Below, in pieces: positions 1-46,312 of a stretch of 46,312 bases of DNA; positions within the stretch are counted from its first letter, which is position 1; every line of letters begins with the position of its first letter. Below the pieces are notes generated by a model that was given only the letters and a program-made list of their open reading frames with translations, did not search any database and was not told the origin of the DNA. Source of the stretch: Flavobacteriaceae bacterium (GTDB lineage: Bacteria; Bacteroidota; Bacteroidia; Flavobacteriales; Flavobacteriaceae); contig JAPKAF010000006.1 in NCBI GenBank assembly GCA_028825365.1, positions 1-46,312 of the forward strand. The letters are read 5' to 3'. Made by a program: the position numbers and the translations under genes.

Positions 1-1169
1 CCTGCATAAAAAGAGATTTTTTCTAAATCTTTTTGGAATTCTAAACCTTTCAATGGTCCGTATTCTTCATATTTTTTAAAATCTTTATCAATATCTAGTT
101 CTACAACAATACCTGAATTAGCAAATTTATTATTTCTTTTAGATGGAGACATTCCATTAACTACAACTTCTCCTGCAGCTGTTGCGGCAGGTACAATAAA
201 TCCACCTGGACACATGCAAAATGAATAAACTCCTCTATCATTTACTTGATTTACTAAACTATATGCAGCAGCAGGTAGTAATGAATCTCTGTCCGTATCA
301 CAATTATATTGAATTTGATCTATAATTTGTTGTGGATGCTCAATTCTAACTCCCATAGCAAACGATTTAGCTTTGATAGATATGTTTTTTTTGTGTAGTA
401 AGTTGTAAATATCTCTCGCGGAATGTCCAGTAGCTAGTATTACCGAGTGGACATTTAGTTCGTCGTTATTTTCTAATCTAATGGCTTTTAGAGTATTGTT
501 AGTTACTACAAAATCAACAACCTTGGTATTAAAATAAATTTCTCCCCCAAACTTAATAATTGTATCACGAATCTTTTGGATTATTTTAGGGAGTTTATTA
601 GTTCCAATATGAGGGTGAGCATCAATTAAAATTTGTTCAGTAGCTCCATAATAAACAAAACTTTCAAATATCTTTCTAACATCTCCTCTTTTCAATGATC
701 TTGTATATAATTTTCCATCAGAGTAGGTTCCAGCTCCCCCTTCTCCAAAACAATAGTTAGAATTTTCATTGACTATGTGTTCTTGATTAATGGCACGTAT
801 ATCACGTCGTCTTTCTTGTACATTTTTACCACGTTCTAACACGATGGGTTTATATCCTAATTCAATACAACGAAGAGCTGCATACATACCAGCTGGTCCA
901 AAGCCTATAATGTGTACTTCTTTCGCATTTGACACGTCCTTGTAGTCAAAGTTGTATTCAGATTTCTCGTTGATTTCTTCGTTTATATAAACAGCTACTT
1001 TGTAATTAAAAATGATGTCTTTTTTACGCGCATCGATAGACTTTCGTAAAATTTTGATTCCAGATATTTCATTTTTGTTAAGGTTTAATTTTTTAGAGGA
1101 CTTATATAGTAGAATATCTTCTTTGCGCTCCTCAATAAGATTTATACGTAGCTGTATCTCTTTAACCAT
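1..1169 (-). CDS. NAD(P)/FAD-dependent oxidoreductase (COG2509-like), partial at the left edge
   Basis: Only the first 389 codons are present; the C-terminus lies beyond base 1. The ATG is read on the minus strand at 1169-1167. I translated it by eye. It has an N-terminal region of about 80 residues before the dinucleotide-binding fold, then a Rossmann FAD motif (HIIGFGPAGMYAAL, about residues 86-99), an acidic strand end followed by Arg (VLERG, about 110-114) and a conserved segment GEGGAGTYSDGKLYTR (about 142-157). This combination is typical of the uncharacterised FAD-dependent dehydrogenases of COG2509, normally around 520 residues in Bacteroidota. No signal peptide, so cytosolic. The substrate is not known. 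It is divergent from the GH10 gene and probably not part of the PUL. Confidence 0.88.
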   Translation of the reverse strand, partial: MVKEIQLRINLIEERKEDILLYKSSKKLNLNKNEISGIKILRKSIDARKKDIIFNYKVAVYINEEINEKSEYNFDYKDVSNAKEVHIIGFGPAGMYAALRCIELGYKPIVLERGKNVQERRRDIRAINQEHIVNENSNYCFGEGGAGTYSDGKLYTRSLKRGDVRKIFESFVYYGATEQILIDAHPHIGTNKLPKIIQKIRDTIIKFGGEIYFNTKVVDFVVTNNTLKAIRLENNDELNVHSVILATGHSARDIYNLLHKKNISIKAKSFAMGVRIEHPQQIIDQIQYNCDTDRDSLLPAAAYSLVNQVNDRGVYSFCMCPGGFIVPAATAAGEVVVNGMSPSKRNNKFANSGIVVELDIDKDFKKYEEYGPLKGLEFQKDLEKISFYA

Positions 1170-1316
1170 TATGCTAAAGTATGTAAATTAAAAAATTTAA
1201 TGTACCAATATAGTTTATTTATTAATCCTCAATAATCACATTGAATTCCTCAAATATTTCAAGTTTCATTTTAATTTCATTTTTAAGTTTTCTTATCTTG
1301 CAAAAGATTATACAAT

Positions 1317-2369
1317 ATGAACTATAATATACTTTTAATTAATTTTTTTTTAGCTTTTAGCTCTTTTTCTAATGACATTCATGATTCTTTTGAAAATCTT
1401 GTTGTTGGAGCAACTATTGGATTAGTGGATTTAAATACTGCAAAATCAAAGTTGTTTTTGAAAGATTTCAAATATTTAACTCCATCTAACGAGGCGAAAC
1501 AGACTATAGTTCATCCAAATTCTACTACTTGGAATTGGAGCAAAATTGATAAAATGATAGCTTTTGCAAATGAAAATAGTTTAGCCTTAAGAATTCATGG
1601 CCCTGTAAGCCCTCAATGTTCTAAATGGGCTAAAAATGATAATAGAACAAAAAAAGAACTTCTAGATAATATGATTGAGTTTATGACAGAATCATGTAAA
1701 AAATACAATAATGAACCCGCTATTAAATGGATGGATGTTGTTAATGAGACTGTACTTGCTAATGGTAAATGGTTTGGACCAAAACCAGGAGATAACAAAT
1801 GGGAAAATCCATGGCTAAAAACTGGTTTTGATGAAAACAATTTCCCATTATATATTCTTAAATCTTTCGAAATAGCCAATGAATTTGCTCCAAATATTAG
1901 CTTAGTTTATAATCAAAACGGAGGTATGCAAAAACCTATGTGGAATAAAATCAAACAATCAATCTATTATCTAAGGTCTAAAGGCTTACGAGTTAATGGT
2001 ATTGGTTGGCAGGGACATTTATTAATGCCTTCTACAAAAGATTTTGTATTAAATATAGATCAAGGAATTAAAGATTTATCTGATCTAATTGATTGGGCTC
2101 AAAAGAATAAATTAGATTTTCATGTAACTGAATTAGATTATCTAATTGTTGATAAAAACAATTTAGAAAGTGATTTGTTACATCAAAAAAACATCTATGA
2201 AAAAATAATTAAGTTATTAATTGAAAAATCAAATACAGGTTTGGTAACCTTAAATTTTTGGGATGTTGCTGAGAGATATAAAAAAGGTAAGGGATATTTT
2301 CAATCAATTTACTCTAAAGATCTTCAACCAAATCCAAGTTATGAATTAATTAAAAATATTTTAAAATAA
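1317..2369 (+). CDS. Divergent family GH10 glycoside hydrolase (endo-beta-1,4-xylanase-like), exported
   Basis: A 350-residue protein with a short hydrophobic N-terminus (about residues 4-18) that is probably a signal peptide. The GH10 (beta/alpha)8 barrel is recognisable from the strand-1 region (YLTPSNEAK, 53-61), the acid/base motif DVVNE with Glu144, WQGH (231-234) and the nucleophile motif HVTELD with Glu272; the C-terminal LNFWDVAERY matches the end of the fold. Both catalytic glutamates are present. The usual GH10 motif after strand 3 (RGHTLVWH) is replaced by RIHGPVSPQCSKW (92-104), so the substrate subsites probably differ from classical xylanases. It is the first gene of a tight operon with a GH3 enzyme (6 nt gap) and a sulfatase. 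Expected role: internal cleavage of a beta-linked, xylose-type backbone in the periplasm. The family call is firm; substrate is inferred. Confidence 0.88.
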   Translation: MNYNILLINFFLAFSSFSNDIHDSFENLVVGATIGLVDLNTAKSKLFLKDFKYLTPSNEAKQTIVHPNSTTWNWSKIDKMIAFANENSLALRIHGPVSPQCSKWAKNDNRTKKELLDNMIEFMTESCKKYNNEPAIKWMDVVNETVLANGKWFGPKPGDNKWENPWLKTGFDENNFPLYILKSFEIANEFAPNISLVYNQNGGMQKPMWNKIKQSIYYLRSKGLRVNGIGWQGHLLMPSTKDFVLNIDQGIKDLSDLIDWAQKNKLDFHVTELDYLIVDKNNLESDLLHQKNIYEKIIKLLIEKSNTGLVTLNFWDVAERYKKGKGYFQSIYSKDLQPNPSYELIKNILK

Positions 2370-2375
2370 TTAAAA

Positions 2376-4718
2376 ATGAAATCAAAATCAACCGTTTGTC
2401 TACTTACATTTTTTAGTGTTTTTACACTTATATCACAAAACAATCTTGAATATAAATTGTATTTAGATAGCTCAAAATCTAATATTGAACGACTTAATGA
2501 TTTGATGAGTAGAATGACTTTAGAGGACAAAGTTTACCAAATGAATCAATTTGTCGGACTAGATCATATGCGTAAGGCTGAAAAAAACTTATCTCCGGAA
2601 GATTTATTAAATAATGATGCTCAAGGATTTTATAAAGGAGTTTTTAGTTCGGATGTTATGAAGATGACTGAAGAAGGTAAAATTGGTTCTTTTTTACATG
2701 TATTAACTGCTGAAGAGAGTAATTTATTACAAGAATTATCACAGAAGTCAAGATTAAAAATTCCTATTTTAATTGGAATTGATGCAATACATGGAAATGC
2801 TTTGTTTAAAGGAGCCACTGTTTATCCATCTCCAATCACTCTAGCATCTACATGGAATGATCAATACCTTTTTGATGTAGGTAGACAAACTGCATTAGAA
2901 ATGCGAGCTACAGGCTCTCATTGGGCATTTACTCCAAATATTGATGTGTTAAGAGATCCTAGATGGGGTAGAGTAGGAGAAACTTTTGGAGAAGATCCTT
3001 TTATGGTTGGAAATTTAGGGGCCTCTATGATAAAAGGATTTCAATTAAATGATTTTACAGGAACAAATAAAGTTATAGCGTGTGCAAAGCATATGCTTGC
3101 AGGAAGTGAGCCAACTAATGGCTTAAATGCTGCTCCAATGGATATTTCATTAAGAACTCTAAAAGAAGTTTATTTACCTCCATATAAAAAAGCAATTGAT
3201 GCTGGAGTATACTCTATAATGGCAGCACATAATGAATTAAATGGAGTGCCTTGTCACATGAACAGTTGGCTCATGACTGATTTATTTCGAAAAGACTGGG
3301 GTTTTGAAGGTTTTTATGTTAGTGATTGGATGGATATTGAAAGAATAGAAACTTTACATCATGTGGCTAATAATTTAAAAGAAGCATCTTATTTAGCAGT
3401 AAATGCGGGGATGGATATGCACATGCACGGGGTTGATTTTCCAGAAGCAGTAATTGAGCTTGTTAATGAAGGTAAATTACCAATGTCAAGAATTAATGAT
3501 GCTTGCTCAAAGATTTTAATGGCTAAGTTTAAATTGGGTTTATTTGAAAATAGATTTGTTGATATTGAAAAGATTCCTGAAAGTATTTTCACAGCGGAAC
3601 ATAGATTTACCGCTTTAGAAACCGCCAGAAAGGGAATTGTGTTACTAAAAAATTCTAATCTACTACCACTAGATAAAGTTAAGAAAGTAAAAAATATTAT
3701 AGTCACGGGTCCAAATGCGAATAATCAATCAATACTCGGAGACTGGCATGCTGAACAGCCTGATGAAAACGTAACTACTATTTACGAAGGAATAAAAGAA
3801 TTAGGAGAGTCAAAAGGATATAAGGTTTCATTTCACAATTCAGGTGAAAGCATTAGAAAAATATCTGATAAAGACATTAATAAGACTACTGAAGCTTCTA
3901 AAGATGCAGATTATGTTATTGTTGTAGTTGGAGATAATTCAATGAGATACAAATGGAAAGAGAAAACAGCAGGGGAAAACATGGATAGAGCTGATTTAAA
4001 TTTAGCTGGTAAACAATTAGACCTTGTGATGTCATTAAAAGAGAGTAATAGTAATATTATTGTGGTATATGTCAATGGTAAACCAATCAGTGAACCTTGG
4101 ATTCAAAATAATATTCCTGCAATAATTGAAGCTTGGGAACCAGGAAATCTTGGAGGTAAAGCAGTTGCTGAGATAATTTTTGGAGATATTAACCCCAGTG
4201 GTAAATTACCTCTAACAATCCCTAGGAGTGTAGGGCAACTTCAAATGATTTATAATCACAAGCCTTCTCAATATTTTCATAAATATGCATTTGAAAAAAA
4301 CAAGCCGCTTTATCACTTTGGCTACGGATTAAGTTATACTAAATTTAACTACTCAAAACCTACGCTGAAAAATTCAACTTTTGATGCTAATTCAATTATT
4401 AAGGTTGATGTTCAGGTTACAAATGTTGGTGATATGGATGGAGATGAGGTCGTTCAACTTTATATTAGAGATAAAGTAAGCTCTGTTACAAGACCTGTAA
4501 AAGAACTAAAAGGATACAAAAGAGTTCATCTGAAAGTTGGAGAAACTAAAAAGATAACTTTTGAACTTACGCCAGAGTCTTTAGCTTTTTATGACATAGA
4601 TATGAATTATATAGTTGAACCAGGTACTTTTAATATTATGACAGGTTCATCTTCTCATTTTAAGTCCTTAAAAACTGTTGAATTAACTATTTTAAATAAA
4701 ATTAATTTAAATAATTAA
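2376..4718 (+). CDS. Family GH3 exo-acting beta-glycosidase (BglX-like), periplasmic
   Basis: A 780-residue protein with a signal peptide (about residues 1-20). Domains run in the usual order for long GH3 enzymes: N-terminal barrel (about 35-370) with DPRWGRVGETFGEDP (194-208), a Lys-His pair (238-239) and the nucleophile Asp317 in VSDW; an alpha/beta sandwich (about 415-640) expected to supply the acid/base; and a C-terminal fibronectin III-like domain (about 685-770, with the typical GDEVVQLYIRD segment). Length and architecture fit beta-glucosidase/beta-xylosidase members. It releases terminal sugars from oligosaccharides, probably those made by the GH10 enzyme 6 nt upstream. The sulfatase gene follows after 7 nt, so all three are likely co-transcribed. 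Specificity (xylosidase versus glucosidase) cannot be read from sequence. Confidence 0.93.
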   Translation: MKSKSTVCLLTFFSVFTLISQNNLEYKLYLDSSKSNIERLNDLMSRMTLEDKVYQMNQFVGLDHMRKAEKNLSPEDLLNNDAQGFYKGVFSSDVMKMTEEGKIGSFLHVLTAEESNLLQELSQKSRLKIPILIGIDAIHGNALFKGATVYPSPITLASTWNDQYLFDVGRQTALEMRATGSHWAFTPNIDVLRDPRWGRVGETFGEDPFMVGNLGASMIKGFQLNDFTGTNKVIACAKHMLAGSEPTNGLNAAPMDISLRTLKEVYLPPYKKAIDAGVYSIMAAHNELNGVPCHMNSWLMTDLFRKDWGFEGFYVSDWMDIERIETLHHVANNLKEASYLAVNAGMDMHMHGVDFPEAVIELVNEGKLPMSRINDACSKILMAKFKLGLFENRFVDIEKIPESIFTAEHRFTALETARKGIVLLKNSNLLPLDKVKKVKNIIVTGPNANNQSILGDWHAEQPDENVTTIYEGIKELGESKGYKVSFHNSGESIRKISDKDINKTTEASKDADYVIVVVGDNSMRYKWKEKTAGENMDRADLNLAGKQLDLVMSLKESNSNIIVVYVNGKPISEPWIQNNIPAIIEAWEPGNLGGKAVAEIIFGDINPSGKLPLTIPRSVGQLQMIYNHKPSQYFHKYAFEKNKPLYHFGYGLSYTKFNYSKPTLKNSTFDANSIIKVDVQVTNVGDMDGDEVVQLYIRDKVSSVTRPVKELKGYKRVHLKVGETKKITFELTPESLAFYDIDMNYIVEPGTFNIMTGSSSHFKSLKTVELTILNKINLNN

Positions 4719-4725
4719 GAGTCTT

Positions 4726-6111
4726 ATGAAACAATATAATTTATTAGTTATAATTATTTCAATGTTATGTTTTTCAGCTTTTGCTAGTAACGAAAGGAGT
4801 AAAGAAAATATCATTTTTATAATTGTTGATGATCTTAGAGATCTTGTTATGGCAGATAACCAACTCGAGATATTAACCCCTAACATTGATAAATTAAAGA
4901 AACGTGGAGTTACTTTTAAAAACTCATTTACTAATAACCCAGTTTGTGGTGCTTCCAGAGCTAGTTTGCTTACAGGATTAAGGCCAACTAAATCTAGATT
5001 TAAAACTTTTTATACTAAAATAGATGATGATGCTCCAAACTCTTTGACAATTGCATCTTATCTTAAAAATAATGGATATATAACAATTAGTAATGGAAAA
5101 ATCTCACATAATGCTAATGATGCTACTTATGGATGGGATGATATCTTCAGAGCTCCAAGAAATAATCCTAAGGATTATAAAGATCCAGTTAATATTAAAA
5201 ATTTAAAAAATAATTTTGGTCCTGCATCTGAATTTGTATATACTGATGATAATAACTATTCTGACGGAAAAGTTACCCAAAAGACGCTTATAGATATTAA
5301 ATCAATAAATCAAAATGATAAACCCTTTTTTATTGCGGTAGGTTTTCAAAAGCCTCACTTACCATTTATTGCTCCAAAAAAATACTGGGATTTATATGAC
5401 AAAAATGAGATATCATTACCATCTAATAATTTTTTCCCTCCGTCAGCTCCACAAAAAGCAAATTATTTCTATGAACTAAGAAAGTTTACTGACATTCCAG
5501 AAAAGGGCCCTATTTCTGATAAGAAAGCTAAGGAGTTAATTCATGCTTATTATGCATGTGTTAGTTATATAGATGCACAAATTGGACTTATTTTAGATGA
5601 ATTAAAGAATCAAGGTCTAACTAATAGCACCACAGTTGTATTGACAAGTGATCATGGCTTTAGTCTTTCTGAGCATGGAAGATGGACAAAACATAATTTA
5701 TTTCAATATGAACTTAAAATCCCTATGGTTATTAGTTCACCAAAATATAAAAAAAACAAAACCAGTGAATCCTTCGTTGAGTTAGTAGATTTATACCCTA
5801 CATTTTGTGATTTAGCAGGACTAGATATTCCTGATTTTGTCCAAGGAAAGTCATTAATAACTAATCTTAAAAACCCCAATAAAGTCACCAGTGATATTGC
5901 TTTTTCAATTTTCAACAACGGTGAAACTTTAATCTCAAATAAATATTATTATACCGAATGGAAAAGAAAAGGATCTATAATTAATAGAATGTTATATGAT
6001 GTAGAAATTGACGAACTCCAAATGAATAATATTGCTGAAATAAAATCAAATAAATTTATAGTAGATAGTCTTAGTCGTATATTAAATAAGCATATAAAGT
6101 CAGTTAGATAA
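4726..6111 (+). CDS. Exported formylglycine sulfatase, S1 family (iduronate-2-sulfatase-like, probably S1_7)
   Basis: A 461-residue alkaline-phosphatase-fold sulfatase with a signal peptide (about 1-20). The catalytic Cys74 lies in CGASR (C-x-A-x-R type), to be converted to formylglycine. Metal ligands are Asp35-Asp36 near the N-terminus and the SDHG pair Asp309-His310; further active-site residues are Lys125 (GKISH), His211 (KPHLPF), His317 and Lys322. Layout and motifs match the iduronate-2-sulfatase-like subgroup, as do the genes at 19669 and 21193. It hydrolyses a sulfate ester on a polysaccharide or oligosaccharide in the periplasm. It is third in the GH10-GH3 operon, so its target is probably the same glycan. 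It converges on the minus-strand sulfatase with only 37 nt between them. The subfamily is assigned by resemblance, not by a search. Confidence 0.92.
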   Translation: MKQYNLLVIIISMLCFSAFASNERSKENIIFIIVDDLRDLVMADNQLEILTPNIDKLKKRGVTFKNSFTNNPVCGASRASLLTGLRPTKSRFKTFYTKIDDDAPNSLTIASYLKNNGYITISNGKISHNANDATYGWDDIFRAPRNNPKDYKDPVNIKNLKNNFGPASEFVYTDDNNYSDGKVTQKTLIDIKSINQNDKPFFIAVGFQKPHLPFIAPKKYWDLYDKNEISLPSNNFFPPSAPQKANYFYELRKFTDIPEKGPISDKKAKELIHAYYACVSYIDAQIGLILDELKNQGLTNSTTVVLTSDHGFSLSEHGRWTKHNLFQYELKIPMVISSPKYKKNKTSESFVELVDLYPTFCDLAGLDIPDFVQGKSLITNLKNPNKVTSDIAFSIFNNGETLISNKYYYTEWKRKGSIINRMLYDVEIDELQMNNIAEIKSNKFIVDSLSRILNKHIKSVR

Positions 6112-6148
6112 AATTAATAACTTCTAAGAAATTCTTCATATATTTTTA

Positions 6149-7759
6149 TTACTTTTTGGAATTATAAATACGTTTTATCCTAGTATCTGTCATCTTTCTC
6201 ATTTCATCTAAGCTCATGTCGTCTTTATATTTTACTTGAAGTTGAATTAGTTCAGCCTTTAAATCTTTGGTAATTTCTTCAAAACCTTCCTTTGCATAAA
6301 GATTGTTTATTTCATTTTTATCTTCACTTAAATCAAATAGTTCCCATTCATCCATATTATAGTAATAATGAATTAATTTATACCTATTTGTTCTAACTCC
6401 ATAATGAGGTTGAACCTTATGCCAAAAAGGATATTCGTAATAATGATAATACACTGCATTTCTTTTTTTGTATTCTTTGTTTAACAGTTGATTTTTGAAA
6501 CTTTCTCCTTGCATATCTTCGGGAGTATTTATACCCGCAAGATCTAACAGAGTAGGGGCGAAATCAATATTTAATAATAATTCGTTGTTAACACTTCCTG
6601 GTTTAATGTTATTAGGGTATTTGATCATAAATGGCATTCTAAATGATGGCTCATACATCCATCTCTTATCGAACCACCCATGTTCACCTAAATAAAAACC
6701 TTGATCAGATGTATATACAATTATTGTATTTTCTTCTAAATTATTTTCTTTTAAATAATCTAGCATTTTTCCTACGGATTCATCAACTCCTGCAACACAT
6801 CTAAGGTAATCTTTTATATACCTTTGGTATTTCCATTTCTTCAGATCCTCTCCTTGTAAAGAGTCGTTAGGTGTCCAAAACTCACCATTATTACCTAATC
6901 TGTTCCATTTGTTTAATTCTTTTTTAGATAAACCAGAAGGAGGTGTTAATTTTAAATCCTTTCTGTTCATATGATTTTCTATCTCAAGCATATTTTCTGA
7001 AGCAGCTAAACGACCACTATAATCATCATTAAATGTTTCAGGATAAGGTAAATCTTTATCGCTAAAAAGAGAATCGAATTTTCTATTTGGTGTCCATGGT
7101 CTGTGTGGTGCTTTAAATTGATACATTAACATAAAGGGTTTGTCTTTATCTCTTTTGTTCTGGATCCAATTTATTGCATCGTGAGCAACTTGTTCAGTGG
7201 AATGTCTTTGCTTTTCTCTTATAGTATCTCTACCGTTTTCTAGATAAACAGTATTATTATATGATCCTTGTCCTCCATGATTAATCATAACTTTCGAGTA
7301 GTCAAAACCGGTTGGAATTGTCCCAAGATGCCATTTGCCAATTACGGCTGTTTGATATCCGTTTTGTTGTAATATTTTTGGAAATGTTTGTTGATTTCCA
7401 TCAAAATCTCCACCACCTTCGTTTTTGTAAAACCCATTTACATGCGCATATTTTCCAGTTAAAATTGCAGCCCTACTTGGACCACAGATACTATTTGTGT
7501 TGAAAGTAGTGTTCATTAACATACCTTCATTGGCTATTCTATCAATATTTGGAGTAGGAGCAACTTCTGCTAGCCAATCCTTGTAAGCACTTATAGAACT
7601 TACAGAATGATCATCAGACATTATAAAGACTATGTTGGGCGCCTTCTTATCTGAATTTTGTGATTCTGTATGAAGAGTAAATATAAAAATTAACACAAAA
7701 AATAATAAGGATTGATTTGTGTATGTATACTTTCTATTTAAGGGATTTCCTATTGACAT
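6149..7759 (-). CDS. Exported formylglycine sulfatase, S1 family (GlcNAc-6-sulfatase/S1_11-like motifs)
   Basis: A 536-residue sulfatase. The N-terminus has a longer n-region than usual (13-16 residues) before the hydrophobic stretch LLFFVLIFIF, but no later Met is available, so the ATG at 7759 is kept. Catalytic Cys92 is in CGPSR followed by ILTGKYAHVNGF. Asp49-Asp50 and Asp352-Gln353 (SDQG, with Gln rather than His) plus His360 and Lys365 in GEHGWFDKR complete the site. The SDQG and HVNGF forms set it apart from the three iduronate-sulfatase-like paralogues in this locus. It lies 92 nt downstream of the FGE gene on the same strand, so it may be read with the regulator and FGE or from its own promoter in that gap. 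Likely removes a different sulfate position from the same glycan. Confidence 0.92.
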   Translation of the reverse strand: MSIGNPLNRKYTYTNQSLLFFVLIFIFTLHTESQNSDKKAPNIVFIMSDDHSVSSISAYKDWLAEVAPTPNIDRIANEGMLMNTTFNTNSICGPSRAAILTGKYAHVNGFYKNEGGGDFDGNQQTFPKILQQNGYQTAVIGKWHLGTIPTGFDYSKVMINHGGQGSYNNTVYLENGRDTIREKQRHSTEQVAHDAINWIQNKRDKDKPFMLMYQFKAPHRPWTPNRKFDSLFSDKDLPYPETFNDDYSGRLAASENMLEIENHMNRKDLKLTPPSGLSKKELNKWNRLGNNGEFWTPNDSLQGEDLKKWKYQRYIKDYLRCVAGVDESVGKMLDYLKENNLEENTIIVYTSDQGFYLGEHGWFDKRWMYEPSFRMPFMIKYPNNIKPGSVNNELLLNIDFAPTLLDLAGINTPEDMQGESFKNQLLNKEYKKRNAVYYHYYEYPFWHKVQPHYGVRTNRYKLIHYYYNMDEWELFDLSEDKNEINNLYAKEGFEEITKDLKAELIQLQVKYKDDMSLDEMRKMTDTRIKRIYNSKK

Positions 7760-7851
7760 TTATTATTGTATTATTTTATAAAATTAAATGTATTTTATAT
7801 AATTATAAATTATTAAAATGATAATAATGAAGCTAATATTAATTTTAACAA

Positions 7852-8889
7852 CTATTTTGGAATTAATACTGCTCTAAAACCTAAATGTTCTAGAGATGAA
7901 TCTGTGCTACTACCCATCTTGGCTGATATTCTGTAACTATTACAGTAAGACTGATTACATAAGAATGAACCTCCTTTTATAACTTTCTCCTCTATATATA
8001 TATTATTTGGGTTATATGCCCTTAGAGGGCCGCCAGGATTGTCACAAACTCCTTTGTTTTTAGATAAGTCATTATAATAATTAACGTTATACCAATCACT
8101 AGTCCATTCCCATACATTTCCAGCCATCCCATATAAACCAAAGCTATTTGCTGGAAATGATTTTACTGGAGATCGTCGTTCGAATCCATCTTTTAAACTA
8201 TTGTTAACCGGGAATTCTCCGTCCCAAGTATTGGCTTTAAGATGAAGATTTTCAACATTGTTCCCCCACGTATATATATAATTTTTATTATTTGCTCTTG
8301 CTGCATATTCCCATTCTGCTTCTGTAGGTAATCTTTTTCCTGCCCATTCACAATACGCTAACGCATCAATGTAGGAGACATGTACTACAGGGAGGTTTTC
8401 AGAAACATTGTCATAGTTATCATTTTCTCCAGTTACATTTAACCAACTAGCTCCAATTTTCCATTTCCACCATTGAAAGAAATCATTTAAATTTTTTAGT
8501 GGGGTTTTAGTTTTTTTAAATACTAATGATCCTGGTTGTAAAATTGAATCGTGAGGCTTAGTTGTATTTTCTGGTAATTGAGTTTTGATTTCTTCCCAGT
8601 CTACTTTTCTTTCTGCTACAGTGATATAGTTAGTTTGATCAATAAATTTTTTAAATTCTTTATTAGTAACTTCAGTAATATCCATAAAAAACCCATTGAC
8701 TTTAACTTCATGTCTGGGTTTTTCATGATTCATTGCATACGAATCACTTTCTAATGCACCTTGATAAAATGTGCCGCCAGGAATCCAAACCATCCCTTTA
8801 GGAGCTGTTTCTATATTTGGACTGCAGCTTAGAATTATTAAACATAACAAGAAATTAAATCCGATTTTTAAATAATTTTTATCTATCAT
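7852..8889 (-). CDS. Formylglycine-generating enzyme (sulfatase-modifying factor), exported lipoprotein
   Basis: A 345-residue FGE/SUMF1-family protein. It oxidises the active-site cysteine of sulfatases to formylglycine using oxygen. It keeps both redox cysteines of true FGEs: Cys311 and Cys316 in GGSFLCNQSYCNSYR, with the following segment DSSLEHLGFRA also matching. Other family landmarks are MVWIPGGTFYQGA (33-45), EVTNKEF (73-79), RLPTEAEWEYAA (186-197) and GNVWEWTSDWY (257-267). Many SUMF1-like proteins lack the cysteines, so this one is probably a real maturase. The N-terminus (LLCLIILSC) is a lipobox with Cys22, putting the enzyme outside the cytoplasm, presumably in the periplasm where the five sulfatases arrive. 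Its ATG overlaps the stop codon of the regulator gene (ATGA, 8889-8886), indicating translational coupling. Confidence 0.93.
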   Translation of the reverse strand: MIDKNYLKIGFNFLLCLIILSCSPNIETAPKGMVWIPGGTFYQGALESDSYAMNHEKPRHEVKVNGFFMDITEVTNKEFKKFIDQTNYITVAERKVDWEEIKTQLPENTTKPHDSILQPGSLVFKKTKTPLKNLNDFFQWWKWKIGASWLNVTGENDNYDNVSENLPVVHVSYIDALAYCEWAGKRLPTEAEWEYAARANNKNYIYTWGNNVENLHLKANTWDGEFPVNNSLKDGFERRSPVKSFPANSFGLYGMAGNVWEWTSDWYNVNYYNDLSKNKGVCDNPGGPLRAYNPNNIYIEEKVIKGGSFLCNQSYCNSYRISAKMGSSTDSSLEHLGFRAVLIPK

Positions 8890-11800
8890 TCTTCTTTATT
8901 ATCTCTAATTTCTTTTGGTAAAAGTCCATATTGAAGTTTGAAGCATTTTGTAAAATATGATGGAGATGAAAAACCAACTTTATAACAAATTTCGCTTATA
9001 GAGAATTCTGAATTTTCTATAAAGTCTTTTGACTTCTCTAGTCTTATATTTCTTATAAATTCATTTGCAGTTAAACCTGTTAATGCTTTAATTTTTCTAT
9101 ATAATTTACTTCTACTTAATAATAATTCATCTGCAAGATTCTCAACATTTAAATTATTATCATTTATGTTATTATTAATGTAAGCAAGCACATTTAACAT
9201 AAATTCTTGATCTAATGAAGTAGTGTTTTCTGAAAAATCAATTCCATTAAAATATTTTTTAAATAAAATTTTTCTACTATTAATTAACTGCTTTAAATGA
9301 GATTTTAGAACATCCATATTAAAGGGTTTCTGCAAATACACATCTGCTCCTGAATCTATTCCTTTAATTTTATCAATTTCCATCCCTTTAGCAGTAATCA
9401 TCATAATTGGAATGTGACTAGTTCTTATATCATTTTTAATCATTTTACAAAGCTCTAAGCCGTCCATTACTGGCATCATAACATCTGTAATAACTAAATC
9501 AGGCACATATTTGTTTGTGAGTTCAAAACCTGTTTTACCATTTTCAGCCAGCAATATATTGTAATCATTGTTTAGTTCAGTTTCAAGATAAGATCTAAGT
9601 TCAGAGTTATCATCAACAATTAATAAAGTTTTATTTTTAGTCTTATTCTCAGAATTCTCAAAATTATCAGTTACAACTTCAGTCTTTTTATTTAATTCTT
9701 GTTTTTTATTTTCAAGATTTATTTCTTTTAAGTGATTTTTCCCATATGGGAAGTGTATTTTAAATTTCGTGCCTATATCTAACTTACTAGAAACTTCGAT
9801 TTTACCTTTATGTAGTTCTATGAAATTCTTAACAACCTCAAGGCCAATCCCAGTGCCTCCGTAATATTGTTTATCGAATTCTGTAACTTGATAAAATCTA
9901 TCAAATATTTTATTTATATTTTCCTCTTTAATTCCAGAGCCAGTATCTTCAATAGTAATCTCTAGAGAGTCAAATACATTATTTTCATGTACTAATGGAA
10001 AGTTTATTTTTTCAGTATTTTTCTTTATTTCTATTAAAACCATTCCATTTAACGGAGTTACCTTAAATGCATTGGAGAGTAAGTTAAATATTATTTTCTC
10101 AAGCATTGAAGGGTCTCCCCAGAAAATTATTGGTTTTTCTGAGTAGTCAACAGAAAGAATAATGTTTTTTTGATTAGCTTCATCTTCAAAATGACTAGAA
10201 ACTTCTTGTATAAATGGAATCAAATCAATTTCTGAAGCATTAACAGACATTTTATTAAACTGTAGTTTTCTAAAATCCATTAGTTCATTGATTAATCTTG
10301 ATAATCTATTTGAATTTTTGTGTATTATTTCTAGTTTGTTTTTTGTTTTTAATGATAGGTTTTTTAGATCGCTTTTAATTATATCATTTAGTGGGTTAAG
10401 TATTAGTGTTAAAGGAGTTCTAAATTCATGAGATATATTAGTGAAAAATTGAATTTTCTTAGAATTTAGAGCTTCTAGTTGTTTATGTTCTTCTCTTTCA
10501 GATTTTAAAGTTCTCTTTTCTTTAATTCTAACACTAAAAATTCTGTAAGAAATAAATATTAATAATAAAGGACCTAGTAAATAAAAAAACCAGGCAATAT
10601 TGGTTTCCCACCACGCAGGTAGAATTTTAATATTTAATTTTGTTGGGGTTTCGTTCCATAAACCATCATTATTAGCAGCTTTTACCATAAAAGTATAATT
10701 TCCAGGAGGAACATTAGTAAATGTTGCATTTGTTTTTGAACCAACATAATTCCATTTCTCATTAAAACCTTCCATGAAATATGCATATTGATTGTTTTCA
10801 CTTCTAGTGTAATTTACTCCAACATATTCTATACTAAAAAAAGATTGATCGTGGCTAAGAGTTAATTCTTTACTAACATTTAAAGCGGTTTTCAGAGGGG
10901 AATCTGGGGTATCTATTGTAGCAAGTTCGTTAGACAACTTTAAGTTTTTAAGGAAAACTAAGGGTAACTCTTGATTGTATTTAATTTTATTTGGATCGAA
11001 AAAATTTATTCCATTAAGCCCGCCAAAATATAATATTTCAGAATCTCTATAAACAGAATTATAATTAAACTTATTAGACAATAAACCATCGTTTTTATTA
11101 AAATTAATAAACTGTTTTTGCGATAAATCTAGTTTAGATAGCCCCTTGTTTCCTGAAATCCAAATATCTCCATTTTTATCCTGAGTGATAGAAGACACTG
11201 ATTCGTGAATAAATCCATTTTCATTGTTATACCATTCTATTTTGTCATTATCGTAATTATACTTAAAAAGACCATAATCTAAAGATCCAATCCATATGTC
11301 ATTTTCTTTATCTTCAAACAAGCTAAACACAGTAGTTGAGTTTACGTTCTCACCTAATACGGACTTAAATTTATTATTAAAAGGAGTAATGTTATAGCTA
11401 TTATTTGTTCTTTTTATTTGATACAGTCCAGACCTAGTTCCAATCCAAATATTGTCTTTTTTGTCAACAATTATTTTACGTATTATACTAGTATTGATAT
11501 TATATTTTTTAAAATCTAAGGAGTTGTGATGTGTTAATTTATTTTTCTTTAAATCATAGGAATATAAACCGCTGAAAAATGTACCAATCCAGAGAATACC
11601 TCTTGAGTCCTCTGCAAAATTCATCACTTTGTTTGATTTTAAAGAGCTATTACTATCATTAATATTCGAAAAGTTATTGCTATTTTTTGGTAATATAAAA
11701 AACCCTGATTCCCAGGTGCCGACTAAAATATTCCCTTTTGAATCTTTGAAAATCGTAGTCGTTTCAGCTTTATTTAAGCCTGTTGCAATCTTATTTCTTG

Positions 11801-12998
11801 TATTGGTTATATTTACAAACTCTTTATTTTTTATATTATAAACATCTATTCCTCCATCTGAAGTACTAATCCATAGTCGTTCTCTGCTATCTTTAATTAT
11901 TCCTGTAACAGAACTTGAGCTTAAAGAGTTCGAGTATCCTGGAATACTTTTTAAGGATTCAAACTTATTGTAATTATCATTATGTACGTCAATGCCATTA
12001 TTGTAATAACCAAGCCATATCCTATCTTGATTATCTGTAAAAATTGACCAAATAGAATTTGATTTTATTCCATTTTGAATATTTTTATCAAACTTATAAT
12101 TAATTATTTTTTCTGATTTAATTTCTATTTCAAACAATCCATCATTTTCAGTACCGCACAAGATGTCTCCATTGTTTTTTAAGGAAAGTGATAAAATCCT
12201 TTTATTAGTTATGGGTTTATTTTCTATTTTATATATTTCATTATTAGAAGAAACTTTTATTAAACCTTTGTCGGATGTGCCCAGCCATATTGAATTGTCT
12301 TTATCAATAATTATTGACTCAATTGATGTTTCAATAGTTTTGTATTTACTGTCTAAATCAAACTTAAACAATTGTAGAACTTCATTGTAATGATCATATA
12401 CCATTAGACCATGGTTGGTTCCAACTAAGTATCTCCCATCACTGGATTTAACAATCGAATTTATCTGTAGACTTGATCTAGGCTTATTTGATTTATATGT
12501 TATATTTTTAAATTTTGAAGTCTTTGTATTTAATCTGTACAGGCCAAAATGATGGGTTCCAATTAAAAGAATGCTATCATTAAATTCTTTTAAAGCATGA
12601 ACTGCAAATTTAATTTTAGAATTATCATTACTTAAGTTTATTGAATTAAACTTATCTAGATTTCGATCATACACATTCAACCCTTTTTGAGTACCAGCCC
12701 AGATGTTATTATTTTTGTCCTGATAAAGAGTATGAATAAAGGAGCTGTTCAACCTATTTTCATTACTTCTACTTTCTTTTTTGTAGTTTTTAAAATCTAA
12801 ACTATTGTATTTAAATATACCTTCACCAGAAGATCCTAGCCATAACATTCCATTTTTATCTTTAATAATTGAAGAAATGGTAGTTTGAGTGATTTTATCA
12901 CCAAGAGGTATGAATTCATATTTGTCCTGCCCATGATTTGAAAAAATCAGTGATAAGTATAAGATAAACAAACTTGTATTTAAAAATACCTTTTTCAT
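8886..12998 (-). CDS. Hybrid two-component system sensor/response regulator (HTCS) controlling the PUL
   Basis: A 1370-residue one-protein signalling system. Order: signal peptide (about 1-23); two seven-bladed-type propellers of Reg_prop repeats (about 25-670, recurrent IWLG/IWIG and DGGI-like motifs); Y_Y_Y domain (about 720-792); one membrane segment (about 801-820); HisKA with phospho-acceptor His857 in FFTNISHEFRTPL; HATPase with N-box around 972-976, DTGSGI (1018-1023) and GGTGIGL (1047-1053); receiver domain with Asp1172 in TDVMMPVMDG; AraC-type helix-turn-helix at about 1275-1365. The propeller would sense an oligosaccharide in the periplasm and the C-terminus would activate PUL promoters. 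It is divergent from SusC across a 211-nt gap and translationally coupled to FGE. All phosphotransfer residues are intact. Confidence 0.96.
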   Translation of the reverse strand: MKKVFLNTSLFILYLSLIFSNHGQDKYEFIPLGDKITQTTISSIIKDKNGMLWLGSSGEGIFKYNSLDFKNYKKESRSNENRLNSSFIHTLYQDKNNNIWAGTQKGLNVYDRNLDKFNSINLSNDNSKIKFAVHALKEFNDSILLIGTHHFGLYRLNTKTSKFKNITYKSNKPRSSLQINSIVKSSDGRYLVGTNHGLMVYDHYNEVLQLFKFDLDSKYKTIETSIESIIIDKDNSIWLGTSDKGLIKVSSNNEIYKIENKPITNKRILSLSLKNNGDILCGTENDGLFEIEIKSEKIINYKFDKNIQNGIKSNSIWSIFTDNQDRIWLGYYNNGIDVHNDNYNKFESLKSIPGYSNSLSSSSVTGIIKDSRERLWISTSDGGIDVYNIKNKEFVNITNTRNKIATGLNKAETTTIFKDSKGNILVGTWESGFFILPKNSNNFSNINDSNSSLKSNKVMNFAEDSRGILWIGTFFSGLYSYDLKKNKLTHHNSLDFKKYNINTSIIRKIIVDKKDNIWIGTRSGLYQIKRTNNSYNITPFNNKFKSVLGENVNSTTVFSLFEDKENDIWIGSLDYGLFKYNYDNDKIEWYNNENGFIHESVSSITQDKNGDIWISGNKGLSKLDLSQKQFINFNKNDGLLSNKFNYNSVYRDSEILYFGGLNGINFFDPNKIKYNQELPLVFLKNLKLSNELATIDTPDSPLKTALNVSKELTLSHDQSFFSIEYVGVNYTRSENNQYAYFMEGFNEKWNYVGSKTNATFTNVPPGNYTFMVKAANNDGLWNETPTKLNIKILPAWWETNIAWFFYLLGPLLLIFISYRIFSVRIKEKRTLKSEREEHKQLEALNSKKIQFFTNISHEFRTPLTLILNPLNDIIKSDLKNLSLKTKNKLEIIHKNSNRLSRLINELMDFRKLQFNKMSVNASEIDLIPFIQEVSSHFEDEANQKNIILSVDYSEKPIIFWGDPSMLEKIIFNLLSNAFKVTPLNGMVLIEIKKNTEKINFPLVHENNVFDSLEITIEDTGSGIKEENINKIFDRFYQVTEFDKQYYGGTGIGLEVVKNFIELHKGKIEVSSKLDIGTKFKIHFPYGKNHLKEINLENKKQELNKKTEVVTDNFENSENKTKNKTLLIVDDNSELRSYLETELNNDYNILLAENGKTGFELTNKYVPDLVITDVMMPVMDGLELCKMIKNDIRTSHIPIMMITAKGMEIDKIKGIDSGADVYLQKPFNMDVLKSHLKQLINSRKILFKKYFNGIDFSENTTSLDQEFMLNVLAYINNNINDNNLNVENLADELLLSRSKLYRKIKALTGLTANEFIRNIRLEKSKDFIENSEFSISEICYKVGFSSPSYFTKCFKLQYGLLPKEIRDNKEE

Positions 12999-13111
12999 GT
13001 GTTGATAAAAATAATCATTGGTAAATTAAAATATTTTTTAAGAATTTAATTATATAAATTGATAATTATTTTCTTTTTGTTCTTCAATTTCTAATGATTT
13101 TATTTTTTGCT

Positions 13112-13131
13112 TCAAATATTATATTATTTGA
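13112..13131. promoter_or_regulatory. Inverted repeat in the HTCS-SusC divergent gap (candidate operator or back-to-back promoters)
   Basis: TCAAATA and TATTTGA, 7-bp arms with a 6-nt spacer, centred about 88 nt before the SusC ATG. Each arm ends in ATTTG preceded by a TA, so the two halves also look like imperfect -7 elements (TA-n3-TTTG) facing opposite ways. The rest of the 211-nt gap holds only A/T-rich sequence. Confidence 0.4.
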
Positions 13132-13209
13132 GCTATGATTTACAAATTATTAATCCATTGAAGAAAATATATTTCATATTTTTATTCTTATTATAAATAA
13201 AATTATACA

Positions 13210-16200
13210 ATGAAGAAATTTTTTAAAAATTCTATATTATTATTAACTTTTATTCCTTTTTTAGTTTTTTCTCAATCCAAAATAATTACAGGTACTGTTA
13301 ACGATGAATTAGGAATTCCACTTCCAGGAGTTTCTATACAAGTAAAAGAATCCAATAATCTAGGAGCTGTCACAAATTTTGATGGAATTTTTACAATATC
13401 AATCCCTGATGATGTTAATCAAACTCTTGTTCTTTCGTATATAGGTTATGAAACAGAAGAAGTTGATGTTTCTTTAGAATCAACATTTTCAATAAACCTT
13501 CAAACTGATACCGATCAATTGGATGAAGTTGTTGTTATCGGTTATGGAACAGTTCTTAAAAAAGATATTTCAGGCTCTATATCTTCTGTTACAGTGTCAG
13601 ACGAAGTTGCTACACAATCAAATTCAGTTGATCAGCTTCTTCAGGGTCGAGCGTCGGGAGTACAAGTTATTCAAAATAGCGCTACACCTGGATCTGGAAT
13701 TAGTGTTAAAATTAGAGGTACTAGTAGTTTAAGAGGAAATAATGAGCCTCTTTATGTTATTGATGGAATCATTATTTCATCTGCTGGAGAAGATGTTCTT
13801 CCTACTGGTGGAGGAAATACTGGACAACAAATTCAAAATGGTTTAAATGGTATTAACCCACGTGATATAGAAAGTATTCAAGTTTTAAAAGATGCATCAG
13901 CAACTGCTATTTACGGATCAAGAGGAGCTAATGGAGTTGTTTTAATCACTACAAAAAAAGGAATTAGTGGTAAACCAAAAATAAGTGCTTTTCTTACCAA
14001 TTCAGTAAGGACAGCAACTAATAAAATTAATGTATTAGATGCATTTGGTTATGCGGAATATGTTAATGAAATAGATGGAATTGATGGTTTTCTTCCAAGA
14101 TATTCTTTTTCTGGTGATAGTATTTTTATTGGACGAGAAGGACAAGGCCCCGTAAGACCTACCGATCAATACAACTGGCAAGATGAAATTTATGGAGATG
14201 GTTTTAGTCAGAAATTTGGAGCTTCCGCATCTGGGGGTGGAGAAAACGGAAATTATTATATATCTGCAGGTTTTGATAACCAGCAAGGTGTTGTTAGAAC
14301 CTCTACATTTAAAAGTAGTGATATTCGAATTAATTTAAATCAAGATCTTAATGATAATCTAAAATTACAAGCTCGAGTAAGTGGTTTTATGAATAGTGGA
14401 AACTTCGCAGAAGGTGGAGATTTAATTGGTGGTTCTAATACAAGTTTTGTAAGAAATGTTATTGCATACAGACCAGTTATTGATCACGACCTAGATGATG
14501 TTACATCAGAGGGTGACTACACGACTAACCCATTTGCTTGGCAAAAAGACTTTTCAGATATTTCTAAAGAAATGCGTTTTATTGGTTCTGTAGGTCTTAC
14601 CTATAAGCTTCCAGTTAAGGGATTATCTTACCAAATTAAATATGGAGGTAATATTAGAATAAAGGACAGAAGGCGTTTCTATGGACTTAGTACTTTTCAA
14701 GGTTTAAACTCTAATGGAACATTACAAATAAGTACTAAAAATGCTAAAACTCATCAGTTTAATAATATACTAAGATTCAATAGAAAGTTTAATAGAAGAC
14801 ATAGAGTTAACGCTTTGCTAGGGGTGACTTATGATGTAAGAAATATAGAAAATAGTATTTATGCAGTTGAAGATTTTCTTACAATGCAATTTACAACAAA
14901 TCAACCAGCTTATGGAAATGTGATTACTAGACCTTTAACATTTATAAAAGCTGATCAACAGATATTTTCTATTTTAGGACGTGTTAATTATACATTCGAT
15001 AATAAGTATATTTTAACAGCAACTATTAGACGTGACGGAGTTTCAAAATTTGCGGAAAATAATAGATATGGTGTATTTCCGTCTTTAGCTTTTGCTTGGA
15101 ATGCTGGAAATGAGAGATTTATTCAGAATTTAGATATTTTTGAAAGTTTGAAATTTAGAGCCGGATGGGGACAGATAGGTAATCATGGTATAGGTGCTTA
15201 TGGTAGCTTGTCTAATTATGGAGTATCTAATTTATATGGAAATGCAGATGGGGGTACCAATGTTCCAATAGCACTACAGAACTTAGCAAATCCTGATTTA
15301 ACATGGGAAACAACTGAACAAAAAAACTTTGGTGTGGACTTTACTACGTTAAATGGTCTTATTTCTGGAAATATTGATGTATACGATAAATTGACGAAAG
15401 ATTTATTACAAAATTCAGAGATTCCACCATCATCTGGATTTACACGTATTTTAGTGAATAAAGGATCCATCACTAACAAAGGTGTTGAACTTGCCCTAAA
15501 TTTTACTCCTATTTCAAGAGATGATTTTGAACTTAGTTTTGGTGGAAATATTTCATTTAATAAAACAGAAATTGTAAACCTAGACTCACAGCCTTTACTT
15601 GGTTTTTATGAAAACGGAGTTTTAACAGATAGAAGATTCTATTTTGGAAATCAAATAAGTAGAGGAACATATTTTAGATATCCTGCAAACGTATTTGTTG
15701 AAGGGGAAGAGGCAAGTCTTTTTTATGGATTTGAGACAAATGGTATTTATCAAACAGATGATACTGATCTTGTAGAAGGTGCAGTCGCTGGAGATGTTAG
15801 AAGAGTAGATCAGTTAACCGAAGATACAGATGGGGATGGTGTATTAGACTCAGGAGATGGAGTAATTGATCAAAGGGATAGAACCTTTATTGGGAATCCA
15901 AACCCTGATTTTGTATATGGATTTAACTTTAATTTAAAGTATAAAAGATGGAATGTTAGTGCTTTATTTAACGGAGTTTATGGCAATGATATTGCTAATG
16001 GAATGTTGTTACAACTAGACAATGCAGAAGGTAGGGAATTTGCTAATATTAAGCCTGAGGCGTATTATAATGCTTGGAGACCAGAAAGTCCATCCAATAC
16101 TCATCCTAGAATTGGTTATACAACACAAGGACAAATAGCTATTACAGATCGTATAATTGAAGATGGAAGTTATTTAAGGTTAAATAATTTGACTATTGGA

Positions 16201-16404
16201 TATGATATTGCCGTAAGTAAAAACAATTTCATCAATGACTTAAATGTTTATATAGCTGGTCAAAATTTATTTACTTGGACTAATTACAGTGGATATGACC
16301 CAGAAGTTTCCACTTTTTTATTTACAGGGCTAATTAATGGTGTGGATTTTAATAGCGGGATTAATGCTAGAAATGTTTTGATGGGTGTCAATATTAAATT
16401 TTAA
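13210..16404 (+). CDS. SusC/RagA-family TonB-dependent outer-membrane transporter
   Basis: A 1064-residue outer-membrane protein. It has a signal peptide (about 1-21), a CarboxypepD_reg-like domain (about 25-100) with the typical PLPGVSIQVK start, a TonB-box-like DEVVVIGYG (105-113), a plug domain (about 118-245, containing IRGTSSLRG, PLYVIDG and ATAIYGSRGANGVVLITTKKG pieces) and a beta-barrel to the C-terminus, with the late DTDGDG...DRTFIGNPNPDF segment usual in SusC proteins. It imports oligosaccharides across the outer membrane using TonB energy. SusD follows after 41 nt, forming the standard lid-and-barrel pair. It heads the long PUL operon and faces the HTCS gene, whose product probably activates it. 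Confidence 0.97.
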   Translation: MKKFFKNSILLLTFIPFLVFSQSKIITGTVNDELGIPLPGVSIQVKESNNLGAVTNFDGIFTISIPDDVNQTLVLSYIGYETEEVDVSLESTFSINLQTDTDQLDEVVVIGYGTVLKKDISGSISSVTVSDEVATQSNSVDQLLQGRASGVQVIQNSATPGSGISVKIRGTSSLRGNNEPLYVIDGIIISSAGEDVLPTGGGNTGQQIQNGLNGINPRDIESIQVLKDASATAIYGSRGANGVVLITTKKGISGKPKISAFLTNSVRTATNKINVLDAFGYAEYVNEIDGIDGFLPRYSFSGDSIFIGREGQGPVRPTDQYNWQDEIYGDGFSQKFGASASGGGENGNYYISAGFDNQQGVVRTSTFKSSDIRINLNQDLNDNLKLQARVSGFMNSGNFAEGGDLIGGSNTSFVRNVIAYRPVIDHDLDDVTSEGDYTTNPFAWQKDFSDISKEMRFIGSVGLTYKLPVKGLSYQIKYGGNIRIKDRRRFYGLSTFQGLNSNGTLQISTKNAKTHQFNNILRFNRKFNRRHRVNALLGVTYDVRNIENSIYAVEDFLTMQFTTNQPAYGNVITRPLTFIKADQQIFSILGRVNYTFDNKYILTATIRRDGVSKFAENNRYGVFPSLAFAWNAGNERFIQNLDIFESLKFRAGWGQIGNHGIGAYGSLSNYGVSNLYGNADGGTNVPIALQNLANPDLTWETTEQKNFGVDFTTLNGLISGNIDVYDKLTKDLLQNSEIPPSSGFTRILVNKGSITNKGVELALNFTPISRDDFELSFGGNISFNKTEIVNLDSQPLLGFYENGVLTDRRFYFGNQISRGTYFRYPANVFVEGEEASLFYGFETNGIYQTDDTDLVEGAVAGDVRRVDQLTEDTDGDGVLDSGDGVIDQRDRTFIGNPNPDFVYGFNFNLKYKRWNVSALFNGVYGNDIANGMLLQLDNAEGREFANIKPEAYYNAWRPESPSNTHPRIGYTTQGQIAITDRIIEDGSYLRLNNLTIGYDIAVSKNNFINDLNVYIAGQNLFTWTNYSGYDPEVSTFLFTGLINGVDFNSGINARNVLMGVNIKF

Positions 16405-16445
16405 AAGAGAAAAATAAAAAGTATAAGTATTGAAAATTATAAATT

Positions 16446-17966
16446 ATGAAAAACTTTAAAATTATATTATTAACGTTTATTGGTTTTACTTTATACACAT
16501 GTGATTTAGATGAAGATCCAATATTTTTAGATGCTGAAGCTACTTACGCGGATCTTGAAGTTGCCAGAGCGGCTTTAGATGGGATTTACCAATCTTTGAG
16601 TACTTATAATGCTATGGAGCAACGTATTTTTGCTGTTAATGGTTTTTCAGGGCTCTTTGTAACAAAAAAGAATGGAAACAATGCCAATAACGTAAATAAT
16701 ATTAATCTTTTTTCGTTAAAACCCACCTATGATAGAGATGCACAGAATATGTGGGCTGGTATTTATAAAGCGATAGGTAGATGTAATGGTGCTATTACTA
16801 ATATTATTACTGTTGATTCACCAACTGAAACAACAGATCTTGGTTTTAATGATATAGCAGGGCAAGCCTATTTTGTAAGAGCTTGGTCATATTTAACTTT
16901 GGTACGTCTATGGGAAGATATTCCTCTTTGGTTAGAGCTTCCGGATAATGAAAATTTAAATAAGCCGAAAACCCTAGCAAAAGATGTTTATACTCAAATT
17001 ATTGCGGATGCGCAAACTGCAGCTAATCTTATGAGTGGTTCTACCGGTGCAGGTTACCCAAGACAATATGCTGCAAATATGTTGTTAGCTAAAGTATACA
17101 TGACATTAGCTACTAATCCGAGTTTAAGAGCAGATGGTGTTTCAGAAGCACAGTATTGGCAAATGGCTTATGATGAGGCTATTTTGGTATATGGTCAGTA
17201 TAGTTTGGTTGCTGATTATAGTTCTTTGTTTACTGATGAATTCGAAAACTCTACTGAATCAATTTTTGAATTACAATTGGGTCAAGATGCAGCTAACTCC
17301 CAAATGGGTAGAAATTTCACTCCTTTTAAGTATAAACTTGGTCAGCATTTCGGTTGGTTAAGTGTACATGCAGATGTTTTGTTAGACCATATGGATACCT
17401 ATCCAGATGACCCAAGAATCGAAGGAACTTACCTTTATAGTTATAATAGAGCTGATAACGGAGTTCTTATTAATTTATATCCAGCTATTTCATATAGAAA
17501 TCAGTTTACTAAATCACATCCTTTCTTATTTAAATTTGTAGAAAAAGACACACAACATAGTAATCAATACGGAGATCAAAATTTAATTATTTATAGATAT
17601 GCTGACCTTCTAATTATGCTAGCAGAAATTTCTAATGAATTACAAAATGGTCAGCAATTAGACTTTATTAGTGAAGTTTTAGAAAGAGTAGGTATGCCTA
17701 TGGTTGCTTATGAGGGAGATCAAAGTTCATTTAGAGATGCTATTATGAAAGAATATAGGTATGAACTTATTGGGGAAGGAGAAGATGCTCATAATAATAG
17801 AAGAAGAGGTTTTGATTATTTTTTAGAAAACACTATAAATAAACATAATAATAATCCAATATTTTCACCTAATGTAGATTTGCTTCTAAGTACAGATCCG
17901 TCTAAGGTTATGAAATTGCCAATTCCATTAACAGAAATTAATACTAACGAATTAATAGATGATTAA
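16446..17966 (+). CDS. SusD/RagB-family glycan-binding surface lipoprotein
   Basis: A 506-residue protein with a lipoprotein signal (LYTC, Cys19) followed by an acidic stretch (DLDEDP), the kind of export signal that sends lipoproteins to the cell surface in Bacteroidota. The body shows SusD-family features: an N-terminal YADLEVARAALDGIYQSL helix, AYFVRAWSYLTLVRLW (about 139-154) in the helical core, and the C-terminal ERRGFDYF-like segment here reading RRRGFDYF. It caps the SusC barrel and binds the incoming oligosaccharide. The next gene, a sulfatase, begins on the last base of its stop codon (TAATG at 17964-17968), so the two are translationally linked. Confidence 0.96.
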   Translation: MKNFKIILLTFIGFTLYTCDLDEDPIFLDAEATYADLEVARAALDGIYQSLSTYNAMEQRIFAVNGFSGLFVTKKNGNNANNVNNINLFSLKPTYDRDAQNMWAGIYKAIGRCNGAITNIITVDSPTETTDLGFNDIAGQAYFVRAWSYLTLVRLWEDIPLWLELPDNENLNKPKTLAKDVYTQIIADAQTAANLMSGSTGAGYPRQYAANMLLAKVYMTLATNPSLRADGVSEAQYWQMAYDEAILVYGQYSLVADYSSLFTDEFENSTESIFELQLGQDAANSQMGRNFTPFKYKLGQHFGWLSVHADVLLDHMDTYPDDPRIEGTYLYSYNRADNGVLINLYPAISYRNQFTKSHPFLFKFVEKDTQHSNQYGDQNLIIYRYADLLIMLAEISNELQNGQQLDFISEVLERVGMPMVAYEGDQSSFRDAIMKEYRYELIGEGEDAHNNRRRGFDYFLENTINKHNNNPIFSPNVDLLLSTDPSKVMKLPIPLTEINTNELIDD

Positions 17967-19642
17967 TGGATAAATTTCTTAAAAGGTTTAGTTTGATTCT
18001 ATTAATGAGTTTTCATTCATTATCCTTTTCTTTAAATTCATATTCTATTGATTCTGATAGTAACAAATTAAATGTTTTATGGATATCCTGTGAGGATATG
18101 GGGCCAATATTAGGTGCTTACGGAGTAAATGAAATATCAACACCCAATATAGACAAATTAGCTAATGAAGGTATTAAATACACCAATGCTTATTCCACTG
18201 TAGGTGTTTGTGCCCCTAGTAGGTTTTCTATCATTACAGGCATGTATCCAGCTAGAATTGGTGCTCATAACATGAGATCAGGTAATTTTTATACTTATAA
18301 AAATCCAGATAGTTTAAAATATAAGTCTAATAGAGGAGTAATAGATAAGTCTGGAAAAAATGTTCCAGAATATGAAGTAGTTACACCTCCAAATGTTAAA
18401 GCTTTTACAGAGTACTTAAGAAATGAAAATTATTATTGTATAAATAATAATAAGTGTGATTATCAATTTAACTCCCCATTTACCGCTTGGGACGAGGTTA
18501 GTCGTGGTGCATCATTTAAGGATAGACCTAAAAATACTCCTTTTTTTTATGTTAAAAATTTAATGGTAACTCATGAATCTAGAATATGGTTGAGAAAAGA
18601 CGAACCTATAACTGTTGATAAAAATATATTAAAAATACCTACTTATTACCCTGAAATTCCTGAAGTCAGAAATGATATAGCAATTAAATATTCAAATATT
18701 CAGGAAATGGATAGGCAAGTAGGTGAAATTATTAAAGATTTAAAAGAGAGTAACCTTTTAGATAAGACAATAATATTTTTTTGGAGTGATCACGGAGGAA
18801 ACTTACTTAGACAAAAAAGAGCTGTTGGTAATAGTGGGTTAAATGTCCCTTTAATAGTTAGATTTCCAAATGGGTATCGTTCAGGACAGGTTGATGAGAG
18901 AATAGTATCACTGATGGATTTAGGCCCAACAACCCTTTCATTATTGGGTATAAAACCGCCTTCATTTTTAGATGGAAAGGCATTTTTAGGTAAGTACAAT
19001 TCTAAGCCGAGAAAGTATGCTTTTGGTTCTGCTGATAGGTTTGATGAGTCTACAGACATGCAAAGATCTGTTATCGATGGCAGATATGTTTATATAAAAA
19101 ACTTTATGCCTGAACTACCTCTAATCTTTAAAAATAAGTATAGAGAACAAATACCAATGAATAAAAAATTACTTGAAATGAGTAATGAGAATCTTTTAAG
19201 CGGAGACTCTAATTATATATTTATGAAAACTAAGAAGACAGAAGAGTTATATGATTTAAAATATGATCCTTATGAAGTAAATAATATAGCGAATAATATA
19301 GAGTATAACGATAAACTAATTGAATTAAGAAAAGCTTTAAGCGTATGGCAAAATGAAATCAATGACAAGGGTTTTATTGATGAAACAGATCTAATAAACG
19401 AATTTTGGCCTAACATGATTCAACCTATAACAAAATCAGTAAAGATTAATATATCTAATAATAAAGCTTCTCTTGAATGTGATACTAAAGGAGCATCAAT
19501 CGGTTATCAAATTGACTCACAGATTGGTTCTGAAAACTGGAATTTATATAATAAGCCTTTTGTTCTTACTTCTAATCAAAAACTAGTTACTAGAGCAATT
19601 AAAATTGGTTACAAGGCCTCGTCAATAACCCTTAATAAATAA
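17966..19642 (+). CDS. Exported formylglycine sulfatase, S1 family (sulfamidase-like, probably S1_8), with C-terminal chitobiase-like domain
   Basis: A 558-residue sulfatase with a signal peptide (about 1-23). The N-terminal motif is WISCEDMGPILGAYG, so the first metal pair is Glu43-Asp44 rather than Asp-Asp. Catalytic Cys82 is in CAPSR. The second metal motif is SDHGG (Asp275-His276) followed by LLRQKR, as in heparan N-sulfatase-like enzymes. Residues about 487-558 form an extra domain (ASIGYQ ... WNLYNKPF ... AIKIGYKAS) resembling the chitobiase/beta-hexosaminidase C-terminal module common on Bacteroidota sulfatases. It overlaps SusD by one base and is followed after 26 nt by another sulfatase. 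It probably desulfates imported oligosaccharides in the periplasm. Subfamily is by resemblance. Confidence 0.92.
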   Translation: MDKFLKRFSLILLMSFHSLSFSLNSYSIDSDSNKLNVLWISCEDMGPILGAYGVNEISTPNIDKLANEGIKYTNAYSTVGVCAPSRFSIITGMYPARIGAHNMRSGNFYTYKNPDSLKYKSNRGVIDKSGKNVPEYEVVTPPNVKAFTEYLRNENYYCINNNKCDYQFNSPFTAWDEVSRGASFKDRPKNTPFFYVKNLMVTHESRIWLRKDEPITVDKNILKIPTYYPEIPEVRNDIAIKYSNIQEMDRQVGEIIKDLKESNLLDKTIIFFWSDHGGNLLRQKRAVGNSGLNVPLIVRFPNGYRSGQVDERIVSLMDLGPTTLSLLGIKPPSFLDGKAFLGKYNSKPRKYAFGSADRFDESTDMQRSVIDGRYVYIKNFMPELPLIFKNKYREQIPMNKKLLEMSNENLLSGDSNYIFMKTKKTEELYDLKYDPYEVNNIANNIEYNDKLIELRKALSVWQNEINDKGFIDETDLINEFWPNMIQPITKSVKINISNNKASLECDTKGASIGYQIDSQIGSENWNLYNKPFVLTSNQKLVTRAIKIGYKASSITLNK

Positions 19643-19668
19643 AACTTATCTTGAATAATAATATATAC

Positions 19669-21192
19669 ATGAAATCATTAAAATTTGTTATTTTATTTTT
19701 AGTGTTCATAGCAGTCACCGCAACTAAGCCTTCCAAGAATTCAGAAAAATTAAACTTCTTATTTATAATAGCAGATGATTTAAACTGTGCTTTAGGTGCT
19801 TATGGGGATTCACTCGCGATAACCCCTAATATTGATAAACTTGCAAAAAAAGGTGTTATTTTTAATAATGCACATGTGCAATATCCTCTGTGTGGACCTT
19901 CTAGAGTTTCTTTAATGACTGGTTTATATCCAGATCAAACAAAATCAAAAAAATTAAGGTTATATGTTCGTCAAACAATTCCTGATGTAATTACAATAGG
20001 GCAAAAATTTAGAATGGAAAATTACAACTCTGTTAGAGTTGGTAAAATTTATCATTACCATAACCCTAGGGACATTGGAACTGCTGGACATGACGATTCT
20101 TATACTTGGGATCAAACGGTAAATCCTTATGGTCGAGATAAATTAGAAGAGCATAAATTAAATGGTTTAAAACCTATACTTGATGGTGGTACTTTAAGTT
20201 GGTTAGAGGCAGATGGAACAGATGAGGAACAAACAGACGGAATAGGTGCTTCTGAAACAATTGAATTTTTAGATAATTTTGCAGAGAGTGATGAAAATTT
20301 CTTTTTAGCATTTGGACTATATCGCCCTCATGTTCCTTTTGTAGCTCCAAAAGCATATTTTGACATGTACGATGTTAATGATTTTAATGTCCCTAAGAGT
20401 TCAAATGATTATTTAAAAACAATACCAAAGCCTGCAGCTATTTCTGTTCGTGCAAAAAAAGAGCAAGTGGATTTAGATCAAGAATTATCTAAGAAAATAA
20501 AGCATGCATATTATGCAACTACAAGTTTTATGGATTCTCAAGTTGGAAGAGTTTTAGATAAACTTAAAGAAACTGGATTAGATAAAAACACAATTGTTGT
20601 ATTTACATCTGATCATGGATATCATATGGGGGAGCATGGACATTGGCAAAAGCAAACTTTATTTAATGATGCAACCAGAGTTCCATTAATTTTCGCAGGT
20701 CCAAATATTAAAAAAAATAATAAACCAATTGAAGACCCTGTAGAGTTAGTCGACCTATATCCAACCATTATGGATATGTTAGACATGCAAACACCAAAAT
20801 TTGTGAGTGGTAAAAGTCTTGTTTCTTATATGAATAACTCTAATAAACCAGTTCGAGAAAGTGCTCTTACTGAACTACAGGTTATAAGAGATGATATAAA
20901 AGCACAAGGGTATAGTATTAAAACCAAGCGATACAGATTAACCCAGTGGGAGTACAGTGGGAATTTAAGCTTTGAATTATACGATCATAAATTTGATAAT
21001 CAAGAACTTAATAATCTTGCAAATCACACTGACTATACAAAAATTAAAGATTCTCTTTCCATAGTTTTAAATCAAAGAGTGATTGAAGCAAATAAAGTGC
21101 CAATTAATCTCGGTAAACAAATTGATAATGCTAAGCCATGGTTTGAGCCAAAAAGAATCCTTCCAAAGAATCACATTAATACTAACAGATAA
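19669..21192 (+). CDS. Exported formylglycine sulfatase, S1 family (iduronate-2-sulfatase-like, probably S1_7)
   Basis: A 507-residue sulfatase. The reading frame is open from a TTG at 19651, but the ATG at 19669 gives a clean signal peptide (MKSLKFVILFLVFIAVTA) and is preferred. Catalytic Cys75 lies in CGPSR (C-x-P-S-R form). Metal ligands are Asp36-Asp37 and SDHG (Asp315-His316); Lys126 (GKIYH), His221 (RPHVPF), His323 and Lys328 (GEHGHWQK) complete the active site. It is related to the sulfatases at 4726 and 21193. It sits mid-operon; the next sulfatase starts on the base right after its stop codon. Acts on a sulfated sugar in the periplasm; exact position unknown. Confidence 0.92.
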   Translation: MKSLKFVILFLVFIAVTATKPSKNSEKLNFLFIIADDLNCALGAYGDSLAITPNIDKLAKKGVIFNNAHVQYPLCGPSRVSLMTGLYPDQTKSKKLRLYVRQTIPDVITIGQKFRMENYNSVRVGKIYHYHNPRDIGTAGHDDSYTWDQTVNPYGRDKLEEHKLNGLKPILDGGTLSWLEADGTDEEQTDGIGASETIEFLDNFAESDENFFLAFGLYRPHVPFVAPKAYFDMYDVNDFNVPKSSNDYLKTIPKPAAISVRAKKEQVDLDQELSKKIKHAYYATTSFMDSQVGRVLDKLKETGLDKNTIVVFTSDHGYHMGEHGHWQKQTLFNDATRVPLIFAGPNIKKNNKPIEDPVELVDLYPTIMDMLDMQTPKFVSGKSLVSYMNNSNKPVRESALTELQVIRDDIKAQGYSIKTKRYRLTQWEYSGNLSFELYDHKFDNQELNNLANHTDYTKIKDSLSIVLNQRVIEANKVPINLGKQIDNAKPWFEPKRILPKNHINTNR

Positions 21193-22641
21193 ATGAGACG
21201 TTTAAATTATACTTTTTTAATTACTTTTTTACTTACAATATTTTCCTGTAATAGTAAAAAGCCTAATGTATTATTACTTTATATGGACGATCTTAGACCT
21301 GAGTTAAACTCTTATGGATCAAATCATATAATCAGTCCTAACATTGATAGGTTATCAGAAAAAGGCGTTCAATTTAACGAAGCTTATGCAAATATTGCTG
21401 TATGTGGTGCTTCTAGAGCAAGTATGCTTACTGGAATATACCCTGGAAAAGATTATTTTATTGATCATAAAACTAGAACAGACACGGAAAAAAAAGATAT
21501 TACCACTCTTCCAAGACATTTAAAAAACAATGGGTATACAACAATATCTAATGGTAAAATCTATCATTTTTTAAATGATAAATGGCAAGATTGGGATGAA
21601 GTTTGGAGACCTTATGCATTTGATAATCCAGAAGGAATTGAGCCTATAGATTGGTGGGAATCTATATGGAAAGATTATCAAACAAAGGAGAATAAAGATT
21701 TAGAAAAAAGCAAAGGTATAGGACCTGCTTTTGAAATAGCAGATGTTAATGATAGCGTTTTAATCGACGGACTTTTAGCTAATAAAGTAATTAAAGATAT
21801 AAAAAGATTAAAAGATGAATCTTCACCATTTTTCTTGACTGCTGGTTTTATATCCAATCATTTACCGTTTGTAGCCCCAAAGAGATTTTGGGATATGTAT
21901 GAATATGATTCAATAATACTACCAACTAATCAAAATCCAGCATTTGATGCTCCTAAAATATCAATTAGTAAAAGTAACGAATTGAGAAGTGGTTATTTAG
22001 ATATCCCAAAAAAAGGAGATTTAAGTCAGGAGCTATCAAAAAAACTAACCCATGGATATTACGCCACGGTTTCTTATGTAGATCATTTAGTTGGAAAAAT
22101 TATAAAAACTCTAAAAGATGAAGGGATTGAAAAAAACACTATAATTATATTTGTTTCTGATCATGGGTTTAATCTAAAAGAACATTCTCAGTGGGGTAAG
22201 TACACTAGTCATAGAATATCAGGAAGGGTTCCTTTAATAATATATGATCCTAGAAACGAATCAAATACTAATTCTAACTCACTTGTTGAACTGGTGGATA
22301 TATATCCTACAGTAATTGAACTTTTAGGTTTAAACAAACCAAATCATAAACTTGAAGGAAAAAGTATTGTAAATATTTTGAAAAACCCAGACCATAAAAA
22401 TAAAAGTCATGTTTTTATGAAAAATGCCAAAGGATATACAATTAAAACAGCTAGTTATAGCTACACGGAGTATTTAAAGCTCAAAGGTAATCGCCAACTT
22501 ATTGATAATATGTTGTTTGATCATGTAAATGATGTAGATGAGACTATGAATTTATCCAATGATGAGAATTATAAAAATATAGTAGATTCGTTAAGTAATT
22601 TATTACACACGAAATATAAGTCTAATATTTACGGATTATAA
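21193..22641 (+). CDS. Lipoprotein formylglycine sulfatase, S1 family (iduronate-2-sulfatase-like, variant active site)
   Basis: A 482-residue sulfatase anchored as a lipoprotein: TIFSC with Cys19 as the lipidation site. Catalytic Cys71 is in CGASR. Metal ligands are Asp32-Asp33 and SDHG (Asp323-His324). Compared with its two paralogues it has small but telling changes: SNHLPF in place of K/R-P-H-x-PF (His223 kept), EHSQWGK in place of EHGxWxK (His331 and Lys336 kept) and no TLF after the lysine. These lie around the sulfate and sugar sites and suggest a different substrate. The ATG directly follows the stop of the preceding sulfatase with no gap. No acidic surface-export signal follows the Cys, so periplasm-facing anchoring is as likely as surface display. 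Confidence 0.9.
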   Translation: MRRLNYTFLITFLLTIFSCNSKKPNVLLLYMDDLRPELNSYGSNHIISPNIDRLSEKGVQFNEAYANIAVCGASRASMLTGIYPGKDYFIDHKTRTDTEKKDITTLPRHLKNNGYTTISNGKIYHFLNDKWQDWDEVWRPYAFDNPEGIEPIDWWESIWKDYQTKENKDLEKSKGIGPAFEIADVNDSVLIDGLLANKVIKDIKRLKDESSPFFLTAGFISNHLPFVAPKRFWDMYEYDSIILPTNQNPAFDAPKISISKSNELRSGYLDIPKKGDLSQELSKKLTHGYYATVSYVDHLVGKIIKTLKDEGIEKNTIIIFVSDHGFNLKEHSQWGKYTSHRISGRVPLIIYDPRNESNTNSNSLVELVDIYPTVIELLGLNKPNHKLEGKSIVNILKNPDHKNKSHVFMKNAKGYTIKTASYSYTEYLKLKGNRQLIDNMLFDHVNDVDETMNLSNDENYKNIVDSLSNLLHTKYKSNIYGL

Positions 22642-22680
22642 TTTCTCAATATTGCTCTAATTAAAATTTTATTAAATAAA

Positions 22681-23931
22681 ATGGCTCATCATTTAATTTT
22701 AAATAAAAACGAAATGCTCGAAATATTAAAAACATATTCAATTTTTAAAATTAATAAATTATTATTTTTATTTTCTATTTCTTTCTGTTCAATATCTATA
22801 TCACAAAATAATAATATAGCTATTGAAGGTAAAGTAGTCGATGAGTTTAATTATGGTATTCCCTACACTGCAATAACAATAGTTTCCAAAAACCTCGGGA
22901 CTTCTAGTAATGAGGAAGGCTCATTTAATTTTCTTGTATCTAAAAATGAGACCCAAGACACTTTAGAGTTTTCAAGTATAGGTTTTAAAACTTTGAAAAT
23001 TTCCATTGTTGATTTTATAAAACTAGAAGACAAAGAAATTGTTTTACAAGAGAATGTAACAATGCTTTCAGATGTAGTTATTACAAGTTCAAAGGATTAT
23101 GTTAAAAGAGCAGTAAAAAATCTTAGAAAAACAACAATTACAGATCCGCATCAACTTAATATCCTATATAGAAGGTGGTCCGTTGAAGACAGTATTTGCA
23201 GATTCTATATCGAACAGTATATTAATGCAGTAGATAGAGGTCCATCATCATTCATAAGTAAGTTTACAGTCAAACATAGTCGTACCTCAGCTGATTACAC
23301 ATATATTAAACGTCAACAAAAATTACATGCATTAATGTACATGGAACAACAAAATCCATTAAGAAGAGGAATTAATGTTGGCGCTTATAAATGGAAAAAA
23401 ACTGGAGCATCAAGTTATGACGGAGAAGATATTGTTATTATTGAAGGCATAAGAAATGATTCAGAAACTCTAAGACTATATATAGGTTTTGATACTTATG
23501 GAATTTATAAAGTAGAGAGGTATAACATTCTAGAAGCAGGTAAATCGATTAAAGGAACTTATATTTATAAAAAACATAAAGATGGTCGTTTATACCTAAG
23601 CTATCATAATCGTGAATGGAAAGATCAAGAAAAATATTCTGACAGAATCAAAAGTTTAATTAGTAGTACAGGTAAAACACCACCTAATTCTATCCCTGTT
23701 GGATACAGGCATGAAGTATTTGTATTAGGTTTTGAAGAAGATAAAAAGTTATTTGACAAATCAGGATTAACAGGACAGATGGATATGACTCTTTTTAAAA
23801 TCCCTTATGACTCCAACTTTTGGAAGAATATCAGTTTACCTCCAGAAACGGCATTTTACAAGAAAAATATTGCGGATTTAGAATCAATTTATGATGTACC
23901 CATTGACACTCAATTTAAATATTCAAATTAA
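22681..23931 (+). CDS. Exported protein with N-terminal carboxypeptidase-like regulatory domain, function unknown
   Basis: A 416-residue protein as read from 22681. An alternative ATG at 22714 (residue 12) would give a shorter n-region before the hydrophobic stretch LLFLFSISFCSISIS, so the start is uncertain. Residues about 48-125 form a CarboxypepD_reg-like beta-sandwich (IEGKVVDE ... IPYTAITI ... NEEGSFNF ... EFSSIGFKTLKISI), like the N-terminal domain of SusC proteins. The remaining 290 residues match no family I can name; there is no plug or barrel and no catalytic motif that I recognise. It is the last gene of the SusC operon, 39 nt after the lipoprotein sulfatase, and its stop codon overlaps the stop of the convergent MFS gene by 4 nt. 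A role in handling the PUL substrate or envelope assembly is possible but unproven. Confidence 0.75.
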   Translation: MAHHLILNKNEMLEILKTYSIFKINKLLFLFSISFCSISISQNNNIAIEGKVVDEFNYGIPYTAITIVSKNLGTSSNEEGSFNFLVSKNETQDTLEFSSIGFKTLKISIVDFIKLEDKEIVLQENVTMLSDVVITSSKDYVKRAVKNLRKTTITDPHQLNILYRRWSVEDSICRFYIEQYINAVDRGPSSFISKFTVKHSRTSADYTYIKRQQKLHALMYMEQQNPLRRGINVGAYKWKKTGASSYDGEDIVIIEGIRNDSETLRLYIGFDTYGIYKVERYNILEAGKSIKGTYIYKKHKDGRLYLSYHNREWKDQEKYSDRIKSLISSTGKTPPNSIPVGYRHEVFVLGFEEDKKLFDKSGLTGQMDMTLFKIPYDSNFWKNISLPPETAFYKKNIADLESIYDVPIDTQFKYSN

Positions 23932-25193
23932 TTAGAATAACTACGCATAAGTCTTGAAAATTTTATAGAAGCTAATAGTCCTGTAATTGAAAATAAAACC
24001 AACATTGAAAATACATATTGGTGACCAATTATTCCAGGATAAGTATCTAATAAGTAACCCATAACTGGGCTTGCAAAAATATCAGGAGTATAACCTACAA
24101 CTGAAATGACTCCTACAGCTGTACCAGTCATTATCAGAGGAATTCGTCCTTCTTGCATAATAGAAAAGTATAATGCACGAATAGAATATGTTCCTGTTGC
24201 CACAACTATTAAAGAAAAGAAAAACACATAGTTCATACTAACCTTAACTATTCCAAATGCAAATATTGAAGATCCTATTAACATAATTACAAAACCAATA
24301 ATAATTAAATTAATATAACTTTTCTTATCTGCAAATAATGCAATTAGTAAGCAAACTAAAGGACGGAGATACAATTGTAATGAACCTATATTTGCAGCTT
24401 CTAAATTATCAAATTTCATAACATCAGAAGCATATAAAGAATAAATATCGGTTACTTTATAGCCTACATATGCAGAGATGATTATAAACATTATAAGCCA
24501 AACAGATGGAATTTTTAAAACTGATTTGATGTTTTGTATTGATGAGTAGTTATTATTTATTACTCCCTCTTGACCTGAATCCATTAAAAACAGTACTAGT
24601 ATTCCATTTAAAAAAACAATAAATGAGGAGAATAGAATCACATATCTAAAAGCATCTTTACGTTCAACTAATGTTGCTACTTGAATATCATTAGTTAAAA
24701 ATATAGAAAAAATCAAAACTCCTAAGGTTCCCATAGACGCTGCGACTAAACCCCTTCCTCCATCTAACAAACCGAAAGCTTCTCCTTGATTCTTTGTACC
24801 TCCCCAAACACGTGTAGCTTTTATCATGGCTCCCCAAAATAAAAAGACTGTTGAGAAACCCCAATATCCCCATATTATTTGTAACATAAAATAAGATGGG
24901 TAAGTGGATAATACTAAACCACCAAATGCAGTAAAAAATAGGGATGTAGCTATTAATATTTTTGGTTGAAATTTATCGGAAAGAACTCCTCCATACAGAT
25001 AAGATAAAATTGCAACTATTCCGTAAACAGAGAATAAACTTCCTAATTGAAGATTAGTTAAATTAAATACTTCTAAAAACGTAGGTCTGAATACCCTTGC
25101 TAAGACATATGGCAATAAAAAAATTAATTCTCCTGAAAGTATTAAAAGAGTTATACTTAAAAAAGAACCCTTCTTAAGTTCAGGATCTTTCAA
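23928..25193 (-). CDS. Major facilitator superfamily transporter, probable PUL sugar permease
   Basis: A 421-residue integral membrane protein with about 12 hydrophobic segments. The loop after helix 2 (GGVLSDKFQPK) is the MFS signature region. The frame has no ATG near the N-terminus; a stop codon lies a short way upstream and the first credible start is TTG at 25193-25191, giving MKDPELKKGSFLS before helix 1. It resembles the uncharacterised YihN-like/organophosphate-type branch, but I cannot fix the substrate. Its position, facing the end of the PUL operon with overlapping stop codons, makes uptake of the released monosaccharide across the inner membrane the most reasonable job. That is inference from position only. 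Confidence 0.85.
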   Translation of the reverse strand: MKDPELKKGSFLSITLLILSGELIFLLPYVLARVFRPTFLEVFNLTNLQLGSLFSVYGIVAILSYLYGGVLSDKFQPKILIATSLFFTAFGGLVLSTYPSYFMLQIIWGYWGFSTVFLFWGAMIKATRVWGGTKNQGEAFGLLDGGRGLVAASMGTLGVLIFSIFLTNDIQVATLVERKDAFRYVILFSSFIVFLNGILVLFLMDSGQEGVINNNYSSIQNIKSVLKIPSVWLIMFIIISAYVGYKVTDIYSLYASDVMKFDNLEAANIGSLQLYLRPLVCLLIALFADKKSYINLIIIGFVIMLIGSSIFAFGIVKVSMNYVFFFSLIVVATGTYSIRALYFSIMQEGRIPLIMTGTAVGVISVVGYTPDIFASPVMGYLLDTYPGIIGHQYVFSMLVLFSITGLLASIKFSRLMRSYSN

Positions 25194-25204
25194 TTTATGT
25201 TCTT

Positions 25205-25212
25205 TAGTTTTG
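25205..25212 (+). promoter_or_regulatory. Possible Bacteroidetes -7 element (TAGTTTTG)
   Basis: An exact TAnnTTTG match about 110 nt before the chosen start of the VPS10-type gene. No TTG was seen at the usual -33 position, and in AT-rich DNA this motif arises by chance fairly often, so support is weak. Confidence 0.25.
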
Positions 25213-25322
25213 CTACAATATACATCAATTTAAAGGACTATAATTTATTGTTATATTTAAATATATCAATTATATGTTTTAACTTTATGTTAAATAATTT
25301 ATTAATTAACACTTACACTATT

Positions 25323-28300
25323 ATGAAAAACATGAAGCTATATCTAGTTTCTCTATTATTTATTTTCTCCTATTCTTCAATCACAGGTCAAAGTAAAAGA
25401 GATAAAAAACAGAAATCCCCAATTGAATCTGCACTTAGTGGATTTGAATTTAGAAGTATAGGACCAGCGTTTATGTCTGGAAGGATCTCTGATATAGCTA
25501 TAGATCCGAATAACGAAAATGTTTGGTATGTAGCGGTTTCATCTGGAGGTGCATGGAAAACTGAAAATGCTGGTACAACTTGGCAGCCTTTAACTGATGA
25601 TCAACCTTTTTTCGCAACTGGGTGCATAACTATAGATCCAAATAACTCTGCATCTATTTGGCTTGGAACAGGTGAGAATGTTGCTGGAAGACACATTGGT
25701 ATTGGTCATGGAATTTTCCATAGTTTAGATGGTGGAAAGTCTTGGAAAGACATGGGTTTAAAAAAGTCTGAACACCTGTCTAAAATTATTATTCACCCAG
25801 AAAACTCTGATATAATTTGGGTTGCATCTCAAGGACCCTTATGGAGTTCAGGTGGAGAAAGAGGTTTATACAAATCTGTTAACGGTGGTAAAACATGGAA
25901 AAATACTTTAGAAATTAATGAATGGACTGGAGTTACGGATTTAGTTATTGATCCTACAGATCCTAATATACTTTACGCTGCTAGTTGGCAAAGACATCGT
26001 AACGTTGCTGGTTTGATTGATGGTGGACCTGGAACAGCGCTTTATAAAAGTACCAATGGTGGTGATAGTTGGAAAAAAATCAATAAAGGATTACCTAAAT
26101 CAAATATGGGTAAAATTGGACTAGCTATTTCTCCAATGGACCCTACTGTTTTATATGCAGCAATTGAACTGGATAGAAGAGAGGGTGCAGTGTATCGTAC
26201 TTCAAATAGTGGAGGGAGTTGGAATAAAATGTCTAATACCGTTTCTGGTGGAACAGGACCTCACTATTACCAAGAACTAGTAGCCTCTCCGCATGTTTTT
26301 GATAAAATATATCTTATGAACGTTAGAGTGTTAGTTTCTGACGATGGTGGAAGAAATTTTAGTCAAATGAAAGAGTCACAAAAGCATTCTGATAACCATT
26401 CATTAACTTTCAAAGAAAATGACCCTAACTACTTATTAATGGGGACAGATGGAGGAATTTATGAATCTTTTGATAATTCTAAAAACTGGAAATATGTAGC
26501 TAATCTTCCACTAACTCAGTTCTATAAATTAGCAGTGGATGATGCTGAGCCTTTTTATAATATTTATGGAGGAACTCAAGATAATAACACCCAAGGAGGA
26601 CCTTCGCGTACAGTCACTAGAAATGGAATAACTAATTCGGACTGGTATGTAGTTTTAGGCGGCGATGGTCATCAACCAGCTACTGAACCTGGAAATCCTA
26701 ATATAGTCTATGCACAGTCTCAACAAGGTTATATTAATCGTGTAGATAGAACTACAGGAGAGGCTGTAAATATTCGACCTCATGAAGGAATAGATGAGCC
26801 ATATGAGCGTTTTAATTGGGATGCTCCAATTCTTGTAAGCCAACATGACCCTAAGCGTCTTTATTTTGGTACTCAAAGAGTATGGCGATCTGAAAACAGA
26901 GGAGATAGCTGGTCAACAATTTCTGCAGATTTAACAAAAAATGAAGAAAGAGCTAGTCTTCCAATAATGGGAAGAGTTCAGAGTTTTGATAATGCTTTGG
27001 ACGTTTATGCAATGTCTACTTATAATACAATTACTTCTCTTTCAGAATCTAAAACAAATGAAGATGTTCTATATGCTGGAACGGATGACGGTATTATACA
27101 ATACACAAGTGACGGAGGTAAGAATTGGACAAAAATGACTGTTGACAAATTACCAGAAGTTCCAGCTTCTGCTTTTGTAAACGATATAAAAGTAGATTTA
27201 CATGATGAAAACACAGCTTATGTAGCTCTAGATAATCATAAGTTTGGTGATTATAGTCCTTATTTATATAAAACAACTAGTGGAGGAAAAAAATGGGAAC
27301 CGATAGTTAATGGACTACCTGAAGGAACATTAGTATGGAGATTAGTACAAGACCATGTAAACCCTAACTTATTATTTTTAGGTACTGAGTATGGAGTATA
27401 TATTAGTGTTAATCAAGGTGAGAAGTGGCATAAATTCTCAAATGGGCTTCCAACTATTTCAGTAAGAGATCTTGCCATACAAAAAAGAGAAAACGATTTA
27501 GTTTTAGCAACTTTTGGTAGAAGTTTTTATGTTTTAGATGATTATAGTCCTTTAAGAGATATTACAGATTCAACACTAGAAAAGGAAGCACATTTATTTA
27601 CTCCTAGAAAAGCACTTCAGTACAACCAAGTAATGGGTGGTACTGGTAGTTCAGGTGGTTCTTCATATTCTGCTAGAAACCCATCCTATGGGTCTACAAT
27701 AACTTATTACCTTTCAGAAGGACATAGTTCTATGAAAAGTGAACGTCAGAAAATGGAGCGAAAACTAAAAAAAGAAGATATTCCTTTCCCAGGCTGGGAT
27801 GCTTTGGATAAAGAAATGAATGAAGCTAGTTCAGAAGTTGTTTTAATGATAAAAAATAGCGAGGGTGATTTAGTAGATGTAGTTTCTGGACCGCTTAGAA
27901 AAGGTCTTCACAGAGTTACTTGGGGACTTGGAACATCTATTTCTACAACAACTACAGTAAGTCAGAATTCAACAAGGTCAGGCAGATGGGGAAGACCTTC
28001 TGGTGGTATGGTCTCTGCTGCAGAACCAGGAACATATCAGGTGTCTCTATTTAAAAGAATCAGTGGAGTTTTAACGGAGATAGCCGATCCGGTAAGTCTT
28101 GAAGTTGAGCGTATTAGAGAAAATATTCTAACTAATCCTATGGCGGATTTACATAAGGAATACAACATAAAACTGGCTGAACTTACTACAGCAGTTAAAG
28201 TTTCTGAACATATGTTTAATAAAGCTACTGCACGAGTTGCTACTTATGAAAGAAATTTAAAGCAGCTTAAAACTAATAAGCAAGAACTAACAAAAGCTGT

Positions 28301-28589
28301 TTATAATTTAAGAGATAAAATGAATAGTTTGGTTAGAGAATTTGGTGGAAGTGCTGCAAAAGCTGAGATAGGAGAGAAGGATAGATTAACTATAATGGAT
28401 CGCCTTTCTAAAGCAAGAGGTGGTTATTACGGAAATTCTTATGGCCCTACGGAACTACATATGCAAAGTTTTGATATGGCTAAAGAAATGTATAATAGAT
28501 CTAAGCCAAAAATTGATACTTTTTCTAAAGAAGTTAATTCATTAGGAAAGCTACTTGAAAAAGCAGGAGGTCCTGTTTATTTAGATTAG
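25323..28589 (+). CDS. Large exported BNR/VPS10-type beta-propeller protein (putative glycosyl hydrolase-like)
   Basis: An ATG at 25323 gives a normal signal peptide (about 20 residues, ending SSITGQ); the frame is also open from 25197, but that would prepend 42 residues carrying a second hydrophobic run, so the later start is preferred (1088 residues). The first 750 residues are two propellers with at least ten Asp-box-like repeats of the form S-x-D/N-G-G-x-S/T-W (for example SLDGGKSWKDM, SVNGGKTWKNT, TSDGGKNWTKM). A C-terminal part (about 900-1080) is helical and charged. Such proteins are annotated as VPS10/sortilin-like or WD40/BNR glycosyl hydrolases in Bacteroidota, yet no activity is established for them. 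No T9SS tail. It has its own terminator and is probably not in the PUL regulon. Confidence 0.85.
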   Translation: MKNMKLYLVSLLFIFSYSSITGQSKRDKKQKSPIESALSGFEFRSIGPAFMSGRISDIAIDPNNENVWYVAVSSGGAWKTENAGTTWQPLTDDQPFFATGCITIDPNNSASIWLGTGENVAGRHIGIGHGIFHSLDGGKSWKDMGLKKSEHLSKIIIHPENSDIIWVASQGPLWSSGGERGLYKSVNGGKTWKNTLEINEWTGVTDLVIDPTDPNILYAASWQRHRNVAGLIDGGPGTALYKSTNGGDSWKKINKGLPKSNMGKIGLAISPMDPTVLYAAIELDRREGAVYRTSNSGGSWNKMSNTVSGGTGPHYYQELVASPHVFDKIYLMNVRVLVSDDGGRNFSQMKESQKHSDNHSLTFKENDPNYLLMGTDGGIYESFDNSKNWKYVANLPLTQFYKLAVDDAEPFYNIYGGTQDNNTQGGPSRTVTRNGITNSDWYVVLGGDGHQPATEPGNPNIVYAQSQQGYINRVDRTTGEAVNIRPHEGIDEPYERFNWDAPILVSQHDPKRLYFGTQRVWRSENRGDSWSTISADLTKNEERASLPIMGRVQSFDNALDVYAMSTYNTITSLSESKTNEDVLYAGTDDGIIQYTSDGGKNWTKMTVDKLPEVPASAFVNDIKVDLHDENTAYVALDNHKFGDYSPYLYKTTSGGKKWEPIVNGLPEGTLVWRLVQDHVNPNLLFLGTEYGVYISVNQGEKWHKFSNGLPTISVRDLAIQKRENDLVLATFGRSFYVLDDYSPLRDITDSTLEKEAHLFTPRKALQYNQVMGGTGSSGGSSYSARNPSYGSTITYYLSEGHSSMKSERQKMERKLKKEDIPFPGWDALDKEMNEASSEVVLMIKNSEGDLVDVVSGPLRKGLHRVTWGLGTSISTTTTVSQNSTRSGRWGRPSGGMVSAAEPGTYQVSLFKRISGVLTEIADPVSLEVERIRENILTNPMADLHKEYNIKLAELTTAVKVSEHMFNKATARVATYERNLKQLKTNKQELTKAVYNLRDKMNSLVREFGGSAAKAEIGEKDRLTIMDRLSKARGGYYGNSYGPTELHMQSFDMAKEMYNRSKPKIDTFSKEVNSLGKLLEKAGGPVYLD

Positions 28590-28607
28590 TTTTTTTTATA
28601 AACAATT

Positions 28608-28665
28608 AAAAAAACCATAGAACAAAAGAGTAATTATATATTCTTATTTCTATGGTTTTTTTTTG
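28608..28665 (+). terminator. Rho-independent terminator after the VPS10-type gene
   Basis: A perfect 15-bp inverted repeat (AAAAAAACCATAGAA at 28608-28622 and TTCTATGGTTTTTTT at 28648-28662) with a 25-nt loop, followed by further T residues. It begins 18 nt after the stop codon. The A-run on the left arm could let it work on the other strand too. Confidence 0.8.
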
Positions 28666-28694
28666 TTTTTATCTACTTATAATATAATAAAATG

Positions 28695-28702
28695 TAGGTT
28701 TG
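28695..28702 (+). promoter_or_regulatory. Probable Bacteroidetes -7 promoter element (TAGGTTTG) for the AAHS-like transporter
   Basis: An exact TAnnTTTG match 16 nt before the ATG at 28719. A TTG lies at 28663-28665, farther than the usual spacing. If used, the transcript would start around 28709 and have a leader of about 10 nt, which also argues against the TTG at 28707 as the start codon. Confidence 0.45.
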
Positions 28703-28718
28703 CAAATTGTATAAACTT

Positions 28719-30017
28719 ATGTCACAATCAACTAAATATTTTATAGACTCAAGTCCAATGACTAGGCTGCAGTATTCTACAATAGGAATTTGTTTTTTAA
28801 TGAATATTTTTGATGGAATGGATGTGCTTATTATATCCTATTGTGCACCTGCTATTTCCAATTCTTGGAACATAGGACCAGAAGCCCTAGGTGTTGTGTT
28901 TAGTGCTGGTCTAGCTGGAATGGCATTAGGAGCTTTATTTTTAGCACCATATTCTGATAGTTTTGGAAGAAAGAAAATAATTCTTTTAAGTGCTCTTTTA
29001 ATGGGTGTAAGTATGTTTTTAACTGGATACAGCGAAAGTGTCAATCAGTTAATTACTTTACGTTTTCTAAGTGGAATAGGAATAGGAAGTATGCTGGCAA
29101 GCACCGCAGCTTTGACCTCTGAGTATACACCAAATAAATCAAAAGATTTTTGGGTTAGCTTTGTTATTTCTGGATATCCTGTAGGAGCAGTGATTTCAGG
29201 ATATATCTCTGTGTTGGTCATTCCATCTAGTGGTTGGCAAATGATGTTTATAATTGCAGGAATAGCCTCTTTATTAACTATTCCTTTGATTTATTATTTT
29301 TTATCTGAATCTATTGAGTTTTATATAAGAAAACAACCTAAAAAAGCTTTAGAGAATGTCAATAAGATATTTATAAAAATGAATCTAAATGTTTTAAAGG
29401 AATTACCTATAAAAAAAATATTTCCAAAGGGGATTGCAGTAAAACAGTTGTTATCTAAAAAATATAAGGTTTCCACTTTTCAATTGTGGTCTGCATTATT
29501 TTTTGCTTTTGGTTGTTTGTATTTTCTTATAAGTTGGATTCCTAAGTTGGCAACTAATGCAGGCTTGTCCATCGAACTCGCAATTTATGCCGGAACTGTA
29601 TTTAATATTGGTGCATTTTTCGGAATTATACTTCAAGGCTATTATTCTTCAAAAATTGGTCTTAAAAGAACTATTTCCATATTCTTTTTAATTGCAGCTC
29701 TATTAATGGCTGTATTTAAAATTTTTATAGGATCCGATTGGTTATTAATTGTTTTTGGTTTTTTAGGTTTTTTTATACAAGGTGGATTTGTAGGTCTTTA
29801 TGCAGTAGCAGCAAGATTATATCCTACAGAATATAGAACTACTGGAATAGGGTGGGCTATTGGAGCGGGTAGGTTAGGTGGTGTTTTAGGGCCATTAGCA
29901 GGAGGTGTAATGATAGGGATGGGACTTAGCATGTCAATCAATTTTATGATTTTTGCCATTCCAGCTTTACTATCTGCAATTTTCACTTATTTTATCTCCT
30001 CGAAAGAAGTTTCGTGA
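28719..30017 (+). CDS. MFS transporter, AAHS (aromatic/organic acid:proton symporter)-like
   Basis: A 432-residue protein from the ATG at 28719; the frame also contains a TTG four codons upstream. It has about 12 membrane helices. Helix 1 carries FDGMDVLIISYCAPAI with Asp32 and Asp35, the D-x-x-D pattern characteristic of AAHS carriers such as PcaK. The helix 2-3 loop (APYSDSFGRKKI) is the MFS signature, and the later RLYPTEYRTTGIGWA resembles the corresponding helix 10-11 loop of that group. Probable substrate is an organic or aromatic acid taken up with protons, but nothing nearby names it. Flanked by a terminator upstream and convergent rlmF downstream (17 nt apart), so it stands alone. 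Confidence 0.87.
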   Translation: MSQSTKYFIDSSPMTRLQYSTIGICFLMNIFDGMDVLIISYCAPAISNSWNIGPEALGVVFSAGLAGMALGALFLAPYSDSFGRKKIILLSALLMGVSMFLTGYSESVNQLITLRFLSGIGIGSMLASTAALTSEYTPNKSKDFWVSFVISGYPVGAVISGYISVLVIPSSGWQMMFIIAGIASLLTIPLIYYFLSESIEFYIRKQPKKALENVNKIFIKMNLNVLKELPIKKIFPKGIAVKQLLSKKYKVSTFQLWSALFFAFGCLYFLISWIPKLATNAGLSIELAIYAGTVFNIGAFFGIILQGYYSSKIGLKRTISIFFLIAALLMAVFKIFIGSDWLLIVFGFLGFFIQGGFVGLYAVAARLYPTEYRTTGIGWAIGAGRLGGVLGPLAGGVMIGMGLSMSINFMIFAIPALLSAIFTYFISSKEVS

Positions 30018-30034
30018 AAAATAAGAGTTAATAA

Positions 30035-30919
30035 TTACAGTTTGTTTTCAAACCACCACATAACATAACGTCCTTTTTTATTTCCTAATGCCATTGGTAC
30101 AATATGATAGTCAGCTTTTACTTTATTAAGTTGCTTTTCAATTGTAGGTAAACTAGTTTTTTTAGCAACAAGAGTAGAAAATATTTTTATTTGATCTTTA
30201 AATCCTGCACTCTCTTTAATTAATCTTTTGATAAAGAGTATTTCACCTCCGTTACACCAAAGTTCATTAGCTTGTCCTTCAAAATTTAGCGAGAATTTTT
30301 TCTTTTTGGTTTTATCCCCTAAATTATCAAGTTTTCTAAGTGTACCTTTCACTGCTTCTTCTTTAGAATTATGAAAGGGTGGGTTACAAACTAAAAAATC
30401 AAATTTCTCGTCAGCTTTAATAATATTCTTAAAAAGAAAACTTTTATTGTCTTGGTGTAATATCTTGACCTTGTCTTGTAATTCTTTAGTCTTTTGTATG
30501 TTAGTGTTAGCTATATCTATTGCGTTTAAATCACTTTCTATACCAACCATTTTCCAGTTAAAGTGTTGTGCGCCTAAAATGCAATATATACCATTAGCGC
30601 CAGCGCCTATGTCTAACCCTCTTAGTTGTGTATCTTCAGTAGAGTTAAGTTTTTCTGAAAGAAAGTCTTGCATATGCAGTAGATAATCTAACCTTCCAGG
30701 AACTGGAGGAATTAGATAACCCATTGGTAAATCGTAATCCTCTAGTTTAAAATCTGCAAGTAACATAGCCTTGTTCAATGAATACACCGCTGTTGAAGAA
30801 AGAAAATCAATCGTTTCTTCTCCAGATGGATTTAAAACAATATGTTTTTGTAATAAAGGGTAATGTTTTACTAATCTCTCAAGGTCGTAACGACTAGAAT
30901 ATGGATTTTGTTGATGCAT
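30035..30919 (-). CDS. rlmF: 23S rRNA (adenine-1618-N6)-methyltransferase RlmF
   Basis: A 294-residue cytosolic methyltransferase, close to the usual family length of about 300. It has the N-terminal NPYSSRYDLERLVK segment seen in RlmF, the SAM-binding motif LDIGAGANGIY (102-112), an acidic strand end (GIESD, 126-130) and the catalytic NPPFHNS (159-165) followed by KGTLRKLDNLG, a hallmark of this family. It methylates N6 of A1618 in 23S rRNA. The ATG at 30919 gives the normal N-terminus. Convergent with the transporter to its left and divergent from the M28 peptidase to its right; a housekeeping gene unrelated to the PUL. Confidence 0.95.
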   Translation of the reverse strand: MHQQNPYSSRYDLERLVKHYPLLQKHIVLNPSGEETIDFLSSTAVYSLNKAMLLADFKLEDYDLPMGYLIPPVPGRLDYLLHMQDFLSEKLNSTEDTQLRGLDIGAGANGIYCILGAQHFNWKMVGIESDLNAIDIANTNIQKTKELQDKVKILHQDNKSFLFKNIIKADEKFDFLVCNPPFHNSKEEAVKGTLRKLDNLGDKTKKKKFSLNFEGQANELWCNGGEILFIKRLIKESAGFKDQIKIFSTLVAKKTSLPTIEKQLNKVKADYHIVPMALGNKKGRYVMWWFENKL

Positions 30920-31098
30920 AAGCGCGAAGGTATGTTGTTTTAGTTAGAAGTAATACAAATACTTATTGATATTTACAAGTCAGTAATATTTTAACTTAGA
31001 ACACCAAGCATTATAATTATCGATAAATAAAGCATCTAATAATTAGCTTAAAAAATGAACTATAATTAACTATCTTCATTTTTTAAACCCAAATCATA

Positions 31099-32064
31099 TT
31101 GAAAAAAATAAGCTTACTATTTTTAGTTTTAGTTATCAGTTTTTCTTGTCAAAAAACAATTAAAAACACAGCAAGTATAGATCCTGCTATAGATTCGTTA
31201 TTAGTTAAAAAGCATTTATATACTTTGGCGTCTGATCAGATGCAGGGAAGAAAGGCTGGAACACCAGGAATTGAAAAGGCAGCTAGTTACATAGAAACTG
31301 AATTCAAAAAAATTGGGTTAACTTTTTATGATACTTTAAATAGCTATCGACAAACTTTTACTATTAAATCTAAGGAAGGAAATAAGGATATAACAACTAG
31401 TAATATTATAGGATTACTGCAAGGAAAGAGTAAAAAAGAAGAGTATGTAATTATATCTGCACATTATGATCATTTAGGTGTTAATGGAGCTTCAGGTGAT
31501 TCAATATTTAATGGAGCAAATGATAATGCTTCTGGTGTAACAGGCGTATTAACTTTAGCTAAATATTTTAAAGAAAAAAATTTAAACGAGAGGACTATTA
31601 TTTTTGTTGCTTTTACTGCAGAAGAAATGGGTTTAGTCGGCTCTAAATATTTTGGAAAAGGGATTGACGCTTCTAAGTATATTGCAGGAATAAATCTAGA
31701 GATGATAGGTAAATCACCAAGCTTTGGACCTAACAGTGCATGGTTGACTGGTTTTGATCGATCTGACTTTGGTCAAATTATACAAAATAATTTAATAGGA
31801 ACAGGGTATCAACTATTTCCTGATCCTTATCTTAAATATAATTTATTTTTCAGATCTGATAATGCTTCTCTAGCTAGGTTAGGGGTGCCTTCTCACTCCT
31901 TTTCTACTACTGCAATAGATATAGACAAGGATTATCATCAACCTTCAGATGAGGTTGAAACTCTAAATATCACTGTAATTACTCAAACTATAAATGCTGT
32001 CGCTAAAGGCACTGAAAGTGTTATTAGTGGTAAGGACACTCCTTCTAGGATCGTTTTAAAATAA
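31099..32064 (+). CDS. M28-family zinc aminopeptidase lipoprotein, TTG start
   Basis: A 321-residue exported peptidase. The only start that yields the signal sequence MKKISLLFLVLVISFSC is the TTG at 31099; there is no ATG in frame before residue 48. Cys17 is a lipoprotein site. Metal-site motifs of family M28 are AHYDHLG (His122, Asp124), GANDNASG (Asp142), TAEEMGLVGS (Glu175, Glu176), NLEMIG (Glu201 where Asp is more usual) and DYHQPSDE near the C-terminus (His). It trims N-terminal residues from peptides in the periplasm or on the cell surface. The alpha/beta hydrolase gene follows after 29 nt and may be co-transcribed. Confidence 0.92.
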   Translation: MKKISLLFLVLVISFSCQKTIKNTASIDPAIDSLLVKKHLYTLASDQMQGRKAGTPGIEKAASYIETEFKKIGLTFYDTLNSYRQTFTIKSKEGNKDITTSNIIGLLQGKSKKEEYVIISAHYDHLGVNGASGDSIFNGANDNASGVTGVLTLAKYFKEKNLNERTIIFVAFTAEEMGLVGSKYFGKGIDASKYIAGINLEMIGKSPSFGPNSAWLTGFDRSDFGQIIQNNLIGTGYQLFPDPYLKYNLFFRSDNASLARLGVPSHSFSTTAIDIDKDYHQPSDEVETLNITVITQTINAVAKGTESVISGKDTPSRIVLK

Positions 32065-32093
32065 GATAAAAAACTAATGATTAATTAAATTCT

Positions 32094-33041
32094 ATGAATT
32101 ACTTAATTAAATCTTTAAAAATCCTTTTTTCTTTTATTATAATATTAACAATAGGTGCATTTATCCTTTTTTTTCATCGTGATATTTCGTTGGATAAATT
32201 AAAATTAAAATATGCTAATATACAGTCATCATTTATTTCTGTTAAAAATATAGATATTCATTATCGAGATGAAGGAAATCAAACAGATTCTATTCCCATA
32301 ATACTTATCCATGGTACAGGAGCTAGTTTACATACTTTTGATGATTGGACCAACAAATTAAAGTATTCTAAGCGAGTTATAAGATTAGATCTTCCTGCTT
32401 ATGGTTTAACAGGCCCTTTTGTTGATAGAGATTATTCTATTTTGAATTATACATCTTTTTTAAAAGAATTTTTAGAGACTTTGGATATTAAACAATGCAT
32501 TATAGCTGGTAATTCTTTGGGTGGAGAAATAGCATGGAATTTTGCTTTAGAGAAACCAGATATTGTAAAAAAATTAATTTTAATTAATTCAGGTGGCTTC
32601 CCTTCATCTTCAAAGAGTGTGCCTATAGCTTTTAGATTAGCACAAACCCCAGTTATTAATAAAGTCGTTCGTTTTATAACTCCTTTTTTTATTGTAAGAT
32701 CCAGTGTTGAAAATGTATTCTTTGATAAGTCAAAGGTTACAGATTCCTTAGTAGAAAGATATTTTGATCTCTGTCTAAGAGAGGGGAATCGTCAAGCATT
32801 TATTGATAGGCTTGGTATAGGTAAAAGAAATAATTACATTAATATTAGTAACATTAAACAACCAACTCTTATACTTTGGGGAGCAGATGATTTATTAATT
32901 CCAGTTGAGAATGCTTATAAATTTCAAAATAGCTTACCAAATAACAAATTAGTAATATTAGAAAATAGTGGTCATGTTCCTATGGAAGAAAACCCATTTG
33001 AAAGCATAAAGCATGTGATAGAATTTTTAAATACCCCATAA
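32094..33041 (+). CDS. Membrane-anchored alpha/beta hydrolase
   Basis: A 315-residue protein with an N-terminal hydrophobic helix (about 8-28), probably an uncleaved anchor. The alpha/beta hydrolase fold is shown by the oxyanion segment ILIHGTGAS (70-78), nucleophile elbow GNSLGG with Ser141, acid Asp265 in LWGADDLLIP and base His294 in ENSGHVPMEENP, giving a full Ser-Asp-His triad. Members act on esters, amides, epoxides or C-C bonds; the substrate cannot be named. It follows the M28 peptidase on the same strand and converges on the small CPXCG gene. Confidence 0.92.
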   Translation: MNYLIKSLKILFSFIIILTIGAFILFFHRDISLDKLKLKYANIQSSFISVKNIDIHYRDEGNQTDSIPIILIHGTGASLHTFDDWTNKLKYSKRVIRLDLPAYGLTGPFVDRDYSILNYTSFLKEFLETLDIKQCIIAGNSLGGEIAWNFALEKPDIVKKLILINSGGFPSSSKSVPIAFRLAQTPVINKVVRFITPFFIVRSSVENVFFDKSKVTDSLVERYFDLCLREGNRQAFIDRLGIGKRNNYINISNIKQPTLILWGADDLLIPVENAYKFQNSLPNNKLVILENSGHVPMEENPFESIKHVIEFLNTP

Positions 33042-33059
33042 CACATAAACTATTGTTTT

Positions 33060-33242
33060 CTATTGACCAATAGGATCAACTGAAAATGAAATCAGTGTAT
33101 TGTACTCTGTTGTTAAGTTAAATTCTAGAGGGTTGCAGCATATCTCACAGTCTTCAATAAAGTTTTGACTGTTTATCGAGGCGTCTATCATTTTTAATTG
33201 GTTTTCCCAGCAATGTGGGCAGTCAAAATAATGTTCAAGCAT
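33060..33242 (-). CDS. Small CPXCG-type cysteine-rich protein
   Basis: A 60-residue cytosolic protein. Four cysteines form two pairs: CPHC near the N-terminus (residues 8-11) and CEIC in DCEICCNPLEF (about 37-40), which would bind one zinc ion as a ribbon. The pattern matches the CPXCG-motif cysteine-rich family, small proteins of unknown function widespread in Proteobacteria and Bacteroidota. It lies between the alpha/beta hydrolase (convergent, 18 nt) and the terminator of the T9SS gene, so it must have its own promoter just before 33242. Confidence 0.85.
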   Translation of the reverse strand: MLEHYFDCPHCWENQLKMIDASINSQNFIEDCEICCNPLEFNLTTEYNTLISFSVDPIGQ

Positions 33243-33280
33243 ATTGTTAAATTTTTAGCTTTTCTCCTTTATTGAATTAA

Positions 33281-33318
33281 AAAAAAAGCACCCTAATTAT
33301 AAAATTAGAGTGCTTTTT
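33281..33318 (-). terminator. Rho-independent terminator of the T9SS-secreted protein gene
   Basis: A hairpin read on the minus strand: AAAAGCACTCTAATT pairs with AATTAGGGTGCTTTT (one C-A mismatch) around a 5-nt loop and is followed by a run of T residues. It lies 16 nt after the stop codon of the gene at 33334-36171 and isolates it from the small CPXCG gene. Confidence 0.82.
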
Positions 33319-33333
33319 AGATTTAGTTTAATA

Positions 33334-36171
33334 TTATCTAATAACTAACTTAGATACTTTACTCTGTCCTTGAATAGTTACTTTCACTAGATAAATACCT
33401 GCATTAATAGAGCTAATATTTAAAGTGTCCGATTCTAATACTGTATTTATCAATCTTTTTCCTGTGATATCAAATACTTCAACATTTTTAAATCCACTAA
33501 TTGGGGATTGTATTGTTACATAATCTCCATTAACAGGATTTGGATATATCTTTAGATTAGATAGATCAAAATTATTAACGGATAAACCTGCACAGCTAAC
33601 ATCAAAAGTAATTGGACCTCCTTGTACAGATCCGTCAGCAGAAAGATATACATTTATTGTACCATCTGCAGATGTTACAGCCGCATCTTGAGCGCCGGAT
33701 AGAGGACCGTATAATAATTCTCCTGCTCCATTAGTTACAAACACCCAATCATAATTTGTTTCTGTTGAACCACTAATTGTTACAGTAATCTCATCTGTGT
33801 AACCATCAGAGTCTTGGTCACCAGATGTTGTTGTAAATAATAATTCAGACGAGTAATCATTAGAAATATCAAAGTTAGTCTCAAATACTGAACCTCCACC
33901 GGATCCATTAGGATAATCATATTGTGAAATACTTTCTCCACACTCAGGAGATTGAAGAGAGGTAGTAAACGTTATACTAGTCCAATCACTAGTAGACCCG
34001 TCTTCACATACTGCTCTTACCCAAACATCATAACCAGTTATTGGATAGCAATTAGCTATAGATACAGAAGGATCTGATATTGAAGTTCCTGCTTCAGTAG
34101 GTAGTGACGAATCTTCGACTGTTGAAGAAACATATTCCCAAGACACTGCTTCATTGGCATCCCATGTTATATCTGCACTAACAGCGGTAACATTAGATAC
34201 AGCTAAATTAGTGGGAGTTCCACATAATAGTTCTGTAATACTCAAGTCATATGCAACATTTTGAGGAGCTGCCCATGTTGATACTACAAAATAGTAAGTA
34301 GATCCTTCTACTACACTTAATTCAAAAGAAGCAAGTTCAGAACTACCTCCAAGTTCAAGTTCTGTAATCCAACAATTAACTCCTATATCTTCTTTATTAG
34401 CATAAACATACATACCCGCATAATTAGGAGATGTTTGGCCCTCACCAACAGATGGGTTTAAAGAAACGTTTAAGCTCATAGTTGATGTAGCAGTATATAA
34501 ATACACAACATCATCACCATTGAGGTAATATCCATTACCAGATTCACATCCAGTTGCTGTATTAGAATAATCATCTCCATAGTTAATTGTATCATCAGAT
34601 GTATTATAAGGAATACTTTCTATAATTATAGGATCATCTGCCATTGAACCAGTAGGTGGGCATATGTAAGTAAATTCAAATGATGTATTACAATTAGAGT
34701 CATCGGCAACAACATTAATATTTGTTGTTACACCACTATCATAAGGACCGAATGATAAAGTAGCAGCCTCAGTAGTAGTTTGCGTATTTACCCCATCATC
34801 AATTGTTAATTGAGTGGAAGAACCTAAATCTGTAACATCCACATTAACATAATAAATTCCTTCACCACCACTACAATTTGGATCAACTGAAGCTGTAACC
34901 GTTGGTTGTGTACATGTATTTTCAACTATAGTGAAATCATAGGCAACATTTTGTGGGGATGGCCATGATGATATAACGAAATAATAAGTTGTTCCTGATG
35001 TAACCTCTAAATCAAATACCATCGCATCTGTTGAAGTACTTGATACCATTGTTAACCAACAATTAACTCCTATGTCAGAAATATCAGTATAAACATAAAT
35101 TCCAGAATATGTAGCTGCTGGAGTTAGTGAAACATTAATAGATGCATCTGCAGATGCAGTATAGCTGTAAACAACATCATCACCACCTAAATAGGAACCT
35201 GATCCCGATTCACAGTCAGTTGCAGTATTTGTATAATCATCTCCATAATTAACTGTATCATCAGATGTTTCATATGGTAAACTTTCTATAATAATTGGAT
35301 TATCTCCTGTACTTCCAGTTGGAGGCGGGGTAAATGTTAATGTCATCCATCCGCTGTATATATCATCACAAACTGCTCTAACATAGATTTCATAAGCTGA
35401 ACCTTCAGTTAAATCACTAAATACAACTGAATTTTCTGAAGTTATAGTTCCAGCTTCGGTAGGTTCACCTGTTTCAGCTTCTTGCAAAACATACTCAAAA
35501 GATGAAACATCTGTAGCAGTCCAAGAAACTGTAGCCGAGTTGTTAGTTAAACCATCCAGTGATAGTGTTGGATTAGCACAACTTTGTGTAATCCCATTTA
35601 ATATAACATTAGCAATAGAATTTCTTATTTGCCCAGTTGGCGGAGCTGATGGATCTGGATTTGTTCCATCATTATAATAGGTTAATGCTCTAATATCAGT
35701 AGTGGTAGAACAATAAAAATCATGACTAGACGCATCATATCCTTCTTGATTTTGATCAACGGCTACTACTAAATTATCAGATCCATTGTAACTAAAAGGA
35801 TTTTCAAAATCAATTGCAACAACTCCATCAGATATTGAAACAGTTCCAGCGAACATTTGAGTTAAGTTTTCATAAGGCTCCCAAGAATCTCCATCTGTAA
35901 AGCTAGAATTAGTAGTATGAGCCATATAAACAGTCCAATCAGAGCAGCTTTCTAGTGTAGTTTCAGCAGTGGCTGTATAAGATATGCCTGAAATATCTCC
36001 TGAGCTATTTATTTCAGCTGCAGTATAAATAACCTGACTATAAGTATAGCCATAATACGGTTCTATTGGAAGTTCTTCATTTACAACAGTACCTTGTCCT
36101 ACTTGAACTTGAGAAAATACTGAAATAAAAGAAAAAAATAATAAAAAAATAATTGCGTAGTTTTTTGTCAT
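33334..36171 (-). CDS. Modular secreted protein with fibronectin III domains, an internal duplication and a T9SS type A sorting domain
   Basis: A 945-residue protein with a signal peptide (about 1-20). Order: N-terminal beta-rich domain (about 25-195); fibronectin III-like domain (about 197-281); first copy of a roughly 130-residue beta-rich repeat (about 290-420); spacer domain; second copy (about 511-640); second fibronectin III-like domain (about 645-735); CUB-like domain (about 742-870, DYPNGSGGGS and later YDWVFVTNG); T9SS type A C-terminal domain (about 873-945) with LKIYPNPV, VEVFDITGK and GIYLVKV. The repeats share PIIIES-PY-TSDDT and the VYVY/IGVNCW blocks. It should be exported by the type IX system and attached to the cell surface. 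No catalytic domain was seen; a binding or adhesion role is possible. It has its own terminator. Confidence 0.92.
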   Translation of the reverse strand: MTKNYAIIFLLFFSFISVFSQVQVGQGTVVNEELPIEPYYGYTYSQVIYTAAEINSSGDISGISYTATAETTLESCSDWTVYMAHTTNSSFTDGDSWEPYENLTQMFAGTVSISDGVVAIDFENPFSYNGSDNLVVAVDQNQEGYDASSHDFYCSTTTDIRALTYYNDGTNPDPSAPPTGQIRNSIANVILNGITQSCANPTLSLDGLTNNSATVSWTATDVSSFEYVLQEAETGEPTEAGTITSENSVVFSDLTEGSAYEIYVRAVCDDIYSGWMTLTFTPPPTGSTGDNPIIIESLPYETSDDTVNYGDDYTNTATDCESGSGSYLGGDDVVYSYTASADASINVSLTPAATYSGIYVYTDISDIGVNCWLTMVSSTSTDAMVFDLEVTSGTTYYFVISSWPSPQNVAYDFTIVENTCTQPTVTASVDPNCSGGEGIYYVNVDVTDLGSSTQLTIDDGVNTQTTTEAATLSFGPYDSGVTTNINVVADDSNCNTSFEFTYICPPTGSMADDPIIIESIPYNTSDDTINYGDDYSNTATGCESGNGYYLNGDDVVYLYTATSTMSLNVSLNPSVGEGQTSPNYAGMYVYANKEDIGVNCWITELELGGSSELASFELSVVEGSTYYFVVSTWAAPQNVAYDLSITELLCGTPTNLAVSNVTAVSADITWDANEAVSWEYVSSTVEDSSLPTEAGTSISDPSVSIANCYPITGYDVWVRAVCEDGSTSDWTSITFTTSLQSPECGESISQYDYPNGSGGGSVFETNFDISNDYSSELLFTTTSGDQDSDGYTDEITVTISGSTETNYDWVFVTNGAGELLYGPLSGAQDAAVTSADGTINVYLSADGSVQGGPITFDVSCAGLSVNNFDLSNLKIYPNPVNGDYVTIQSPISGFKNVEVFDITGKRLINTVLESDTLNISSINAGIYLVKVTIQGQSKVSKLVIR

Positions 36172-36270
36172 GGTAGTATAATTAAAGTTTAAAAAATAAA
36201 TATAATAAAAAGTTATTTGAATCTATAAATGTTATTGTTTTAAAAACAATACTTGTTCAAAAAATGATTG

Positions 36271-36278
36271 TACTTTTG
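36271..36278 (+). promoter_or_regulatory. Possible Bacteroidetes promoter -7 element (TACTTTTG)
   Basis: An exact TAnnTTTG match 41 nt before the TTG start of the CDP-alcohol phosphatidyltransferase gene. A TTG at 36253-36255 could be the -33 element although the 15-nt spacing is short. Expected start of transcription is near 36285. Confidence 0.35.
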
Positions 36279-36318
36279 TTTTTTTTAAATTAATAATCTT
36301 TAATAAATATAAATTCTA

Positions 36319-37089
36319 TTGGCAAAACTCCCAATAAAATACCAGTTTTTAGATTTATCTGACTATGGACGCTCTGGTGGAAATTGGATCGCAAGTAAAC
36401 TTCAGTACACGAGTTTTACTCCTATTCATGTCACTACTACGTTTATTGTAGCTGGGCTTATTGCAATTGGATTCATGTTATCTGGACTTTATATCCTAGC
36501 TGCCATATTTATTATATTAAAATCTGTTTTAGATGCAGCTGACGGTGAGTTGTCTCGATTAAAGAATACCCCATCTTACACCGGTAGATATTACGATTCA
36601 ATAGCAGATTTTCTACTTAACTTTTGTTTTTTATTAGCATTTTGGTATATCTCTAATGCATCAATAATTTATATGTTAATTGCTTTTTTTGGAATTCAAT
36701 TACAAGGCACTGTTTACAACTACTATTATGTCATTTTACGAAATTCTGTTGATGGCGATTCTACAAGTCGAATTTTTGAAGATAGTGCTCCAAAAGCTTT
36801 GAAAGGGGAGACTCAACAGACGGTAAATATTTTTTATAAAATCTATGATATCCTATATATCTCTTTTGATAAGATTATGTATTACATGGACAAAAATGCA
36901 AGTGACAGTCCGCCATTTCCAAAGTGGTTTATGACCCTAGTTTCCATGTATGGTTTAGGATTCCAGTTACTAATTATGGCTGGTATGCTGGTTTTTGAAT
37001 TACAAGAATATGTAATACCATTTTTTATTTACTATTCAGTTTTTATAATTGTATTTGTACTAATAAGAAAAGTGTTTTTGAAACCTTAA
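36319..37089 (+). CDS. CDP-alcohol phosphatidyltransferase family membrane protein, TTG start
   Basis: A 256-residue membrane protein with about six helices. The family motif D-x2-D-G-x2-A-R-x8-G-x3-D-x3-D is present as D72-D75-G76 ... S79-R80 ... G89 ... D93 ... D97, with Ser replacing the usual Ala before Arg. All four metal-binding aspartates are kept. It should transfer a phosphatidyl group from a CDP-alcohol to a small hydroxylated acceptor in the inner membrane; the acceptor is unknown. An in-frame stop lies only 9 nt upstream of the TTG at 36319, and no ATG occurs before residue 53, so TTG is the start. The Lrp-family regulator follows after 10 nt and is probably co-transcribed. Confidence 0.87.
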   Translation: MAKLPIKYQFLDLSDYGRSGGNWIASKLQYTSFTPIHVTTTFIVAGLIAIGFMLSGLYILAAIFIILKSVLDAADGELSRLKNTPSYTGRYYDSIADFLLNFCFLLAFWYISNASIIYMLIAFFGIQLQGTVYNYYYVILRNSVDGDSTSRIFEDSAPKALKGETQQTVNIFYKIYDILYISFDKIMYYMDKNASDSPPFPKWFMTLVSMYGLGFQLLIMAGMLVFELQEYVIPFFIYYSVFIIVFVLIRKVFLKP

Positions 37090-37099
37090 AAAGATAAAT

Positions 37100-37552
37100 A
37101 TGTTAGACACCATTGACCAACAAATTATTAAACTCTTGCAGATTAACGGAAAGGCTACTATTAAGGAAATAGCGAATAAACTAAACCTAACTACTTCGCC
37201 AATATTTGAAAGAATTAAACGATTAGAAAAAGAGGAAATAATTAAAGGGTATACAGCATTGGTGGACCCTAAAAAAGTTGATAAAGGACAAATTGTCTTT
37301 TGTAATATCAGTATGCCTAATTATAATGATAAAAATATTAAAGAATTTGAAAATAAGGTAGATTTTATGCCTGAAGTACTTGAGTGTTATCATATTGCAG
37401 GAGTTGTTGATTATCAAATGAAAGTTCTTGTTAAGGATATTGATGCGTATGATAAATTTTTACAAAAAATCAGCTTGTTGTCAATGGTGAGAGTCCATAG
37501 TAGTGTTGTTGTGCTAAGGGAAATAAAACATACCACGATTGTGCCTAAATAA
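37100..37552 (+). CDS. Lrp/AsnC-family transcriptional regulator
   Basis: A 150-residue regulator of normal family size. Residues 1-60 form the winged helix-turn-helix (LDTIDQQIIKLLQINGKATIKEIA then SPIFERIKRLEKEEIIKGY), and about 65-145 form the RAM ligand-binding domain (ECYHIAGVVDYQMKVLVKDIDAYDKF). Such proteins bind DNA as octamers and sense amino acids. It lies just upstream of the amidohydrolase/epimerase cluster, so control of that cluster, perhaps through the repeat at 37758 and 40971, is a reasonable hypothesis. It is not proven, since its own cotranscribed partner is a lipid enzyme. Confidence 0.95.
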   Translation: MLDTIDQQIIKLLQINGKATIKEIANKLNLTTSPIFERIKRLEKEEIIKGYTALVDPKKVDKGQIVFCNISMPNYNDKNIKEFENKVDFMPEVLECYHIAGVVDYQMKVLVKDIDAYDKFLQKISLLSMVRVHSSVVVLREIKHTTIVPK

Positions 37553-37745
37553 AAAAAAATTATTTTATTAGTGAGTAAAATATAACAAGGTTTAACTCTT
37601 ACTAAAAGGTATTAATCAATTACTCTAAAAAACTGTTAAATACAACTCACTTTACCTAGCATATTTTTCTTCAAAACAAAAAGAATAGCATCATATAAAG
37701 CATATTTTGCTTAAATATTGTATTAATAGCAATTTTTTATGTATA

Positions 37746-37771
37746 AATAATATTTTATAAAGAATATTATT
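37746..37771. repeat. Inverted repeat just before the first D-aminoacylase gene
   Basis: AATAATATT and AATATTATT, 9-bp arms separated by 8 nt, ending 11 nt before the ATG at 37783. The right arm lies inside the 19-bp repeat shared with the DUF1611 promoter region. The sequence is wholly A/T apart from one G, so chance is possible. Confidence 0.45.
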
Positions 37772-37776
37772 ATATT
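37758..37776 (+). repeat. 19-bp direct repeat, copy 1 (upstream of the first D-aminoacylase gene)
   Basis: TAAAGAATATTATTATATT, identical to bases 40971-40989 on the same strand. It ends 6 nt before the ATG at 37783. Candidate operator or shared promoter segment for the cluster. Confidence 0.6.
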
Positions 37777-37782
37777 TATGTC

Positions 37783-39462
37783 ATGAAAAATCTAATATAT
37801 ATATCTCTAGGATTAAGTTTAATGTTTAGTTGTTCTACTACTACTAAGAATTATGATGTTTTAATCAAAAATGGAACAATTACTGATGGATCAGGAAATC
37901 CTGCTTATTTAGGATCTGTTGGTATTAATGCAGACACTATTGCAGCTGTTGGAAAGCTAAATGCAACAGGGACTTTAGAAATAGATGCCACTGGTTTGAT
38001 AGTTGCTCCTGGGTTTATAAATGTTCTCTCTTGGGCAACCGAATCATTAATTGAAGATGGTAGATCCCAAGGTGATATTATGCAAGGTGTCACTTTAGAG
38101 GTTTTTGGTGAAGGATGGTCGATGGGTCCACTAAATGAGAATTTAAAAAAGAAATTAAAATTACCAACAGCACAAGGAGATATTAAATATGAAGTAGATT
38201 GGAATACATTGGATGAATATTTACAATCATTAATAAAACGCGGTGTATCACCTAATGTAGCTTCATTTATTGGAGCAACTACAGTTCGAATTAATCACAT
38301 AGGCTACGAGAATCGTGCTCCAACAGATGAAGAATTGGCTTCTATGGAAGAAATGGTAAGACAAGCAATGGAAGATGGTGCTCTTGGTGTTGGCTCATCA
38401 TTAATTTATGCACCTGCTTTTTATTCAACTACAGAGGAACTTATTGCTTTATGTAAGGTTGCATCAGAATATAATGGCCTTTATATTTCACACATGCGTA
38501 GTGAAGGAAATCGATTGTTACAAAGTATTGATGAATTAATGCGCATTGCAGATGAAGCAGATATTCGTGCTGAGATCTATCATTTAAAAATGGCTGGTAA
38601 AGAAAATTGGAGTAAATATGATGAAGTTGTTAAAAAAATCGATTCCGCAAGGACAGCAGGTTTAAGCATAACAACTAATATGTATACGTATGTTGCCGGA
38701 GCAACAGGGTTGGATGCTTCCATGCCTCCTTGGGTTCAAGAAGGTGGTTACGAAAAATGGGCTGAGCGTTTACAAGACTCAGAAATACGTCAAAGGGTTT
38801 TAGAAGAGATGACCACTCCAACTGACAAATGGGAAAACTTAATGTATGATGCAGGTACTTCAGATAACTTATTGTTAATTGGCTTTGAAAATGATAGTTT
38901 ACGACATTATACAGGGAAAACTTTAACCGAGGTTGCTAAAATACATGGGAAGTCACCTGAAGAAACTGCGATAGATTTAGTAATTGCAGATGGTAGTCGA
39001 GTTGGAACAGTTTATTTTTTGATGTCAGAAGAAAACGTAAAAAAACAAATAGCATTACCTTATATGAGTTTTGGATCTGATGCTGCCTCAATGACTCCTG
39101 AAGGGGTTTTTTTAAATTCAAGTGATCACCCTAGAGCTTATGGAAATTTCTCTAGGCTACTAGGTAAGTATGTTAGAGATGAGCAAATAATTTCAATTGA
39201 AGAAGCTGTTAGAAAATTAACTTCATTACCAGCTTCTAATTTAAAAATTAAAAAACGTGGTAGCTTGACCAAAGGTTATTTTGCAGATTTAGCGATTTTT
39301 AATCCTGAAACTATTCAGGACCATGCAACTTTTGTCGAACCTCATCAACTATCAACAGGAATGATACATGTATTTGTAAATGGTGAGCAAGTACTAAAAG
39401 ATGGCGTACATACTGGTGCTACACCTGGAAGGGTAGTTAGAGGGCCTGGTTACAAAAATTAA
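37783..39462 (+). CDS. N-acyl-D-amino-acid deacylase-family amidohydrolase lipoprotein lacking the HxH motif
   Basis: A 559-residue exported protein with a lipobox ending MFSC (Cys17). It follows the D-aminoacylase layout: beta-sandwich start (YDVLIKNGTITDGSGNPAYLG), GLIVAPGFIN (71-80), EVFGEGWSMGP (105-115), YISHMRSEG with His237, EIYHLKMAGKENW with His267, FGSDAAS with Asp433, and a C-terminal GYFADLAIFNPETI. The usual H-x-H after APGFID is absent (here NVLSWA), while the two downstream histidines and the late Asp remain, as does Glu110 near the position of the zinc-binding Cys of D-aminoacylase. The family removes acyl groups from N-acyl-D-amino acids or cleaves related dipeptides. It opens the cluster, right after the 19-bp repeat. 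Confidence 0.9.
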   Translation: MKNLIYISLGLSLMFSCSTTTKNYDVLIKNGTITDGSGNPAYLGSVGINADTIAAVGKLNATGTLEIDATGLIVAPGFINVLSWATESLIEDGRSQGDIMQGVTLEVFGEGWSMGPLNENLKKKLKLPTAQGDIKYEVDWNTLDEYLQSLIKRGVSPNVASFIGATTVRINHIGYENRAPTDEELASMEEMVRQAMEDGALGVGSSLIYAPAFYSTTEELIALCKVASEYNGLYISHMRSEGNRLLQSIDELMRIADEADIRAEIYHLKMAGKENWSKYDEVVKKIDSARTAGLSITTNMYTYVAGATGLDASMPPWVQEGGYEKWAERLQDSEIRQRVLEEMTTPTDKWENLMYDAGTSDNLLLIGFENDSLRHYTGKTLTEVAKIHGKSPEETAIDLVIADGSRVGTVYFLMSEENVKKQIALPYMSFGSDAASMTPEGVFLNSSDHPRAYGNFSRLLGKYVRDEQIISIEEAVRKLTSLPASNLKIKKRGSLTKGYFADLAIFNPETIQDHATFVEPHQLSTGMIHVFVNGEQVLKDGVHTGATPGRVVRGPGYKN

Positions 39463-39557
39463 TACTTCTTTCCACACTCTTCTTTAGCTTGTCTTTGTTT
39501 GAAGAAAATGAGTTTTTAAAAGTACTAATTCAATCTACACAATAAATATACAGTCAA

Positions 39558-40847
39558 ATGAAAAAAACAATTATTTTAAGTTTATCTCTGTTTATAACAG
39601 GCATTAGTTTTGGGCAGAAGAATGACAAAAAAATTAAGATGCTATCTGATCAAGTAGAACAGAAAGTTATTGAATGGAGAAGGCATGTTCATCAAAACCC
39701 TGAGTTATCAAATAGAGAATTTAAGACAGCTAAGTATATAGAAAGTCATCTTAGAAGTTTAGGAATTACGGTACAAACAGGAGTTGCTAAAACAGGGGTA
39801 GTTGGCATATTAAAAGGAGAAAAACCAGGAAAAGTAGTTGCTTTAAGAGCAGATATTGATGCACTGCCAGTTACAGAGAGAAATGACTTATTATTTAAAT
39901 CTAATATAACTACAACCTATAACGGAAAAGAAACAGGCGTAATGCATGCTTGTGGGCATGATTCTCACGTTGCTATTTTGATGGGGGTAGCAGAAGTATT
40001 ATCTCAGATGAAAAGCGATATTCATGGAACAATAAAGTTTATTTTTCAACCTGCAGAAGAAGGAGCTCCAAAAGGAGAAGAAGGAGGAGCAGAGCTGATG
40101 GTAAAAGAAGGAGTTTTAAAGAATCCTGATGTAGATGCTATTTTTGGATTGCATATTGCTGCAAGTTTAGATATAGGGAAAATAACCTATAAATCAGGAG
40201 GTATTATGGCGGCATCTCAATCGTATCAAATTAATGTTAAAGGAAAGCAAGCTCATGGTTCTAGACCTTGGGCAAGTGTAGATCCTATTGTAGCTTCTGT
40301 TCAAATAATTAATGGGTTACAAACCATTATTAGTAGAGAATCTGAGTTAACAAAAGAAGGTGCTGTTATTACTGTTGGAATGATTAATGCTGGAATACGA
40401 AGTAATATCATTCCAGAAAATGCAACCATTGTTGGAACTATTAGAACTTTAGATTATGGGATGCAAGACTTTATTAACAAGAGAATGAAAGAAATGGTTT
40501 CAGATATTGCAAAAGCATTTAGAGCTGAAGCTACAATAGAAATTGACAAAGGATACCCAATCACTTTTAATCATTTAGAATTGACTAGCCAGATGCTTCC
40601 TACACTTCAAAGAATAGCATCAAAAGAAAATGTAATAGAAATGGATGCAATAACTGGTGCAGAAGATTTTTCTTTTTTTCAACAAAAAATACCAGGACTG
40701 TATTTCTTCTTAGGAGGAAAGGCATTAGATGTAAAACCAGAAGAGGCTGCCGGTCATCACACACCAGATTTTATGTTAGATGAAAGTGGTTTTGTACTGG
40801 GAGTTAAAACATTATCTGCTTTGGCATTAGATTATCTAGAGCAATAA
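39558..40847 (+). CDS. Exported M20-family amidohydrolase (N-acyl-amino-acid/hippurate hydrolase-like)
   Basis: A 429-residue zinc hydrolase with a signal peptide (about 1-20, ending ISFGQ). Family M20D motifs are clear: RRHVHQNPEL (41-50), ALRADIDALPV (95-105), MHACGHDSH (Cys132, His134), FQPAEEG (Glu167-Glu168), FGLHI (His199) and GAEDFSFF near the C-terminus. The domain between carries the lid/dimerisation segment GKQAHGSRPWASVDP. Such enzymes deacylate N-acyl-L-amino acids or hydrolyse peptide conjugates. It is between the D-aminoacylase and the DUF1611/epimerase pair (gaps 95 and 157 nt) and could supply free amino acids from acylated forms in the periplasm. Confidence 0.93.
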   Translation: MKKTIILSLSLFITGISFGQKNDKKIKMLSDQVEQKVIEWRRHVHQNPELSNREFKTAKYIESHLRSLGITVQTGVAKTGVVGILKGEKPGKVVALRADIDALPVTERNDLLFKSNITTTYNGKETGVMHACGHDSHVAILMGVAEVLSQMKSDIHGTIKFIFQPAEEGAPKGEEGGAELMVKEGVLKNPDVDAIFGLHIAASLDIGKITYKSGGIMAASQSYQINVKGKQAHGSRPWASVDPIVASVQIINGLQTIISRESELTKEGAVITVGMINAGIRSNIIPENATIVGTIRTLDYGMQDFINKRMKEMVSDIAKAFRAEATIEIDKGYPITFNHLELTSQMLPTLQRIASKENVIEMDAITGAEDFSFFQQKIPGLYFFLGGKALDVKPEEAAGHHTPDFMLDESGFVLGVKTLSALALDYLEQ

Positions 40848-40970
40848 GGTTTTAGAATTATATCAAAACACAAAAACAGGCACATAGCCAATGAAAAAGT
40901 TATAATACAATTTAAATAGGCTCTACATCTTTGTATTAACTGGTTTTGTATATGAAACTATAATAGTTTG

Positions 40971-40989
40971 TAAAGAATATTATTATATT
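40971..40989 (+). repeat. 19-bp direct repeat, copy 2 (upstream of the DUF1611 gene)
   Basis: TAAAGAATATTATTATATT, identical to 37758-37776. It ends 15 nt before the ATG at 41005. A short inverted pair (ATAATA at 40960 and TATTAT at 40978) accompanies it, weaker than at copy 1. Confidence 0.6.
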
Positions 40990-41004
40990 AAATTCGGAAA
41001 TAAA

Positions 41005-42057
41005 ATGACTCAAATGAAGAAAAAAATAGTAATCGCAACTGACAACCTACTCTTAACTGACTATGCTAAAACTGCGCATGGTTTAATAAGAGGCACAAAA
41101 CGTTTTGAGGTACTGGCTATTATTGATGAAAAAAATAAGAATACCGATGCAGGAGAAACCCTTGATGGCACGTATAGAAATATTCCTGTAATTGCCTCAA
41201 TTGATGAAGCTATTAAAACATTTGATACTATTGATTATTTAGTAATTGGCGTAGCAACTATTGGCGGTGTATTGTCCAATACACTTTTAAATATCATTTC
41301 TGAGGCCATAACAAAGGGTATTGGCATTGTCAATGGACTTCACGATCAACTCAATGAGCGTGAAGAAATTGCGCTACTAGCCGAAGCAGCCCAAGTTGAA
41401 TTGATAGACATCCGTAAACCGAAATCGATTAAAGAAATGCATTTTTGGACTGGTGACATCTTCAAAGTTGATATTCCTATTATTGCTTTTTTAGCCATGG
41501 ATTGTGCAATGGGAAAACGAACTTTAGCCACATTAGTTGTAGAAGAATGTTTAAAAAAGAATATGCGTGCCGAAATGATTTATACAGGTCAGACAGGTTG
41601 GATGCAAGGCAATAAATATGGATTTATTTTTGACTCAACTCTTAATGACTTTGTTTCTGGGGAACTTGAACATTCCATTGTGACATGTTGGAAAGAAGAA
41701 AAACCAGATCTTATTCTTTTAGAAGGTCAATCTAGTCTTAGAAACCCCAGCGGCCCCTGTGGACTAGAATTTATTATTTCAGGAAATGCAAAACAAATTG
41801 TTCTTATTCATTCGCCAAAAAAAAAATATTATGATGATATACTTAAATGGGGAGAAATCCCTTCAGTGGAATCAGAAATCGAAATTATTGAAAAGTTTGG
41901 CTCAACAGTTATTGCCTTAGCTTTAAATACGTCTGGACTTACTAAATCGGAAGCGATATATCATCAAGCTAGATACAAAGAATCTCTAGGCATTCCTGTG
42001 GTTATGCCATTGGAAGAAGGCGTAACAAATATCATCTCAGAAATTAAAGGATTATAA
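41005..42057 (+). CDS. DUF1611-family protein, DgcN-like (candidate D-glutamate N-acetyltransferase)
   Basis: A 350-residue cytosolic protein (an ATG at 41014 would start it three residues later). The N-terminal half is a Rossmann-like domain (IPVIASIDEAI, DYLVIGVATIGG), and the C-terminal half has a P-loop-like MDCAMGKRT (165-173), YTGQTGWMQG (193-202), FDSTLNDFVSG and LLEGQSSLRNPSG (238-250), the hallmarks of DUF1611. In marine bacteria the DUF1611 protein DgcN acetylates D-glutamate, and the neighbouring DgcA epimerises the product. Here too an enolase-superfamily epimerase gene follows after 2 nt, so that pathway is the leading candidate. Family membership is firm; the substrate is inferred from context. 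It is the first gene after the second copy of the 19-bp repeat. Confidence 0.88.
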   Translation: MTQMKKKIVIATDNLLLTDYAKTAHGLIRGTKRFEVLAIIDEKNKNTDAGETLDGTYRNIPVIASIDEAIKTFDTIDYLVIGVATIGGVLSNTLLNIISEAITKGIGIVNGLHDQLNEREEIALLAEAAQVELIDIRKPKSIKEMHFWTGDIFKVDIPIIAFLAMDCAMGKRTLATLVVEECLKKNMRAEMIYTGQTGWMQGNKYGFIFDSTLNDFVSGELEHSIVTCWKEEKPDLILLEGQSSLRNPSGPCGLEFIISGNAKQIVLIHSPKKKYYDDILKWGEIPSVESEIEIIEKFGSTVIALALNTSGLTKSEAIYHQARYKESLGIPVVMPLEEGVTNIISEIKGL

Positions 42058-42059
42058 TT

Positions 42060-43130
42060 ATGAAAATAAAAAATATTGAAGTCTTTTCAAAAAACTTAGC
42101 ACTTACAAAACCCTATACTATCGCTTATAAAACCATTGCTGATGTAGAAAATGTGTTTTTACTAGTTACATTAGAAAATGGCATTGTTGGTGTTGGGGCA
42201 GCAAATCCTGACTTAGAAGTTGTTGGAGAATCCCCTTCAGATGTTTTAAAAAATTGCCAGTCAGATTATTTTCAAAAATTTATTGGTAAGAGTATAAAAC
42301 ACTTTAGGTCTATGATATATGAAATAGGAACTGCATTTCCAGATAAGCCAGGAACGTTAGTACTTTGGGATATTGCTTTGCACGATGCTTTTGCCAAATA
42401 TTTGGATATACCTGTGGCCGCAATTTATGGTCAACACCATTACTCACTTGCTACATCAGTTACCATTGGCATAATGAATGTGAATGACACGGTAAAAGAA
42501 GCAGAAGAGTATGTGAAACTAGGGTTTAAAGTTTTAAAAATTAAAACGGGGCAAGAAGTAGATCTTGATATTGAACGTATTGTTAAAGTGAATGAGAAAT
42601 TTAGAAATATTAAAATAAGAGTAGATGCCAATCAAGGTTATGAAGTTAACGATTTAGAAAAATTTATTAATGCCACAAAAAAATTGGGCTTAGAAATAAT
42701 TGAGCAACCCTTGATTGTGGGCAAAGAAGCTGAACTTGCCAGAATTGACCAACAATATCGAAGTATTTTAGTGGCCGATGAAAGCCTAAAAAACAGCAAA
42801 AGTGCTATTAATTTCACGCCTTCTCCACAACCATTTGGTATTTTCAATATTAAATTAATGAAATGTGGTGGTATTTTATCCGCATTTGAGATTGCTACTA
42901 TTGCCAAGGCAGCTGACATTGATTTATTCTGGGGCTGTAATGATGAGAGTATTGTGAGTATTACCGCAGCTTTGCATGCAGCATTTGCTTGTACAAACAC
43001 CAAATATATCGACCTAGACGGGAGCTTTGACCTTGCTGAAGACATTGTAAGTGGAGGTTTTCTACTTAATGACGGAATGATGAGTTTACCTAATAAAGCT
43101 GGTTTGGGTGTTGAATTAAAACAAACTTAA
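42060..43130 (+). CDS. Enolase-superfamily dipeptide/N-acyl-amino-acid epimerase (Ala-Glu epimerase or DgcA-like)
   Basis: A 356-residue cytosolic enzyme of the muconate-lactonising/dipeptide epimerase group. The two acid/base lysines are Lys162 (in LKIKTG, K-x-K at 160-162) and Lys265 (in FNIKLMKCGG). Metal ligands are Asp189 (VDANQGY), Glu215 (EQPL) and Asp240 (VADES). It ends with WGCNDESIVS, as in L-Ala-D/L-Glu epimerases. It inverts the alpha-carbon of an amino-acid residue. Known members act on Ala-Glu dipeptides from murein or, as DgcA, on N-acetyl-glutamate. It is 2 nt after the DUF1611 gene and 11 nt before the serine hydrolase, clearly in one operon, which favours the N-acyl-D-amino-acid route. 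Confidence 0.93.
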   Translation: MKIKNIEVFSKNLALTKPYTIAYKTIADVENVFLLVTLENGIVGVGAANPDLEVVGESPSDVLKNCQSDYFQKFIGKSIKHFRSMIYEIGTAFPDKPGTLVLWDIALHDAFAKYLDIPVAAIYGQHHYSLATSVTIGIMNVNDTVKEAEEYVKLGFKVLKIKTGQEVDLDIERIVKVNEKFRNIKIRVDANQGYEVNDLEKFINATKKLGLEIIEQPLIVGKEAELARIDQQYRSILVADESLKNSKSAINFTPSPQPFGIFNIKLMKCGGILSAFEIATIAKAADIDLFWGCNDESIVSITAALHAAFACTNTKYIDLDGSFDLAEDIVSGGFLLNDGMMSLPNKAGLGVELKQT

Positions 43131-43141
43131 TAGTATAAAAA

Positions 43142-44800
43142 ATGAAAAAACAATTTCAATTAATTCTTCTCTTATCTTTTTCCGTTTGTTCATATGGGCA
43201 GCTAAAAGAAAGTCAAGCGATAGACAGCATTTTCACGGAATGGAATAAGACAGATGTCCCAGGTTGTTCATTAGGGATTATAAAAGAGGGTCAATTAATT
43301 TATGCCAAGGGATATGGTATGGCAAATATGGAATATGATATTCCGAACTCTGCTTCTTCAGTTTTTAGAATCGCTTCAACTTCTAAACAGTTTACAGCAG
43401 CTTGCGTACTACTTCTTGCAGAAAAAGACAAACTAGACTTAGATGATAACTTAAAGAGTTTTTTTTCTGATTTCCCAGATTATGCAGAAAACATCTCCGT
43501 GAGGCATTTATTAAACCATACTAGCGGAATTAGAGATTACCTTCAAATAGCCTATTTAAAAGGACTAGGAGACGATGACTTCTATGTTGATGATAACATC
43601 ATGAAATGGTTAGTAAATCAGTCTGATCTCAATTTTCTCCCAGGCGAAGAATATTTATACAGTAATTCCGGATATTGGCTATTAGGTCAAATCGTTCAAA
43701 GAGTGGCTGGAATTAGTATGGCAGATTTTGCCCAAAAGGAAATATTTGAACCTTTAGAAATGAATAATACACACTTTCATAACGACCATACTCAAATAGT
43801 AAAAAATAGAGCATCTGGTTATGTTCCAGTTGAAAAGGGCAACTTTAAGATTAGCATGACAACCTTAGATATGATTGGCGATGGTGGCATCTTTACAACA
43901 ATAAACGATATAAAAAAATGGGATGACGCATTTTATAACTCAACGGTATTAAGTCAGGCATTTTGGCAAGAAATGACGAAACAAGGCGTACTTAATAATG
44001 GAGAAGTCATTGATTACGCTTCTGGTTTAATGATAGGTAAATACAAAGGTTTAAAAACAATCAGACACGGAGGATCATTTTATGGTTTTAGAGCAGAGTT
44101 ATTACGCTTTCCAGAGCAAAAGTTATCTATCGCAATATTTGCCAACAGAGGAGATGCTAATCCACCAAGGATGGCTAATCAAGTTGCTAATATATTACTG
44201 AAAGATAAACTTATTGAAGAGGTAGTTATTAAAGACAAAAAAGTTGAGACTGATGTTTCAGAAGAAGAATTTCAACTAAGCCAATTAGTAGGCAGCTATG
44301 AAATGCAACCTGGTGTTGTTGTTAGATTATCTATCAAGAATGACTCATTAAATGTCCTTCAAACTTGGGATAAATCAACTTATAATATTATAAAAACTAG
44401 TGGAAATACCTTTCAAATCCCAGGAATCAACAACTTAAGTTTTACCTTTTCTAATCTTAAAGATGAGTTGACACAAAGACTCACAACCATACAAGATGGC
44501 ACAGAAACAATTCTTCCAAGAAAAAAAGAAATTGAATTTTCGGGCATCGACTTAAATGATTATTCAGGTAGTTATTATAGTAAAGAATTGGATGTGACTT
44601 ATAATTTTGAGATTGAAAAGGGAATATTAAAAGCGGGAATTCAAGACAAACAATTATTGATGGATTGTAATATGAGTGAAATTGACCAATTCACAATGGA
44701 ATTATTAGGACTAGTTCGGTTTCAAAGAACGGATGGTCGGGTTTCGAGTTTTAAACTTGACTCTGGTAGAGTTAAAAATTTGTATTTCGAGAAAAAGTAA
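43142..44800 (+). CDS. Exported S12-family serine hydrolase (beta-lactamase class C/D-aminopeptidase-like)
   Basis: A 552-residue protein with a signal peptide (about 1-20, ending CSYGQ). The penicillin-binding fold (about 25-370) has S-x-x-K at Ser79-Lys82 (STSK), Y-x-N at Tyr173-Asn175 (YSN) and H-G-G at 309-311 (RHGGS) in the third motif, all intact. About 170 further residues (380-552) form two probable small beta-barrels (LVGSYEMQPG and YSGSYYSKELDVTY), as in D-aminopeptidase-type S12 enzymes. It may release D-residues from peptides or act on D-Ala-containing murein fragments. Being in the operon with the epimerase supports this, but many S12 proteins are esterases, so the activity is open. 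Confidence 0.9.
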   Translation: MKKQFQLILLLSFSVCSYGQLKESQAIDSIFTEWNKTDVPGCSLGIIKEGQLIYAKGYGMANMEYDIPNSASSVFRIASTSKQFTAACVLLLAEKDKLDLDDNLKSFFSDFPDYAENISVRHLLNHTSGIRDYLQIAYLKGLGDDDFYVDDNIMKWLVNQSDLNFLPGEEYLYSNSGYWLLGQIVQRVAGISMADFAQKEIFEPLEMNNTHFHNDHTQIVKNRASGYVPVEKGNFKISMTTLDMIGDGGIFTTINDIKKWDDAFYNSTVLSQAFWQEMTKQGVLNNGEVIDYASGLMIGKYKGLKTIRHGGSFYGFRAELLRFPEQKLSIAIFANRGDANPPRMANQVANILLKDKLIEEVVIKDKKVETDVSEEEFQLSQLVGSYEMQPGVVVRLSIKNDSLNVLQTWDKSTYNIIKTSGNTFQIPGINNLSFTFSNLKDELTQRLTTIQDGTETILPRKKEIEFSGIDLNDYSGSYYSKELDVTYNFEIEKGILKAGIQDKQLLMDCNMSEIDQFTMELLGLVRFQRTDGRVSSFKLDSGRVKNLYFEKK

Positions 44801-44868
44801 AGAGCGCTTGCAGTGAGTATATCCAACACTTTAAAAATTAGTAGTAAATTAATTATAATTTGTAAACT

Positions 44869-46312
44869 ATGAAAATTACAATACTAAAAAGAGTAACATT
44901 CATTCTAACCCTGGGATTATTGTGTTTTCAATGCAAACATGAATTGCCAAATACTCTCCTTATTCAAAACGCAATACTAATTGATGGAACTGGTTCAGAT
45001 AGAATAGTAGCCTCTGTGCGTATAAAAGGTAATACCATAATTGAAATTGGAGATTTGAAGGCACTAAAAACAGATTCTATAATTAATGCTGAAGGATTGG
45101 TTTTAAGCCCTGGCTTCATTGACACACATAGTCATCATGACTCGGACAGCCTAAGAACAAAAGAATCAGCAATTAGCCAAGGTATTACAACCATTATAGT
45201 TGGTCAAGACGGATGGTCACATCTTCCTATAAAAAACTTTATGGATTCAATTTATAAAACATCATGGTCTGTTAATGTAGGGTCTTATACTGGACATGGA
45301 AGAATAAGATATGAAGTAATGGGTGATGACTTTAAGCGTGAAGCCACTCAAGCTGAAATTGAACAAATGAAATCGTTGTTGGAAACTGATATGCAAAATG
45401 GTTCTCTAGGCCTAGGCACAGGTTTAGAATATGATCCAGGAATTTATTCGAGCACCAACGAGGTGATTGAACTTGCTAAAATTGCTTCAAAATATGGAGG
45501 CCGTTACATTAGTCACATGAGAAGTGAAGACATTTATTTTAATCAAAGTATTGATGAAATTTTAACTATTGGTCGAGAGGCTGATATCCCTGTTCAAATT
45601 TCACATTTTAAACTTGGAAGAAAAGCCCTTTGGGGTAAAGCCCCTGAAATATTAAAAAAACTGGATAGTGCGAGAACAAAGGGCATTAATGTAACTGCCG
45701 ACATCTATCCATATCAATATTGGCAATCTACAATGACTGTTCTGTTTCCTAATCGAGATTTCGAAAATCGAGAAACTGCAGAATTTGCCTTAACAGAACT
45801 AACAACTCCTGAGGGCATGATAATTAGCACTTTTGATGCAAAGCCTGAATATGAGAATTTAACTTTGGCTGAAATAGCCAAAATACGCAGTGAAGACCCA
45901 GTAACGACTTATATTGAACTCATAAGAATGTCACAAAAATTACCTGGAGAAAGTATTATAGCCAAATCAATGAGTATGGAAGATATCAAATCCATAATGA
46001 ATTGGCCTTTTACAAATTTATGTTCAGATGGTAGCCCTACTGGGCACCCAAGAGGATGGGGAGCATTTCCTCGCTATTTAGTTATGGATACTGGACAATC
46101 TCTTGAAACTAAAATTAACAAAGTGACTTTGCAAGCTGCAAAGAACTTGAATTTAAAAAATATTGGTGAAATTAAAGAAGGTTATTTTGCGGATTTAGTG
46201 TTATTCGATCTTGATTCTATAAAAGATAAAGCCACATTTGAAAATAGTTCTTTAAAGTCTGAAGGCATTAATTATGTTATTGTATCTGGCGAGATTGTAT
46301 ATTCTAATCAAA
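44869..46312 (+). CDS. N-acyl-D-amino-acid deacylase-family amidohydrolase (with HSH motif), partial at the right edge
   Basis: I translated 481 codons from the ATG at 44869; the 3' end lies beyond the window. A hydrophobic N-terminus ends LLCFQC, with Cys22 a possible lipidation site, though the lipobox is not canonical. It shows the classical metal motif PGFIDTHSHHDSD (H-S-H), then IVGQDGWS, YISHMRSED, QISHFKLG and LCSDGSP with a late Asp, and ends in GYFADLVLFD. It is a paralogue of the protein at 37783 but keeps the H-x-H that one has lost, and the segment after it differs. Expected to deacylate N-acyl-D-amino acids or D-residue dipeptides outside the cytoplasm. It follows the serine hydrolase by 68 nt. 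Confidence 0.88.
   Translation, partial: MKITILKRVTFILTLGLLCFQCKHELPNTLLIQNAILIDGTGSDRIVASVRIKGNTIIEIGDLKALKTDSIINAEGLVLSPGFIDTHSHHDSDSLRTKESAISQGITTIIVGQDGWSHLPIKNFMDSIYKTSWSVNVGSYTGHGRIRYEVMGDDFKREATQAEIEQMKSLLETDMQNGSLGLGTGLEYDPGIYSSTNEVIELAKIASKYGGRYISHMRSEDIYFNQSIDEILTIGREADIPVQISHFKLGRKALWGKAPEILKKLDSARTKGINVTADIYPYQYWQSTMTVLFPNRDFENRETAEFALTELTTPEGMIISTFDAKPEYENLTLAEIAKIRSEDPVTTYIELIRMSQKLPGESIIAKSMSMEDIKSIMNWPFTNLCSDGSPTGHPRGWGAFPRYLVMDTGQSLETKINKVTLQAAKNLNLKNIGEIKEGYFADLVLFDLDSIKDKATFENSSLKSEGINYVIVSGEIVYSNQ

Follow-up and report, generated by a model that had tools for sequence, protein, structure and literature searches.

Does a row of seven genes in a marine flavobacterium serve the use of D-amino acids, and by what chemistry? 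In the available text of two reports, D-amino acids are described as a sizeable and slowly used fraction of marine organic matter (PMC12363236, PMC10845958). The enzymes that return them to metabolism are known only in part. The locus probably lets its host feed on peptide fragments that contain D-amino acids. It lies at the end of the window, the whole 46,312-nucleotide stretch analyzed, and its seven plus-strand ORFs, the row of genes originally predicted, were all found between 37100 and 46312:

37100..37552, + strand: gene 1, Lrp/AsnC-type regulator (150 aa; Pfam AsnC_trans_reg, 57.9 bits, cut-off 25)
37783..39462, + strand: gene 2, daa1, D-aminoacylase-like amidohydrolase (559 aa; Amidohydro_3, 56.9 bits; probable lipoprotein, by eye)
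39558..40847, + strand: gene 3, M20 amidohydrolase (429 aa; Pfam Peptidase_M20 and M20_dimer; apparent signal peptide, by eye)
41005..42057, + strand: gene 4, DUF1611 protein (350 aa; DUF1611_N PF17396, 78.5 bits, and DUF1611_C PF07755, 165.5 bits)
42060..43130, + strand: gene 5, enolase-superfamily epimerase (356 aa; Pfam MR_MLE_N/C)
43142..44800, + strand: gene 6, S12 (beta-lactamase fold) hydrolase (552 aa; Beta-lactamase PF00144, 202.6 bits; apparent signal peptide, by eye)
44869..46311, + strand: gene 7, daa2, D-aminoacylase-like amidohydrolase (481 aa, C-terminus cut by the contig end; Amidohydro_3, 65.5 bits; probable lipoprotein, by eye)

The seventh ORF has no stop codon and reaches the end of contig C88 (46312 bp) in a draft genome of 1.43 Mb that is 72.6% complete. 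The top Pfam family of every protein exceeds its curated cut-off, and the family-level assignments proposed for the genes are upheld. Signal- or lipoprotein-like N-termini are apparent by eye on genes 2, 3, 6, and 7. The intergenic gaps are, in gene order, 230, 95, 157, 2, 11, and 68 bp. At the core of the locus stand the DUF1611 and epimerase genes, separated by 2 bp, and the M20 enzyme and daa1 look like accessory members. Pairs of these two families are widespread.

Conversion of D-Glu to L-Glu by the pair DgcN-DgcA is in print (PMC12363236, PMC10845958). The original prediction equated the window's pair with it, and the locus would then carry out acetyl-CoA-dependent N-acetylation of D-glutamate, followed by racemization of N-acetyl-D-glutamate. 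The two families and their order are those of dgcN-dgcA in Pseudoalteromonas sp. CF6-2, whose DgcA reportedly acts on an N-acetyl compound. Moreover, CF6-2 DgcN shares 15 alignment columns that show no variation in 97/97 DUF1611 rows, and an AlphaFold2 model of the window's DUF1611 protein (mean pLDDT 79.9, alignment of 12 rows) matches the whole-length, two-domain fold of 7xrj, titled N-acetyltransferase DgcN-25328 (VIA Z 28.2, rmsd 3.4, 321 residues). However, the NCBIfam cut-offs are widely missed, both for DgcN (NF041892, 123.1 bits versus 480) and for DgcA (NF042940, 130.7 bits versus 400). Identity to the CF6-2 proteins is also low (BLASTP, 30% over 277 columns for DgcN and 31% over 242 columns for DgcA), and these proteins sit on separate branches from the window proteins in both trees. 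In a quick tree with a long-branch warning for it, CF6-2 DgcA (L084) falls outside a 62-row set that holds the window (99% SH-aLRT). CF6-2 DgcN deviates at positions that the window's clade conserves (G26, R29, D41, and T173 in the window). The window's own family also contains a second type of DUF1611; one tested protein of that type (L076) scores higher as DgcN than the window's protein does, at 221.4 bits, still below the cut-off. On these grounds, and with 3RIT grouping with the window epimerase (see below), we find the identity with DgcN-DgcA unsupported, and we consider the D-glutamate chemistry that it implies improbable for this locus.

Gene 5 is, by its sequence, an enolase-superfamily epimerase of the 3RIT type, with dipeptide epimerization as a candidate activity. 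3RIT is a PDB deposit titled "Dipeptide epimerase"; we take its source to be Methylococcus capsulatus and its ligand to be L-Arg-D-Lys, with a reported preference for cationic dipeptides. The window epimerase matches it strongly (phmmer, E = 7.7e-85, 288 bits; 41.9% identity over 351 positions), and the two belong to one 36-row clade (quick tree, 99% SH-aLRT). Across a 16-row alignment, K160, K162, D189, E215, D240, and K265 are invariant and D318 and D320 are nearly so; we presume that these residues are the catalytic lysines, the metal ligands, and the D-x-D motif. The top NCBIfam score of the protein is to NF041118 (L-Ala-D/L-Glu epimerase, Thermotoga type), and membership was rejected at 187.1 bits versus a cut-off of 500.

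The grouping with 3RIT and the retention of D318/D320 would suit a route without N-modification, in which imported L-Xaa-D-Xaa dipeptides, murein-derived or others, are inverted directly and then cleaved by ordinary peptidases, while DUF1611 has another role, e.g., an ATP-dependent step on the product. Also consistent with such a route are ABC transporter genes near DUF1611-epimerase in two haloarchaeal loci: a divergent one in Haloprofundus, and, in Halorussus halophilus, an oligopeptide/dipeptide ABC ATPase alongside NlpC/P60, prolyl oligopeptidase, and DacB. However, the D-x-D pair occurs in CF6-2 DgcA as well, so it is not specific for dipeptide epimerases and does not discriminate. In addition, DUF1611-epimerase is followed in two loci by permeases 51% identical to each other, one with an amino-acid-permease Pfam match (L009) and the other one gene further downstream (L124). 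Finally, an Orr-like PLP racemase replaces the epimerase beside DUF1611 in 11/97 loci, which suggests that DUF1611 and the racemase share a D-substrate. We regard the direct dipeptide route as rather unlikely.

What, then, might DUF1611 do? The protein consists of a Rossmann-like N-terminal domain and a P-loop C-terminal domain, and its model matches 2obn with a VIA Z of 34.5. Residues 156-348 match dethiobiotin synthetase 3of5 (VIA Z 15.0), and the dethiobiotin-synthetase-like matches to this domain (Z 15.0, 14.6, and 14.0, over 176-178 residues) have only a small lead because other P-loop proteins are close behind, at Z 13 to 14. An hhalign comparison with dethiobiotin synthetase places GK and EGxx in register at a probability of 1.3% and E = 0.042 (control with the epimerase, 0.2% and 0.29). 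As modeled, the C-terminal half of DUF1611 resembles dethiobiotin synthetase in fold, and this likeness raises the question of whether DUF1611 is a nucleotide-dependent ligase. As a long shot, we conjecture that it is such a ligase and no usual acetyltransferase, and that it would join a free D-amino acid to a carrier, perhaps an L-amino acid, giving a dipeptide for its partner epimerase. If true, bacteria and haloarchaea would possess in this pair a general, energy-driven D-to-L converter whose substrate is set by modular partners: an S12-amidohydrolase fusion, a threonine-synthase-like PLP enzyme, or a PLP racemase. The locus turns this into a question that experiments can address: which group does DUF1611 add to a D-amino acid, and is ATP or acyl-CoA used in the reaction?

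We surveyed other genomes and kept 97 DUF1611 loci, 19 in the window's DUF1611 clade (window included) and 78 others, whose counts are not independent because many loci are related. In 79/97 loci, a same-strand epimerase gene lies no more than 4 kb away, with a median gap to DUF1611 of −3 bp (≤60 bp in 68 of the 79). Seven of the 97 loci lack a counted racemase, among them L147, which has an epimerase fragment. A D-aminoacylase-like gene is found within 4.5 kb of DUF1611 in 14/19 clade loci versus 2/78 others (it is absent at that distance from the remaining 5/19), and S12-amidohydrolase fused ORFs of 840-868 aa occur in eight loci. On a Haladaptatus pallidirubidus plasmid, the order is D-aminoacylase, dipeptide epimerase, DUF1611, dipeptide epimerase, a small ORF, and a serine hydrolase; H. 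caseinilyticus has the first four genes without a nearby serine hydrolase. Coupling of DUF1611 to an epimerase or racemase is seen on plasmids too. These data establish a conserved DUF1611-epimerase pairing and its recurrent link to amidohydrolases and S12 enzymes; a linkage with D-residue-type hydrolases had been predicted. In L118, an M55 D-aminopeptidase gene lies 6 bp upstream of DUF1611; such neighbors, together with NlpC/P60, DacB, and the recurrent epimerase/racemase coupling, suggest that the compounds handled are chiral amino acids or peptides.

The close relative L003 (epimerase 82% identical) has the pair with no Lrp, amidohydrolase, S12, or M20 gene nearby, and L002 (DUF1611 81%) has no epimerase within 10 kb after DUF1611. 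The combination had been thought possibly new for Bacteroidota, with conservation of gene order as the check. In the loci surveyed, the exact seven-gene order is found in the window only; the combination recurs outside it, with parts in several Bacteroidota lineages, and a published survey, in its available text, already lists Bacteroidetes as carriers of dgcN-like genes (PMC12363236).

The best PDB relatives of daa1 are D-aminoacylase (1rjp/1m7j, 240 bits), and daa2 matches PpOngB best (222.2 bits; D-aminoacylase 1m7j, 209.8 bits). D-aminoacylase, of amidohydrolase subtype V, is described in the accessible text as having a Cys/His/His metal site (PMC12017989). In our alignment, both proteins keep the two His columns of this site and the catalytic Asp (SDG in daa2, SDA in daa1). 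The Cys ligand of characterized D-aminoacylases is absent from both: daa2, which retains HxH, has Asp in its place, and daa1, which has lost HxH, has a gap after Glu. D-aminoacylase activity, which was part of the original prediction, therefore cannot be assumed for either. According to the available part of its description, PpOngB has GlcNAc1A as a substrate, whereas activity on N-acetyl-D-amino acids was undetectable (PMC12017989). Its match to daa2 and the many S12 copies in these genomes would fit misleading family names and a locus that scavenges other N-acyl or amido compounds, e.g., amino-sugar acids, with no D-amino-acid theme. This we find highly doubtful, given that OngB retains the Cys that daa2 has lost and given the recurrent epimerase/racemase coupling and the M55, NlpC/P60, and DacB neighbors at some loci. 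Homologous to the C-terminal half of the fusion ORFs, daa2 has copies 45-49% identical beside DUF1611 in five of the six other genomes that have one (15 other genomes searched); in G418, the two genes lie on different contigs.

The best PDB matches of the S12 protein are 2qmi (153 bits), which we take to be the Pab87 structure, 9sn1, 1ei5 (D-aminopeptidase), and 4y7p (alkaline D-peptidase). Its translation carries STSK, YSN, and HGG, corresponding to the S12 peptidase motifs SxxK, YxN, and HxG. S12 copies are numerous in the searched genomes. The linkage of S12 to DUF1611 holds at the family level because copies are distant (only 28-33% identity between the window S12 and the fused S12 domains) or off-locus; the closest in the 15 other genomes are in G475 (34%, on a contig other than DUF1611's) and G465 (32%, 11 kb from DUF1611). 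The M20 protein belongs to TIGR01891 (354.4 bits, cut-off 153.75) and matches PDB 1xmb (233.5 bits). Of the 97 loci, the window is the only one with an M20 gene no more than 4.5 kb from DUF1611, and L013, outside the 97, has an M20 gene near DUF1611 too. An Lrp gene is found within 4.5 kb in 4/19 clade loci (the window, L002, L119, and L124) versus 0/78 others.

Tentatively, and with slightly less than even confidence, we propose that this is an accessory Lrp-linked locus for the use of D-residue-containing compounds via a tag-invert-release route. The substrates would be D-peptides, murein fragments, or N-acyl-D-amino acids, trimmed outside the cytoplasm by the putatively exported S12 peptidase and D-aminoacylase-like amidohydrolases. 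Small products would enter via transporters encoded elsewhere. In the cytosol, DUF1611 may modify the D-amino acid at its amino end with a removable group, acyl or aminoacyl, probably in a nucleotide-dependent manner. The dipeptide-epimerase-type enzyme would then invert the alpha carbon, presumably from D to L, and a housekeeping peptidase or acylase would free the L-amino acid. Lrp may regulate the locus. In favor of this reading are the conserved pairing, the recurrent hydrolase link, companions such as M55, NlpC/P60, DacB, the haloarchaeal ABC transporters, and the permeases of L009 and L124, and, as published parallels, Pab87 (see below) and the conversion of D-Glu by DgcN-DgcA. Against it are the missing Cys ligands of both amidohydrolases, the distant S12 copies, the rarity of M20 near DUF1611, and the relatives and clade loci that lack parts of the set. 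The complete outside-to-inside route once envisaged is not contained in the seven-gene block, which has no transporter gene and no evident cytosolic deacylase; its M20 enzyme looks exported.

Repeatedly, and with a gene fusion, the poorly understood DUF1611 family and the epimerase that usually partners it are linked to D-residue-type hydrolases, and this link spans Bacteroidota and, on a distant branch, haloarchaeal plasmids. In CF6-2, as in the window, an enolase-superfamily epimerase gene comes after the DUF1611 gene and a regulator gene adjoins, and CF6-2 DgcN shares the whole-length fold and the invariant residues. Unlike in the window, that regulator is the LysR-type DgcR instead of Lrp, and the 8.8 kb viewed there has an M14 carboxypeptidase gene and no annotated S12 or amidohydrolase gene. 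Succinylation-based D-to-L conversion uses an N-succinylamino acid racemase of the enolase superfamily, an M20 deacylase, and a GNAT tagging enzyme. That route shares with the window the tag-invert-untag logic, an enolase-superfamily racemase, and an M20 enzyme, whereas its tagging enzyme is a GNAT protein instead of DUF1611, and the window's M20 enzyme is apparently exported. The S12 enzyme Pab87 of Pyrococcus abyssi degrades peptides with D-amino acids, with a proposed role on environmental D-peptides, and its gene neighbors encode an aminotransferase, a D-aminoacylase, and a dipeptide ABC transporter (PMC2651629). That neighborhood also sets an S12 peptidase near a D-aminoacylase(-like) gene, although the neighbors named in the available part of the report include neither DUF1611 nor an epimerase. 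With the 3RIT/3RO6-type dipeptide epimerase, the window's epimerase shares 41.9% identity, a clade, and the catalytic residues.

Every family named in the original prediction was recovered in the block by ORF calls and family profile matches, as seven ORFs in a row:

37100-46311, plus strand: the block, encoding in order an Lrp/AsnC regulator, a D-aminoacylase-like amidohydrolase, an M20 protein, a DUF1611 protein, an enolase-superfamily epimerase, an S12 protein, and a second D-aminoacylase-like amidohydrolase
37783-39462, plus strand: daa1, the first amidohydrolase gene
44869-46311, plus strand: daa2, the second amidohydrolase gene

The last gene runs without a stop codon into the contig end at 46312, so the operon may continue. 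The first three intergenic gaps measure 230, 95, and 157 bp; DUF1611 and epimerase genes are separated by 2 bp, epimerase and S12 genes by 11 bp, and S12 and daa2 genes by 68 bp. The source genome is a 1.43-Mb draft (72.6% complete), in which one DUF1611 copy was found.

The comparison set holds 97 DUF1611 loci. Besides the window itself, it comprises 11 named genome loci, 40 places from the window's family, 40 from its phylum, and 5 plasmid loci. DUF1611 was detected in 53 of 299 genomes of the family and 68 of 395 of the phylum (the window's own genome included in both), and we took 40 of the 53 places outside that genome and 40 of the 65 places new at phylum level. L013, a locus on a short contig titled uncultured Polaribacter, was left out because its DUF1611 gene is cut. 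By limits of our choosing, an epimerase was counted within 4 kb on the same strand, and other partners within 4.5 kb on either strand. The loci are related to each other, and partner counts are therefore not independent events.

An enolase-superfamily epimerase lies on the same strand as DUF1611 in 79 of the 97 loci, with a median gap of −3 bp. A PLP racemase resembling ornithine racemase (Orr) is the partner in another 11 (L065-L072, L085, L086, and L156), Vibrio and Phaeobacter plasmids included. Together, these pairings indicate that DUF1611 mostly travels with an enzyme of the type that inverts the alpha carbon. Neither partner was found by the thresholds used in 7 loci, among them L147, which carries an epimerase fragment.

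The remaining partners vary with the position of DUF1611 in its tree. The window belongs to a clade of 19 loci (98% SH-aLRT in a quick tree; our trees carry long-branch warnings and were made without bootstrap). Counting partners up to 4.5 kb from DUF1611, 14 of the 19 clade loci, the window included, carry a D-aminoacylase-like gene, versus 2 of the 78 others; an S12 gene is present in 10 versus 2, an Lrp gene in 4 versus none, and an M20 gene in 1 versus none. Three further amidohydrolase genes fall outside the limit, at about 7.6 kb (L141, L143, and L144). Since L088 genes were among the seeds of the search models, the amidohydrolase and S12 matches of that locus rest on its record's own annotation. 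Eight loci encode S12 and amidohydrolase fused in one ORF of 840 to 868 amino acids; because the window's S12 protein is only 28 to 33% identical to the fused S12 domains, the S12 link holds at family level. S12 genes are numerous, and we therefore did not count their linkage alone as strong evidence; M20, which neighbors DUF1611 in 1 of the 97 loci, was rejected as a core part.

Searches of 15 other genomes with daa2 returned copies 45 to 49% identical over most of the length in six, adjoining DUF1611 in five. In genome G418, the daa2-type gene and DUF1611 are on different contigs; in G465, a 45% identical daa2 fragment lies at a contig end beside an S12 gene, 12.7 kb from DUF1611. Two loci argue against a fixed set of partners: in L003, whose epimerase is 82% identical to the window's, the other partners are all missing from the vicinity, whereas L002, whose DUF1611 is 81% identical, has Lrp and amidohydrolase genes but lacks an epimerase over the 10 kb that follow. 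An S12 gene of L002 (7700-9342) is apparently split into two ORFs.

Outside the clade, a threonine-synthase-like PLP gene is found near DUF1611 in 26 of the 78 loci. It lies upstream on the same strand in 23 (L045-L064 and L147-L149), 20 of them among the window family's 40, and there the epimerase mostly follows DUF1611. Some of these loci also carry a creatininase-family gene and a 500-amino-acid gene, the two being fused in L147 and L148. L118, also from the window's phylum, carries an M55 D-aminopeptidase gene 6 bp upstream of DUF1611; in L009 and L124, the pair is followed by permeases that share 51% identity. Large proteins of the Sortilin-Vps10/BNR type or similar are encoded by 7 ORFs within about 6.6 kb of DUF1611 in 5 loci (L118, L123, L136, L074, and L044); the window encodes one at 25197-28589, 12.4 kb from DUF1611.

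The core pair had been predicted to be DgcN-DgcA, the D-glutamate pathway pair of Pseudoalteromonas sp. CF6-2. Compared with the sequences from CF6-2's own record, this identification is not supported: identities are 30% and 31% over the aligned parts, the NCBIfam cut-offs are widely missed, and the window's proteins fall on other branches in both trees. By sequence, the closest solved relative of the window's epimerase is PDB entry 3RIT, deposited as a dipeptide epimerase (288 bits, 41.9% identity), which lies inside the epimerase's 36-row clade (99% SH-aLRT, quick tree). Against the NCBIfam model for L-Ala-D/L-Glu epimerase, the window's protein scores 187.1 bits and misses the cut-off of 500. 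A D-x-D pair is the presumed binding site for the free amino end of a dipeptide. We discarded this motif as a means of telling a dipeptide epimerase from DgcA: it is present both in the window's epimerase and in CF6-2 DgcA, and so does not settle the substrate.

The AlphaFold2 model of the window's DUF1611 protein (pLDDT 79.9) matches over its whole length the DUF1611 structures 2obn (Z 34.5) and 2g0t (Z 32.9) and also 7xrj, titled N-acetyltransferase DgcN-25328 (Z 28.2). For residues 156 to 350, dethiobiotin synthetase is the best match outside the family among the matches listed (Z 15.0, 14.6, and 14.0); other P-loop proteins score nearly as high. The profile-profile match to dethiobiotin synthetase is weak and not significant, with the GK and EGxx motifs in register, and a loose-threshold Pfam search of 12 DUF1611 members returned no P-loop relative. 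Fifteen columns are invariant in all 97 rows, CF6-2 DgcN included, among them D166, G170, K171, T194-G195-Q196, D210, G219, E222, and E240-G241-Q242. The dethiobiotin-synthetase-like fold of the model, the motifs in register, and the invariant columns make a nucleotide-dependent step by DUF1611 plausible, although a shared fold shows no function. The original DgcN study reportedly described acetyl transfer; besides 7xrj, no acetyltransferase-titled chain is among the matches listed (50 rows in each of two structure listings), which excludes nothing. Attachment of a group to free D-amino acids by DUF1611 is an inference, and so is the nature of that group.

DUF1611 was found in none of four congeners, all drafts with completeness of 64 to 82%. 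When the DNA of 33334-46312 was compared with these congeners, genes before 37100 were matched in several, and beyond 37100 there were only short matches, to M20-like and other sequence. The CDP-alcohol phosphatidyltransferase gene directly upstream of the block has a 79% identical copy in genome G679 (locus L192). The genes that follow this copy correspond to the window's GH10 gene (1317-2369, 68% identity) and its 2376-4718 protein (87% identity), both of which lie more than 30 kb from the phosphatidyltransferase gene in the window. Judged by this single junction, the block, starting at 37100, appears to be accessory and inserted at a variable site after the phosphatidyltransferase gene (window 36319-37100). 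The M20 region of L013 has 96% DNA identity to the window; L013 carries an extra gene encoding S12 and DUF3471 (1490-3295) exactly between M20 and DUF1611 (window equivalents 40847/41005), absent from the window.

Characterized D-aminoacylases have a Cys/His/His metal site (PMC12017989). Both of the window's amidohydrolases are D-aminoacylase-like but, in the alignment, lack the Cys of this site. The Cys column holds Asp in daa2 and its ten aligned clade homologues other than L002, and daa1 has a gap after a Glu at this column and has also lost the HxH motif. Two haloarchaeal D-aminoacylase-like proteins keep the Cys. Among PDB matches of daa2, the top score goes to OngB, an enzyme active on an oxidized amino sugar (PMC12017989).

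More distant cases come from haloarchaeal plasmids, whose gene tables are incomplete. The order in Haladaptatus pallidirubidus is D-aminoacylase, dipeptide epimerase, DUF1611, dipeptide epimerase, small ORF, and serine hydrolase; H. caseinilyticus has the first four of these genes, and H. halobius has epimerase, DUF1611, and epimerase, with an unannotated gap at the expected amidohydrolase position. Halorussus halophilus has NlpC/P60, DUF1611, epimerase, a helix-turn-helix gene, prolyl oligopeptidase, DacB, and a peptide ABC ATPase, and in Haloprofundus a divergent ABC transporter adjoins the DUF1611-epimerase pair. On another Halorussus plasmid, the 13 kb inspected include an epimerase but lack an annotated DUF1611. 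The literature searched, which covered few subscription papers and included passages of PMC12363236, PMC10845958, PMC10690619, PMC2651629, and PMC12017989, yielded no account of the combination of genes seen here; the term "DUF1611" returned papers on Dickeya, by title.

The best reading of the locus is D-residue utilization built round a DUF1611-dipeptide epimerase pair. The association with D-residue genes that had been predicted is real and recurring, but the relative chosen for it, DgcN-DgcA, was too close. For the window's S12 protein, the best PDB matches are 2qmi, which we take to be the structure of the Pyrococcus abyssi S12 peptidase Pab87, 9sn1, D-aminopeptidase, and alkaline D-peptidase. 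Pab87 breaks down peptides containing D-amino acids, and its gene lies near those for a D-aminoacylase and a dipeptide transporter (PMC2651629).
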